In this document: positions 1 to 64,000 of the stretch, piece by piece
Position numbering within the stretch: the stretch's first letter is position 1
Layout of the letters: every line of letters starts with the position of its first letter
Source: Aureobasidium sp. EXF-3400
Lineage: Eukaryota; Ascomycota; Dothideomycetes; Dothideales; Saccotheciaceae
Assembly: GCA_024195585.1 (NCBI GenBank)
Contig: SWBL01000275.1
Coordinates: forward strand, 1 to 64,000
Reading direction: 5' to 3'
DNA: 64,000 nt
Made by a program: the position numbers and the translations under genes
Notes under the pieces: model-generated
Database searches by the model: none
What the model was told of the DNA's origin: nothing
What the model saw: the letters and a program-made list of their open reading frames with translations, nothing else

Positions 1-10
1 TATCGCAAAA

Positions 11-100
11 ATTCTTCCTTTTCCCTTCCTTTTCCCTTCCTTTTCCCTTTCTATCCCTTTCTATCCCTTCCTCACTCACTCACTCACTCACTCACTCACA
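11..100. repeat. Polypyrimidine and CTCA simple repeats
   Basis: Three copies of an 11-bp TTTTCCCTTCC-like unit, two copies of a 10-bp TCTATCCCTT-like unit, then about seven CTCA repeats. The tract ends just before a likely 3' splice site near 110, so it is probably the pyrimidine-rich end of an intron of the gene that follows. Confidence 0.7.
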
Positions 101-110
101 ATCCGAGCAG

Positions 111-955
111 ATTCGCAACAGGATACTCCTCTAAACAAGGTTGAACCTGAAAGCGCCATCGCCATCTTGTCTCGACTGAGCCAACGGCTATATTCATTAT
201 ACAGTGCAGTACTCCAACTTGCCAACTCTTCAGACGCGATAGACCAAGCGGATGCTGCAGCCCTTCGAAAAGGCCCTTTTGCCGATGACTCTGCATTTCA
301 AAAATTGACTGGTTGGCTTGTGCGTGCTTCTTCCAGCATGGGCAATTCATCTGTCAGTGCCGCCGAGCAGGATGCGAACACACCCGCAGCTCCTGATGAC
401 GGCTGTGCTCTTCTTGAAGAGGTGTTTTCGGCCTCCCAGAAACTTATTGATACTCTTCATTCTTTGAGCGAAGAAGCTTCACAACTTGGCTCAATATCAC
501 AAGACGGACTAATGCCAGGCATTTTGAACCAAGAGATGACAGGCACAATTCTTGGAGCTGGTATTCAGCCTCCTGGTAGGCCCTTTGTATCGACAAACCA
601 TTGGTCAGACAGTATCACCAGACACATGGTCATGGCGAACCACATGCTTCTCTTGAACACCTATCTCGCCGCTATAATGGCCCTGCAACATGCAATCATC
701 AAGCAAAAGTCAGCCAAGGAGACCCCGACTGCACGGGACTTTGCTCTTCCACTCGGCGAAATGCGTACAGCTATGGTAGTGCAAATGTGCGGTTACTTGA
801 TACAACGTCAAGTAGATATCGTAGACGGCTATCTTGCCCCAGCAAGCGCTACACCACTATCAGACTTGAGTTCCTCGGATCAAACGACAATGAAAGAGTT
901 GGAAAAGGATGTACAACGGAGGCTTGCACAGTTGAAGGAGTCGCTACCTAAGTGA
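111..955 (+). CDS. 3' exon of a fungal transcription factor (partial)
   Basis: Partial gene; its 5' part lies outside the window. The frame is open from the edge of the CT-rich tract and has no ATG at its start (the first start-like codon is a TTG at 167), so I read it as a terminal exon beginning after the GAGCAG acceptor near 110. About 281 residues are visible. The segment around residues 160-185, with HMVMANHMLLLNTYLAAI, resembles the C-terminal regulatory part of AflR-like Zn2Cys6 factors; no DNA-binding domain is visible because it would lie upstream. It is separated by 229 bp from the phosphatase gene that converges on it. The family assignment is inferred from overall look only. Confidence 0.55.
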
Positions 956-1184
956 CCCATCGTCATCAAGACTGTTCCTTGGTTCCCGAGCCTGTGACTG
1001 CATTGAATACCTCGTGGTCTGGATTTTGTTTTGGTTGAGGTCCTGTTCTGCGAACTTTTACTGCCTTTTGATGCGGGCACAGATCATCTAGGCCAAGATG
1101 ACATGGTTCTCATGGCGAGACAACGAGAGACATTTCTCAATGTCGCTGCAACGGCTTCTTGCCAGACATCTGCTGTCTCTCTGA

Positions 1185-2142
1185 TCAAAGACCTTCAGCA
1201 GTCTTGTGTCGTTCCTTGTCATCGGACGATGTCCTGGGACCTGAAGCTTGAAGGGCTTCTCGCAAACTACCTAACTCCTCCAAAGTCATGCCCCCTCGTA
1301 CAAGATACCCTTCTACACCAGCATACTTATCGTCCAAATGGTTCTTGATCGCACCAACCCACTCCGCTTTCTTCTCAACCATTGCCCTTACAAGCTCCCC
1401 CTCGGCTTTACTTTTGAAGCGATTCGAATCAATCCGCAAACCCTGCACACAAGAAATATAATCAGCTGCGATGTATTCAACCGGCACTCTCAACAACAAG
1501 AGTATCAGAACGACCAGCAAATTCTGGTCTCTCATCCATTTACCGCCACAGATCAAGACGGGATATGTCGAGGTGTCGCACAACAGAGCCTTGAACAAGT
1601 CGCAGATCAGCTCGGGACCGGTGTCGAGTACTTCCAAGGTTTCTCCGATGGGACCATGAGCCCACATGGCATCTGCCACAGGTGCTACTATGGAAGGGTT
1701 CTCCATATCCAATGTAAAGATCGAAAAGAAGATCTTGCTGCACGAAACAGAATCTATCAGCCCAACAAGAAACCTCTGAGGATCGAATTGGCAGCTCATC
1801 TTACCACGCAGTCCACATCGACAATCTCGCCCTTACATTCTTGTAGTACACCGGAGATCGAAGATCAACCCGGCAGCGAGTAATGCCCATGAATTTGCTG
1901 ATTTGCATGTTGCCGGACTTGCCCATTCTGGTCGGATTCTCGCCCATGTCAAGGCTTTTGTGTGTGTCGATCAAGGTCTTGGGTTTATATTCGTTGCGCA
2001 GCAGTTCGTTGTCTTCATCGCTTGCAGTGTCCAGAGACGCGCTGACGTACAATTTGCCAGGTGTAATGAGTTCGTGGCCTGCGAACCTATTGATTGAGGC
2101 GCCTACGTCGCGTAAGCAGCTGAGGAAAGGTGGTTCTGTCAT
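1185..2142 (-). CDS. IphP-type tyrosine phosphatase-like protein, divergent active site
   Basis: Two exons (2142-1805 and 1737-1185) joined by a 67-nt phase-2 intron (GTAAGA donor, GTGCAG acceptor); about 296 residues. The N-terminus (LRDVGASIN, then PGKLYVSASLD) matches fungal tyrosine/serine phosphatases of the IphP type, and the C-terminus keeps family features (VPVEYIAADY, KYAGVEGYL). The P-loop reads ICGGKWMRD where the family has HC-x5-RT: Cys and Arg keep the C-x5-R spacing, but the preceding His is Ile and the following Ser/Thr is Asp. It may be weakly active or a pseudophosphatase. An upstream in-frame ATG at 2202 would add 20 residues; the ATG at 2142 fits the family better. Confidence 0.75.
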
Positions 2143-2665
2143 GCTGGACGCATCGAACTTGGTATGTAGATGGAAAGAAACAAGAACGCGTGGACGTGGC
2201 AAGTCAGTCGATTATCAGGCAGCGAGGTGCATCTCTGATCTATTCCTTGATCTGGCAGCCGACTCAGGCCGGCTTGGCAGTTGAAGGATTGGGTCTAACC
2301 TGAAAAGCACCATGGTGTTTGTGTACCGCACCGGAGGGAGACCAGAATACTGTTTATCAGTTTCGCTAGCATTGTAGGACAGGCAGGAGGCAAGAAAGAG
2401 GCAGTGATTGGTCTCATACGATCCATACGTATACCCATGCTCATATCTAAACTCTCTATTCTTCCACATCCCACCTGCGTCAAAGTTAAGTTGACGCGTA
2501 TATCCGTTTCATTCGTGTGTTGTTTCATGCAAACATTGATCCCCTTGTTAAAATAGTATCCCCCGGAACACCGACGCTGTTGAAGTCATTTTATGTTGAA
2601 AAGATTCCACCACCCCCACCCAATAGTTGTACAATATACGGTCGTTCTATGTTGAGAGAGACGAC
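2143..2665. other. Intergenic: phosphatase promoter and C1-THF synthase 3' UTR
   Basis: Five hundred and twenty-three bases without a supported gene. It must contain the promoter of the leftward phosphatase gene and the 3' untranslated region of the C1-THF synthase gene on the same strand. No clear TATA box or repeat was seen. Confidence 0.6.
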
Positions 2666-5600
2666 TTAGAAGAGACCATCAATCTCGCCAGTCTCGGCAT
2701 CAACATCGACGTTGAGGTAGCCGGGGGCAGTGGGGAGACCAGGGATGGTTTGAATATCGGCAGCAAGTGCGTACCTGGAAAGCGGTTAGCAATTGGATTG
2801 AGGATGTGACAGACAAATGTAAACTTACAGGTAACCAGCACCGGCAGCCATGCGAACATCTCTGATAGGAACGACAAAGCCTGAAGGAGCACCCTTGAGA
2901 TCGGGGTCGTGCGAGAGCGAATACTGTGTCTTGGCGATACAGATGGGCAGGTTGCCGAAGCCCTGGCGAGTGTAGGCATCGACCTTCTTCTGTGCAGTCT
3001 CGCTGAACTCGACACCAGAAGCACCATACATGTTCTTGGCGATCTTCTCGATACGCTCTTGGACAGAGTCCTCGAGACCGTAGAGCAGCTTGAAGTCGTT
3101 AGGCTCGGCCTTCTCGCAGGCAGAGATGACACCCTGAGCAAGGTCAACAGCGCCCTTACCACCCTCAGCCCAATGGTTAGCGGGAATGGCATCTTCGGCA
3201 CCAGCAGCAAGAGCCTCCTCACGGATGACCTGGACTTCCTTGTCGGTGTCGGTCTCGAACTTGTTGATGGCAACAACGACCTTGACACCGTACTGACGAG
3301 CGTTCTCAATGTGCTTCTTGAGGTTGACACAGCCAGCGCGGAGGATATCGACATTCTCTGTGCGGTAAACCTCAGGGAGCTGAGCACCAGGAGTGATGGC
3401 AGGACCTCCACCGTGAGTCTTGAGAGCACGAACAGTAGCGACAATGACAACGACATCGGGCTTGAGCTCGGAAGAACGGCACTTGATGTTCATGAAGCGC
3501 TCACCACCCATGGTGAAGTCGAAGCCAGCCTCGGTAACGACGAAACCAGTTCTCGAGTTGTAGTCCTCATCAGGCTCAGTACCAGCCAGCTTGAGCGCAA
3601 GCTTATCGGCAAGAACGGAGGAAGCACCGATGGAAATGTTGGCGAAGGGACCAGCGTGGACAAAGACGGGGGTTCCCTCGAGGGTTTGCATGAGGTTGGG
3701 CTTGATGGCATCTCTCATGAGGGCAGTCAAGGCACCACCAACACCAATGTCGTCGCAAGTGACGGGCTCACCAGCACGAGAGCTGGCAACAACCATACGG
3801 CCAAGTCTCTCGCGCATGTCGGAAAGGGAGTTGCTGAGAGCAAGGACGGCCATACACTCACTGGCAACCGAGATGTCGAAACCAGTCTGGCGAGTCTGGC
3901 CCTTCTCGGTGGGAGCCTGGCCAACAGTAATGCCACGAAGATGTCTGTCGTTGACATCAAGAACGCGGCGCCAGGTGATGGTGTCAGGGTCGATGTCAAG
4001 ACGAGCAAAGCGACGGATCTCTTCCTCGGTCAGGTCATTAGGGTTGGTCTTGTCGATTCCGAGCTTCTTCAGACGGCGGAACATGATGGGCTTGAACTCG
4101 CGCTTGCCCTTCTGGGTGGGCACAAGACGCTTGTAGAGAGGGCCGTCCTTCTGGGTGTTTTCGTGGAAGATGCGAGTCTCGATGGCAGCAGCGAGAAGGT
4201 TGTTGGCAGCAGTAATGGCGTGAATGTCGCCAGTCAAGTGCAGGTTGAACTCGTCCATGGGAATGACCTGACTGTAGCCACCACCAGCAGCACCACCCTT
4301 GATGCCGAAAGTGGGGCCTTGACTGGGCTGGCGGACGTTGGCGAAGGCAATGCGGCCGAGCTGACCAGCAAGGGCCTGGACGAGACCGATCGTGGTTGTT
4401 GACTTGCCCTCACCAAGGGGAGTAGGAGTGATACCAGCGACCAAGACGTAGCGGCCGTTCTTGCGGTGTTCGAGACGCTTGAGGACATCGAGGCCAACCT
4501 TTGCCTTGTACGCGCCGTGGGGCTCGATTTCGTGTGCGGAAAGGCCAATCTCGGCGGCGAGTTTTGTGATGAGCTTGGGGTGCTGCTTGCGCGAGACTTC
4601 CCAGTCGGCAGGGACGGGCTGTTCGAGCTTGAGGTGGAGAGGAGTGATCTTGCGCGACTTTTGGCGGTCGAAGTAGCTGTCGGCAGAGTCGACGACGTTG
4701 CGGAGGAGCATGGCCACCGTCATGGGACCAACACCTCCAGGCACGGGGGTGATTTGGGAAGCGACTTGGACGGCAGATTCGTAGTCGACATCACCGACCA
4801 GACGCTGGCCTGACTTCTTGGTCTCGTCGGGGATGTAGTTTGTACCGACATCAATGACAACGGCACCCTCCTTGAGCCACTCGCCCTTGACGAAGCCGGG
4901 AGCGCCAATGGCAGCAACAACAATGTCGGCCTGCTTGACGTAGCCGGGCAGGTCCTTGGTCTTGCTGTGGCAGACGGTGACGGTGGCATCGGCGTTCTTG
5001 AGCAGGTAGCTGACAGGGCTGCCGACGATGTCACTGCGGCCAATGACGACGGCGTTCTTGCCCTTGATGTCGACGCCACTCTCGCTGAGCAGGACCATGA
5101 CACCCTTGGGTGTGCAGGGCGTGAAGAGAGGCTTGCCGCCGCGCTTGGCCAGCTCGCCAATGTTTGCTACACCGAATCCATCGACGTCTTTCTCGTCGGC
5201 GACGGCCGAGGTAACGGCATGTTCGGAGATGTGTTTGGGGACGGGCAACTGGACGAGGATGCCGTGGATCGAAGGGTCGTTGTTGAAGCGCTCAATGTGG
5301 TAGAGGAGCTCGGACTCGCTGATGTCCTCAGGGTACTTCTCCAGGTCACACTCGATGTTGGCCTCGGTGGCGGCCTTGAGCTTCATGCGCACATAGGTGG
5401 ATGAGTCTGAGCGCTCGCCGACCTGAACGATTTTGAGCGAGGGCTTGTAGCGAGGGTTGGCAGCCTGCTTCTCGGTGATTTCTTGGTTGATGCGTTCGCG
5501 GATGGACTTTGCGATGGCAGTGCCATCAATCTTTTGGGCCGTCATGAGGCGCAGTGTGGTGCTGAAGGCAGCGCGTTGGGGGTTGGGAGAGAGGAAAGAA

Positions 5601-5698
5601 GAAGAAGCAGGACGAGTCACTGAAGTCGCGGGTCTGAGGGAACGAAGATTTTGGCCCCGCAGAGCGATACGCCGACCGCTGATCAATTGGCCGTGCAT
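2666..5698 (-). CDS. MIS1: C1-tetrahydrofolate synthase, trifunctional
   Basis: Trifunctional enzyme of one-carbon metabolism: methylene-THF dehydrogenase, methenyl-THF cyclohydrolase and formate-THF ligase (MIS1/ADE3 family). Two exons (5698-2829 and 2774-2666) with a 54-nt intron; 992 residues from the ATG at 5698. The FolD-like N-terminal half shows STYVRMKLKA with the catalytic Tyr/Lys, GRSDIVGSPV and PVPGGVGPMT. The ligase half shows the nucleotide-binding loop TPTPLGEGKSTTTIGL and MGGERFMNIKCR. The C-terminal exon supplies the conserved PGLPTAPGY ending. The first 51 residues are rich in Arg/Ser/Ala with no acidic residue, as in a mitochondrial presequence. An internal ATG at 5545 would make a presequence-free cytosolic form; a further upstream ATG at 5761 is also in frame. 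It shares a 583-bp divergent promoter with eIF3i. Confidence 0.96.
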
Positions 5699-6281
5699 TT
5701 GGTCGGTTCCTCTTTTCACCTTCTTCTTTGAGAAGGGCAGGTATACAGAAGAGAGCAACAACAGCGACTACCCGGATATCGAGCAGGGAGTGACGGAGAG
5801 CCTGGCGTGGGGCAGGAGCGGCAGTTTGGTTTCAATTACATACAACGAGGCAGAATTTGGTGGACTGTGTGTCACACGAGTCTGGGGAGAGCTCGACTCG
5901 TCTGTCTCCAACCTATTGCTTGCAGACTGGTCCAGCTGCCTTTCTGCCTCACTTTTTCACCAGCGCGTACAATGCCTGATGCTGTGCGCGTCTATTGGAG
6001 CAGCCTGGATGCCGAGGAAGAAAGTTGCAGGCTGGTGAGTCAGAGTGCTGGTCAAGTAGAGGGCTTTCTGAATTGCGGAGATGGACGGAGACCTTGATCG
6101 GGAAGGCGCGATGACGAGAGGACTGCTTAGTCAGGAGCGAACGACTAGCGAGGGGAAAATTACAGAGTCAAGGCAGTCGCAGGCGCACGGGCCAAGCACC
6201 TCTGAGTGGGCGACGCACATTTTCATAGACACGCCAGCAGCAGCGACGACAGCGACCAGCAACCCATATCCCACCGCCAAC
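5699..6281. promoter_or_regulatory. Divergent promoter between MIS1 and TIF34
   Basis: Shared upstream region of two housekeeping genes on opposite strands. No strong TATA box is visible on either strand, as is common for such genes in fungi. The left edge may be coding if MIS1 starts at 5761. Confidence 0.6.
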
Positions 6282-7465
6282 ATGAGACCTATTCTGCTAT
6301 CCGGTCACGTACGTTTGTCTGCGCGACTTGCTCTTGCGCTCCTCACATACTGACATGCTTCACAGGAGAGAGCTCTGACCCAAGTCAAGTGCGTCTTGCT
6401 GCGAACAAAAAAGAGACGGACAGAAGACAGCCACTAATCCCCAGCGCAGGTTCAGCAAGGAGGGCGACTTAATCTTCTCCGTCTCCAAGGATCACAACGC
6501 ATGCGGCTGGTGGTCACACAACGGTGAGCGCTTCGGTGTCTACAAGGGCCACCAGGGTGCTCTCTGGACAGTCGACGTCGACCCGCGCACCGTCCTGCTC
6601 GCAACTGGCGGCGCCGACAACACCATCAGACTGTGGGAGGTCAAGACTGGAAAGCTGTTGAAGACATGGGAATTCGGAACCGCCATCAAGCGCGTCGAGT
6701 TCAACGAGGACGGCACTCAACTGCTCGGTGTCACCGAGAAGCGTCAAGGCCAGCTCAGCACAATCCTCGTCTACGACATCAACCAGGACCCTGAGGGCGA
6801 GCAGCCCAACGAGCACTCGCTGCGCATTGTCGTCGACGACATTCCCAAGGTCACAGTCGCTGGTTTCTCGGCCTGCACAAGATACATCATCTCTGGCCAC
6901 GAGGACGGTTCCGTTACCCAGTGGGACGCAAAGACCGGAGAGGAGTACGAGCGCGCCTACCCCCATGAGGACGGCATGATGATCACCGACTTGCAATGGT
7001 CTGCCGACCGCACCTACTTCATTACTGCCTCCAAGGACAAGTCCGCAAAGGTATGGCTTCTCATCTCTCTTGTATTGCAATCAACCTGCTAACCCCTTTC
7101 TCTCACAGCTCATGGATGCCAAGACGCTCGAGGTCATGAAGACATACGTTGCCGACACACCCCTCAACTCTGCCGCTATTACACCCGTCAAGGACTACGT
7201 TATCGTCGGAGGTGGTCAAGCCGCCATGGATGTCACCACCACCAGCGCCCGTCAAGGAAAGTTCGAAGCCCGTTTCTACCACAAGATCTTCGAAGAGGAG
7301 ATTGGCCGTGTCAGAGGTCACTTTGGTCCTCTCAACTACGTCGCTGTCTCTCCCCTCGGCACTGTCTACGCTTCCGGTGGTGAGGATGGTTACGTCCGTG
7401 TCCACCACTTCGACCAGCCTTACTTTGACTTCAAGTTCGAGGTTGAGCGCGAGTTGAGGTTGTAA
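6282..7465 (+). CDS. TIF34: Translation initiation factor eIF3 subunit i
   Basis: WD40 beta-propeller subunit of eIF3, which helps load the initiator tRNA complex and mRNA on the 40S ribosome in the cytosol. Four exons (6282-6308, 6366-6388, 6450-7050, 7109-7465) give 335 residues, the usual size for this subunit. The start [19 protein letters not shown] is the conserved N-terminus and is only recovered by splicing two very short exons of 27 and 23 nt. WD-type repeats include [35 protein letters not shown] and the final [17 protein letters not shown]. The protein ends in the usual [14 protein letters not shown] tail. Confidence 0.95.
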
Positions 7466-7831
7466 TTGCAAGAAGAGTGAAAGAAAAAAGGGGGCTTTGT
7501 GAACCACGGCATGGCATGGCGTTCAGGGCGTCGTTTTTTTGACAAGGACTGACGATGAACATTTGGGGCCTGAATGATATCACAACTGAAAAGTGTTATT
7601 TAGAAGAACAAGAAGAAGAAGAATGAAATGTCTACAACAATGTTATATTCGTCGTGTGAAAATGTGTTGACATGTCATGGCTGAAGCGTGAAATGACGCT
7701 GCATGGAGCGACTTGAGAATCACTGCAATCGTGTGGAAAGCACCAAGTCAGCTGTGTTTCTATATACTGTATCGCGATCGTCTATAGTTCTTCCTCTCCT
7801 CCTTGACCAGCTATCCACTTCCACAAAGGCC
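7466..7831. other. Convergent 3' region
   Basis: Space between the stop codons of eIF3i and the leftward PMU1-like gene. It should hold both 3' untranslated regions. I see no gene or repeat. Confidence 0.6.
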
Positions 7832-8922
7832 TCAGCGACGCAACTTCTCCACCCTGACAGCAACAGGAATAACACCTCCGGTGGGCAAAGCAAAAGGTCT
7901 ATGCCCCAACGCCCCCAGCACGGCAGCAATCGTTCCCGAATGCGCCGTGATACTCAAAAACACCCTTTTATCTTCGGCGAAAATCTGTTCTAGGCAAATG
8001 TGTTCTCTGAGCACATGCTCAGCAGGTTTCTCGCGATGATCCGGTGTCCATGAGATATCCGTTTCAGGAAGGCCGGGCTCCAAGATGTAAGTTGGGAAAT
8101 CGGTTCTGATGATTGAAGAAGGACCCCTACGGTCACAGGTATGCACGCCATTGGTTTCTCTAAGCAGTTCCTTGACGATGGGGATAAAGGGTTTATCAGC
8201 AGGTAAATCGAGATTGTGGAAAGAGAGCCAAGCGGTTTGGAGACAGCGGTAAAAAGGAGATGTGTAGTAGACTTCTGGGGCAGGCACTTTTGCTGTCGTC
8301 AAAGCAGACTTCCAGAAGGTGTTTACGTCGAGGGCTTGTTGTTCGCCGATGGGGGTCAAGTGGGCGTCGGCCCAGTTGGCGTGTTCGTCGCCTTCTTGTT
8401 TGGCCCAGTAGTCCTGTTTTTTGGATAAATGTCAGAGGACTATTGCGGGAGATGCTGTTTTCGAACCGGAGAACAAGGACATATAAGGAAAGCAAGAGTG
8501 GGAAAAGAAAAAGACGTACATCCCAGAGTTTGGTACCATATCTCGACTCTGCGACATTATGGTATCCTTGGCCATGTCTGCCCAAGTACAAAACCTTGTA
8601 CTCGACACCTTCCTCAGCATTCTTATTCAGCTCTTGAATATGATGCTCGAATCTCTGCCATTGTGTCTTTTCGCTAGCATTTCCAAGGGTGTCATCGGAA
8701 GGGTAAGATTGTTGAATGAGTCCAAAGTTCTCCTTTGCCTGATCATTCGGTTCGTTTAGTACAAGATGTGAATTGGAGAAAGCGGAAGTTCGTTAGACAC
8801 AGATAAGAGCATACATATTCAAAGGTATCAGCATCAGTATCTGGGAGACCTTGCTTGAAAATATTTGGCAATACGCTGAATTGATATTTGGCGTTTGGCG
8901 GAGGAAGAGTGATTGTCGTCAT
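7832..8922 (-). CDS. Histidine phosphatase superfamily (PMU1-like)
   Basis: Three exons (8922-8815, 8738-8520, 8413-7832), 302 residues. The histidine-phosphatase signature LGRHGQGYHNVAES supplies the phosphorylated His; YYTSPFYRCLQT supplies the substrate-binding Arg, and SITAHSGTIAAV near the C-terminus supplies the second His. The spacing matches fungal phosphoglycerate-mutase-like phosphatases related to yeast PMU1; the substrate is unknown. Upstream of the chosen ATG the frame stays open through a hydrophobic stretch (SFLLAVAGILMYLHTF) preceded by a possible acceptor (CTAAC...AAAAG near 8980), so a longer form with a signal anchor is possible. ATG codons occur at 8946 and 8922. Confidence 0.85.
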
Positions 8923-9876
8923 GGTTGTGAATGTGTGCAAGTACATCAAGATGCCCGCGACAGCAAGCAGGAAACTTTTGTAAAGCGGTTAGACTCAAGT
9001 CAGGGATGATGCGAGAAGTCGAGACTGCTTAGAGGCAGATGACCAAGTTGTTGCCGGAGATTGTTGTCGTTACGGAATAATTCGAGCTTGCGGGCAAGCC
9101 ACTTGGTTGGGCATGGTTGTTCCGCTCCGACGACGCCGCCGCAACGTGCATAGATGGGTGGAAGAGAAACACTTACATGAATACAGGATGGAGTCTGAGC
9201 TGGAACTTGGCAATTCTCAAGTTGATGTTGATGTGCGACTTCATACATGAGCTTGGTTGGAGCATAGAATGTGATGTTTGTAGCTGGCGTCGATGGAAAG
9301 AAGGACAGCTTGGAGTGAGGTAGGCTGTAGTCTACACAGAGAATCCCAAATCAACACAACCAATTACCATAACAGCGACAATGGACCTGAGCATGTAAGA
9401 GTTGCACGCATCATGCTGAGAATACACAGGGTCATGGTACGGTCAGGCTCAAGGGCCAAAAGAGTGTCAAGTCCTTATTATATCGCCGTCGTCGCATCGT
9501 GACTTTGTTGCTGCAGAGATGACCTTGTCCGTGACTTTGGCGTTGGCAGCCAAGTGCGGAAGCCCCCCCCACCACCAAGAAATGCGCATCTCCGCTTTCA
9601 ACATGCACGGAAGCAATCAGCATTCTGGAAACAGAGGATACGACAAACGATCCATTGGCGTCAAAGTTAAAAAGATGATATTGTATGGTGATTGTACCCG
9701 TTCTAATAACAGCTATACTAAAGATTTGTTTCTGGTCCATATACAGCAACCAAAAAAAAAAAAAAAAAAAGCCCGGTATCGAAAGAAGGAAAGAAAAAAC
9801 AAAGGAAATAGATAAAAAAAAAAGAAGAATCATCTACAGTTTCTTTCTTCACTGCAATTTGCCCTCACTGCCTTGT
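8923..9876. other. Intergenic region with poly-A tract
   Basis: Nothing gene-like is supported here. It contains an 18-nt poly-A tract near 9751 and a short C-run near 9565. A possible extra 5' exon of the PMU1-like gene could lie in 8980-9250. It also carries the 3' region of the leftward acyltransferase gene. Confidence 0.5.
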
Positions 9877-11898
9877 TTAGGTTCTTGTCCAGTCAAAGAA
9901 TGCATGACTAGCCCAGACTGCGGGCTTGTCAATGGCACGGTGGAAGATTTCTCCACCAATGATGGAACAAGGCAAGACGAGGAAGAAAGCAACGGCTTTG
10001 GCAGAGCCGGAGGTGTACCCATGCGAGACGTTGCAGTAGAGGAAAATCTTGATGCCGGCGGTGTACATGAGGATGGTCGAGACGAGGTAGTAACCTATTT
10101 TCCGTCAGAATTAGTCGGCTATTCTGGAAGATGGCAAAGAGGAAAAAGAACTTACTCAGTGAACGTTTGCCGATTGCTTTGCATGCCTTGTTAGACAGAA
10201 CACGCTTGGTCGTCTCGCTGAACTCGATGAGCAGCAGGATACCCACGATAACGAGCCAATCGTCCATGCGAGGGTAGGGCTGAGTGCCATCTGCATAGCC
10301 GAAACTGCTGCCACCGAGGTAGCGAGAAGGATGGGCGTGAGCCTCACCACTCCAGAACAAGTCGGGCAGACCTGCGATCCACATATACTTGAGGCCTGTT
10401 CCAACAGCCAAGAACACATAAGCCAAAGCCCAGTAAGGCATCCTCACACTTCCGCTCTCATTGCTCCAGCCGCGGAAAAGTGCGGTGCGAAGGGGTGGGT
10501 TGATAGCGACATCGGCAAGGAAAAGTCCAGTAGCCGAGTACCAGCCCCAGCTGTTGAACCACCAAGAACCAAATGCAAACATCAACAAACCGATAATATG
10601 CCAACTGGGTCTGCTGAACGGCAAGATGACCATAAAGATGTACACAGTGTAGCTCTGCAAGTAAATAGCAGAAGGCACCCAAAGCGTCCAAGACGGGAAA
10701 GCCAAATTGCCCATCTGCAAGCTGTAATCCTTGGTCACCCACAGCAAATCCCAAATACTGTTGAAACAAGCCAACGCAGAAGCTGGTTTCTCCGGTGCTC
10801 TTAAGAAAGGATTGCCATTAACGTAAGCAAATTGCTCGAGATATTCAGTGTTGATGGAACCAAAGATTGCAAGGGAGATTGCGAGTCCAATGGCTAGAGG
10901 GATAAACATGCGGATTGGGCGAGCGATCAAAGAGCGGGCGTAGGTGTTTGAAGTCACATCGCGCAAGAAAGGGATGGCGACTGTTCGAGCAGACAACAGG
11001 ATGAAGAAACAGAAGATGAAGGATTCGTCCCAGAGTAGAGGAGAGAGGATTTTGCGGATGAGAACTTCATAGTGGGGGGATTTCTCGGTGAAGTTGGGGA
11101 TATCGCCTGGAGAAGAGGGGTTAGTAAAAGATGCTACACCTGTATTTGCAGAATAGTGTGAAATGGCATAGAGCGAGTGGGATGAGCGAGCAGAACGGGT
11201 CTAGTAGTGGCATGGGTGAGGCTACAGCAATTGCCCGGTCTCCATGTTTGCGAGTTCAAGGCTCATGCCAACCGCAGCTCGCGTTGATGCCGCTCTGATC
11301 GAAGCCAGTCGCCTTGTGCCGCCCCGTTTCTACTCTGCTCTTACAAGACCTCTGACCTCATGTTTGGTATTCTCGACATGTCCCACAAGTGAGACACTCC
11401 CGAAAGGCTGCCATGAGGTGCTCAAGGTCGTGAGAGACCCAGAGAGGATGTGGTTGTGACCGCTTGCCGATGTTTTGCCGTCGAGATTGCGCGGCTGTTG
11501 ACGTTTCCCCACACCACTCGCTCCAAAGTACCCCTTGTGATTTGGAAGCAAAGGAGAAAGAAAATCAACATACTGAGATTGCGACGATACAGGTCGCGAG
11601 AATACAAGTCGCCAGAATACAAGTCGCGAGCAACAATTCCGGCGCCAGCTCCAGGTGCCACAATACCAGGTCCTCCGAAGACACCAGGTACTGTCGATGG
11701 CGATGCGCTCGGAACGTGTTCTCCAGTCGTCGTCGGGCCCGGCACTGTGAGCGCTGGGTCAAAGACCTTGAAGAACAACCACGCGAAACTCTGCACTGCC
11801 AGAATCGCTCGAATGCCCCAGAGATGATCTTGTGAATTGCTGAGCACCGACGACTTTCGCCGATATGCCATGTAGTTTTGTGGTTGATAGGCTGTCAT
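9877..11898 (-). CDS. Acyltransferase-3-like multi-pass membrane protein
   Basis: Reads leftward. Exon 1 starts with the ATG at 11898 and runs to about 11574; exon 2 is 11106-10156; exon 3 is 10094-9877. Exons 2 and 3 are joined by a clear 61-nt intron. The join between exons 1 and 2 is uncertain: a GTATGT donor at 11573 and the CTCCAG acceptor at 11107 keep frame (phase 1) but imply a 467-nt intron, so a small exon may be missed. The sequence has about eight to ten hydrophobic segments, and motifs such as LLSARTVAIPFL and GSWWFNSWGW are typical of fungal membrane O-acyltransferases of the acyltransferase-3 type. Near the exon 1 end is a degenerate DLYS/DLYR tripeptide-like repeat. It is divergent from a glycosyltransferase gene, suggesting a role in acylating a polysaccharide or glycolipid (inference). 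Confidence 0.7.
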
Positions 11899-12936
11899 GA
11901 TGTGCTGACTTCGCCGCTGCTGAGCGTGCTTTGGCAACCGAGTGGAAAACAACAAGCTGAGTTCAACTTCAAATGCCCGCGATGGAATGTCTGAAATGAT
12001 TAACTACCGACATCTTTCTCGTTGGCTCCTCAACTCCTTGACCCTGCCATACGTTATTCTTCCACTCTCTCGTCATGTTTTGATCAAAACGGCCACTATA
12101 GACGTCAATCACCCTAGCTGTGTCCAGACTTCCTTTTCCCTCGCCCGTTCGTCCTGCCTGGGCCCAGGTTAAGAAATTGTTAACGTCGTTGTGATCGCTC
12201 GGCCGCGTAGGGAATCCGAATCTGGCCGGTGGCATCAACTGCCAGCCCTTCAACGGTCGCGAGCCGCACCGTTCGACCACATACCGTAATCTCGACAACA
12301 CTCTTCCCAGTTGAGGGCAGATTGTGCTTGACCCGGCACGCCGTTCTGAAACATATGACAGCAATAACTAACTAGATTCCTCGGACAACGTCGGATCTTC
12401 GCGCTCGCTACCGCTTTGGCACTATGCTTCCCTAGTAAGGCAGTCTCTTTGTTTTGCTCTCGCCATGCTGAGACATATCGTTTTGCTTTTCTCAGGATGC
12501 GACACCTTACTGTCAATCATGCCCCGCGGTATACACTGGTGGCGTCAGTCCAACTCCATCTCTGTGGAGTGCTTCCTGACTGAACGCGTCAACCGAGCTT
12601 CTACGTCCGTACACTTGGCAAGCTCATGCCACCGTACATTTACGCCAAAACGGCCAGACCACTAAGCGCCATGACCACTACGTCAAGTAGTCCCCAAAAC
12701 AGAGACACGCTTTTGTCGATTACAGACGTTGATCATTTCGATGAATTAAACCTGACGATGAGCCTAGAGACTCTGCAAACTTCCGGATCTAGAAGCCTCA
12801 ATACGATAGGCTTGCTCAAGGATGCTCATTGAATAAATTGAATACTCGAGCAAAGTCTTCAAAAATTTGCCGTAATCTCCCCTTCTCCTCTACACCAACA
12901 TTACACGCCTGCTTGAACACCAATCCTACGACAGCC
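11899..12936. promoter_or_regulatory. Divergent promoter of acyltransferase and glycosyltransferase
   Basis: About 1 kb between two divergent genes of the putative polysaccharide locus. No supported gene, repeat or clear TATA box was found; several short open frames are random. Confidence 0.5.
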
Positions 12937-14525
12937 ATGGCCGACGAGTTCAAGGGCGGCAAGGCTGCAAAGTCGGGCTTGAAGGACATGTTCAGCAAAC
13001 TCGATTTTGCTGTCAAGTACTCTTCAAACTGGGTTTTCGAATGGACACCCTTCATCCTCACAATTTGCTACTGGGTGGCATCGATCACTTTCTATGTTTC
13101 TTGCGATGAGGGCACCATCAAAGGATTCTACTATTTCTTCATGGTCATCAACTTTTACATTGCCGCCTGTACAGTCATCGAGGCTTTCTTGGGAATCTCA
13201 CCACTTCGCGATGCAAGAGCAGCTGCTATTAGAGTCAACACTTGCGGCGAATTCCCCACTCCGGATGACCTTCTTCCAATTCTTGACATTTTAATTGTCG
13301 CATATTTGCCCAACGAGCAAGATATCGTCAAGGATCAAGTCAACTATGCTCTTGAGGAAATTGTCTATCCTCGTGACAAGTTGCGCATCAACCTGGTTTA
13401 CAACACCCCCAAGCCAATTGAACCTCTGGAGACCGAGCTGCTTGAGATGGAAAAGCAGCATGGTGGTTTGCTTCGTGTTACCAAAGTTGTCGGCTCCAAG
13501 TCCAAGGCCGACAACCTCAACTACTTCTTCACTCTCGACACTGGTGCCGAGATTATTGCTATTTTCGACTGCGATCACTACCCTCATCCTTACAATGCTC
13601 GCTGGGCCGCTGAGCGTTTCATCGCCGACCCTACTGTCGACACTGTACAGGGCAGATGTATCGTCTACAACTCCAAGGAAACTTTCTTCACCCGCATGAT
13701 CGCCCTCGAGTTCGACAAGATTTACGCCGTCTCACATCCTGGTCGTTCTCGTCTCTTCTCTTTCGGTTTGTTCTGTGGAAGTAACGGTTACTGGAAAGCC
13801 GACCTTCTCCGTGGTCACCAGATGCATGGTCACATGCTTTGCGAAGATATCGATTCTGCCCTCCGAGCTTACGGTGAAGGCAAGAGAGCTGTTCACGACA
13901 TGAACGTCAAGTCCTACGAGATGGCACCAACGTTCTGGATGGCTTTCTGGAAGCAGAGAATGCGCTGGACCCAAGGATGGACTCAGGCTTCTATTCGTCA
14001 CGTTCACATGATTTGGGATAACCCTCCCAATGGCTCTCGCTGTTTGAGCGAGCGTTACGGTCTTATCTCTCTTCTTATTGTCCGCGAAATGAGTTACTAC
14101 CTCGTCACTCAGTAAGTCACGACATCCGCATTCGTACTCGTGCATTTTACTGACCATTGACCAGACACACATGTCTCTTGTTCAGTTTCCTCATCACCGG
14201 CTGGCCCCACAGCTCGGGCGAGTTGGCAAGATTGATCTTCTTCCGCTACGCCCTCTCTGAATGGTTCCTCTTCCTCACCCTTGGAAGTTTGATTGTGACG
14301 TTATGGATCACCGAGATCGTCCGTTCCGAGTTTACATCATTCTTCGACATGATCCTTTTCTCCGCTGTCTACGTTCCCTATCTCATTCTTCAGGGTACCA
14401 TGGGTAAGTCCACCTATAAGCTCAAGACATGCACAAAGCTATTTATTAATCACGAAACAGGCATTTACGGACATTTCCGTGAGATCATTGGATATTCATC
14501 TTGGAACCCTACTTCGAGAAAGTAG
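12937..14525 (+). CDS. Processive family-2 glycosyltransferase (cellulose/hyaluronan synthase-like)
   Basis: Three exons (12937-14111, 14165-14403, 14461-14525), 492 residues. Two N-terminal transmembrane segments (WTPFILTICYWVASITF; YYFFMVINFYIAACTVI) are followed by a GT2 domain with the DxD motif in FDCDHYPHPYNARW, the acceptor-side CEDIDSALRAYGEGKR and the QRMRWTQGW motif that marks processive synthases. Three C-terminal membrane segments follow. This layout is that of plasma-membrane polysaccharide synthases using a UDP-sugar, but it is shorter than chitin synthases. The sugar cannot be told from sequence. Intron 1 has a second in-frame acceptor 21 nt downstream (14186), giving a 485-residue alternative. 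Its neighbours on both sides carry acyltransferase-3 domains. Confidence 0.85.
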
Positions 14526-15512
14526 TTCCTCTTAATTTCTTTATTATCTTTTTCATCTTCTCTTCATCATATATCCCATCTGTTACTATTTCTACTTTTT
14601 CTATTTTAAATATCATTTTTCTTTTGTCACCAGGGTTTAGATAGCATATCCAGCATTCAAAAGGAGCTGTTCATTACTATTGATAAAATCAGCAATACGC
14701 TACATACGAAGTCTCCACGTTAAGTCGCTCGGAACTTTCCCGGTAATTCGGTATATGATCTGTTGCCACAAGTCTTCGATAGTTTGCCCACGCAACGTTT
14801 GTTTCAACGGCGCACGCTCTGTGCGCGTGTCATATGTTTGTACGATTCATGGCAGAACGTGCGGGAAAGCAATTCATTTTGGACTTCACGAAAAAGCCGT
14901 TTCAGATGCAACGGCCAATACAATCCTACCTTAACCATATGCACTCAAATCATAGGGTTCTTATACGTTGTCTATGCATCACCGTCCCCCTTTTCCCACC
15001 CCACCGTTGCAGCCAATCTATTGATCTACAGAAGCATTGAAAGTTCTCACGAAACAAACAAACACAGAAATAAGCAACTGAAACAAGGTGCGTTGATCCG
15101 TACGTTGACTTGCAACAGTCCATAGTGCCGACCCTTTAGCTCCACTTCCATCTAGATGCCATCCGGTGCCATCGGTCATTAGGCTTGTTGCGCTATCCGG
15201 CTGACGGTTGCGTATTGGTGATGTTGATGAGTGCCCACCACAATAGCAAGGTGTACGGATTTGCTTGGGTTCCAGATCGCTAGTAATAATCCTTTGCATC
15301 ATACATTGATCTGCGTTTCCTTCCTTTGCCTGTTCTGCTTTCCAATACCTGCCACCCAGACGTCAACCATTTGGTAGGACAGAGGCACGTGCAGCTTGGA
15401 TATATTCCAAAACTGCTTGCAAGCCATTTTTGCCTCCTCTTGTACTTCCATACCCTTGTTTCTTCTTTTCACATCCTATTGTTTTGCTTCTCCCTTCATC
15501 TATACCGCAACC
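14526..15512. other. Intergenic region
   Basis: Nearly 1 kb between two rightward genes of the polysaccharide locus. It holds the 3' UTR of the glycosyltransferase (T-rich up to about 14630) and the promoter of the fusion gene. I see no gene. Confidence 0.5.
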
Positions 15513-18500
15513 ATGAAGTGGGGGATCGCACTGACAAGTGCCATCTTGGCGGCCACAACAACCTCCGCCCTTGACATTTCCGATTGTTCCTGCGGTTTCG
15601 TCGATCTTGAACACGACCAAGTATGGACGGATGCGTTGATTGTATATTTCAACGAAACAAATCAACTACCCAGCGAATTCAAGGCTCTTGATTTCCATCA
15701 CAAAAGAGAGTTTGGATATAACGCTCTTTACAGACAAGGCGCCACTCCCGACAATGTTATGATCGCCAACGCCACGGATGAAAATGTGAACGAGCAGGTT
15801 CTTCAGCTTTGGATTGATGCAGGTACTGGACAGCACTATGTCCAGGGTGCTGGTATCGAGGCTTTGAGACAGGATATTCATTTTGGTACTTTCCGAGCTT
15901 CGATGCGTGGACCGCCTAAGAACACTGGGTAAGTCTCTGATGAGGGTCATTGGTGTGAGGAATCGCTACTGACATCAGTGCCTTTGCAGTGGATCCGCAA
16001 TGTCCATGGAGCTCTACCACAACCGCACATCCTTCATCGAAGCCGACATGTGTAACATGCAGTACCCTTCCGACGCCAAATTCTTGGCCCTCAAGGATGG
16101 CGAGTTCCCGGAAACCCAGTATCAGCTCAACTACACGTACTTTGCAGATGACAAGAACGCTACCGCCGGTGGCGATCCTTGGGAATTCGTCGAGAACCAG
16201 ATTGACTGGACCGCGAAACATGTCAACTGGACCTTTGGAGGAAACATGACCAGATCGGCCAAGCGTAGTCGCACCGACCTCAGCGAGCCCTTGCCTTTGG
16301 TCTTCAAGCATTGGTCTATCGGTGACAAGTACTGGATGGCCGGTCCTCCCAACCAGCGCAACCAGGCTGATCTCGCGTGGGTTCGCGCCTTCTTCAACTC
16401 TTCCTTGACCACCAGAGACGAACAGCTTGCCTTCGATGATCGCTGCAGAGGTGTTCAGATGTGCTCTGTCAACGACGTTACCCTTCGTGGCTCGAGTCCC
16501 TACTCGCAGGCCGCACTGATCCCATACAAGGAGCCTCCACAGAGCAAGAGCTGGCGCGTCCCGGCTGGTGCCACTTCTGGTGCAGTTTTCGGATTCGGTT
16601 GCTTGACCCTTCTTAATGTTCTTTTCAGAAGAGCACCTTGGAAGTTGTTGTTGGCCAAGAACAGGGGCAAGAAGGTCCACGTCGAGCCCGAGCTCAGTTC
16701 GCCTTCACCCTTCGTTCAGCAGCTTCTCGGTGTCTCCAAGGATGAGAAGAGTCTGATTCCTGCACCGCCTGAGAAGAAACCATCGGTCGTTGGCTTTGTG
16801 GATGTGGCCAATCCAGTTGGAGACAAGGATCACGCTCATGACAGCATGCGCAGAAGAAGTGTCAAGTTCTTCAACCCCTTCGATGCGGAAGCTGGCGACG
16901 ATTTCGTCAAGAGACACAGCGATGCCTTCGCTACCGCCACTGAACTGCCCAGAAACATGTCTGTCACGCAACCCACAGACTGGCGTAGAAAGAGTATGGC
17001 TTACCACGGCCAGCTTCCTGAGATGCTTCCTGAGCGAAGTGATATGGCCAAGAAAGTGAGAAAAGCCAGTGTCGCATTTGCCGAAGATACCTTCACCCGT
17101 CCTCGTCAAGCCAGCACTTTCCAGAGCATCAAGGGACGTAGTGGAAGCACTGTCAAGGCTATCGGTCACGTTCTCCAACATGGTATGCATGATGCTGAAC
17201 GCGTCGAACCCATCGAATTACAGGAAAACCTGATGCGCAACGATTCCGACGACTCTGGTAACGGAAAGCCCAGTGCTGCCAGAAGAGAAAGCCATGCAAA
17301 TTTCGCCGGTGTTGTCATGCGCGATCCTGATACCTTGCAAGACGTCGATCTTTCTCATCAGTCTCCTGATGCTCGTCGCTCTACCATCATTAGAGGAAGA
17401 CAGCCCAGCGTGCTCGAGCGTTACCGTGAAAACCACTTTGCCAGTATTGGAGGTGTTTCCATGGCCTCTGGAGTTTCTAAGAATTCCATCTCCATCAAGG
17501 ATTGGAACACTCAGGACTTGCACGAAGTCAACACCGTCGATCCTCCTCACGAATCGCAGATGAAGACTGGTCGTCGCATCACTCTCGCCGAAGCTGTTCC
17601 CGTCTCCGCTGTTGATATGCCCTTGCCCAAGGCAAAGGAGCACGAAGCTCGTATCAATTACCTTGCCGGTCTTGTCGCTTTCTCCTCTCTTGGTGTTACT
17701 GTTATCCATTTCATGCTGTCATTCGACCCTTACGCTGGTGGTCTCAACTACGGACAGCACTACAGAAGTGAATACTGGGCTCGTTGGACCGTCACCCCTG
17801 CTATTCTCAACCCCATCTGGGTAAGTCGGCAAACTCAAAGTTGTGTATATTCTGACTGACAATCATTAGCTTGGACCTTTCTTCGTTACCTCTTGTAGAT
17901 TCTTAGCAGCCAGATACCTTCGCGACGGCGACTTAGGCAACATTGCGGAGAAGATGCTTCTTCGTGCGCCCCGCTTGCTTCTGCCTCCCTTCATCGTTGC
18001 TGCTATGGAGTACCTGTTCTTCGAACTCAACTTTATGCAGTGGCTGCAGTGGCTTCCTTCAATCTCCTGGTCTGAATGGGCTTTCATTTCCGACTACGAC
18101 AACTTCGGCCACTACCTCAATGCAATGCTCGAATTGGCATACTTGATTCCCAACGCCGCACCCCAGGTTGTCAGTCATTACTGTGTTGGTGTGCTGTGGT
18201 CCATTCCTGTCCAGCTCCAGTTCAGTTTCGTGACGCTTCTCGGTGTTGTCATGATCCGCGATATCAAAACCCACTGGAAGCGTTTCGCGTTCTACGGTTG
18301 GTGTATCATTGCCAACTGGTACTCGTTGAGTTGGGGATCTTGCTTCTGGGCTGGTCTGGCATTGGCAGATTTGCAAATCACCTACAAGTTTAGTGCCAGG
18401 ATCCAGAAACGTCCTCTGCTCTGCTGGGTGGTCTGTATCTGCTGTTGGATTGTGGCCATTTTCAGTGCTGCCATGACTCTTTTGCAGGATCGTTTGAATA

Positions 18501-19405
18501 CCCCCACCATGTCTGGCGAGAGAAATATTCACCCTGATATGTACACCGGTAAGAAACTTGGTGACACTATCAGAGGCGGATACCCGCTCTACTTTGAGCC
18601 TCGCTACAACACTCTTACTTTCGCAGTGTCCATGCAACTTTTGGTCGAAACGAGTAAATGGTTCCAGGCTTTCCTTTCGATGAGACTTTGGCAGCCCATC
18701 TTCCCTCATGCTTTCACCATCTATCTCGTCCACGGATTCATCTGGTGGACTCTCGGTTCGTACATGGTCGTCCAACTCGGAACCGATGGTTGGCCTTACT
18801 GGTCCATTTTGCTGCTCACAGCAATTGTCTGTTACTTCACTCTCGCCTTGACGGTCATCGCACTTTCGTTCTTGACCGAGACCATCACAGCAGCTTGCTG
18901 TCGCAATATTGCTCGCTGGGCGATGGAGCCCTCGGTGCCCAAACAACCCACTCTCGAGCCCTTCCCTCGTGGCCTCTTCCTCGACCGCAACAACGAAACC
19001 GCAGCGCTCAAGGATGAGGAGACAGCTGTCGGCCAGTCAAGCAACGAAGTCGGAGCCGGCAACATGGTCAGACGCCCTACCCTCATTCCAGGCCAAGCCG
19101 TCGACCCAACAGCCAGACGCCCAACACTTGTCGAAGGTGCCATTCTCAACGACGCCGAGAAGGCCGCTCTGGGCCAGACAACAATGTCATCACCAAAGCC
19201 GGCAAACGGTGGGTTCGAGCAAGACCAAAAACGCCGTAGCACCCATGTGGGCGACTTCATCATCGAAGAAGAAGATGAAGAAATGGACCCCGATGATCCT
19301 CATTACGTCGGAGCAAAGTCGTCACAGGCATCAAGTTCTGTTGAGGCATCAAGTTCGACAGACAGGAATTCGAGTTCGGCGTCGAGTTCGAGGCAGGCTC
19401 CTTGA
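15513..19405 (+). CDS. Secreted GH16-like domain fused to acyltransferase-3 membrane domain
   Basis: Three exons (15513-15928, 15990-17820, 17870-19405) give 1260 residues. Residues 1-20 are a signal peptide. Residues about 25-315 look like a GH16 beta-glucanase fold: DCSCGFVD, GTFRASMR, FEWT-like IDWTAKHVNWTFGG, and HWSIGDKYWMAGPP followed by WVRAFFNSS, all at the expected spacing. The catalytic ExDxE is replaced by EADMC, so the acid/base Glu is Cys. A transmembrane segment (about 350-370) and a roughly 300-residue charged linker lead to an acyltransferase-3-like domain with about ten membrane segments (INYLAGLVAFSSLGVTVIHF, SWGSCFWAGLALADLQ, LVHGFIWWTLG). The tail is Ser-rich and acidic. 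I infer a polysaccharide-binding outer domain feeding a membrane O-acyltransferase. Confidence 0.8.
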
Positions 19406-20016
19406 TCTTCTTTTTCTTCTTTTTTCTTGTGTCGGGTGAAAAATCTCGTTTCGTATCTTTTCTCTCTTTGGTCATTATACATATTACCTATTACAATTTC
19501 CTTTGTTCAGATATCAGTCAGAAAATAATCTCTTTTGACCTCTTTATTGACTTTTGTCTGCTGTTTGTTGTGCTTGATGTGTCCGGGATGCGTAAGATGG
19601 CAGCCAGGAGGTGAAGTCGGAGGAGTCGACGCGGACCGTGCTGCTGTCATGACGGAAGTGTTTGCTCTATCTCCAAACTCTCGACTTCTGCTCCAGCTTG
19701 TAGCTGTCTCTGCTCCGGTCCTCGCTCCCTGATCAATGACACTCGGTGTGTATTTACCACAGCCGGATGCTCGTATAGCTTGACTGTGTCGGACAAGATT
19801 TCCCAGCAGGCTAGCAGTAGGCTTCAACAGGCTGTATACGGTCAGGTAGAGACTGAAGCCGATCGTCGACCGGTAAGTGTCGCGCAGCTCCGACGGCTTC
19901 AGGACTTCACACCGGTCGGTACCTACATCTCATGCTGAACATTGGCCCTCTCTTCATCCTGCAGTGTTGTATAAAAGCATGAAGTTCTCTCCAGATTCGG
20001 CAGATAATATACCCCC
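19406..20016. other. Intergenic region with ATP-grasp gene promoter
   Basis: The 3' region of the fusion gene (T-rich) and the promoter of the next gene. Apart from the TATA-like box at 19970 I see nothing else. Confidence 0.5.
19970..19977 (+). promoter_or_regulatory. TATA box of the ATP-grasp gene
   Basis: TATAAAAG lies 40 bp upstream of the ATG at 20017, on the same strand. This is a canonical TATA sequence at a distance usual for fungi with a very short leader. Confidence 0.5.
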
Positions 20017-21232
20017 ATGGCTTTGAACTTTCGACACATCACCAGAAGCAGCTTCATGTCTCAACTCAAAAACAGCAGAGGTGTCAGCACGGCACGCGTT
20101 GCCCTTCTCTACCAAGCCATTGAACCGCCAACCATCAATGGCGTTCGCAAGCCCATGAAGCCTGGCGGTAGGTGTGATCGATCATTCACGAACGTACAGG
20201 TATTGATCTTGTTCAGGTTACCAAGACGGATGCGCCGACATCGCCTTCAACCTGAGCGGCCGGTCGGGCATCGAAATCGTCACGCCCATCGATTCACCCG
20301 ACCCTCGAGAGCATGTGGGATGGAGCTTTCCAGACTCAGAAGATGGCATACTTGCAGCTCTGCAGAAGGGAGCCACACACCTGTTCGCCAACACGGTCGT
20401 CTTTGCCAACCATCCACTTCAAACATCCCCAAGAGTAGGAGAACATCAGGACAGAGTCAAGGTCGTTGGCCATCCTCCATGCATGGTTGAACTACACGAC
20501 GATAAGCACTATGTCAATGACATGTTGCGCAAGTCTGGCAAGTTCACTCTGCCTCGTGGTTGGCTGCTCGAGGACGATGGTACAGATCTAGATGCAAAGC
20601 TGCACTCGCTCGATCTTCGCTTCCCTATTGTTGGCAAGCCCGTTCGAGGCCGAGGTAGTCACGGCGTCAAAGTCTGCCAAGATATGGCAGAGCTGCGTAC
20701 TCATGTGCAGTCGCTGTTCAAGGAGTCTCCAGCCATCATCCTTGAAGACTATCTCGCTGGCCAAGAAGCAACTGTCACCGTTCTGCCACCTTCGGATGAA
20801 CATTCTTCCCATCGGGCACTTCCTATTGTCACGCGTTTCAACCATACCAATGGCGTGGTTCCCTACAACGGTATCGTAGCTGTAACCGCTAATTCTCGCG
20901 CCATCACCGCAGAAGAGTATGCAAAAGACCCCACTTATTCGAGCATCGCGACCGAGTGCGAGAATGTCGCCAAGATGATGGGCGTCACTGCTCTCATCCG
21001 AATTGATATTCGTCGTTTTACCGAAGAGCCTGGATCCAAATTCGCTCTGTTCGATGTGAATCCGAAGCCAAACATGACTGGCCCCGGACGTCCTGGAAGA
21101 GAGAATCAGGCTAGTTTAAGTGCTATCGCTGCCGCCGAGATGGGATGGGATTACCCAAGGCTGTTGTTGGAGATGCTGAAAAGTGCTCAACCTCTGCGAC
21201 GTCTTAGAGAGATGCGCCCGGACACTTTGTAG
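20017..21232 (+). CDS. ATP-grasp ligase, D-Ala-D-Ala-ligase-like
   Basis: Two exons (20017-20167, 20217-21232) joined by a 49-nt intron; 388 residues. The C-terminal two thirds have the ATP-grasp order seen in D-alanine--D-alanine-ligase-like proteins: a Lys-containing strand (FPIVGKPVRGRGSHGVKV), the ILEDYLAGQEATV hinge, and the metal-binding FALFDVNPKPNMTGPGRPG near the end with the conserved Asp and Asn. Fungi make no peptidoglycan, and such proteins are common in ascomycetes with no proven substrate. Probably a cytosolic ATP-dependent carboxylate-amine ligase. No obvious partner gene is adjacent. Confidence 0.75.
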
Positions 21233-22010
21233 GACGACAGACCGCCCTTGGACGTGTAAAGGGAGCTACAACATACTCAGGCTTATGGATGACTGCATTC
21301 GGTTGTACAAAATCATTTCTCTTCAGGTTGCGTGCAAAACCCGTGGACCAAGTCTGGTAACATGGTCACACTCTTGGTTGGACATGAGCACGTGGGCTGA
21401 ATCTGGTGACATGGCTTGAGTCTTGATTGGAGGAGATGGGCTGCAGGGTCGTTCTGGAACACGGTTCAGCCGTTATCGTTAAACACTGTCGTTCACTTCT
21501 CCGCAAATCCCCAAACCTTCGCCCTTGTCTTTGTCAGCTGACTGCATGGACAAGTGAATTATTCACGGTCGAGCGAGTGATAGCCCAATATTCACGTTTC
21601 AGTACTTGCAACAAAAGCATTCAGATTGATGCTTATTGGTAACATGGATGGACATCTGCAGTTTATATATAAGCCTCTCAACACGAAAATCCCATTCCAG
21701 GAACGCCTTGTCGTCAGCCACAAAGGCTTATATTCCTAGACCAGTTAAGGATGGCATTTCATCCACGGCACAGCCCCCTTGAACTCAGTCGCTGTTGTGT
21801 TGATTCCCCATTCTGCACACCTGGACTCAGATGGCCCGAACGTTTTGGTTTCTGGCGTCGACCAGCAACGATCTATGGAAACTAATCGTTGATGCATACC
21901 CTTGCAGCTGCTTACCTTTATAAAGCCATACCTCCCCTTGCCAATTGTTCGAACACCCTCGGTCTCCCATCACTGCAACCTTTGAACCAAAAATACTGCA
22001 CAAGTCTGAC
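21233..22010. other. Intergenic region with cupredoxin gene promoter
   Basis: No supported gene. TATATAAG near 21667 and TATAAAG at 21919-21925 are possible TATA boxes of the following gene, the second lying 86 bp before its ATG. Confidence 0.5.
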
Positions 22011-22943
22011 ATGAAGTCGTACACTTTGCAAATCGTCTCATCTCTCTTGGGTTCTGCTTACGCTGCATCCCATTCCATTGACGTTGGTGAAGGTGGTCTG
22101 GTCTTCTCGCCCAACTCTACCACTGCCGCTGTCGGCGACACCGTCACTTTCCACTTCTATCCCCGCGCTCATGGTGTCGCTCGCAGCAGCTACCCCAGTC
22201 CTTGTGCAGCAATAGACAATGGCTTCAACTCTGGCTTCGTTCAAGTCGCTAGTGGAGAGTCAGCCACAACTTTCACCATCACCATCAACAACACTGACCC
22301 CATCTGGTACTACTGTCCTCAAGGAGATCACTGCCAAGCCGGTATGGTTGGTGTGATCAATCCTCCGTGAGTTGGTCCAAGGACAAAACCTCGTCTACCT
22401 TGCTGATGTTCAATCTAGTTCTTCAGGTAATCAGAATATTGATGGGTTCATCAACGCTGCATCAACTGCTGGCTCAAGCACGGTGCCCAGTCAAGTCTAC
22501 GGTGGCAATCTCGCTGCCAATGGCGCATCAGGCAGCGCCGCGGCTGGAGGCTCTTCTTCGTCAGCTTCTTCGGCATCCTCTTCTCGGGCTTCTTCGTCTC
22601 AAGCAGCTTCAATGATGACGTCGTCTTCAAAAGCTTCTTCCAGTATGGCTTCCTCTGCCGCCGCTACTGGTAGCTCTTCCACTCACTCCATGACTGGTAA
22701 GTTCTCCCCTCCTATACTTTTCATTCATTGTTGTACGGAACATATGCTGATTGTCTTCCACCAGCTTCTTCCGCCTCCACTGCCTCGGAAATTGCTTCTC
22801 ACAGCTCAGGATCGACCACGTCCAAAGCCGCTGGCGCTACAAGCAGCGTTGCGGCTTCTACAGGTGCTGCTGTGTTGTCCAAGACAGCGGGACTTGCAAA
22901 TCTAGGTCTGGGCTTGTTGTTCGGTGGATGGCTTTTCTTGTAA
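22011..22943 (+). CDS. GPI-anchored serine-rich cupredoxin
   Basis: Three exons (22011-22366, 22419-22696, 22765-22943), 270 residues. A signal peptide ending near ...GSAYA is followed by one plastocyanin-like domain (about residues 20-120) with apparent type-1 copper ligands: His in RAHGVARSS, Cys and His in YYCPQGDHCQ, and Met in AGMVGVI. A Ser/Ala-rich low-complexity stem follows, and a hydrophobic C-terminus (LANLGLGLLFGGWLFL) suits GPI attachment. This is the layout of fungal extracellular serine-rich proteins, placed at the cell wall. Copper or redox function is from the family; the actual role is unknown. Confidence 0.85.
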
Positions 22944-24118
22944 ATCATGTTCTTGGTGCTGTTTATCACCTTTTTTGATGTAGTCATGTATGATCTTTCC
23001 TATTGTTTGCGTTGTTTGACGAATACCTGGAGATGTATGCTCATTCGGTATTCTATACAGCTTGCCAATTTGTAGTTGATCTGAGCAGATACTCGACGCA
23101 GAATGAGTGAGAAACATCCATGCTTTGATCCCTAGGTCTAGGTCAATGTCACTCCAATACTTTGTGGCAACACACTAACGTTTATTTGGCAGATAGAAAG
23201 CTTTGGAGAGGCAAGCAGTACACATCCTGTAGGCGCATAATACTACACAAGAACATTTTCTTTACAATTTCATGGACTCATGACGCCAGGTTGCTAAATG
23301 CGAGGAACACCCTGCCTCGGCCTCTCATCTCCACCAAAACAACGCCACAGACGCAACCCCTGACGATCTCCCTGACGATCTCGGAAGCAGTGCGGGGAAA
23401 GGCGACTTTGGTCCGATTTCGCAGCTGGTTTTCGGAAAGCTGAGCAGTCGTCTTCTGGGATGACTTCCTGTCTTTGCTCTTTACCAGCATGTTGTTGAGA
23501 TGCATGAGGGGAAGACGACACTTTTTATGATCAATTGACCTGGTGCTAATTAAGATGATATGAAGGGCTAGTATGAAATTCTTGTGAGGAGAGGGTTTCT
23601 GCATGGCTGGTTGGTGAATCTTATAGGTTAGGCACCGGACACACCTCCGAGTCATGTACATTCTGTCCACTAAGGATCATCAAGGTACCTCTAGAATATG
23701 CATTCGGATCTCAGCATCATAAGCATGTCGATCTTGCATACTGTGTAAATACTAGGTATCGTTATGGCGGAAAGGTTGGAAAAACACCATAGATTGCAGA
23801 GAATTATATAAGGAGAACTACGTCTTGCAAGACTGTGTAAAGAGCATAAAACACCTCGGGCTCCTGACTCGAGGCTGTCGAGTGTTTGACCCTTTGGCCC
23901 GTTGAATGCCCCTCCTCATGAACCGTGAACGGCAGCCCGGATCTAGGCAGATCTACGGCAGCCATGTCCGGCAAAGTATGCATGAATCTACTTAAGAAGC
24001 AATTGGATACCCCACGAACCTACGCTCACGTCTGCTGGTCAATACGTTTGGAGATTCAACACAAGGGCCGCGGCTAGAACAAGACTCAACAAAACTACCG
24101 TCGAACTTGCAGAACGCC
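22944..24118. other. Intergenic region
   Basis: About 1.2 kb without a supported gene. Short open frames do not look coding. A small direct repeat of CTCCCTGACGAT lies near 23360-23385. The right end is the promoter of the hydrolase gene. Confidence 0.5.
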
Positions 24119-25294
24119 ATGGATGTGATCAGGACAATCAGTCTAGGAGAAAAGGTCGATCTGCTCGCACGACTTCTGTTCTATGGTGAGTTGTCTGCGC
24201 ACCGTGTTGTCAAAGCAATTCTGACCATGTCAGTCCCGCTCATCTTCACAAGGGAAGCAATCAAGACGACGATGATCGCTGTCCAACGAGGTCTCCCCGT
24301 CAAGGAATATATGGCTGCCACAGTGGTCCGTACACTTATGACGTGTTTCACTGAGCGACAGATGCTATATCTCAACGGACCCACATCGCAGACATATCAA
24401 ACATGGATTGAGAAAGAAGCCAAGACCCGCAATCTTTCTCCAGTCAAAGATACAGTCATCTTGGCTGACGGTACGACCAAGCTGCATTGGATCAGGAGGA
24501 CCGAGGGAAAAGCATCAAAAGTAGTTTTGCTCTTCCACGGAGGCGGCTACTACATCCCAATTGCGCCTGGACATCTCAATTGGTGTTCATCAATCATCAA
24601 CGCCTCTGGCTCGACAGAAAAGAATATGGCGGCTGCTGTATTGGAGTACGATCTTACTACACAAGCAAAATATCCTCGTCAACTTCAGCAAGCAACTTTC
24701 GCACTGCAACACCTTCTGAAACTTGGTTATCAGCCAGGAGACATTTTCATTGGGGGTGACTCCGCTGGTGGTCATCTTAGCCTGAGCCTTCTGTCTCACT
24801 TGATGCACAGACATCCTTCAGTGCCAGGTGTGGATATAAGTGACCCTTTGGCTGGAGCTTTCCTAATCTCTCCGTGGGTCAACGACGACTGCTCAACAGC
24901 CTCGTTCAAAGAAAACGCATGGATCGATATGCTGCCTCACAAAATAATACCCGGCGTCGCAACCTTCTTCATACCTTCTCACATCCGGCAAGCAGAATCA
25001 GACAACAAGCAAGGCTGGTCAATGGCTCAAGACGCAAATGGCGATTGGTGGCGCACGCTGGCGGATGTTGTCTCCAATGTCTATATCACTGCGGGCGAGC
25101 AGGAGCTCTTTCGAGACCACGTTGTCATCTTGGCAGATATGCTTCGCGAACAAGCTCCAAAATGCAAAATTAGGTTCGAACTCGGAGTGGGAGAGGGTCA
25201 TGATCATATGTTGCTCTGGGAGATGCTGCATTATCGCGAGAACCCTGCACTCAGAAGACTTGATGAGTGGTTCGTTACTATACTGCAAGAATGA
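24119..25294 (+). CDS. Alpha/beta hydrolase, HSL (type-B carboxylesterase-like) family
   Basis: Single exon, 391 residues, starting at the ATG at 24119 (a TTG 12 nt upstream is not used). The oxyanion-hole motif LLFHGGGYYIP, the nucleophile elbow FIGGDSAGGHLS, an Asp in AGEQELFRDHV and a His in GEGHDHMLLW give a complete Ser-Asp-His triad in the order of hormone-sensitive-lipase-type esterases. An N-terminal hydrophobic stretch (residues 25-55) may contact membranes. It probably hydrolyses short-chain esters or lactones. A Zn2Cys6 regulator follows on the same strand 1.1 kb away, which may or may not control it. Confidence 0.85.
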   Translation: MDVIRTISLGEKVDLLARLLFYGELSAHRVVKAILTMSVPLIFTREAIKTTMIAVQRGLPVKEYMAATVVRTLMTCFTERQMLYLNGPTSQTYQTWIEKEAKTRNLSPVKDTVILADGTTKLHWIRRTEGKASKVVLLFHGGGYYIPIAPGHLNWCSSIINASGSTEKNMAAAVLEYDLTTQAKYPRQLQQATFALQHLLKLGYQPGDIFIGGDSAGGHLSLSLLSHLMHRHPSVPGVDISDPLAGAFLISPWVNDDCSTASFKENAWIDMLPHKIIPGVATFFIPSHIRQAESDNKQGWSMAQDANGDWWRTLADVVSNVYITAGEQELFRDHVVILADMLREQAPKCKIRFELGVGEGHDHMLLWEMLHYRENPALRRLDEWFVTILQE

Positions 25295-26389
25295 TTCATT
25301 CTTGCTGTGTTCAGCAAACTCTCTCTAGGTTACTACTAAATAACAGTGCCGGATCCTGACCTGGAACGGCGGTCATCGAAGGGAAGCATTCTTCAGAAGC
25401 CTGTGTCCTACAGATGTAAATTCTTTTGACCATCAGCAAGCACAGTGATCACGCGATATCTGCACCTCATTCATATGATAAGGCGCATACAGGATCTTCC
25501 GCAGGCGATTCTGAAGAATTTCCGAGTGAGGATCATGGAAGTTCGCATACATGGGATGACCAGAACCAAATTATCTAGAGACAGAGAATGAACGCTGATC
25601 CTGCAAAAGATTGTCCTGTCTTGCCAACTGCAGTGAGCACTCGTTTTGTAACCTGAGATCCTCGACCTCTGGTACTAGTACATTGAGGTTGACACCCCTG
25701 GGTTGTCACGTTCTATCTTACTAGTGACCTTTCCTTTCGCGTCAGAACAGTCATGTTAGATAAGCAATAAGATATAAGTGAAGCCTAGAGATATGACACT
25801 TGTTTTGGTTGTTGTAGGATGCCTTCAACGATTCATACACAAAACAATTCACTAATGGAATTTTCTATAGCCCGCGTCTTTGATACCTACTGGCTTTGGC
25901 TACTAATTGCTCGATTCCCCTTCTTAGAATTGTCACCGCTTCTCTCTTACTATTAAGGTTAGTAATGGCTCAGACATCGCAGTGTTAGCTGGATCGATAT
26001 CATTCAACGCAATAACAATCTGAAGATATTTGGAGTTCTCTGGTTGATGCTGGGGAAAAGACTAAATCCAGTCTTATATCGTTTGTAGTTGGTAAAGCTA
26101 TAACAGTACGGTATGGTACATGATGCAGCCCTAATCAGAATCGCAGAGGATCTTTGATTTCGTAGAGCAGAAAGAAGAATGGTACGTTGCGGTATCTATC
26201 CAGATTCCGCCGGGACGACTCGGAACGAATGTGATGGTGCGGGGCCGACGTTTCCATTCCTTGGCTCCCGGACCTCGATTCGCGTGCTTTCCAGTTCCGC
26301 CCAAATTCTCCACCGCAGTACGTGGAATTATCCAAATTCCTTGTCTTCCCTGTCCCATCTCGGCCTCGTTGACTGCGTGACCTTGACTT
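25295..26389. other. Intergenic region
   Basis: About 1.1 kb with no supported gene. It is relatively A+T-rich between 25,700 and 26,110. It holds the hydrolase 3' UTR and the promoter of the Zn2Cys6 gene. Confidence 0.5.
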
Positions 26390-28929
26390 ATGGCCCCGCA
26401 AGAGCTCATCAACCTCGCTGTCAATCGCGCTTCGGCCTCCCACCCTGCTACAGCCGGCGCTCCCATCCTGTCTCCGAAACTGGGTCCTGATTCAGGAACA
26501 GGCACCGGTGCAGGATCAGGGATCACCATCGCATCTGCTCCCACCTCAACCAGTCATACCGCTACAGGCGTGAAACGGACTCGCTACGTTTCTCGAGCTT
26601 GGTACGTTCTGCAACTGCACCTTGGAGCTGCGTTCCGTTATGTACAATTTCGCTGAATTGCTCAAACTGCGCCATTACGTACTCTCGCTAACAGTTGTGC
26701 CTCTGCTTTATAGCACAGCATGTCAGCAACGCAAAGTCAAATGTAGTGGTGAACAGCCAGGCCCGTGTCAGAACTGCCAGAATACCAACTTGGAGTGCGT
26801 GTATCATGCTGGACCTAGAAAGCGCCGTACCACCCGGCCCGCGCGTGCAGTAGATCGTACATCCGAGAAGTAAGTGTCGTAGCTTTTCTCTGTCTATGCT
26901 GCCGATGCTCACCCAATCCAGTGACCTCTTCGACATTGAGAATACATCAGAGGGCCAGCAGTCTCTGGCTGCGCAAACTGATGTGCCGGTGCAAGACCTA
27001 CTGTCGAGATTGACAAAGTTGGAGAACGACCTTGCGCAGGAGCGAATGGCTCGCGAGCGGACCTTCCAGTTCCTCCTGGAGCACCGCTCTGGTGACGCAT
27101 TGAACATGCAACAGTCCTCCAACATGTTTGTCGCTAGCACACACAACCACTCGCTGGCTCACAATATTGCAGATGATCATGCTTCAGGTTATGCAGGCCA
27201 GTTTTCAGTTGGTCACTCTGGCTCTGCGCAGCTATATGCAGAACACGCAGCCCCTGACTACGATGCCCAACTTTGCAACCAGAACCTGAGCTTGCCCACA
27301 GTCCGCATAAACTGCTTCACGGCAGATCGTAAAAGTCTGCCGGCATGTTGTCATCACGACCTGATGTTGACGAGGGGTCAGTGGTCCGCCGATGAGGGTA
27401 CAAATCTGATGGCCAAAGTGCGACGGTACTTTGATGGCCTTGCTTCGCACTGTTGGTCACTTTGTGTCAATTCTCGTCTGAAACGAAACTAATCACTGCT
27501 CTAGACCCATGTTTGAACGAGGGCCAAACTGTCGCTCAACTCCAGTCATACTTCGCAGATCAAGACAGTGACGTAGATCCGAACGTCGACACCGTCCAGT
27601 TCGTTGCCTTGATACATCTGATCGAGGCTCTACAAGCGATCGTCGAAGACGACTGCACTGGCGAAGACGAACTACCTGGGTGGGAACGCGTGCAACAGGC
27701 TTCGCACTTGCTAGCACACACTGCATGGCTTGCCAGTGGTAACTTGCTCACCATCCAATGCCTCATCATAAAGGGCTTGTATCTTTTGGCCGCGCAGGAA
27801 AACCACGCCTCATACGGCGTTGTTGGCGAAGCTGTGAGATTGTGCTATCTCACTGGCTTGCATGTTCAAGCCCGGCACACAGACAAGAGTCCTTTCGAGA
27901 TACACATGCATCAACGGACTTTCTGGACGCTCTATTGTTTGGACAGAAAAGTCTCGCAGTCTTGCCGTGCACCGTATTTCATTCGAAACTGCGAGATCGA
28001 GGTCGACCTGCCAGCTTGTGTGGATGACAAACTCATTGGTGGAAGCGAACAGCTTCCTGACGAAGATTTTGACGCCTTGGGCGTGCCATACCTCCGGAGC
28101 AATGTCAAATGGGCTCGACTGGGTGGTGAGACGTGGGACAAGATATTTTGCGTCAATGCCAACAGGCCGGTGGATGAGGAGGTTATTGTGACTTTTGACG
28201 CAAAGATTGAGAACTTGAGGCGAAGAATACCCAAGAAGTTGCAGTGGACCAAGGACTCATTGAAAGTCATGCTCGCCCAAGCGGATTCTACACGCCTAGC
28301 CCCTCTGGCCATGATGCTTCACCTTGTGAGTACCGTACCCAGGCAGTATCCACACGTCTGAATAAGCGTTTACTCAAGTTACCCAGCGAGCAAACCAGCT
28401 ACGTCTCCAGCTGCGGCAGCCAGAAAACAGACTGAGCTCCGAGTTCCGCAACGAAGATATTGGCACCAGCCTAGCGCTTGCGACGGACACTACCACCATT
28501 GTGCACGATTTTTGCTTTGCGATGCACATGACCAACCGCGACCGCTTCTCGTGTGCCACATACATGCAAGATGCTGTAAAAGCGCTTGCGAACATCATTC
28601 TGGACTCAATCGTCGACGAGAACGTTTTCCAAGATGCATCAGCGTCATTCAACAAGGCGCTCGCCGTGCTGCAAAGTCTGGCGCCCAAGTTCAAGGCTGC
28701 GCGACGCATTCTGGAGGAGTTTGAGTCCCTGATCCGTCGCGTCAATGATGCTACTGTGGCCCACCTGCCAGTACAAGGGACGTCGAATGGGCACCATGGT
28801 CCTGGAGACCGTTACGCACAAGCGGCCGTTATAGATACTGATCATCTTGGTGCAGCCACTGCTTTACACGGGCTTAGGTCTGGAACAAACAGGGAGTTGT
28901 GCACAACAGAGTCTGGCACAAATCTCTAG
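26390..28929 (+). CDS. Zn2Cys6 transcription factor with fungal_trans domain
   Basis: Five exons (26390-26601, 26714-26869, 26922-27451, 27505-28325, 28387-28929) give 753 residues. The zinc cluster is split by intron 1: the first Cys comes from the exon junction (RAC/TACQQRKVKC), completing C-x2-C-x6-C-x7-C-x2-C-x6-C. A short coiled-coil-like stretch (LLSRLTKLENDLAQERMARER) suits dimerisation. The middle region (VVGEAVRLCYLTGLHVQ, RTFWTLYCLDRKVSQSCRAP) is the fungal-specific factor domain. Intron 3 uses a GTTGGT donor; it restores a family-like ASHYPCLNEG stretch. Target genes are unknown. It ends 89 bp from the convergent DUF3425 gene. Confidence 0.85.
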
Positions 28930-29018
28930 TGCAGGCTCGAAACAGTCTACATGTTCAAAGCGTCTAGCGTCTATTATAATTGTTTGCGTCGTTGATAGTA
29001 AGACGAGCACTGGCTATG

Positions 29019-30534
29019 CTATGTTAGAGTCGCTGTCGAATACATCATATGCGATCCCCGTGTCCACTCCGAGTACACGAAAGGGTCGTCCAGATCAGGC
29101 GCGCTATTCGATTCGGCTTCGATTGAGGCCCAATCGACCAAGAATGCCGTATCGGCGTCAAAATGCGGCTGTATATCCTCAAAAAGTGTCGTAGTGCTGC
29201 TTGCACACGACATAGCAACACCACCATCGAATGAGACGGATGCACAGTCGTCTACAGCAGTAGGCGTCAAGGTAGTAACAGATTGTGAATCTTGAGATAC
29301 TGCGGTCTCGGCAGGTTCTTGCCGCACACAGTGAACGAGTTCGGGATAGAGTTGGCAGAAATGAGGCATCATGGCGAAATTATTGATATCTTCTAACCAT
29401 GTTTCGAAACTCGGCACTAAGACGAGATCGGTGCCCCCCTCATTTGCCGAGATCAAGGGCGTGTTGAGTAGCGCTTCTGGCACGGAGAGTCGAAAGTCGG
29501 CCAAAAAAGATGACCAAAAGTCTGTCATGGGATAGGTTGCCCATGTATGGATCAAGCGATCACGTATCATTGGCCAAGGGATCCAATCGATCCAGTGGGG
29601 ATGTGCGAAAAAATACTGGGACGGCAAAGGGTGTGACCACTGTGGACATCGCGCTAGATTTTGCGACGTGGGAAACACCAAAAACTATAGTGGATCGTCA
29701 GCAAGTGGTGTATACATGCAAAAGAGCGCGACGCACGCTGAACAATCGATACCCCAACCAGAACATGGCGACGCGTTCAGCATCGGAACTGGTCTGGCAG
29801 AACCGCGTTGATTCAAGCACCAAGGCGATGAGGAACCGCTTCTTCTTTCCTATAGAATCCAATAGTGGGCATCTACTCATCCGCCGTCCTGTTGTATGAG
29901 ATCTTCTGGTCTGACTGCACAATTGCTCGACAGCATCAGTAAGGAAATTTGGGGACTGAATAGACATCTCTATGTCTTGGCGAGAAGGGAACTGGTTGCC
30001 CGACTGATCGATATCGATGGCAAAGCGACGAGCCATTTCGAAGATGGCTGGAATGTCTGAAGGGCTCTCCGGCCACTTACGAACTGCGTTGACGATTTCC
30101 GTATCGCTGACACGCAGACTGAGCCGACCTCGACCCAACTGGGTTCCAATGGCTGCAAAAGGCGATGGTTGGGCACCATGATATGTTTGACGGTCACATT
30201 TTTGTGCATGGGGTGAACCATTGTGCCTTGAGACGAAGGCAATCGCTGCATCGGTCGAAGAACCCCCGGCTGGTATCTGGCCTGGATGAGGCATCATGTT
30301 ACGGGGACCCGACTTCTCCGAGGGTCCAAAGAGGTCGCAATAAGTATCGATCGGCGATTGCAGCGTGTCTCGTCGAATTTCAAACGCAGCATTGGTCTCG
30401 AGGAAGTCGGGGACTCCATCTTGCTCTGCCTCGGTGGCAGATCTTTCTGATATCCGGCGCTTCGCAAGGCGCCTTCCCAGATTTGATGAGTCGTCGTACA
30501 AGTCCCTCAAGCGTTTGCTCGAGAGCGCATACAT
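29019..30534 (-). CDS. DUF3425-domain regulator with degenerate bZIP region
   Basis: Two exons (30534-29716, 29639-29019), 479 residues. A 76-nt intron (GTATAC...CCACAG) joins RALLH to WSHPLPSQYFFAH. The C-terminal half carries the DUF3425 core (HPHWIDWIPWPMIRDRLI, TDFWSSFLADF, ETWLEDINNFAMMPHF) usually attached to fungal bZIP factors. The N-terminus has a basic stretch, RRLAKRRISER, but lacks the normal Asn-x7-Arg and a clear leucine zipper, so the bZIP is degenerate or its first exon was missed. An in-frame upstream ATG-less extension reaches 30744. It neighbours a second DUF3425 gene at 32140 and probably belongs to the same catabolic locus. Confidence 0.7.
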
Positions 30535-30901
30535 TGAGTTGGATGTCAAATGCTCGGATACAGAGTTTGTCTGCTGGTCGAAACGACGATGCAGAGGAGG
30601 GTCCGATGAGGTAGACGTGTTCAGGAGAAAGAGGTATCGTTGATGTGTGTGAAGGGGTCGCGGAGCTGGCCAGGTTATACTCTGCTGGCCCCACACCCTA
30701 GCCCCGCACACTGTAGGATGGGATCTGGTATTGCTACGCCACACTCAAACAATACTGCATCGTCACCCCGCACAAGGGAAGCGGCTTCCGCGGCCTCTGG
30801 ATTTACGGCTGCATAGAGTCTTGGACCCTTAGGTTCGATCAACCTCCGTGCCGAGGTGTCAATTTGAACAACGATGCACATGCATCGATGACTTAAATTC
30901 A
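30535..30901. other. Intergenic: promoter of DUF3425 gene
   Basis: Promoter of the leftward DUF3425 gene plus the 3' UTR of the leftward enoyl-CoA hydratase. Neither of the two motifs shared by the catabolic promoters was found here. Confidence 0.45.
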
Positions 30902-31781
30902 TCACAATCTGGACGCCACCCATTTGGGCTGCTTCTTAGCTGCGAATGCTTCTAGCCCAATCCGCATGTTCTCAGATGTCAACAAGGCGCGTGAATACCT
31001 CTGCTCCGTTCGTTGTGAAGCTTTTTCAACACTACCACAGGCCAGCGATTCTCTTAAGCCAGAGCGAGTTACGATGATGGCATCAGGCGAGGAACCTGCT
31101 ATCTGTCTCGCCAGTGACAGAGCCTTGGCCAACATCTCTTCGACCGACTCGGTCACTAAATTGACGAAACCCAATCTGCATGCTTCATCTGCACTTATAC
31201 GTCTCCCGGTCAAGGCCAGCTCACTAGCGACCTGTAAACCGCAGACTCGAACCATACGCGATAGACCTCCGGCCCCTGCATAGAGACCTCGCAGCACTTC
31301 GGGCAGACCGAAAGTCGCTTGTTTGGCAGCTATTACAATATCGCTGTGGGTGTTAGCTGAGGTGATGAAGGTCGCTGGGATTGGTAACAGATACGTGCCA
31401 GTTTAGGCAGATTTCAGCCCCACCCCCAAACGCAAAGCCATTCACTGCGGCAATCACAGGTTTCTTGCCTACGCGACGGCTGAGGCCTGCAACACCTGAT
31501 GGAGCCATGGGTTGTTGTTGCTGCGGCTCCGCACCGTAGGGAGTATCGCGCTGCTGTTTCAAGTCTCCACCGGCGCAAAATGCCTTCGATCCCGCCCCAG
31601 TGACGATGGCTACAGTCAAAGAGGGCTCGTCGTCGAACCATTCGAAAAGGGCTTGACCCTCCAAATGACCGCTCATCGGGATGCTGTTCATCTGCGCTGG
31701 GCGGTTGATGGTTACGAGCATGATGCCCGGCTCTGGAAACGTGACATTGTAGACAGAAGTGGGTGGTGGTTGAAGCGACAT
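30902..31781 (-). CDS. Peroxisomal enoyl-CoA hydratase/isomerase family
   Basis: Two exons (31781-31399, 31343-30902), 274 residues. The crotonase fold shows FCAGGDLKQ and NGFAFGGGAEICL, which form the CoA pocket and oxyanion hole, and the later GLYAGAGGLSRMVR segment. The only intron placement that keeps frame and restores the conserved ICLNCDIVIAA uses a GC donor (GCACGT at 31398) with a CAG acceptor, a rare GC-AG intron of 55 nt. The C-terminus is SRL, a type-1 peroxisomal targeting signal. The role is likely hydration of an enoyl-CoA in peroxisomal beta-oxidation. It shares a 358-bp divergent promoter with the bZIP gene. Confidence 0.88.
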
Positions 31782-31891
31782 GCGACTACCTGACAGGAAC
31801 ACCAAGCAAGGAGCAGTATGGAGATTCAGGTGTCCTTGTTCACAAGACTCGCTCTGTACTGCTGGAATAAAAATGTGTAGTCATTGCTTTG

Positions 31892-31911
31892 CCGGAATTT
31901 ACGATTTCCGA
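31892..31911. promoter_or_regulatory. CCGGAAT motif, divergent ECH/bZIP promoter
   Basis: CCGGAAT followed seven bases later by TTCCGA, an imperfect inverted repeat. Related sites lie in the promoters of the acyl-CoA ligase (34985-34999) and nitronate monooxygenase (37946-37965) genes. CGG half-sites suggest a zinc-cluster factor, by inference. Confidence 0.45.
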
Positions 31912-32012
31912 TGCATGCCCAACCAAGCCCACAAGTACCACCCCGCTTCCCCGGATGTTGAGTTGCCGATCATGTGGGGACCCCTCGGTTTCATCGCCCC
32001 TGTCGCGTCACC

Positions 32013-32051
32013 GCTGATTCATTGCTGAGGACCCTTCCGCTGATTCATTGC
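32013..32051. promoter_or_regulatory. Two copies of GCTGATTCATTGC
   Basis: Identical 13-bp sites at 32013-32025 and 32039-32051, spaced 26 bp start to start, in the 358-bp divergent promoter of the enoyl-CoA hydratase and bZIP genes. The core TGATTCA is an AP-1-like half-palindrome. Close variants occur upstream of the other two peroxisomal genes. Confidence 0.55.
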
Positions 32052-32139
32052 AAACGACATGCCTGCCGAATCTTTGCAAGCGGCCTCTCCGTTGGTTCGC
32101 TGTTGCTCTGACTACTTACAGGATTGACGGAGGGGCGAT

Positions 32140-33221
32140 ATGACATCCACAACTGCATCACTGGAGAAAAAGCGACTGCGCGATCGCCGTGCTCAGCATG
32201 CTGCCCGAGCACGTCGTGATATACAGCTGCACGTTCTCCAGCAACGCGTGGAGCAGAGTGACAGGTCACAAGCACAGCTCGAGGCTGAAGTGCAGCAGCT
32301 TCGTACTGCGATGGACGCTCTTCGCACTGAGAACGCTAAGCTTCGTCGCCGACACACGGCCGTTCTTCAGCTTCTCTCTGATAGCAACGAGTTTGCTTCA
32401 TCCTGTCCCGACGGCCAGAAGTCTCACAATGACCGCTCGCCAAGTTTCGACCGAGAGCAGCTGGATGACTCCAGCCCTTGTTCGATCTGGAGCCAACTAC
32501 CACTGAATCTCCCAGAGGACAGCCTGTCAGCGAGCTTGATGCCATGGTTATTATGTCCCGCTGTAGTGACACATCTGAGCGAAACGCCCTCTGGCCCTGA
32601 TATTCTGTACGGCAGTCATACAAATCCGTTGAGTAATGCAATCCATATAGCTTTCTCTTGTGCCTTGCACGGTACAGTTAACGACCCTGAACGCCTCGCC
32701 CTTGGTGAGTCGCATGTCCCCACGTGCTGTAAATGCTATTCTTCGAGACTGACAACGGTAATCAAGGCTATCTTACCTACATCGTCGCTAAATGGCGTGT
32801 AGAACCTTCCCAAGAGCGATTTGATCGCTTGCCACATTTCATGCGCTCGACCGAACTTCAGACTAGCCAGCCACACCGGGCCATCATTGATGGCTGTATC
32901 TGGCCGCAGATGCGGGATAATCTCATTAAACAGCATTTGCCAGATGCTCAACTCCACTCTAAGATCCGCTACATGAGCTCTGCCATGAGGCTAAGTTGGC
33001 CCAAGAATATGACCCTGTTGAGACCACAAACAAATGGGGAGCTCTGCATCCGCACCGACTTTATACAGGCATTCATGCGGCTGGAGAACTGGTCGCTTAC
33101 CACGCAATTTGTCTCAGACCATTCTGAAATGGTGGATGGCATGTCTTGGTCCCCCCTTCCAAGCCAAGAATCGCCTGATGAGCACAGTCGAGTGAGGATA
33201 GCCCCTACTGTTCATGACTGA
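32140..33221 (+). CDS. bZIP transcription factor with DUF3425 domain
   Basis: Two exons (32140-32704, 32767-33221), 339 residues. Residues about 8-70 form a basic region (KKRLRDRRAQHAARARRD) followed by a heptad-like zipper (LHVLQQRV, LEAEVQQLRTAMDALRTENAKL). The C-terminal DUF3425 region includes LPHFMRSTELQTSQPHRAIID and FIQAFMRLENW. Nuclear DNA-binding regulator. It lies inside the catabolic locus and its own promoter holds two AP-1-like sites that recur before the acyl-CoA ligase and nitronate monooxygenase genes, so it is the best candidate for the pathway regulator (inference). Confidence 0.88.
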
Positions 33222-33297
33222 GAGTGGGTACCTGCTGTTCACAGACGAAAGAGAGACCTGAGGTATCTTTCTTCGATCATCTGTATCCTGGACCGCT

Positions 33298-34771
33298 TCA
33301 CAGTGTGGGATTCGACCTCTCCTTCCGCTGCGTCAGCGCTAGCTCCTGCCGCACGGCCAAGTCACAGATTATCTCCTCTCTTCCTCCGCCAGCAACCATG
33401 ACACGTAAATCTTGACTGATCTGCCTCACCGCAACACAAACCCCGTTTCTCTGGTATCTGACGCCACCGGGCACCTGCTGCGCTTCTCGACATGCTAATT
33501 CCAGCATGCGACCTTCAAAGGTTTTGGCCATAGCAATGCGACTCGCCACATCATCCGTCGAATCATTCACCTTTACATGGTACAAGCTCTGTTCGGTCCA
33601 CGCCTAGTGTGCTTCAATGTCCTTAGCGACATTGGCAAGCTTGTGTCTGATCACCTGATTGCTGAACAGAGGTTTGCCGAATGTGATGCGGTCTTAAGCA
33701 TACGCGAAAGCCGGTGATGGCATGTGCGTGCTTGATGATTCATGGCTACAGCGATAAGGAAGCGTTCTTTGTTGAAAGCTGGTCATGTCAGCTCACAAGT
33801 TTCTGGGCTCAAGACTTGACCCACGTACTTGTCATCAAGACTTTGAAACCTGCATTCGCTTTCCCTATCAAGTTCGTCACAGGAACCTTGACATTCTCAA
33901 GGGTTACCCATGCCGAATTACCAGCATTGTTACCACTATTTTTGATCTTTCCGGCCGAGAACCCTTCCGGACTTGTAGAAATCACGAGTACCGATATGCC
34001 TTGAGCACCAGAACCACCAGTGCCCAGGGCAGTGGTCATGTGCGTAGCTGAGATTGCTCCAGTTATCCACTTCTATGGTCGTGTCAGGTTGTGACAGTTT
34101 GTGCCCTCATCATCAGTCATCATACCTTGTGTCCGTTGACGATATGGTACTGACCGTCTGGAGTCTTCTGAGCGGCCGTGCGCAAATTGGCCAGGTCTGA
34201 GCCACTGATAGGCTCGGTCGCGCCCAAGCAGAATGAGAACTCGCCTGTGAATATTCCGGGCAGCCAGGCATCTTTCTGTGATTCTGTGCCATGTGTGAGT
34301 ATTGGAGGAGCGCCGATCGAGGACACTCCTGCGAGACCGGCCTGTGGTCTGGTTCTTATGCGTGACAGCTCATCATGCAGCACCATATATTGAAATATGT
34401 CGTAATCTGCCACCCAACTCAGCAACATTCGGCCAGTAAGCGAACATTGATGGTACTTTCTAGTGCTACGCCGCCGATACACTAAATGTTTGCCCTGCCC
34501 CTATACTTGCGGTGGAAGTCTTGCAACACTACACCAGCCTTCACGAAACTCAATGTGGCCTGTCAAATGTTGTTAGACTATCCAAAGCTGTGTCTATTGT
34601 GGGAAGACAGGGTCGCTCTTGACCATTTCCCTTCCACACCTTCTCATAAGGCAGAACATGTTCATCAATGTAGCTTCGAATTGCTTTGCGTAGACGTCTG
34701 TGACGGTCTTTTGTAATTGGGCGAAGCCAAGGTAGTGTACCACGCGGTCTAGGCCACAGCGCCAAACCCAA
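33298..34771 (-). pseudogene. Broken acyl-CoA dehydrogenase
   Basis: Fragments of one acyl-CoA dehydrogenase lie in order on the minus strand: LPWLRPITKDRHRRLRKAI near 34720, the FAD/substrate segment FSFCLGATEPISGSDL near 34230, NGHKKWITGAIS formed by a normal intron (34068-34123 region), the middle domain NSAWVTLENVKVP, and the C-terminal DLRVMVAGGGREEI near 33390. The coding frame is interrupted: between ARTC and FAYA the frame shifts near 33725, a TAA follows, TAG stands at the usually Trp position in EAH-AW near 33602, and the segment 34480-34610 has no consistent frame. I infer a recently inactivated gene that once belonged to the peroxisomal locus; its end (NPTL) is not a PTS1. Confidence 0.75.
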
Positions 34772-34948
34772 AGGCTTCGACTTTATACATTCTGGTGCGG
34801 TACCAGAAGTTTGCGCAGGACTGCGTACGAAGGTCTGTTCGTCTGATCCATCTTACATCAAATGAAGTTCATATTTCAATCCGACAGATCCAGCAGCTTG
34901 AATCTACATCTTGTTGTGGTTTCGGTATCTTAACCCCGGCGACAAAGC

Positions 34949-34961
34949 GCTGAATCAGTGC
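34949..34961. promoter_or_regulatory. GCTGAATCAGTGC motif, acyl-CoA ligase promoter
   Basis: A 13-bp site 196 bp before the ligase ATG. It differs by one base from the 37687 site and shares the GCTGAWTCA core with the sites in the bZIP promoter. Confidence 0.5.
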
Positions 34962-34984
34962 TTACTACCGTCGCAGGACTCGAC

Positions 34985-34999
34985 ATTCCGAAATTCCGG
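34985..34999. promoter_or_regulatory. ATTCCG-AA-ATTCCGG motif
   Basis: Two directly repeated ATTCCG units, the second reading AATTCCGG. This is the reverse complement of the CCGGAATT element found in the other two peroxisomal-gene promoters, 159 bp before the ligase ATG. Confidence 0.45.
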
Positions 35000-35157
35000 C
35001 TGCAACGACCTACTGCTGCTCCACTTTACCATGTGACCCATGAATAGAGGGGTGTTATTTATGTATTATGTTGGCCTTCGCTCAAGAATATTGTCTGGAA
35101 CTCCCTTCGAGCAAGTACCACGACTTCACCTCTTACACCAGCCTTACATCAGTGACG

Positions 35158-36956
35158 ATGGCGCAAACAACCACCATATACGAATCTCCTTACCCGGATA
35201 TGCTCATACCAACTGATATGTCCATGTCGCAGTATATGGTCCGCAGCAACCCAGATGACGTTGCTGATGACAAGGTTATCTTTTCAGACCTCGAGGAGCC
35301 GCACGATTCGGTGACATATGCTGGACTACGTGAAGACACCGCAAAAAATGCTGCTTGGCTGCAGAGTATAGGCTTGCAACCTGGAGACACCGTGGCAATG
35401 TATGCAACAAACAGTGTCGCCTGGATCATGGCAGCCCATGCCGTGGTCTGGGCTGGAGGCGTTCTTGCTGGCATCAATGCAGTCGTTTCCGAATTCGAAC
35501 TCCCGCATTACCTCTCTGTAGCAAAACCCAAGTTTGTCTTTGTCGATCCGAACCTGCGCTCACGCGTGGACGCTGCGTTCCGCGAACTTTCCACTCAACC
35601 ACAAAGGGTAATCGAACTCGGCACCACGCGCGGCCAAGGGTTCCCAAGCAACGTGCCTCATCAGCAACCCATACCACCGTACGCTGTTCCTGGAGATAAC
35701 CGTAACGTGCCAGCGGTCTTGCTTTTCAGCTCGGGTATGAGATGTTTCGATTGTTTAAGTGCATCTGTCATTGACTCATCGCTGCAGGAACCACTGGAAA
35801 ACCGAAGGGCGTGCTTCTCAGCCATCATAACATGATTGGGCATCTTCTTGGGCCTCGCAGCGGCAGTTACGAAACGATGGGCCACCACACCGTAGAAGTG
35901 TTCTACCCGCCACTGGCGCACATGTTCGGAATCGTGGGCGCTGTCTACCCTGGAGCTTGGAATGGCTCCCACACTGTCCTCATGCGACAATTTGACTATC
36001 GCAAGTGGATAAGCGCTTGCGCAAGGGTCAGAGCAACAGTGTTGAAATCTGTGCCCGCGATTGCAGTAATGATTACTAAGGATCCAGAGGTCCTCAGCGG
36101 CAGACTCGATCTCACAAGCGTCCAGCATTTAATGTGCGCAGGGGCTGCATTACAGCACGAGGTTGTTGCATCTCTACAGCAACTTCTTCAGGGAGTGAGT
36201 ATCATTCAGGGTTTTGGAATGAGTGAGACTGCTCTTTCCTTCTTGCGCCCACACAGGTCGGTGGAGAAACGTGGCAGTGTTGGAAAGCCATTCCCCAGTG
36301 TGAAGCTCCGAATTGTGGATGATCAGTATCGAGATGTCCCTCGCAACACACCCGGACAAGCACTCGTAAAAGGCCCAACTGTCTTCATGGGATACCGCGA
36401 CAACGAGGCCGCAACGAAGGAGAGCTTCCGCGATGGTTGGCTCTGTACAGGCGACGTCATAACCATCGACGAGGACAATTTTCTCTGGTTCAAAGACCGA
36501 AAGAAGGAGATGATCAAGTACAAGGGCAATCAAGTCGCACCTGCGGAGCTCGAAGATCTTCTGAACTCACACCCCGACGTCGCTGAAGCTGGTGTGTGCG
36601 CTGCTTGGGACAAAGACAATCAGACAGAGGTATGTCAAATAACGATTCCGGGACAAGGAATAGTCAAAGTTCCCAAGCCAATGTGGAGTATCTGCTAACT
36701 CTTGCTTGTATCGAAAAAGATTCCGACCGCTTATGTTGTACTAAACCCGACCAAGAAGCATACAGACACAAGCATGATTCTCGCGGACATACGGAAATTC
36801 GTCGACACGCGTGTTACTGGCTACAAAAAACTCCGTGGTGGCGTACATACTATTGCGACACTTCCCAGAAACCCTACAGGCAAGCTTGTGCGTGGAGAGC
36901 TTCCTGCACGCAAAGAAATGGAAAAGGCATTTGCTGCCCCAAAGGCGAAGTTGTAG
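35158..36956 (+). CDS. Peroxisomal acyl-CoA (4-coumarate-CoA-type) ligase
   Basis: Three exons (35158-35734, 35788-36629, 36720-36956), 551 residues. Adenylate-forming enzyme that activates a carboxylic acid to its CoA thioester through an acyl-AMP. The AMP-binding loop LLFSSGTTGKPKGV is created across intron 1. The hinge GWLCTGDV, the FKDRKKEMIKYKGNQVAPAELE segment and the C-terminal lysine in RNPTGKLVRGEL are all intact. The protein ends in AKL, a type-1 peroxisomal signal. The upstream ATG-less extension to 35068 is not needed. Substrate unknown; 4CL-like family members take cinnamic, fatty or polyketide acids. Its promoter carries both motifs shared in this locus. Confidence 0.92.
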
Positions 36957-37686
36957 TCCAATGCTAGACATCTGGTCAAGGTGGAGGGGTATCCCTTGAC
37001 CGGTTACCATGTTCAATTGATATTCTTGATACTCCTCGAGGTTCATGGCCTACTGCAAGACTCTCTACTTTCGGCAGCTCACTTTTCTTTTTGAAAATAC
37101 AACAAAGACGAGAACTTGCAATGGCATTGTTTTGCTGCCATACAAGCGGACACTAGCACGAGAATGATAAGCATACAGAGCATAAAGTAGGAGGATAGCA
37201 TTCTCTGGAATCACAAGATGCTAGTACCTCGCCACCTGTCACAACGTCAATGGTAGTCTCACCTTCTGCCACTCTTCGAATTGTGTGCTCCGTTAACAAG
37301 TCAGGCGAGTTTCCTTTGTGGTCACTGAGAGACCCGTACTTCGACTGCACTCCGGGGTCATTGCCCAGAAGATTCGGCAGATCGCGATAGGTCCATGTCC
37401 AAGTAACGACGACGTGAATGCCTTTGATGTTGTTAACAATAGCTCGTTAGTCTTCTAGTGGTACAGCAGTGCCTCGAATAGCATTCTATATTACCCGCAG
37501 CATTAACACTTTTGGATCAAAGCCTCTTCCACTTGTGAGGATATATTGGCAATTTTGCCTACACCAGTAATCACAAGAGTTTGCATGATACCGATCAACG
37601 GGTATCTGTGCATGTCCATGCAAGGTGCGCTTACTATTTTGAATAAAATTTTCCACCTCGGCCTGCAAGTTTACGGCAAAAGAAGC

Positions 37687-37699
37687 GCTGATTCAGTGC
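37687..37699. promoter_or_regulatory. GCTGATTCAGTGC motif
   Basis: AP-1-like site 425 bp before the nitronate monooxygenase ATG; nearly the same as the sites at 34949, 37877 and 32013. Confidence 0.45.
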
Positions 37700-37876
37700 C
37701 TCAAATTCTTCTTGAGCCCCTGCAGAAGACGCCAGAGGAGGCCTGGCTCGTTCCATCCCGAGCGGTCGGAAACCGAGAGCAAAAGTGATCAGTGCTCTAT
37801 CCTACCGTGGTGTACCCCGCACAAGATGCCAGTCGAAGCACGGCTTGGCTGCATCTGGTGGATCGGGTGGGGGAGC

Positions 37877-37890
37877 CACTGATTCAGTGC
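37877..37890. promoter_or_regulatory. CACTGATTCAGTG palindrome
   Basis: A perfect 13-bp palindrome around a central T (CACTGA-T-TCAGTG), 235 bp before the nitronate monooxygenase ATG. It is the most symmetric member of the motif set and is compatible with a dimeric bZIP. Confidence 0.55.
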
Positions 37891-37945
37891 TATGACCTTT
37901 ACACATATCGCCAGCAGAAGCACGGCCTGAGACTGTTCTAGGAAT

Positions 37946-37965
37946 CCGGAATTCTGACATTCCGG
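37946..37965. promoter_or_regulatory. CCGGAAT-N6-ATTCCGG inverted repeat
   Basis: Perfect 7-bp arms with a 6-base spacer, about 150 bp before the nitronate monooxygenase ATG. Inverted CGG half-sites with a 6- to 12-base gap are typical targets of Zn2Cys6 dimers. Confidence 0.55.
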
Positions 37966-38111
37966 GACAAATTTATAACACGAAGGATCCGATTCTTGTA
38001 TTCCATGTATAACCCTCTGAATTTTTGCACCTATCAACTTTTTGCCATCTCAATTCATCGCCAAACGTACTGGGTTTAAATTTCGCAGCGCAACCAAAAT
38101 TCATAAGCATC

Positions 38112-39292
38112 ATGGCGCTCTCTCGTAAGAATCATCACCTCGGTTGATCTGAGTATCGCTGTTCCTCGCGACTGACTGTGCTCCCCCAGAAATTTTGAGG
38201 ACACCGTCCACCGATATCCTGGGCGTCAAACATCCTATTATGCTCGCTGGAATGAATCAGGTGTCAAGCCCGGAGCTGTGTGCTGCTGTCACAAATGCTG
38301 GTGGCTTCGGTGTTATCGGCGGTGGCACTTACACACCGGAGCAAATGGCAGCTCAAATTGACGACACCCGAGCCCTTCTGGACGACAAGAACGCGCCATT
38401 TGGAGTAGATCTACTCATCCCAAAAGTTGGTGGAGGTGCCAGAGCGACAAAGTAAGAATAGCATGCATTGCGATTATGCTTCAGGATGTTGGCTGACAAG
38501 ACTAGTTACGATTACCTCAAGGGTAACTTGGACAAGCTCATCGATATTATCATCGACAGGAAAGTGGCACTTTTTGTCTGTGCCGTCGGTTTGGCTCCGG
38601 CGCATGTGGTGAAGCGTCTCCATGAGGGAGGAGTACTGTACATGAACATGGCTGGAGCACCAAAGCATGCAGTAGCAGCCGCTAGAAACGGTGCTGATTT
38701 CGTTTGCGCGACTGGCAATGAAGCTGGAGGTCACACTGGCGAAATTCCCACCATGGTCCTGATCCCAGCCGTCTACGAAGCCATTAAGGGCATCAAAAGT
38801 CCTTATACTGGCAAGCAAGTCGAACTGGTCGCAGGAGGTGGCTTGTACAATGGCCGATCGGTTGCGGCTGCTTTGTCGCTCGGGGCTAGCGCAGTATGGA
38901 TTGGTACAAGATTCATCTTGAGCAAAGAGTCAGGAGCATCCAAATTCCACAAGGAAGAGCTCTTGAAAGCCGGCCATGGTGACGTCGTCAGGTCGACTAT
39001 CTTTACCGGAAGACCACTGCACTCCAAAGCCACCCCGTACTTGCGCAGATGGGAGGAGGACCGACGTGTCGAGATGTTGGCGCTCCAGGACAAAGGAATC
39101 ATACCAGTGCACCATGACCTTGAAAAGCACCCTGACGACGAAGAAGTACTGGATGGGCAGATACCCATTCTCATGGGAAAAGTAGCGCCAATGGTCAGAG
39201 AAGACTTGCCTGCAAGGGTCATTGTTGAGACACTCGTGACAGAAGCAGACGCCGTACTGAAGGAGCAGCAGAAATTCATCGCCAAACTATGA
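38112..39292 (+). CDS. Peroxisomal nitronate monooxygenase (2-nitropropane dioxygenase family)
   Basis: Three exons (38112-38124, 38190-38451, 38506-39292), 353 residues; the first exon is only 13 nt. FMN-dependent TIM-barrel enzyme. Visible motifs are KHPIMLAGMNQVSSPEL, NAGGFGVIGGG, the GNEAGGHTGEIPTMVLIP segment with the active-site His, and the FMN-phosphate loops VAGGGLYNGRSVAAALSLGA and VWIGTRF. The C-terminus is AKL, a peroxisomal signal. Family members oxidise alkyl nitronates such as propionate-3-nitronate, but related proteins have other flavin roles. Its promoter carries three copies or variants of the motifs shared with the hydratase and ligase genes. Confidence 0.9.
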
Positions 39293-39522
39293 TAGAACCA
39301 AGAATAAAGCATCAATATGAGGTCTGCAGACTTGATTTCAGTGATGTCAATAATTGAATGCACAACTTGTCTCTTTTCCCATCGTTTACTCTGAGATAAC
39401 AGACTGTTCTGAGCATAGAACAATCCACTGGTAGAGTAGCAATTACCGGGGTACGAGTCACCAAAGGCAACAAGGTAGAGACTGTTCCAGTTGACATCGC
39501 AAACGATAGCCTGCTGCAGGAC

Positions 39523-39903
39523 ATGCTTGATCTTGCAGTCGAGGTGAGGGGTACCCTTTGGTCCAACAATGATGATGACCCCTTTCCCGTGATCCTGCCC
39601 ATGCTGGGATGCATGGGTACTTCCGAGTCATCTTCTGTCACGGAGTCTGGTTGTTACAGCATCTATCCCCATGGCTATGTCTCCTCACGTATCATGCGTC
39701 TCTCCCGTCAGGATGATGGAAACGGAAGTCTGGACGTCAAAGGCATACCTGTCTGTGTCTCAGCCACAATCATGGACGGCATCGTGCTTGCTCTGACGCC
39801 AAATCACCACAGGTGCAACTACCGCTCCGCTGTCGCCTTTGGCTAAGCACAAGCTGTCGAAGACGAAGCCGAGCGCATCTATAGAAGGGTCGCAGCAGCC
39901 CCT
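39523..39903 (+). pseudogene. Remnant of FMN-binding split-barrel protein
   Basis: The frame DPFPVILPMLGCMG, then YPHGYVSSRIMRLSR, then PVCVSATIMDGIVLALTP and NYRSAVAFG follows the order of fungal flavin-nucleotide-binding (pyridoxamine-oxidase-like) proteins. A TAA at 39844 stands where these have Tyr (FG-stop-A), and the expected downstream VEDEAE continues in the same frame. The N-terminal segment before it is out of frame and the C-terminal part is not recognisable. I read this as a decayed gene, about 230 bp after the nitronate monooxygenase. Confidence 0.55.
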
Positions 39904-40869
39904 TGCCACCATAAGTTGGACCTTCCTAAGCCTGAGCGGTGACTAAGAAGATCGATGACCGCAAGGTTCCCCGTCACGACTTGACTTTGCGTCTCGAGCT
40001 CGGGAATAATTGCTCGGGTTGGGATGTTCTAAGTCAGTTTGCCTTGGGCAATCAGGACACTTGTAGCTGCAGCTGTAAAGGTCTTCGTCACAGTTTCGAT
40101 GGGAAGTTCTGTGCTGCGGGTGACAGGTCTCTAGAGCTCAGGCGATAGGTGATTTTGCTCTAATATGAGACAGCGACTGAGATGCCTGGTGTCCCTGCAA
40201 CGCGGCAAATGCTTTCTATGACGGGCTCAAGATCTTTCAGGCACTTCTAGAGATCAACCGTGTTTATTGAGGAACAGTCCATGCTGTGTTGAGAAACAGC
40301 AAAGAACAAACATATTCACTTCGGAGAAGTCAGATGTCGAATCAGGAATGAAAGAAGGGACACATAGGTAGATGTAACATTACCTGCACGTACACATCCA
40401 TGGAAGGGTTTTGTTCTTCTCAGACATACAATCATAATCACATGCGTTTATCGCCGACTTGGCCGATGTCGAATTCGGCCGAGTCATCTACCACCACCAT
40501 CTCAAGCACGCTGAGAGAGATAATCCGGCGATCGACCAGATACATCGCTCAGTCCGGTCTCTTTTCTTTTCTTTTTTCTCTTTTTTCTTTGGGATGAGGG
40601 CCTTCCACTCGTGGGCTTACCATACCCTCTGAGGGTCGACACCCAATTGGGCTACCCGCGGACCCTCTTACGACCATCCCGGGTGGCAAGCTTGGTAAGA
40701 TTATCGTCCTCAACTATATTCCTTGATTACCTAGTCTAGCCACTCTAAAGAAAGCCTCAACGCTTTGGATGCGAAATTTCGAGATGATTTCTGCTTGAAT
40801 AGAGTATATCTCATGTGCGGTATATATCAAACAGAAGATGGCAAGCCCTACGTCCTACTATTGGTATCC
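39904..40869. other. Intergenic region with T-rich tract
   Basis: Nearly 1 kb with no supported gene. It includes decayed sequence after the split-barrel remnant, a T/C-rich tract at about 40558-40592, and the boundary between the peroxisomal locus and the RiPP-like locus. Confidence 0.5.
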
Positions 40870-41231
40870 TTAGGAACTCTCTAGCAAGGATCTCTTGGTG
40901 GCATCCTCGACGTTGGGGTTCTTTCCATAGAACCACCCACTGCGCGTTGCATAGTTGTCAACATCGGTTCCTGCCTCAGCTCTACCCAGCAGGGATCTCT
41001 TGGTGGCATCCTCGACGTTGGGGTTCTTTCCATAGAACCACCCACTGCGCGTTGCATAGTTGTCAACATCAGTTCCTGCGTCTCCTCGGTCCTGTCTGCA
41101 ACATCAGTTCAGTACTCTTGAGCTCAGTGATAGACGCAGACCTTGAGAATGATTGCCTCAGGAGCTGAGACCGGAGCTGCTACAGTAAGGAGTGGCAATA
41201 GACCTGCGAGGAGAAGAGTAGAAGCCTTCAT
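40870..41231 (-). CDS. Kex2-processed repeat precursor, candidate dikaritin-type RiPP precursor
   Basis: Predicted two-exon gene: 41231-41142 and 41091-40870, 103 residues. Exon 1 encodes a signal peptide (MKASTLLLAGLLPLLTVAAP). After a 50-nt phase-0 intron (GTCTGC donor, GACAG acceptor) comes a 35-residue unit present twice, each with NYATRSGWFYGKNP and ending in ...DATKRSLL, so each carries a Lys-Arg Kex2-type site; an AEA tripeptide between the copies suits dipeptidyl trimming. This matches UstA-type precursors in outline: signal peptide, repeated Tyr-containing cores, KR sites. Three UstYa-family genes follow within 5 kb. The donor is not the usual consensus, and only this reading frame makes a coherent product, so the splice is the weakest part. 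Confidence 0.7.
40882..41076 (-). repeat. Tandem 105-bp repeat within the precursor gene
   Basis: Two direct copies in the coding frame: 41076-40972 (105 nt) and 40971-40882 (90 nt, truncated at its end). They differ at only about four positions, mostly third-base or in the last codons, implying a recent duplication or homogenisation. Confidence 0.9.
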
Positions 41232-41927
41232 GTTCAGCAACTAGGGACGATTTGAGATTTGGTGTAGACGATTGAGAAGGTGGATGAGGTACAGTCTTGA
41301 CATACTAGTGTTACAGGCCAATATTTATAGTCACGGTGGTTGCGCAAACAAGAAGTGCTGCACACATGTTCAAGGTTCACGTACAACCTTCGCAATCAAT
41401 GCTAGACTCAAGAGAGTTGCGGCATTTTTGCCAGCGAATAGAACTGGAGTCCGATACTCAACTCTTAGGCTTGGGTGCACCTGGTGTGTTGGTGGGGACC
41501 AAAGGGAATGTTGAACGCCACAAAATGTGCAGCTCTCAGATGGAATTCGATAGAGTATCGTATCCAAATCCTTCAGGCCCTCTAAGCGCAACGAGGCCCA
41601 GCCCACGATCGTAAATCAGCCTGACTCTCCTTTCAGAATTGCCGCTCCTTATCTGCAAGGTATGCAACTAGTGCGTAGAGACAGATAAGAAGAATTTGAC
41701 TTCAATAATATTCTGCTTGGACAGTTGCGTCTGATCTATCCGACTTGGACGTTCTTATCTCGCTACATGCTATTGCATTACGAAACAGTTCACGTAAGAG
41801 ACTTCTTTTGATAGGAAACAACGACAAAGATACGGCAAAGAGACTTCGAAAGCACTCAGTGTACATAAGCAGGAACAAGTCTGGCCCAGGATCCACAAAG
41901 TCGTTTTCAGGTTCAAATCAGACCGTC
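41232..41927. promoter_or_regulatory. Divergent promoter of precursor and first UstYa gene
   Basis: About 700 bp between the leftward precursor gene and the rightward UstYa-like gene, a placement that would allow co-regulation. Includes the TATA-like box listed separately. No other feature was recognised. Confidence 0.5.
41322..41329 (-). promoter_or_regulatory. TATA box of the precursor gene
   Basis: TATAAATA on the minus strand, 91 bp before the precursor ATG. Distance and sequence suit a strongly expressed secreted-peptide gene. Confidence 0.45.
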
Positions 41928-42922
41928 ATGAATCTCTCTCATTACAAGCTCCTCAAAACTGGACACCAATTGGCAGACGAACAATTGGTAACCGATTCTT
42001 GTTCTAGCAGTCGATTGATCTCAATCTGGTGCGGTCCCTGGCTGCTGTCTCTCAGTTGGGTCGCCAGTATCATCATCGTTGCTGCCTCGGCATTTGCGTT
42101 AGCATCAGCCAGATGTGCAACATATAACGATATGTGCATTGATAGTGCTTGGGGTGAGTGACTTGATGTCGTGGAATCTGTGAGCATCCTCTAAAAGCAG
42201 TCTAGATCATATGAAAGCCAATGTCGTTTATGAACCTCAAGTATTCAACCCGCATTTCGAGGGCCCCTTATCCAAATATATGGGCGAACCAGGCCCTGCG
42301 CTGGATCATCATTGGTACCAGCTTTCGAAAAGTGAGTCATGATTCGAGCGCACCGCCGTACCACCTGCTGATGTGATAGTGTTCAACTTTGGTGTTGATA
42401 GAAGCTCGCTTCTGAAGATAAACAAGACCGGAGCAGCTGCTGAATTCCCTGGAACCGGAAAATATCAAGCATCGTTGATGGCATTCCATCAACTGCATTG
42501 TCTAGTGCGTTTAGAACAGGGCATCACGACTCTGAGGCGAGAGCTGATAGCATTAGAATTATGTTAGGATGTACTCCAACCAAACTTACTACGAGAAGAT
42601 CGATTTTGACATGCAGGTAGAGAATCCGGACAAAAGAAGAAAGCACAAAGGTGCTCCTCAATCTCTCCACTTTTTGATGTAGGCTAATTCGTCTTCTTCT
42701 ACAGATCATTGTATTGAACAGATCAGGCGAAGTCTGATGTGTACGCCAGATCTGAACATCTACAGCTATCACTGGGTCTCGTATGGGGATCGACCTGAAG
42801 CTGATCTTCACACTGTGCACAAGAGATGCATTAATTGGGATCAGTTCTATCAGTGGTCGGTTGATAATACTTACCACTCAGCGCCACTATTGAAACCGGC
42901 CAAGGAGTCTCTGAGTGTGTGA
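41928..42922 (+). CDS. UstYa family (DUF3328) oxidase-like protein 1
   Basis: Five exons (41928-42153, 42206-42331, 42380-42504, 42557-42650, 42705-42922), 262 residues; every junction keeps frame and rebuilds family motifs. One membrane segment lies near residues 35-60 (LSLSWVASIIIVAASAFAL). The two HxxHC motifs are intact: FHQLHCLNYVRM and HKDHCIEQIRRSLMC, followed by the usual HKRC near the C-terminus. UstYa proteins oxidatively cyclise Tyr-containing RiPP peptides or modify NRPS products in the secretory pathway. It diverges from the repeat-precursor gene. Which step it catalyses is unknown. Confidence 0.88.
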
Positions 42923-43282
42923 TATGGATGTCATAGACCATAGTGGTTCTGCTTGATTCTGGGCCATCGAAGTTGCTCCTGAGATCGTATTCATAGTTAG
43001 TGTTAGCTATCTAACATATGATGAGCCAGAAGTACACGTCCTCATGAGATGTTGTTTGCTTTGTGACTGAAGGAAGAACCCATCTGTCTGGTTGAGATCA
43101 GGACGCATACTATGATACTGCACCGGTCCTGCAGTTCATGTTCATTTTGGATGCGCAAGGAGAAATCCGTTGATTACATTGCGCGGTGCAAGTGACCCAT
43201 ACAGCTACAAAGACAAAACGATAATTTGAACCTGGGCCCTGAGGATTGGTACATACTCTATGGGATTCAGCCTTGGGAGATT
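42923..43282. other. Convergent 3' region between two UstYa genes
   Basis: Space between the stop codons of UstYa-like genes 1 and 2. No gene or repeat seen. Confidence 0.5.
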
Positions 43283-44200
43283 TCAAGAAGACCACGAAGT
43301 AGACTTTGGCTTCATACTCAGGTTGAACGCCATAGCATGATGTTCCAGACCCCATTGACGCACAGCTTCGAAGTCGCGACAAACGTGGAGTACTTTGCCC
43401 ACTTCCTTAATCGACTGAGCTTCTTCGTCCCATATGAAAGGATAGGGTGTGAGGTCGGACGCGCACATGAGACTTTGACGCAGCGAGTCGATGCAGTGAT
43501 CAATATGCTCAATGCCCATAAGCTCATGAGTAGGGTCGGCCCGTTCTGTCGCCCAAATCCTCTTGCGTATCATGTTCTAGAAAGAAGTCAAGGATCAGTT
43601 GCATGATCGGAGTCGAAGGACTTCACAAAACATACCAGACAATGCAGCTGATGGAAGACATCAAGACTCACAGCGAAATAGCCATCGTCTTCGGGTATCT
43701 CGACGGTATCGTTGACCAAGTGCCGTGCATCAGAATATGCAACCCTGCTGACGCCGACTACAGTCTCTGAGTTACGATCCGCTTGGCAAGATGCCACTCC
43801 AACTTACAAGAGTACAGATCCTTCCAGGCTTGATCCTTGACAGGGTCAGGAACGCCCTGGTACTCGCTTAGTTCTGTCTCAAACCCGGTCACGAATAGCT
43901 GGTTCACTTTGCTGTCGGAGAGGGCGTATGCAGGTGCTAGTAATGCATGTCAGGATTCGGTCGTAGCTAGTTGGATACTACCTTAAGCTCACTGTAGACC
44001 TCTACGAGGTTGGATGGAATCTGCGTGGTACTCCAGTGGTGATAACTGAATGAAAGTATGATAGCTCCCTGGATGAACAGCAGAGCGAGAAGACCTTTTT
44101 TGCTGTCAAGCCACCAAGAGCGAGTGCGTCTATCGTAGTTTTCATGCTTGATGAAGGGCTCGGCATCGTCGCCGACGTGATCAAAATTGCAGGAAGGCAT
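43283..44200 (-). CDS. UstYa family (DUF3328) oxidase-like protein 2
   Basis: Four exons (44200-43993, 43936-43808, 43757-43636, 43576-43283), 250 residues. A cytosolic N-terminus of about 35 residues precedes a membrane segment (GLLALLFIQGAIILSFSY). Splicing rebuilds VEVYTPAYA, DLYSFGVSRV, LDVFHQLHCLNMIRK and EHIDHCIDSLRQSLMC, so both HxxHC motifs are present, and the CRDF element follows. It converges with UstYa-like 1. Divergence from its two neighbours is high outside the motifs, so the three are old paralogues rather than recent copies. Confidence 0.88.
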
Positions 44201-44923
44201 AACTCAGCGCGCACTAAAATTGTTGTTGACCAAATCGTAGTGGCATGCTCGATGACTAGTCGGGCATGACAGCTTCTTCAGTCATTGAAGACCTGACATC
44301 GACTCGGTCTCACACTAGCTTGCTTTCGATACTTTCGGTGGACACTCAGAAAGAGCCTTCAATAGTGCCATATAGGGGGCATCGCATCCGAAAGGACTAA
44401 GGATCACCTTCCTCTTGTGTCTTCAATAACCGATCTGGATACGAGCAATGATAGCGAGACGTTGCCTGATAACATTATGTCAGGGCTAGATAGCCGAGTG
44501 AACTCTATCAAGGAGATGCAACAACATCAAGTAGGAAGTCTCATGGTAAAGATCTAGTTGCCGGAAATCGTAACCGCAAATGCGTTGTGCAGCAGGTCTC
44601 AATATCCTGATCCTTATCAAGCTGTCTACGGCCGGATGTATGAGCCTGTGCTATCTCTATTGATGGCACGAGAACAGTTCACTTATGGACACCATGGAAA
44701 TTCCATTATCTAGAGATAGCTCACCGAAACCTAGACCTAGTCGTTTATATTTTGGGATGTGATCGATGGCCCACGCAGTGTAACCATTGATGAACATAAT
44801 TAAGTGCGACATCGGGGATTCAATATCTGATGTTGCAGCTTGATCTCATCGTGAAGCAAAGTATCTTCCTGTTCTGACCCTTCACTCACAGCGTTCCTCA
44901 CTAGCCATGTATATCAGTGAAAC
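44201..44923. other. Intergenic region
   Basis: About 720 bp holding the promoter of UstYa-like 2 and the 3' UTR of UstYa-like 3. No gene supported. Confidence 0.5.
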
Positions 44924-45850
44924 CTAGAAATACCCTTCCTTGCCGTCGAAAATCTTTGAGCCAGCGGGCGCTCGTAACTTGGGCCATTTGGCAGCAAGGT
45001 CTTTGACAGAGACTCCCTCTGCCCAAGCTAATATAGCATCGAAGTTGCGGCATTTCTTGTGTACGCTGAAGTCACCGAGAGGTTCAGTTTCTGGGCGCCC
45101 TAGTTGGTTGATGGTTGAGTAATGAATCCAGTGGTGGGGTATGACTTCCAGATCCGCATGACACATAAGATTTTGGAGCAGAATGTGGACGCAATGTTGC
45201 TTGTGTGCGATGTGGACCGACCAGGGAACTTGTGCGCGATAGTCTTCGTTGTAGTAGTGGTCCGAATACAACTCTTTGCGAAGCTCGTTTAGGCAGTGTA
45301 TTTGGTGGAACACATCAATTTGAACAAGATACGCGTCAGAACCGAGTTGCCAGTCTGCGGGAGCTTTGACACATATAGATGGATCTTTTCCTGTTAGAGA
45401 GAGTGCCTCTGCCGAAGTCCTCGTAATCTCGAATCCTGTTGCCGCCACGCGGTTCCAAGCTTCGTCAACGATTGTGGAAGGAGGTTGCCTGAAGATAGAC
45501 GAGTTGTCGTGGACGGCACCATGGAACGTCACATCGTGAAGGTCTGTATCAAGTTGCTCGAAAAATGGGGCTGAAGGTCAGCTTCACTAGTTTTGATCAA
45601 CAAGATGCTGTAGCTTACAGTATGCAGGTTCATATCGAGCGCAACTCGCCGACCTCAAAGTGGCGGACGTGATGATGTATGTAATTATAGCCGATAAGAC
45701 AATCATAAAAAGACTTAAGAGGCGTGAGAGAGAAAAGAGATCTCTCTTTGAACATGGGTAGTCGATCTCTGGTGGACTGGTCGGCTTCTCGTCATTGGGG
45801 TCGAGGAAACAGTAGGCTTCCTCTGAAATGCCTAGGTTATCTGAATGCAT
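44924..45850 (-). CDS. UstYa family (DUF3328) oxidase-like protein 3
   Basis: Two exons (45850-45619, 45570-44924), 292 residues. The start is the ATG at 45850; a TTG 39 nt upstream is not used. A membrane segment (LSLFMIVLSAIITYIITSA) is followed, across the intron, by the YSPFFEQ and PPSTIVDEAWNRV elements typical of the family. HxxHC motif 1 is VFHQIHCLNELRK; motif 2 is HKQHCVHILLQNLMC. The C-terminal CRNFDAILAWAE element is present. It is divergently transcribed from the phosphotransferase-like gene. Confidence 0.9.
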
Positions 45851-46505
45851 GCTAGAGTGATGAGACTGGTTGCCATAAGGGCTTGACAAGCATTATATTG
45901 CAATACTTGCCCTTTGAACCTTGATTGAATCAAGTCTTATGATTGGCCCTGAGAACCGATTGCCATTCCCACAGGTGGCTTCGGCATAGCGGCCAGCTAG
46001 CGATACAGCCATCGGACAAGTTACAATAGTGCAGAAGCTTTTGAGAGATGTGTTTCAATGGAGCTAGTAAAGGCTTATCAGTAAATCTGCACCTCGCCTG
46101 CTTATCTCGCTACACATAGATAGTTCAATTCTCGCAACTGTTATCTGTCTCGCTACGTGCGTAAAAACTGGTTTGGGTCTGATAGCCGATCATCGCTTGC
46201 TATTCGTTCACACGCCTCTCTAATACGAGCCGTTGGAAGCACGGACTCCGAGCTTCGAACATTGTTGTCTGCATTTATCTATCACGTCTAGCTGTCTCGC
46301 TGTAAACGTCTCGATCAGAAAGGGTCCTTTACAGACTTGCACTTGTGCCTACCGACAACGGAAGAGACATGGAGGCCCCGCTCGAACAATCATGCATAAA
46401 ACAACTGTTGAACGACAGATTCGGATTGACAGTCAGTCTACTCTATCTTGACCAGCGATCAGGTCCGACTGACAAACTTGATTGAAGGTGATTGAAGCAC
46501 ATCAG
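45851..46505. promoter_or_regulatory. Divergent promoter of UstYa-like 3 and phosphotransferase-like gene
   Basis: About 650 bp between divergent genes. A missed 5' exon of the phosphotransferase-like gene may lie near 46380-46460, since a coding-like frame is visible there. No clear motif. Confidence 0.4.
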
Positions 46506-47762
46506 ATGGGCAGGGGCCATTACAATTCGACGTTCAAGATCACAACAACCAATAGAATTGGATACTGTCAGCAGCAAACCCTCCTTCGTCATGGCTGTAC
46601 ACCAATTCCGCCAGAGGCAGAACATTTCATGCTGCATTTCGTGGAGAGACAACATGTAGACGAAGCTATCACTAGCATTGAGAACAAAGTCGCGATGACA
46701 GCCTTATTCGCAGATGCATTCGACAAGTCAGACATAGTGCCTGCCACCTATGGCTGGGGCCAGCTGGATGGTGTTCCATGGATGCTGAGACGATGCATGC
46801 CTGGAACGCCTGCTAGAGATGTCTTTGCCAGATCAAGTTCAGAGCAGCGACAGCATATTCTACAGCAACTCGCATACATTGTTGCCAAGATTAGGGATTT
46901 CAAGATTCCTCAGGAAGTGGCCAAATATGGAGGGGTCAAGTGGGATGATGATGGCCATCTTGTGAGTATCCCTGCGGTTCTGACTCATCAAGGGCCGTTC
47001 CAGACCCTGTACGATGTTGTCGTTGCCAGGTTCATGGGTCAGATACACATCGCAGAAGGGAACCGCATCACACGGGGCTGGCCCGAGCACGGAATCATGT
47101 CCAGGCTCAAGGCGTTCGTGACAAAGAAGCTGTCCACGTATGAAGATCTCCTGGCATCCCAAAGTCTAATGCTTGTTCATGGGAGTATAGGTACGATGAG
47201 AAACTCAGCCCGATTTACCACTACGGATGATCTATTGCTCACTTTAGTGACAGATTTGGACAACATACTCGTAGACGCAGAGACGTACCGTATGACTGGC
47301 CTGACACATTTCGACTTTTCAAGAATCGGCTCTCCACTAGACGAATTTCTTGAGTCTTTCAACAGTGTGTACGGCACATTGCCTGGTGCTTTTGAGGAGG
47401 AAGAAGATCTTCTCCAACTCCGCGACTGCCACTTACACGGCTTTTCCGGATCGCTGTCCGCGAAACGACTTGCGGGTACCCGAACATCGGAACAAAGGCG
47501 GAGATTTGACGAAAGTATGGTTGTGGATTGGGCTCTGGCAGAAATGTGGCATGCTGCATTGAAAACTGCTGATGTTTCAACACCCTCTGACATGCCAGCT
47601 GCACAGGTCATCTCGACATTGCATTGGTTTGCGGAAGATATCTGTCCTTTTTACTTTTGCCAAAAAGGGTGGAACACTACGCAGAGCGCTGAGACGGTGG
47701 AGAAGACTAGGGATGAATGTAAGCGTCGCCTGGAGAAGTATCTTGAACACTTTGTTTGCTAG
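46506..47762 (+). CDS. Aminoglycoside-phosphotransferase-like kinase, altered catalytic loop
   Basis: Two exons (46506-47184, 47248-47762), 397 residues from the ATG at 46506; the N-terminus is uncertain and could be longer through another exon. The fold is APH/choline-kinase-like: GRGHYNSTFKIT as nucleotide loop, and NILVDAETYRMTGLTHFDFSRIGSP with the metal-binding Asp. The catalytic loop, usually HGD-L-x3-N, reads HGMTDLDN after removal of a 63-nt intron, so the catalytic Asp is replaced. The intron has no stop and is a multiple of three; even if retained, or with a donor 6 nt downstream, the Asp is still absent. Probably inactive or altered. It sits at the edge of the RiPP-like locus. Confidence 0.7.
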   Translation: MGRGHYNSTFKITTTNRIGYCQQQTLLRHGCTPIPPEAEHFMLHFVERQHVDEAITSIENKVAMTALFADAFDKSDIVPATYGWGQLDGVPWMLRRCMPGTPARDVFARSSSEQRQHILQQLAYIVAKIRDFKIPQEVAKYGGVKWDDDGHLVSIPAVLTHQGPFQTLYDVVVARFMGQIHIAEGNRITRGWPEHGIMSRLKAFVTKKLSTYEDLLASQSLMLVHGSIGTMRNSARFTTTDDLLLTLVTDLDNILVDAETYRMTGLTHFDFSRIGSPLDEFLESFNSVYGTLPGAFEEEEDLLQLRDCHLHGFSGSLSAKRLAGTRTSEQRRRFDESMVVDWALAEMWHAALKTADVSTPSDMPAAQVISTLHWFAEDICPFYFCQKGWNTTQSAETVEKTRDECKRRLEKYLEHFVC

Positions 47763-48636
47763 ATACCACGATGTATCCAGTATCTTACTTCCTGATCAAA
47801 GGTCACCAAGCCAGAAACTCCTGAGTTTCGATTTGTGTTACCCGTTCAGCATGCAAGTGTCCTTCTGACCTAGATCCAAGCGCTGTAAGAAGAGTGATCA
47901 ATGATTTTGTTTCCAGATCAACATTAGTAATGCTACATTGGTGTCCTCTAGGGAACAATCGATTGACCAGCAAAGAAAAAGCTCCATGCCCGTACCCATA
48001 GGGCTCCGGGATAGTCTGTTTTGGTCACACATTCGTGTTTCGTGCCTGCAGCCACGAAATAGATGGCCTTCAGCCCTAGCGGCTGCCTTGATGATTGTCC
48101 AGAGTCTCCAGACCGAGGCTTCACCAGGTGAGATTCACTTACGCACGCGAGCCCATTATTGCATCTTGGTTTCAAGCAGAGCCCCAGTGTCAAGATCCTG
48201 GCCTGGACGTTCTGATTTGACCTCACTGAAAATTCGCTGCACAACATGCCCGTTGAATTGAGAAGGCGACCGCAAGGTTATGGCCAGCTTCTGGGATCAA
48301 CCTGGTGTTGCCGGTATGCCCCTTGCCGCACGAACAGCGCTCTCGTATGAGTGGTTCTAGACCTGTTTTCCTTACGTCGCTCGTTCTGTCAACCCACGCC
48401 TTTCTTTCTCGCATGAGGCAATCCTAGTTCCTGATATCAGCTATTCCCAATCAAGAATCGACTGCCGCATTGCTGTACACGTTGTAGAGCGAACTATGGT
48501 TATGTGGCAAAGTGCGAGTCGGCTGTTTGGACCGGAGTTTACCCGAAGGCTTGGAGTATGCACCCGGCCGTCATTTTGTCCTTCCGGGCGGACATGCTCA
48601 TCACTGAGTTCGAACATCAGTCATAGCGCGCAGATA
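47763..48636. other. Intergenic region
   Basis: About 870 bp with no supported gene; contains the 3' UTR of the phosphotransferase-like gene and the start of the decayed transcription-factor region. Confidence 0.45.
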
Positions 48637-50100
48637 AGCAAACGATCTCTTGAAGGACAACGGAACTCGCCCTTGCTGAAGAGGAACCGCAAGACCCTGT
48701 CATGCAACGATTGTCGTCGCCAAAAACTCAAATGCGACCGAGCTCTACTCCGCGTGAACGAGCTATCGCCTTGGTGGAAGTATGCGAGTCTTGGCTCGAA
48801 CATCAAAGTCAAAAGAACATTCCGCTAGCCCACTGGCAGTGTCGCTGTCTTCTACTACTTGCAAAAATTTCCAATACAATCAAGAAGAAGCAGACGTGGG
48901 ATATTGCTGGGAATCTCCTTCGGCAAGCAATGTCTGCCGGTTTCCACAGAGATCCTAGTCTACTGGGAACACCAATGAGAGAGATTGACCAGGAGATGAG
49001 GCGGCGCTTATGGGCGACGATCGTCGAATTGGAGCTTCAGGTTTCCATCGAGAGGGGAATGCCTTCTATGTCAACTAACGTTATCTAGGATACCGCGAAT
49101 GTGCTTGATGTACTCGATGAAGAGCTCGATCAGAGTGGCAAGGAAAGGCATTTACAACGGCCTTGGAGCCCGCATTCCACTGTATCGTTCTTGCATCTTA
49201 GCAGAGAAAGTCTCTCTCTACGTTTATCCTTGACTGCTGCAATCAACGAAACGGTTTCACCTCTCACGCATGACGACGTACTGAAGTACGACGAGCAATT
49301 GATCTTTCATCTCCAACAGCTTAGTTCTACAAAACTATGCTCTGAGGAACATCAGCCCAACACGCGACACGCCCTCGTTGCAATGATTCTTGACCTTCAG
49401 CTCTGGCAGTTTATGCTGCTGTTACATACATCATTCGCTGTGGAAAGACAACCATGTTCTCGATCCTCGGTTTCCAGACTAGCCTATCTCAACGTAGCAA
49501 GCACTATCATCGAGTTATGCTTAAAACTCTCGAGAACTGATTACGACTTCATCTGATTAACGCGAACAGATCTTTTTCATTCAGCTTTTGTTACATGTCA
49601 AGTCATTGGGGCAATGAGAGGTTTTCAACGTAAGTAATCGACTAGTATCATGCGCATCATGGTGTCGACTGACAGATCTCAGATGAGATGCTACTCCGGC
49701 GTCTGGGTGATTCTTTGCAAGGAAATGTGGAAGTAGTGCTTGCAAGACTTGGTGAAAACATAACACAATTAGGCACTGGATTTACTCACTACTGGTATAT
49801 ATCAGCTGCAAATGGACTGTTGAGGTCAGTATCACCCTTGGCAAACGTTCAGGTTGAACAGAAGATTGCCGTGGATCAGGTGATCAAGCAATACTACAAA
49901 GTACTGGCTACTCAGGAAGACGTATCTCCTTCTCTGGCCATCACTAGACATCGGAAGATATACGGGGTTTGTGAGGCACTCTACAGGACCAAATTACCAT
50001 ACTAACGAGCATGTAGGTGCCGGAAAGCGAATCGAGCATCATGAATCAAGACATTAATATCTTACTGGCCAACGTTGGAAACCCTCAGGTGGGAACCGGT
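48637..50100 (+). pseudogene. Decayed Zn2Cys6 transcription factor with internal deletion
   Basis: The first half of a zinc cluster (KTLSCNDCRRQKLKCDR, 48697-48741) is followed within 20 bases, in a different frame, by the middle of the fungal factor domain (RAIALVEVCESWLEHQSQK, then AMSAGFHRDPS and EMRRRLWATIVELELQ). The second half of the zinc cluster and by family comparison roughly 200 or more residues are missing. The rest continues in good order (FLHLSRESLSLRLSL near 49200, a C-terminal part to about 50005), with stops between blocks that only partly fit introns. I read it as a deletion-inactivated regulator, perhaps once the regulator of the adjacent RiPP-like genes (inference). Confidence 0.65.
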
Positions 50101-50276
50101 CAAGACTGTTATGGAACGAGACCTTGCATAACATGCTCCAACCTCTCGATCCGCATGTAGACGAATGCTTCTTCGGCGATCCGGCGGCTTGGACATCTGA
50201 GAACATATAGTCATGAAGTTGACACAGGATCGGATCGGATCAGAGCGAAGTTGTCCTGTCCAAGATCAGAGCTCTC

Positions 50277-51663
50277 TTAGTGGAGGATAGAGCTGTCTTG
50301 CCCTGAAACATTCTCAGCGGATCGTCCGATTGTACGATCAACCTCTTGGTTCGAGATTGTTCGCTGGTTAGCCATGGACTTGATGATCTCGGTACACGAT
50401 CGACACTGGTCATCAGTCATGGTGAGATCCATCTGTTCCGCCTGAGGCTTTATTGCATGCCATCCAGTAAGCCGGGATGCGTACTGGACGTTCCTCGATA
50501 CTCCAAAATCACCGGGTCGAATGGATTCGTACGTCTGCAGATTGTTCAAGACAGCCTTTATGTGAATGCCAGCCTTGTGATTGAAAGTACAAAAGCCGGT
50601 GATATAGTTGTTCAGGGGAAGATCCAGTCCGAACGCTTCAAGCACCACTGTCTCTAGGCCTGGAAAATGCTTCGGTCCATATGTTGCCAGGAAGCGATCA
50701 CGATTGGTGACGATCAGGCAGGCGAAATAGCCACCAAGAGGAATAATGCCATCTCGTTGACCGATTTCGAGGACTGAGGTCTTGATGTGTGAAGCCCCTG
50801 CTTACTGGTTCGACAGCACAGAAAGCGTTCGCAATTGCACATCCACTAACGTCCTGAGAACCGGCTCAGATGTCACACTGGACAGAGTTTTGCAACAACC
50901 CGACCATATGATAGGCTTGTCTTGGATGGTAGTTTGCCGCTTGGTCGTCAACGACTATCTTGTGCGCACCTTGCATTCGCAGTTCTTGCATCATCGTCAG
51001 GACTTCTCCGAGCTCTCTAGTGAAGACATTTTGAATCTTCGCTAAGACTTGCACTTTGTTCGCTCTTGCAAAGTAGACAATGTTGGCGTTTGCGCTCTTC
51101 CAAGCCTCATGTTGAAGTGCCGATAGCTCGTAGGGTATTCTCATCTGCCTGATGAGATCATTATGCGCCACATTCACCTACCCGTCTCAGAGGCCACTTA
51201 CAGGCCTTGGACACCCAACCGGACAGCAAATCGTGCCTCATCCACATCGCATCCAATCTTCTCCGAGATGATCTTTGAGGAGAATATCAGTATGAAGGAC
51301 GACCTGTGTTTGCATCATAAATCACCTTGGATCTTGTCAACTTTGAAAGACAAAGACCAGCACACTTAGTGACCAATTCGTTCGAGATGGAAGGATTGTG
51401 CAACAGAGTCTACCATTGTTAATCGGATTTGTCAGTATCGCTGACACGGTTGAGGTTGAAGGCTTCCCTACATATTCTACGCCGAGCCTGTCAAGGGCTT
51501 GTACGATTTTGTGGTCGAAGTCGCTCCCTCCCATCGTCTGGGCAAAAACATGACTATTGTAAAGCGTAACATCAACAATCTCCGGGCCCTGCGTGATGAC
51601 GTCTTTGCGGTTTACAGTCGTTGTGCAGCTGTCAATACTTGCGATGTTCTTTACCGATCCCAT
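50277..51663 (-). pseudogene. Decayed homocitrate-synthase-like gene
   Basis: Fragments of a homocitrate-synthase-type (DRE-TIM/HMGL-like) enzyme lie in order on the minus strand: TMGGSDFDHKIVQALDRLGV near 51550, CDVDEARFAVRLGVQGL near 51220, ELGEVLTMMQELRMQGAH near 51000, GCAIANAFCAVE near 50830, HIKTSVLEIGQRDGIIPLGG near 50760, and NNYITGFCTFNHKAGIHIKA near 50600, where THKAGIH is conserved in the family. A stop follows CDI near 50866 and the frame shifts between CAVE and HIKTS, so it is not intact. The usual catalytic N-terminal motif (LREGEQ) is altered to LYNSHVF. Intact homologues make homocitrate for lysine synthesis. Confidence 0.65.
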
Positions 51664-52184
51664 GGCTTCTACTCAAAGCGTACATGGAATCCCAGGCATC
51701 ACAGCAAACATAGGTACATGTTCATATATACGAAGAGGAGCCCAGGGTGAACATACAGCTAGACATGTTATCCTCTTCGCATCCGTATGACGTCCGCAGC
51801 AGTCAACGGGTCTGAAAAGCAAAACGGGCCATGTCTTTCACGATAAAGCCGAAGCCTATCGCCTCATAACCGTACGCTTGTAAAGATTCGCTTTGGTAAC
51901 CCCTAATGCCCCTGGCTGTATGGCTGTTGTCTGTTGCCTCAATGTGTGAACGCTTTGCATACTATGTATTCCTCGGACCTCTGCGTATCAAGGTCCCCCA
52001 CATGTATGCAACAACTGCAAATACTGACGCGCGCTTTTCCAGAAAACTATGTGCAAAATCTGCGCAGGGATTCATTGAGACCGGGTGCTCTAGGATTGGG
52101 CGAATCCAGAGCACCCTTGTTCGTCACACTGCTCCTGCTCATCAGCTATTTGGCACCTACTCTGGCCGCTGTGGTGTCCGACAA
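51664..52184. other. Intergenic region
   Basis: About 520 bp with no supported gene; short open frames only. Confidence 0.45.
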
Positions 52185-52565
52185 TTACATTGACAAGTTT
52201 AGAACAATGGCCACCTCATTCTGACGATGTAACAGATGCGTCTCCTTGTAGACTATATAGCCATCTTCCTGCCCAAAGATGTCGAGGAACATACGAGCTG
52301 GGTACCCGACAGGATCTTTGCCGCTGCCTCGAGCCCAATTCGAAGCTATGGATCCCGCATCATCAACAGAGAGTCCACGCTTCTCAAATAAGAGCTGCGC
52401 AAGAAAACGTCGGACCTCTTCTAGTGTGGCTTCGGGTAGTTCGAACAGCACGAAGGATCCTAGAGGTGCCGGTTGGGAATTCTCGTAGGGAGGCAGTCTT
52501 TCAAGGTTGCCGGTTTTGTTGCAGTGCGACAGTTCCAACGCTTTGTGGTCTTCGGATTTGTTCAT
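52185..52565 (-). CDS. Small uncharacterised protein
   Basis: Single frame of 126 residues starting at the ATG at 52565. The central part (TLEEVRRFLAQLLFEKRG, then SIASNWARGSGKDPVGYPARMFLDIFGQEDG and YIVYKE) reads like a folded small protein and resembles short conserved fungal hypotheticals, but I cannot name a family. The last 20 residues may be altered by an intron. It lies divergently beside a secreted-protein gene. Function unknown. Confidence 0.5.
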   Translation of the reverse strand: MNKSEDHKALELSHCNKTGNLERLPPYENSQPAPLGSFVLFELPEATLEEVRRFLAQLLFEKRGLSVDDAGSIASNWARGSGKDPVGYPARMFLDIFGQEDGYIVYKETHLLHRQNEVAIVLNLSM

Positions 52566-52990
52566 GATTGATCCAGAATCTCGGTTTAAGTTAGGCGGGA
52601 GTAAGGTACAGAAGATCTCGAGTCTCGATGCGGAGGAGGATCCAATTGCACGTACTTAGTGTTAAGCACGTCCAGGTGTCTGGAACACCTCTTGCGGTAT
52701 CGTAAGGAGACACCGCCTTTTTATCACGCAAAAACAGTGTCGAGCCGCGGGGTGCTGAGGCTAGACTCTACATTGATTAGCTGTTCACTCCGCGGAGCTT
52801 GGAAGTTGTGTCATGAAGGATCTAGTTCGAAAAGCTTAACACCGTACACGACGACGTCTGGGATACGAGGAAGCCAACGGCTGCCCCCTCTTATCTATAT
52901 AGGGCTGTCGGGACTGGTCACTACTCCAATCTTTTCATTGTCATCAGTATTCTCGAGAAAGCTCTTTCCCACTCAAATCTTACCACAACA
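52566..52990. promoter_or_regulatory. Divergent promoter region
   Basis: About 425 bp between the small protein and the secreted protein genes. CTATATAG near 52896, about 95 bp before the ATG at 52991, is a possible TATA box. Confidence 0.4.
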
Positions 52991-53755
52991 ATGTTGGTTC
53001 TCACGGCGATCTCTTCACTGCTACTTCCGCTGGCGTCCGCAGCGGTCATCGGGCAATCTCAACAGCCACTTACATCTGAGACCGCCAACCTGACAGTTGA
53101 TTTGACTGTCAAAAAGTTCGCTATCGATGATATGAGCGACACGAAATTCCGCCTTCATCATGTGGCTGCCAGAGCATTGCTCGGGGATGCTTCATACATT
53201 GTCCTCCGTGAAGCGGAGATAGAACAGCGACAGCAAGAAATTTGGCAGTTCCTGTGGAACAACGAATTGAGATGCTCTGACTGGGGCATGAATACGAAAG
53301 ACGAACTCGTGTCCGAATACCGCCCAAAGATTTGGTTTTCGGACGATCGTGTCTTCGATGCTGATCCGGCACACGTACCTCAGGAAGTCATTGCCGCTCT
53401 TGAGAAACTGTTGGAGCAAGAATGGAAGGAACGCAAGGACATGAGACGCCAACGCATGTGTGACGTTCCCGAGACCGTGGACAAGGACACAATGGCCATG
53501 TCTCGCGACATTCCAGGAGTCCCCGAAGCTGACTGGCATATTACCATACCAGAAGAGTACATGCAATACCTCATTCCCCAGAGCGTCATTGAAGAGGAGG
53601 ATAAGCGTGACGGGGAGTTGTGGCAGGAAAGGCATGAGTTAAACAGGAAGAATATCCTTGCTGGCACACGCTCGATCAGAGACATGGAGATGCCTGACCT
53701 ATCAAAGTGCACGAAGAGGGAGCGACGCATGCGACACATGTTCGAAGGGTTTTAA
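52991..53755 (+). CDS. Secreted protein of unknown function
   Basis: Single exon, 254 residues. The start MLVLTAISSLLLPLASA is a good signal peptide. The mature part is strongly charged, rich in Glu, Arg and Met, with only three cysteines and several Arg/Lys pairs, and shows no repeats or known domain. It could be a lineage-specific secreted protein. A TATA-like element lies about 95 bp upstream. The gene is isolated, with over 1 kb of empty sequence downstream. Confidence 0.6.
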   Translation: MLVLTAISSLLLPLASAAVIGQSQQPLTSETANLTVDLTVKKFAIDDMSDTKFRLHHVAARALLGDASYIVLREAEIEQRQQEIWQFLWNNELRCSDWGMNTKDELVSEYRPKIWFSDDRVFDADPAHVPQEVIAALEKLLEQEWKERKDMRRQRMCDVPETVDKDTMAMSRDIPGVPEADWHITIPEEYMQYLIPQSVIEEEDKRDGELWQERHELNRKNILAGTRSIRDMEMPDLSKCTKRERRMRHMFEGF

Positions 53756-54814
53756 TTAGCTTAGTCGCTGAGAGGGCACTGGGGGGTACACATGTAGATC
53801 GTTCCATGAGAAGAAACTTTGACTAGCTCGTAGCCATCCCTGCAATCTGCTCGTAAGTGTTGACGATGGTACTTGACACTACGAATGGACACTGATCGTT
53901 CTGAACCGTCATGAGTTCCCGCTAACTCTAGTCGACATGATCGCAATAGAGCCAAGTTCTCCTTTAGCGAAGTGCATACTGACTGATCGTGTGAGATTGA
54001 GTCTCTTACCTTGTGACTTGCTTCCACTGTTTCAAACCACCTTATCGACAGCGTGAGATGCTATTCCCTACCCTCTGTGATCGTGACCTTATGTGCGACG
54101 TATAACATCACGACGTGAGGTGTCGATGCATTGACTTAGAGTATTCTACCGGCGGCACGCAGTACCAGACAATGTCCAGGTTGTTCTCGAGGCAACAGTG
54201 TATAAAGAGGATGTTTAAGGATAGTAAAGAAGAGATGCTTATAGTGGGTATTAGAAGTTTATATACTGCTTAAGTGAGGGCTTCCAAGCTCTCGATTCAT
54301 GTCGTACCATCGCCATCCCAATACCTCTACCCACCCCAACCATCCTTAAAGATCGTACCACTTTTTACATCTCATATACACTCGTTTTTTTCACAATGAA
54401 TCAAAAACAAACAGCACTCAAAGCCCGAAGAGAGCCCTCGCTATGGTATCAGCAATTGGCTGGGATTGCTGTTGTCAAGCGACATCAGTAGCGATCGCGG
54501 AGCTGTTCATGTCCAATGGTGGAAGAGATAGTAGTAGTCTTCGCCTCATCGATTCTTTGGAAAGTTCTTGATCGCAACTATGGCTACAGCGAGAGTCGTT
54601 CCAGATCAAAGAGGTTGATTTCGGTATGCTCTGTTGACTCCAGCCATGAACTGTTGGTGATAGTAGGGATAAAGAAAGTGCAATAAGCGTGCTTAAACAC
54701 ATGTTGGAGTAGAAGCAGATCCAAGGTGTGTGACCACATTATGTGGAGGCAATGGCCATCGCTTCGTTTGACCCGATTCATCACTAATGCCAATATATGT
54801 GTCGCCCGAGCTGA
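53756..54814. other. Intergenic region
   Basis: About 1.06 kb with no supported gene on either strand. It is the 3' side of both flanking genes. No repeat recognised. Confidence 0.5.
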
Positions 54815-56380
54815 TCAATTCCCCGTGAGTTCGTGTTTATCGATGTAGGAGTCTGACCAGTAGTCATCGGGAAGTACTCTTTCATCTTCCCATGTATCTC
54901 TAGGACTAATACAAATCGTTGTGTCCACCACTAACTTCGAACTGCAGTCATATCGATCAAGTGCTGTGTTCACAGCAACAAGCAGATCAATATTGATCTG
55001 CTCTTGTATGCAAATCATTGCACAAGTTTCTCCCTCTTCGACTTTATGCCACCTGCCACAATTCCTATTTGTCCCCACAGCAAGGTTTGCTTGAGGAGGT
55101 GGAGGATGGGCATCTTCTGTATATCCAATAGCTCGTGAGGGAATTACATTGCCAAGAAGGACCTTAGAGATTCCTGTTGCTTTGCCTCCTTGTGGTGAGA
55201 CGCAAAGAATGCCTCCATCAAAGTTCCTGGAGAAATCGAGATTGGAGCAGTACCAGTCGATCCAAGGATTATAAGTTCGAAGGTTCAATGGCCAGCGGAT
55301 CCCCTGTTCAATCTCGATTGAGAGGCAAATGTCCTCAGGTTGGAGCACGTAGATGTCGCATGTCGGTGGTATGCAAAGCTTGGATCCGGGCGGCATGATA
55401 TCGCATCTGCTGATTCTGTCGCGGTTGCCGTTCAAGAGTGCGTACGAAGCTACACCATAGGTCTTTGAGATTGAAGCACAGGTATCCCCTTCTTGGATCG
55501 TGTGATATATACCTGACAAGCAGAATGGTTCCTCGGGCGCTTTCTGAGGGATAAGTGGTGGTGGTACTCCAGTTGGAATGTGTAGATTGCAGTGTTTGTT
55601 GATGTGTTCGATGCGGTCTGGGTCGTGGATGGCATCATATGCAGAATATTGTGATGCCTGCCTCATTTGGTAAACTTTAGTGTTGCAGTAGGAACATAGC
55701 TCATTCTGTATTCTATCATCAGCAAGAAGCAAAGCTTTTTGTGTGGCTGAGAAAGAACTTACATGAGGCATATCATAGACATCCTCAACTTCGGTAAATC
55801 CATCTATGATTTCTAACTCTCGTGATCAGTGGCCGAATAGCACTTTTGACTCTCGAGGTGATATACCATTGCAATAACGACCACTTTGCGGCTCAATGTA
55901 ACATGTTTCGTTCCATGCTTCCCACATGTATCCTCCATACATTGTCGGCGGCGCACCAGTTATGTTATAACCAGCACATGCTTCGGAGACGTCTTCGAAG
56001 TAAGATCGTAAAGAGTCACCACATGAAGCATCGCAAACTTCGTCATACAGCTCCTTGTCCTCGATTGAGCCTCTCCAAGTAGGCTGATCATATTCCTGAA
56101 CAGTATCCTCGCACAATATTTTTTGTGTGAGTGCGCTCTGGCAATTGTCCGGAAGATTCAACTCATCGAGGTCTGACGGTTTGTAGATGGTAAAGCCTGG
56201 GAATGTCCTTTGGATGGAGAGATCGGTCGCGTTGGGGAACAAGGTGTTGCTGAGAAGAGGTTCATGATGCTTGTGTATCGGAAAGTGGATGGCGAGTTCG
56301 TAGCTTGTTACCACGATCGCAGGGATGACAAGTAGTGGTATCCAACCCCAACGCAGAGCGAGAGTCTTGATTGGCAGCAT
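54815..56380 (-). CDS. LysM-domain protein with signal anchor
   Basis: Three exons (56380-55867, 55812-55763, 55705-54815), 484 residues; exon 2 is only 50 nt. Residues about 10-30 are hydrophobic and serve as signal peptide or anchor. A Cys-rich region (CDASCGDSLRSYF, ETCYIEPQSGRYCN, NELCSYCNTK) is followed by three LysM-like modules: YHTIQEGDTCASISKTYG...GSKLCIP, a weaker one around DIYVLQPEDICLSI, and WHKVEEGETCAMICIQEQ. LysM binds chitin or related glycans outside the cell. It is divergent from a GH18 gene, a pairing often seen in ascomycetes. Confidence 0.88.
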
Positions 56381-57131
56381 GAAGACTTTCGGTGAATGAT
56401 CTTACGGCCTTGGTCTCAATGCTTTCACAAGGACGATCTTACCTTAAGAACAATGGCTGATCCCTGACCTCGGCAGCAATCCCGGCCGATCAGAAGATGG
56501 TACGTGCCTGTCGGGTAGAGAAACCATCATTACTGAGAGCTGGTTTAGGCAGCGCTCGAGCGAATCTATATCGCTAAACATGATTCTGCCCCAGCGATGG
56601 CAAGTCCAATATTGGTTCAAGTTTGTACCAATAGATATCTCGGTGCTGCCAAGATACTTGGCAGATTGCCCAAGAGATTTTCCTTCGCAAGCGCACCTGT
56701 GGCGTCCGAGCTTTGCAACCTCACTTCATGCAACATGCTCCTTTGTGAGCAGTGCCTGGAAAGGTTTGACGGCTTTGCTATGTAGTACAAGGTATCAGGC
56801 ATCGCTGTGACGGACGATACGCATACCACGGCGACAATAAATCACGGATCCAAACCTTTGCCTCAGCATACGGAGGATGATTTATGGGCTCGGCCCGTGT
56901 AGGTTATAGGCAATTTCCACCAGATCTGTCTAGCGTTCTATCACGAGTTGAGCGAGTCGAGTCTGATCCACAGTACTCTTGGCCTACCAGTCTAGCAGAA
57001 GAAGCCGCGGTCACGAGAAGATCTCTTAGGAAGCATGACTTGACTCTTTCTGGATAATTTCTTATTCCGTAGTGTATCTGCCTCACTCGTCCCTACTGTA
57101 CCATTGTTCGCCTTTTCAGACCAGTCAAATC
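56381..57131. promoter_or_regulatory. Divergent promoter of LysM and GH18 genes
   Basis: About 750 bp shared between the two divergent chitin-related genes, suggesting co-expression. No clear TATA box or repeated motif found. Confidence 0.5.
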
Positions 57132-58424
57132 ATGTCACCACGCAGAGAGCCTCTTCCAATACTGCTTCTTTGCACCCTCGTTCTCTCATTCATCGTCACC
57201 GTACAAGCACAACTCAAAAGACCATCATGCGCAAAAACAGGAGGTCTGTCACGAATCGTCGGCTACTACGAGACTTGGAGCTCCTACTCCTGGCAGCGTC
57301 GCTGCAACATGTTTACACCTGAGCAAATACCATTAGGCGTGTACACACATCTCAATGTCGCTTATGCCACAATCGACCCCAACACTTTTGAAGTGTTTCC
57401 TGCGACAAGGGAAGATGTAGGTGTTTATAGACGAGTGGCACAGCTGAAAAAGTTTGATCCTGATTTGGAATTGTTCATTTCTTTGGGTGGGTGGACATTC
57501 AACAGCGAGAAATCTACCGCAACGACTTTGTCGGATCTTGCAGCGGAGGAAGGTAATCAGCAAGTCTTCATCAAGTCTTTGGTCTCGTTCATGTCAACAT
57601 ATGGCTTTGACGGCGTGCATATTGACTGGAGTTATCCAGCCGTCAAAGACCGAGGCGGCAGACCCGAAGATTTCGATAACTTGCCACGGTTTGTGCGCCG
57701 GCTGAAGGAAGCGCTGAGATCTACTGGTGGTCGCGAAGGACTTTCGATTACCCTGCCAGCAAGCCAAAGACATCTGCAGCACTTTGACATCGAGAAATTA
57801 GTCGACTATGTGGACTGGTTCAACGTCAAGACCTATGACCTTCACGGAACCTGGGACAAAGGCGAAAAGTGGATTGAGGCTTCTCTTAATGCACACACCA
57901 ATCTGACAGAAGTACAAAGCACAATGGATCACCTCTGGCGCAACTACATCAGGCCAGATAAGGTGGTCCTCGGCCTGGCATTCTACGGACGTGGTTTCAC
58001 AGCGACAAGCTCTACTTGCATGGAGCCTGGTTGTTCTTTCGAATCCGGTTCGCTCTTCGGAAACTGCAGTGAAGAAATCGGTGTCCTTTACAACTCCGAG
58101 ATTGATGCTTTGCTTGTTGAGAAGAATGTCAAGCCACAACTTTACGAGGATGCGGCAGTCAAGGTGGTCACTTGGGATGATCAGTGGATCGCCTATGATG
58201 ATGTGGACACTTTCAGGATCAAGGTCGACTTTGCCAAGGGGCAATGTATGGGTGGTGTGATGGTATCGGCAGGTATGTACTTGATGGCGTCGTCTGTCCA
58301 ATCTGATTCTGATGTTGTTCTAGTGGATTATGACAATGAAAACGCAACGTACTCAATCGCTCTTGACAAGATTGTTGACAGGAAATTGAAATCATTACAT
58401 AGGGTAGACTCAGAAGAAACATAG
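57132..58424 (+). CDS. GH18 chitinase-like protein lacking the catalytic Glu
   Basis: Single exon, 430 residues, from the ATG at 57132. A signal peptide (to about residue 27) is followed by a GH18 TIM barrel: RIVGYYETWSSY, HLNVAYATID, LFISLGGWTFN, the active-site strand FDGVHIDWSYP, WFNVKTYDLHGTWD, VLGLAFYGRGF and a late WIAYDD. Active enzymes have DGxDxDWEYP; here the catalytic Glu is Ser and the first of the inner Asp residues is His. It therefore probably binds chitin oligomers without cutting them. The rest of the fold is well kept, and the gene is intact, which argues against simple decay. It pairs with the divergent LysM gene. Confidence 0.9.
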   Translation: MSPRREPLPILLLCTLVLSFIVTVQAQLKRPSCAKTGGLSRIVGYYETWSSYSWQRRCNMFTPEQIPLGVYTHLNVAYATIDPNTFEVFPATREDVGVYRRVAQLKKFDPDLELFISLGGWTFNSEKSTATTLSDLAAEEGNQQVFIKSLVSFMSTYGFDGVHIDWSYPAVKDRGGRPEDFDNLPRFVRRLKEALRSTGGREGLSITLPASQRHLQHFDIEKLVDYVDWFNVKTYDLHGTWDKGEKWIEASLNAHTNLTEVQSTMDHLWRNYIRPDKVVLGLAFYGRGFTATSSTCMEPGCSFESGSLFGNCSEEIGVLYNSEIDALLVEKNVKPQLYEDAAVKVVTWDDQWIAYDDVDTFRIKVDFAKGQCMGGVMVSAGMYLMASSVQSDSDVVLVDYDNENATYSIALDKIVDRKLKSLHRVDSEET

Positions 58425-58563
58425 GCTGTCCGTGTTCCACCTTTGCAACGCAAATCGCTCGCCATCGACGCATATTCGGTGTGCCGCATTGTTGCCCAGA
58501 AGTTCTCGGATGTACTGTATCTCTACTGGAGCAAAGTTTTTAGAAGGCATTTCCAGACCTCTG

Positions 58564-59030
58564 TCAGCCTCCTTCAGACTCACTCTCCTCGACCAAATAC
58601 ATTTCCTCTTCAAGCAAATCATCCTCATACCACTCAGAATATTTTGAATGCATGTCTCGCATACTATCGTGCTTCACTCCCTCATGGCAAAAGTCGTAAA
58701 CCAAAGTCAGCGCAACTATCATCCAACCAGGATAGCCAGGATCATCGAATCTACCTCTGACGAGTAGTCGGTGCGATAGATGACCCAGCCCCATCGTTCT
58801 TTGTGGTGGAGTTGCAGAGTAAACGAATCATCTACCATTCTTGAATCATCGATTGGCGGCATGGGATGATCGACAATGAATTGATGGTATGATTCGCCGA
58901 TATTCATGATCGGTGAAAGCGGTGGGTCGGAGTGGACTTGATCTTGGGCTTCAATTGATTGCGTTTTTGATGTTGGAGATAGTGATAAGTTCTCTTCAAT
59001 GGGTGGCTTCGGCTTGAAGGAAATGAACAA
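58564..59030 (-). pseudogene. Internally deleted copy of tandem WGF-YRTDYSS family
   Basis: The N-terminal motif RWGWVIYRTDYSSE is joined almost directly to the C-terminal motif DDPGYPGWM, with loss of the roughly 100-residue middle present in the two intact copies and a change of frame at the junction. The C-terminal acidic tail (DDLLEEEMYLVEE) remains. It could be a spliced short form, but no good intron signals lie at the junction. Confidence 0.6.
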
Positions 59031-59110
59031 AATTATGCCAAGACGTTAGTCTGCTGGGGGAGGCGGCGCCACGGAGTAAAGATCGGAGCGCTTGTCTTGT
59101 TACTTGCATG

Positions 59111-59764
59111 TCAGGTTGCGAATGTTTGCGTCTCACTTTCAGAGTCAGATGCCCAACTCAAACTGGAGTCAGACTCATCATCCCCATCCAGAAATGTCTC
59201 TTCCTCGGGTATCGCGCCCTTGTACCAGTCGGTGTGTCGAGATCGCAGTCCCCTCATATCTTGATAGTCCAGCCCTTTGTAGTACGCATCGAATATGGAC
59301 ACCAATGACACCTTCATCCAACCAGGATACTTTTCGCCATCATTCGGGCACTCTTGATCTATAGCTTTGACGTACGGTATCCGCTCCCAGGGCAATAACT
59401 CCAGCTCGGAGCTCAGCGGACGAATCTTGTCGAGAACGTCCTTGTCAACAACCATAAACATATAGCTCTCGGGCCACGCCAGTCGCCCCCCAAGGTTTTG
59501 AGAGGAGGTCCATCCCCGGAAGTGCTGTCGGAGTTGTTCAATAGTGGCACCTTCGAACTGCGCCTTGTCGTTCATCCAGTACGGCAGGTGCCATGACTTG
59601 ATCAGGCGACCATCCTCGAGTCCCTGGCCCGGAAGGCCGTGGAGAGTGTAGATCTCGTACATGGCGAGGAACTTTGTCCAGTCGGCTTCTGAAGAATAAT
59701 CGGTACGATAAATGGCAAACCCCCAGCGCCTTTTGTTCCAGAGCATTGTTGCAAGGCCACCCAT
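59111..59764 (-). CDS. Uncharacterised fungal tandem-family protein A
   Basis: Single exon, 217 residues from the ATG at 59764; the frame stays open upstream to 59971, so the start is uncertain. Motifs shared with its neighbours: RRWGFAIYRTDYSSEADW, FEGATIEQLRQHFRGW, ESYMFMVVDKDVLD, KYPGWMKVSL, and an acidic tail (EEETFLDGDDESDSS). This matches a widespread ascomycete hypothetical family of unknown function. No signal peptide or membrane segment in the core. It is one of four tandem copies here. Confidence 0.7.
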   Translation of the reverse strand: MGGLATMLWNKRRWGFAIYRTDYSSEADWTKFLAMYEIYTLHGLPGQGLEDGRLIKSWHLPYWMNDKAQFEGATIEQLRQHFRGWTSSQNLGGRLAWPESYMFMVVDKDVLDKIRPLSSELELLPWERIPYVKAIDQECPNDGEKYPGWMKVSLVSIFDAYYKGLDYQDMRGLRSRHTDWYKGAIPEEETFLDGDDESDSSLSWASDSESETQTFAT

Positions 59765-60267
59765 GGTGCGTTGGATTTTGAGCACAGAGTGAAAATAGTG
59801 TGAGTAGAACGTCTTGCAGTCTGAATTGCAATCAGAAAGAGGACCGTCGGTAAACGTGATGACAGCTACCAATGAGGGAGAAATTAAAGAAGCGCCTGGC
59901 GCGGCTAGATAGGAAATTGCGGCCAAGATCTGCAAAGATACAATGCTTGGCACACATAGGCCTTGAACCACAGGCCTTATAACACTTAAGGAGGATCAAG
60001 ATGCGCATTTCATACTATCCGAGCCGTTTCGGTGATACATATGAGGCTGATTCTATAGTTCTTTGTTTTGAACTTTGAGTGTAAATGTATCATATATGCG
60101 TCTTGGTAAAGTCGGATTAACTTATCATCTCGCCTAAGCTCATGGCCGGGCTATGGAAACACGTCTGTGAGCGATTGCTAGTGAATGTCATGTTGGAAGA
60201 TGACTTGGAGTCTGGGCATGCTAGCAAGATTGCTGCAAGGACATGCTTCTCTCAATCGAACAATTCT
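59765..60267. other. Spacer between tandem paralogues
   Basis: About 500 bp with no separate gene; includes the open but doubtful upstream part of copy A and the 3' UTR of copy B. Confidence 0.4.
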
Positions 60268-60861
60268 TCAGTCCTCCGCATATGTCTCTTCAAGATCAAT
60301 CTCATCTCTCTCGAACCATTCGCTACTTTTCAAGCAAAGCCCTCGCATGCTGTCCCTCTCAAGACCTTCTTCGTAGAGATACATGAGGTCTTCCAATGGC
60401 ACTTTCATCGCACCCGGATAACCACTGTCTTCGTCCGGACCATCTTTATCGAAAGCCATGAAGTAAGGAACCGGGTCCAACTGACTGTACTTGGGCTCTG
60501 GACTTGTATTGTGGATGATGTCGAGCACATCCTTGTCAACGACTAAGAACATGTAATGTTCCGGCAACGTAACCCTTCGTTCCTTGGTACTCAAAGTAGC
60601 GAGCCAAGAATGGAAATGTTGCCTGAGTTGACTGGGAGTTGCGTTCTCGAATTTGTCTTTGTCGCTCATGTACCAGTTCTGCTTCCACAATTCGATGAGA
60701 GCTGCTTCTTCGGGTCCTTTGTTTTCGATAATAGGTGAACACCACGTCTCGAGCATGTTGATGGATTTGATCCAGTCTTCTTCGGATGAATAGTCCGTAC
60801 GATAGATAACAAACCCCCAGCGTTTGTTCAACCTGACATCTAAGAAGAACAGTGAACTCAT
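60268..60861 (-). CDS. Uncharacterised fungal tandem-family protein B
   Basis: Single exon, 197 residues from the ATG at 60861. Same order of motifs as copy A: KRWGFVIYRTDYSSEEDW, FENATPSQLRQHFHSW, EHYMFLVVDKDVLD, SGYPGAMKVPL, ending in an acidic ERDEIDLEETYAED. The two intact copies are clearly related but differ over much of their length, so the duplication is not recent. Function unknown; probably cytosolic. Confidence 0.75.
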   Translation of the reverse strand: MSSLFFLDVRLNKRWGFVIYRTDYSSEEDWIKSINMLETWCSPIIENKGPEEAALIELWKQNWYMSDKDKFENATPSQLRQHFHSWLATLSTKERRVTLPEHYMFLVVDKDVLDIIHNTSPEPKYSQLDPVPYFMAFDKDGPDEDSGYPGAMKVPLEDLMYLYEEGLERDSMRGLCLKSSEWFERDEIDLEETYAED

Positions 60862-61089
60862 GATGGCGATATGGTCGGTATGTCAAATAGAGGAAAAACT
60901 TAGAGATGAATAGACTCTGCGTAACGTTGTCGTGGTACAGCAGCGGGGTGGTTGATGTGGGAAATTTGCGGGTCTTCGATGGAGTGAAGCACATAAGAAC
61001 GAGCAGGTTGCTCATAAAAGTCGAGTCCACGGAAGCGAGATTGCAGCCAAGACATTGGTTGCCAAGACACTGCCTCAACTTGAGCCTCC

Positions 61090-61685
61090 TTCGGCATCGA
61101 TCACTGCATCGATCTCTTCTTCTTGGTCTCCGTAATGGTCATCCTCCATCCAAACGCGTTGACTGCTAAAAATAATCCGTGGATCTGGAGCGAAGCGCCC
61201 TCATGTCTTGAGCATCGACAAAGATAGCTGTTCCGTAAAGATTAAGAAGAGTAGGTACTTCGATATTCATCCAGCCAGGGTAGCCGCTGTCATCTGCAGC
61301 AGGACGAGTGGCCCAAGAAGAGATGGAGAATCAAGAGGACAGGGACTTCTGTCTGACAAAGCCCCAGCGTTGTTTGATTCTGAGCTCCGAGTGGAATGCA
61401 GACATGATGCCGATGTGTGAAGCTCGGCCAAGCAGTTGGTGTAAAGAATGTCTGGATGTTGTGGTGAACAAGAGGGAAGGATCTCGTTTCGACCAGAGGA
61501 AACGGAAGCTGGAGATTCGAATGCCAAGGCACTAGTTGCTCACCCCTTCCTCCTTCAAACATATTTGAGAGACATAACACTTCAACGAGAGTCTGAGAAA
61601 AGAGAATGCAGAGAACAAAGTTTGTACAAAAGAAAAAGGACAAGACCATGATATCGCAACAAGCAAAGAAGAAAATGCCTACCAA
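61090..61685 (-). pseudogene. Truncated fourth copy of the tandem family, then empty sequence
   Basis: RWGFV near 61355 is followed, after a short unrelated stretch and in another frame, by DDSGYPGWMNIEVPTLL and DMRALRSRSTDYF near 61180-61290, then a stop. As in the copy at 58564, the middle of the protein is gone. The part above about 61380 up to 61685 holds no supported gene and includes the 3' UTR of the next gene. Confidence 0.55.
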
Positions 61686-63355
61686 TCATTCAGCCCTTTG
61701 CTTTCCCTTATCCTTCGGTGCGTCCTCTGCAGCTGTGGTATAGTATTCCTCGCTCGACTCGGCCAGATGACCTTCAATCTTGATCTCCTTTTTGGGTTTC
61801 TCCTTGCCTTCCTGCTCATCCACAACACTGTCTTTGGGCTTCAATTGGCCATTAACCTCTTTCTTGACCTCTTTCCAGCTCTTTCCTTTCTCCTTCGCTG
61901 TGCTTTTGTCATCAGCTTCTGGACCCGAAGCGTCTAGTCCTCTCCACTTGGCATATCCCCATACACGAGCATCTGTGGCAAAGGATGTTGTGCCTGCTCG
62001 AGCCATATCGCGGACGTCACTCCAGTATTCCAAACGCTTGACTTGTTCGTCAGCAGCAGCAATGGCAGTCTCAAGATTTGTGATTTTCTGTTGTTCTTGA
62101 GCTGATATCTCTTCGTTGTGAGCTGTGTGTTCATCTCGAAGCTTTTCGGCTGCGGTAAGTTTCTCAGACAGCATGGTCAGAATGTAGCGACGAGAGTTCT
62201 GGAAGACGCAGAGAGACATGATTGTTTCCATCTGTGGAAATTGTTAGCTCGTGAGGCGAAGCGCAGAGGAAAGCAACGTACCTGCTCGCCTAGATAATGA
62301 AGATCATCACCTCCATTGTCAATAAAGTGGCGGACCAAGACGATTTTCTCGCGGTCGATGGCTGCTCTCTTCAAACTGTTGAGCAACGATCCTATATCTC
62401 GCACATCCTCGGGATCTTCCAGATAATGCTCTGCCTTGGCCAAGTTTTGCCGCGCTTCGCTAACGATGAAACTGCTGGACCTGTTGGGAGCCTTTTGAGG
62501 GTGAATGGTAAAGTACTCAGAGGTGAAAGCGTGTCCTTGCTGAGTGGGTTTCTGGGGTTGTTTTCGCACACGCTTCCGCAACCATCTCCTTCGCCTTACC
62601 CAAGAATAACCCCAAGGATGTGTGCCATGCCATGCTGTGCCGTCGCTGAACCAGAACGAGTATTCCCAACCCTCTTCATCAACATCTCGAGACATGTCGA
62701 CGTACCAAGACTTCCAAGCCCATTCCCAACTAGGATCCGGGACCTGGGCGTTTGTAATGTTGACCGGGCTCGGCTTCTTATGGCCGTTCAACCACGGCTT
62801 GGGATCGAAATTGAGCAGTGTCTTTGACGAGAAATGCGGGACGCCAAAAAACCACCATCCTCGTTGGTTCTCGTATAGGACATCAATGACAGCATCTTCC
62901 TCCAAAGCAAGCTTCATTTGTTTCCTGGCACCCAGCAAACCTCGGACTTTATTCTTTCCTCGAGCGACCTTTCCAGGGGCGGCGCTGCTCGAGAGCTCAT
63001 CACCAGAACAAGGGTTGTCTGGGTCATCGGGGCCTATAAATCTTCCTTCCCGATAATTGCGATATTTGCGCGAGGTCATTCGATTCTGGACCGAGCCTTG
63101 GAGGGATTGGGCATGGCCTGTTAACGACTGCTTGGTCCATCTTCTAGATAATGAGCCAGATTCGGTAGGTGTGTCTTCGTCGTCCTGGACTTGGTGAGGG
63201 TTTTGAATCTCAGGACGATCAGGGTCTGTGCGATCGACGAGAGTGATTTGCTGAGCTGTCGTCCTGCGCGAAGGCTGAGGAGGAAAAGAGTCTGGCAGGG
63301 TGGCCGAGCTGCCTCTATCGGGCGTCGAGTTTGTCGGGGGATCTGTAGTCGACAT
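61686..63355 (-). CDS. DysF-domain protein (Mug65/Pex23-type)
   Basis: Two exons (63355-62282, 62231-61686), 539 residues. The first 110 residues are low-complexity and charged. Residues about 150-270 contain the paired dysferlin motifs: DVLYENQRGWWFFGVPHFSSKTLL (DysF-N) and WEWAWKSWYVDM...EGWEYSFWF, then WHGTHPWGYSWVRRRRWLRKR (DysF-C). The C-terminal exon is coiled-coil-like (ILTMLSEKLTAAEKL, ETAIAAADEQVKRLEYW) and ends in a Lys/Glu-rich tail. Relatives include fission-yeast Mug65 and yeast Pex30-type peroxins, which act at ER-peroxisome or sporulation membranes; this protein has no clear membrane segment. An in-frame GTG lies 9 nt upstream and is not used. Confidence 0.88.
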
Positions 63356-63746
63356 GGTGCTCACACATGGCCATGCTCGAGGTGGATGTGAATAAGGGGC
63401 AGAGACATGACATTTGTTGGGGTGTCAAGCAGAGTGACAAGCTGGCGAGTTTCGTCGTGTCAGTAGGATCCAAGTTGCGATCTCCGACAGACTCGGAAAC
63501 GGGCAAGAGTTGGCGTCGATCATTGCGGAGACGGGAGATGTGCGCCAATGAACGCGATTGTACGTCACATTGCGTCACCAGAAGCATGTCGAAGCTGTGG
63601 CTGAGAGCTCCCTGTTTCTGGAGAGGATCCTGTCAAACAAATACTGCTGCTCCCTGCCTCTTTCTCATTTCTTCTATACCACAAGACTTTTTACACACAG
63701 CCTTTTAATCTCAAACAACCCTCAAAACCCTTCAAACACCTTCACA
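63356..63746. promoter_or_regulatory. Divergent promoter at the right end
   Basis: About 390 bp between the DysF gene and the next rightward gene. The right part is a C/T-rich leader. No TATA box recognised. Confidence 0.45.
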
Positions 63747-64000
63747 ATGGCCGCTAGATCCCGTCTGCCCCTCATTGCTGGCCTTGGTGCCGCCACCTTT
63801 GGTGGTTACTACATGTACAGAGCTGGTGGCAGCCCCAAGGTTGCCGAGAAGGAGATGGAGCGTACGTACAAGACCGCCGCATCCTTGAATGAGTTGCTAA
63901 CCCTCCTTAGACGACGCTGCCCGCCTCTCTAGATCAACAAAGGATGAGCTGCCTGGCCGTGCCAAGGAGCTCAAGACCGAGGCAAAGGTCTACGGCGAGC
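63747..64000 (+). CDS. Calcofluor-white-hypersensitivity-type small protein (partial)
   Basis: Cut by the right window edge. Exon 1 is 63747-63861; after a 49-nt intron exon 2 starts at 63911 and runs out of the window. About 68 residues are visible. The N-terminus has a short membrane segment (LPLIAGLGAATFGGYYMYRAGG) followed by an alanine/lysine-rich helical region with the element DELPGRAKELKTEA. This resembles fungal small proteins annotated as calcofluor white hypersensitive, thought to be mitochondrial or ER membrane anchored. The assignment rests on the N-terminal pattern alone. Confidence 0.65.

What the first reader, a model, noticed from the sequence alone, without database searches (positions are those of the whole stretch)
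40870..47762. Candidate dikaritin-type RiPP cluster with a new core sequence
A small secreted precursor with two 35-residue repeats, each carrying a Lys-Arg site and a Tyr/Trp/Phe-rich centre (SGWFYGKNPN), sits next to three UstYa/DUF3328 genes with all six HxxHC motifs intact. Known dikaritin precursors (ustiloxin, phomopsin, asperipin types) have this layout: signal peptide, repeated aromatic cores, Kex2 sites, UstYa oxidases alongside. The core here is unlike the short Tyr cores I know (YAIG, YVIPID, FYYTGY), and no tyrosinase or methyltransferase is visible, so the product would be chemically different. Sequence shows the genes; the product is inference.
Basis: partly seen in the sequence, partly recalled or inferred. 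Interest (0 to 1): 0.92.

Follow-up and report, generated by a model that had tools for sequence, protein, structure and literature searches.

The report
Fungal UstYa peptide cluster, conserved core
A genome that likely belongs to the black yeast Aureobasidium carries a five-gene cassette (a short repeat-bearing precursor, three proteins of the UstYa oxidase family and one kinase-family protein) that is predicted to make a cross-linked peptide, and a matching peptide repeat is joined to a relative of the same oxidase in the distant fungus Paramyrothecium, so it is likely a peptide family that earlier repeat-peptide surveys would miss.

Summary
Three UstYa (PF11807) genes with all six HxxHC motifs stand beside a 103-aa precursor model with two near-identical 35-residue repeats, each with a Lys-Arg site. 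The fifth gene is APH-family (PF01636). The decisive new evidence: a Paramyrothecium foliicola protein, likely a fused gene model, joins a relative of the precursor's neighbour Y1 to seven repeats V-D-A-A-A-T-R-A-G-W-L-Y; the window reads V-D-N-Y-A-T-R-S-G-W-F-Y. Searching the whole 53.4-Mb genome with those repeats returns one place, the window precursor (weak E, 0.0155, but the only one). So the core is not a one-off, and the Lys-Arg reading frame is supported. Corrections: Lys-Arg is not conserved (2 of 7 repeats in the relative), and two repeats fall below the three-repeat rule of both published surveys. Homology with the other parental chromosome stops 4 bases past the precursor's stop codon and resumes beyond the fifth gene, so the five genes are one presence/absence unit, and the repeat array may have been cut there. 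Best reading: a UstYa-type (dikaritin-like) RiPP cassette with core ATR[SA]GW[FL]Y. Expression, release and cross-linking are untested.

The parts
41142..41231 (-). Precursor exon 1: predicted signal peptide, 30 residues
   Evidence: hydrophobicity only
41092..41141 (-). Predicted precursor intron, 50 nt (GTCTGC...ACAG); weak donor
40870..41091 (-). Precursor exon 2 with two repeats and stop codon
40996..41076 (-). Repeat 1, GTDVDNYATRSGWFYGKNPNVEDATKR
40891..40971 (-). Repeat 2, same 27 residues
41754..41767 (+). CTTATCTCGCTACA element in the precursor/Y1 divergent promoter
41928..42922 (+). Y1, UstYa/DUF3328 gene, 5 exons, 262 aa; relative fused to the repeats in Paramyrothecium
43283..44200 (-). 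Y2, UstYa/DUF3328 gene, 4 exons, 250 aa
44924..45850 (-). Y3, UstYa/DUF3328 gene, 2 exons, 292 aa
46101..46114 (+). Second exact copy of CTTATCTCGCTACA, in the Y3/APH divergent promoter
46369..47762 (+). APH-family (PF01636) gene, exons 46369-46431, 46488-47190, 47254-47762, 424 aa; HGS in place of HGD
40866..48229 (.). Stretch without homology to the second haplotype (contig C74) at this site: the cassette and its edges

Best explanation
The segment encodes a two-repeat precursor, three UstYa/DUF3328 proteins with all six HxxHC motifs and one APH-family protein, which together are predicted to make a cross-linked ribosomal peptide from the core A-T-R-S-G-W-F-Y. Proposed mechanism: two divergent promoters with a shared sequence element would switch the genes on together (inferred). 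The spliced precursor would enter the secretory pathway through its predicted signal peptide and be cut after Lys-Arg by a Kex2-type protease, with further trimming by enzymes not in the cassette (inferred). The UstYa proteins, as copper oxidases by homology to CctR, would oxidise and join the Tyr/Trp/Phe side chains (inferred). The APH-family protein may phosphorylate the product or an intermediate, or give self-protection (weakest step, since the usual catalytic Asp reads Ser). Shown here: the genes and motifs, coding-like codon use of the repeat frame, a matching repeat joined to a Y1 relative in a Paramyrothecium foliicola protein, and the boundary of the cassette against the second haplotype.
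For: UstYa domains and six motifs. Precursor frame by codon use. P0080 of P. foliicola: UstYa domain to profile position 190 of 220, then a hydrophobic stretch and seven VDAAATRAGWLY repeats; its UstYa part is 54% identical to Y1 over 56% of Y1. Shuffles: 1 of 20,000 single units and 0 of 5,000 two-copy units reach the observed score. Five of those seven repeats, searched against the whole genome, hit only the window precursor (E 0.0155, 47% identity). Cassette edges against C74 at 40,865 and 48,230. A 14-base element shared by both divergent promoters; its 12-base core occurs 4 times in 53.4 Mb, 2 of them here. UstYa genes sit within the scanned stretch of a classic repeat precursor on 3 of the 10 other contigs listed with UstYa matches. 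DUF3328 as copper enzymes that need HxxHC: PMC12435403 (abstract and passages).
Against: No transcript or metabolite data. Lys-Arg is not conserved (2 of 7 repeats in the relative). The precursor's donor is weak, four splice models fit, and the nearer AG would put the repeats out of frame. Homology with C74 comes to within 4 bases of the precursor's stop codon, so the array may have been cut by a rearrangement. The second haplotype shows only Y3 and the APH-family gene in this assembly. The promoter element was picked after the fact, 3 of 100 shuffles also had two or more matches, and it is not kept in the C665 promoter. The genome-wide hit is weak by E-value. Direct search with the precursor found no relative among 5.8 billion predicted proteins, and only 1 of the 82 proteins returned for Y3 and Y1 carries the motif.
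Confidence: 0.8

Rival explanations
1. The precursor and the UstYa genes do work together, but the oxidases hydroxylate, desaturate or otherwise oxidise the peptide without closing a ring.
For: The family carries out hydroxylation and halogenation as well as macrocyclization (PMC12435403 abstract); no gene here fixes the reaction.
Against: Conserved Trp and Tyr in all 9 repeats of the two species and three oxidases for one short core fit cross-linking better (inference).
Confidence: 0.15
2. A secreted linear repeat peptide (signal or pheromone-like) that merely lies next to UstYa genes.
For: Most repeat precursors in the 2020 survey (78%) had no DUF3328 gene nearby (PMC7329392 section 7).
Against: The matching repeat is joined to a Y1 relative in a fungus of another class, and the cassette is one presence/absence unit.
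Confidence: 0.06
3. The window precursor is a shortened, possibly inactive allele: the rearrangement that placed the cassette here cut a longer repeat array, as the seven repeats of Paramyrothecium suggest.
For: Homology with C74 resumes 4 bases past the stop codon; the second repeat diverges in its last four codons; an exon shared with C74 is cut at the same edge.
Against: Both repeats are intact and end in a proper stop codon; all five reading frames of the cassette are open in the models.
Confidence: 0.25
4. The repeat is not translated in the Lys-Arg frame, so the precursor is an artefact of reading.
For: Weak donor and a nearer AG that breaks the frame.
Against: Codon use; only this frame matches the Paramyrothecium repeats.
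Confidence: 0.03

Closest known systems
Dikaritins (ustiloxins, phomopsins, asperipin-2a)
   Same: Repeat precursor with predicted signal peptide and Lys-Arg sites, Tyr-bearing core, UstYa/DUF3328 genes alongside
   Different: Core with Arg and Trp; 35-residue unit in only two copies; no tyrosinase, methyltransferase or peptidase domain seen among the five cassette genes; an APH-family gene instead. Asperipin-2a too has a single DUF3328 gene and no reported tyrosinase need in the section read
Paramyrothecium foliicola locus behind P0080 and P0006 (not reported as a RiPP cluster in the papers I searched)
   Different: Seven repeats, five of them ending K-E-R or R-E-R; the precursor follows Y1 on the same strand, if the fused model is read rightly, whereas here the two genes are divergent
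Kex2-processed repeat proteins (KEPs; PMC7329392, PMC6339444)
   Same: Predicted signal peptide, repeats, Lys-Arg sites
   Different: Both surveys set a minimum of three repeats; this precursor has two
Victorin and epichloecyclins
   Same: Multi-core, likely Kex2-processed ascomycete precursors with side-chain closure (passages)
   Different: Described cross-links involve other residues; cores not compared here

Membership tests
UstYa-type fungal RiPP cluster (dikaritin-like) | UstYa/DUF3328 genes with HxxHC...HxxHC | tested here: met
   Three genes, six of six motifs
UstYa-type fungal RiPP cluster (dikaritin-like) | Signal-peptide precursor with repeated core next to a UstYa gene | tested here: met
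   signal peptide judged by hydrophobicity only
UstYa-type fungal RiPP cluster (dikaritin-like) | Kex2 sites separating the cores | tested here: inconclusive
   2 of 2 repeats here, 2 of 7 in the relative
UstYa-type fungal RiPP cluster (dikaritin-like) | Tyr in the conserved core | tested here: met
   Trp and Tyr in all 9 repeats of the two species
UstYa-type fungal RiPP cluster (dikaritin-like) | Side-chain cross-linked product | not testable with these tools
   No metabolite data
Ustiloxin/phomopsin subtype | Tyrosinase (and methyltransferase) in the cluster | tested here: not met
   None among the five cassette genes or the flanking ORFs scanned
KEP as defined in PMC7329392 | At least 3 tandem repeats of at least 8 aa between Kex2 sites | tested here: not met
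   Two repeats
APH phosphotransferase family (fifth gene) | PF01636 above its cut-off | tested here: met
   27.4 bits against 23.2 with a spliced model; no match up to E 0.1 for the unspliced ORF
APH phosphotransferase family (fifth gene) | Catalytic Asp of the HGD motif (motif recalled, not from a call) | tested here: not met
   HGS in the window copy and in the C665 copy

The most novel reading that the evidence does not exclude
A founding member of a new fungal RiPP family whose conserved core A-T-R-[SA]-G-W-[FL]-Y is closed through its Trp and Tyr by three dedicated copper oxidases, is released without depending on Kex2 sites, keeps an arginine inside the ring, and has been overlooked because its precursors have too few repeats or Lys-Arg sites, or are fused into neighbouring gene models.
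Probability: 0.35. Interest if true: 0.75.

Novelty: new variant of a known kind. Interest (0 to 1): 0.6.

Why it matters
It turns a single-genome guess into a testable family: the core motif is shared by fungi of two classes (Dothideomycetes, if the host is Aureobasidium; Sordariomycetes), in both cases next to a relative of the same oxidase. It shows a concrete blind spot of precursor mining: three-repeat rules miss such precursors, and gene callers can fuse them into the neighbouring oxidase. The two-haplotype genome also gives a natural comparison of the site with and without the cassette.

Tried and rejected
Direct protein search with the 103-aa precursor: 44 candidates, none at E <= 1; the tool's length limits would have kept the 456-aa P0080 out. 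Scans of the prokaryote and viral contig collections with a Y1 alignment: 68 and 41 pattern stretches, none a relative. A degenerate DNA pattern for T-R-x-G-W-x-Y is uninformative here: 15 matches, backward control 30. Solved structures by sequence: none for Y1 up to E 1, two chance-level hits (E 0.15, 0.16) for Y3. The Y3 exon-2 model (mean pLDDT 82.3, both HxxHC motifs in helices) matched no solved fold at E <= 0.001. The 5.8S search for species identification gave one match below the family cut-off and was not used. The other three repeat precursors of the genome can also be modelled as signal exon, intron, repeats, but with 15, 4 and 12 alternative models, so this is weak support for the window's splice join. 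Considered and rejected: counting the flanking genes (nitronate monooxygenase around 38.5-39.8 kb, Zn2Cys6-like ORF from 48.4 kb) as part of the cassette, because stretches of these flanks align to C74 and the cassette does not.
Full report
What is there. The window lies on contig C275 of a 53.4-Mb, 717-contig genome. The best named match of Y3 is Aureobasidium melanogenum KCU92_g2900 (83% identity; 96% to the part encoded by exon 2), so the host is likely Aureobasidium. A long ORF that reads as C1-tetrahydrofolate synthase (name recalled) is present twice, at 96% protein identity, and pieces of the cassette and its flanks have partners on other contigs at about 68-89% DNA identity. The genome therefore looks diploid or hybrid, as reported for more than half of 49 A. 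melanogenum strains (PMC11905612, passages).

The five genes. The precursor (minus strand) has a 30-residue exon 1 with a hydrophobic stretch, a 50-nt intron, and exon 2 with two repeats. The copies differ by three synonymous changes in 31 codons and then diverge in the last four codons. Y1, Y2 and Y3 score E 7e-40, 2.6e-45 and 5.6e-48 to UstYa PF11807, with two HxxHC motifs each. The fifth gene had no Pfam match as an open frame; after removal of a predicted 63-nt intron it matches APH PF01636 at 27.4 bits, cut-off 23.2. Comparison with its copy on C665 suggests a start at 46369 and a further intron. Both copies read HGS where HGD is usual in the family (recalled), so catalysis is uncertain.

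Is the precursor real? Codon usage: +0.142 per codon in the Lys-Arg frame against 0.135 +/- 0.101 for the true frame of 11 long window ORFs; the other five frames lie between -0.365 and -0.032, and intergenic pieces at -0.236 +/- 0.086. The splice join is the weak spot: donor GTCTGC, four possible models, and a nearer AG that would break the frame. The protein is found once in its genome.

A relative in another class. Searching with Y1 gave 8 proteins. One, P0080 of Paramyrothecium foliicola (Sordariomycetes), is 456 aa long. Its UstYa domain stops at profile position 190 of 220 and is followed by a hydrophobic stretch and seven copies of V-D-A-A-A-T-R-A-G-W-L-Y on a 28-residue period. I read this as an oxidase gene and its neighbouring precursor fused by the gene caller; that is inference. 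The window repeat aligns as V-D-N-Y-A-T-R-S-G-W-F-Y-G-K with score 60; 1 of 20,000 shuffled units reached it, and 0 of 5,000 for the two-copy unit. The Lys-Arg frame scores 92, the other five frames 15-27, and the three other precursors of the genome 22-31. In reverse, five of the seven Paramyrothecium repeats searched against all 53.4 Mb gave one match, the window precursor, at E 0.0155: weak by itself, telling by its place. Aspergillus terreus and Apiospora appear in both the Y1 and the Y3 lists, but the listed contigs or species differ and show no linkage; Wilcoxina appears among named rows only for Y1. Of the 82 proteins returned by these two searches only P0080 holds the motif.

Processing. 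Lys-Arg follows both repeats here, but in Paramyrothecium only 2 of 7; the other five read K-E-R or R-E-R. What is conserved is A-T-R-x-G-W-x-Y-x-[KR]. Kex2 cutting is therefore plausible here and unproven for the family. Both published surveys set a minimum of three repeats (PMC7329392 section 13; PMC6339444 passages), so this precursor would not have been listed.

The unit and its history. Against contig C74 of the second haplotype, homology runs to window 40,865, four bases short of the precursor's stop codon (40,870-40,872), and resumes at 48,230, beyond the APH-family gene. Between these points C74 carries aminotransferase, GST, amino-acid-kinase, HpcH/HpaI aldolase and TauD domains. At the left edge both haplotypes share a stretch reading CG[VI]YQTEDGKPYVL, which continues on C74 and is cut in the window. 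I take it for the start of the C74 aminotransferase gene, which is inference. The cassette thus looks like the derived state, and the repeat array may have been shortened at the junction. The second haplotype holds Y3 and the APH-family gene on C665 (81% DNA identity). That contig ends in about 98 bases that recur at 20 other listed places; 13 of these are at contig ends by their positions, the other 7 were not checked. No second Y1, Y2 or precursor was found.

Regulation. The two divergent promoters share CTTATCTCGCTACA exactly. With up to two mismatches it occurs only at these two places in the window (expected 0.27; 3 of 100 shuffles had two or more). Its 12-base core occurs 4 times in the genome, 2 of them here; the backward control occurs 6 times. 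It was picked after inspecting shared words, and it is not kept in the C665 promoter, where the neighbouring TTATCTGTCTC[GT]CTAC is.

Other UstYa loci. The genome search listed 21 exon-level UstYa matches, a lower bound. Besides C275 they lie on ten contigs; I scanned stretches of up to 10 kb holding each match. Three contigs (C111, C342, C331) carry classic Lys-Arg or Arg-Arg repeat precursors. So the pairing is not rare in this genome, and the window's two 35-residue repeats are the odd case.

Literature. Searches (open-licence PMC papers only) showed no report of this core; the only motif-string hit was an insect barcoding paper (listing). Read: PMC12435403 (abstract, passages; DUF3328 as copper enzymes needing HxxHC), PMC7329392 (outline, sections 6, 7, 13), PMC9233826 (passages; dikaritin processing), PMC12048977 (abstract, section 11; lichen clusters), PMC6339444, PMC8329847 and PMC11905612 (passages), PMC9769878 (abstract). 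PMC11905612 reports two fungal-RiPP-like clusters in one A. pullulans strain; whether either is this one is unknown.

Verdict. A UstYa-type RiPP cassette, a new variant with a core shared across two fungal classes; expression, release, cross-linking and role are untested.

Noticed in passing
L030 (C342) 8649-9341 minus; L027 (C111) 4507-4908 minus; L037 (C331) 6415-6633 plus: Three further repeat precursors on contigs with UstYa genes in the same genome, with repeat units of 14-16, 17 and 12 residues and distinct cores.
   Followed up: partly
L025-L026 (C74 51093-58516): The second haplotype carries aminotransferase, GST, amino-acid-kinase, aldolase and TauD genes where the window has the RiPP cassette; possibly an alternative metabolite cluster.
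   Followed up: partly
L024 2379-2476 (C665 end): About 98 bases, 98-100% identical at 20 other listed places of the genome, at least 13 of them contig ends: a dispersed repeat or an assembly overlap.
   Followed up: no
window 54815-58421: A LysM-domain ORF (54815-55825, minus) lies next to a family-18 glycoside hydrolase (57039-58421, plus), a pairing that recalls killer-toxin-type chitinase loci (recalled, not tested).
   Followed up: no
window 59111-60882: Two neighbouring minus-strand ORFs (293 and 204 aa) share wording (RWGFxIYRTDYSSE) and have no Pfam match: perhaps a small duplicated family.
   Followed up: no
window 20207-21229: An ATP-grasp-like ORF (PF07478, D-Ala-D-Ala ligase C-terminal), 20 kb from the cassette; no link shown.
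   Followed up: no
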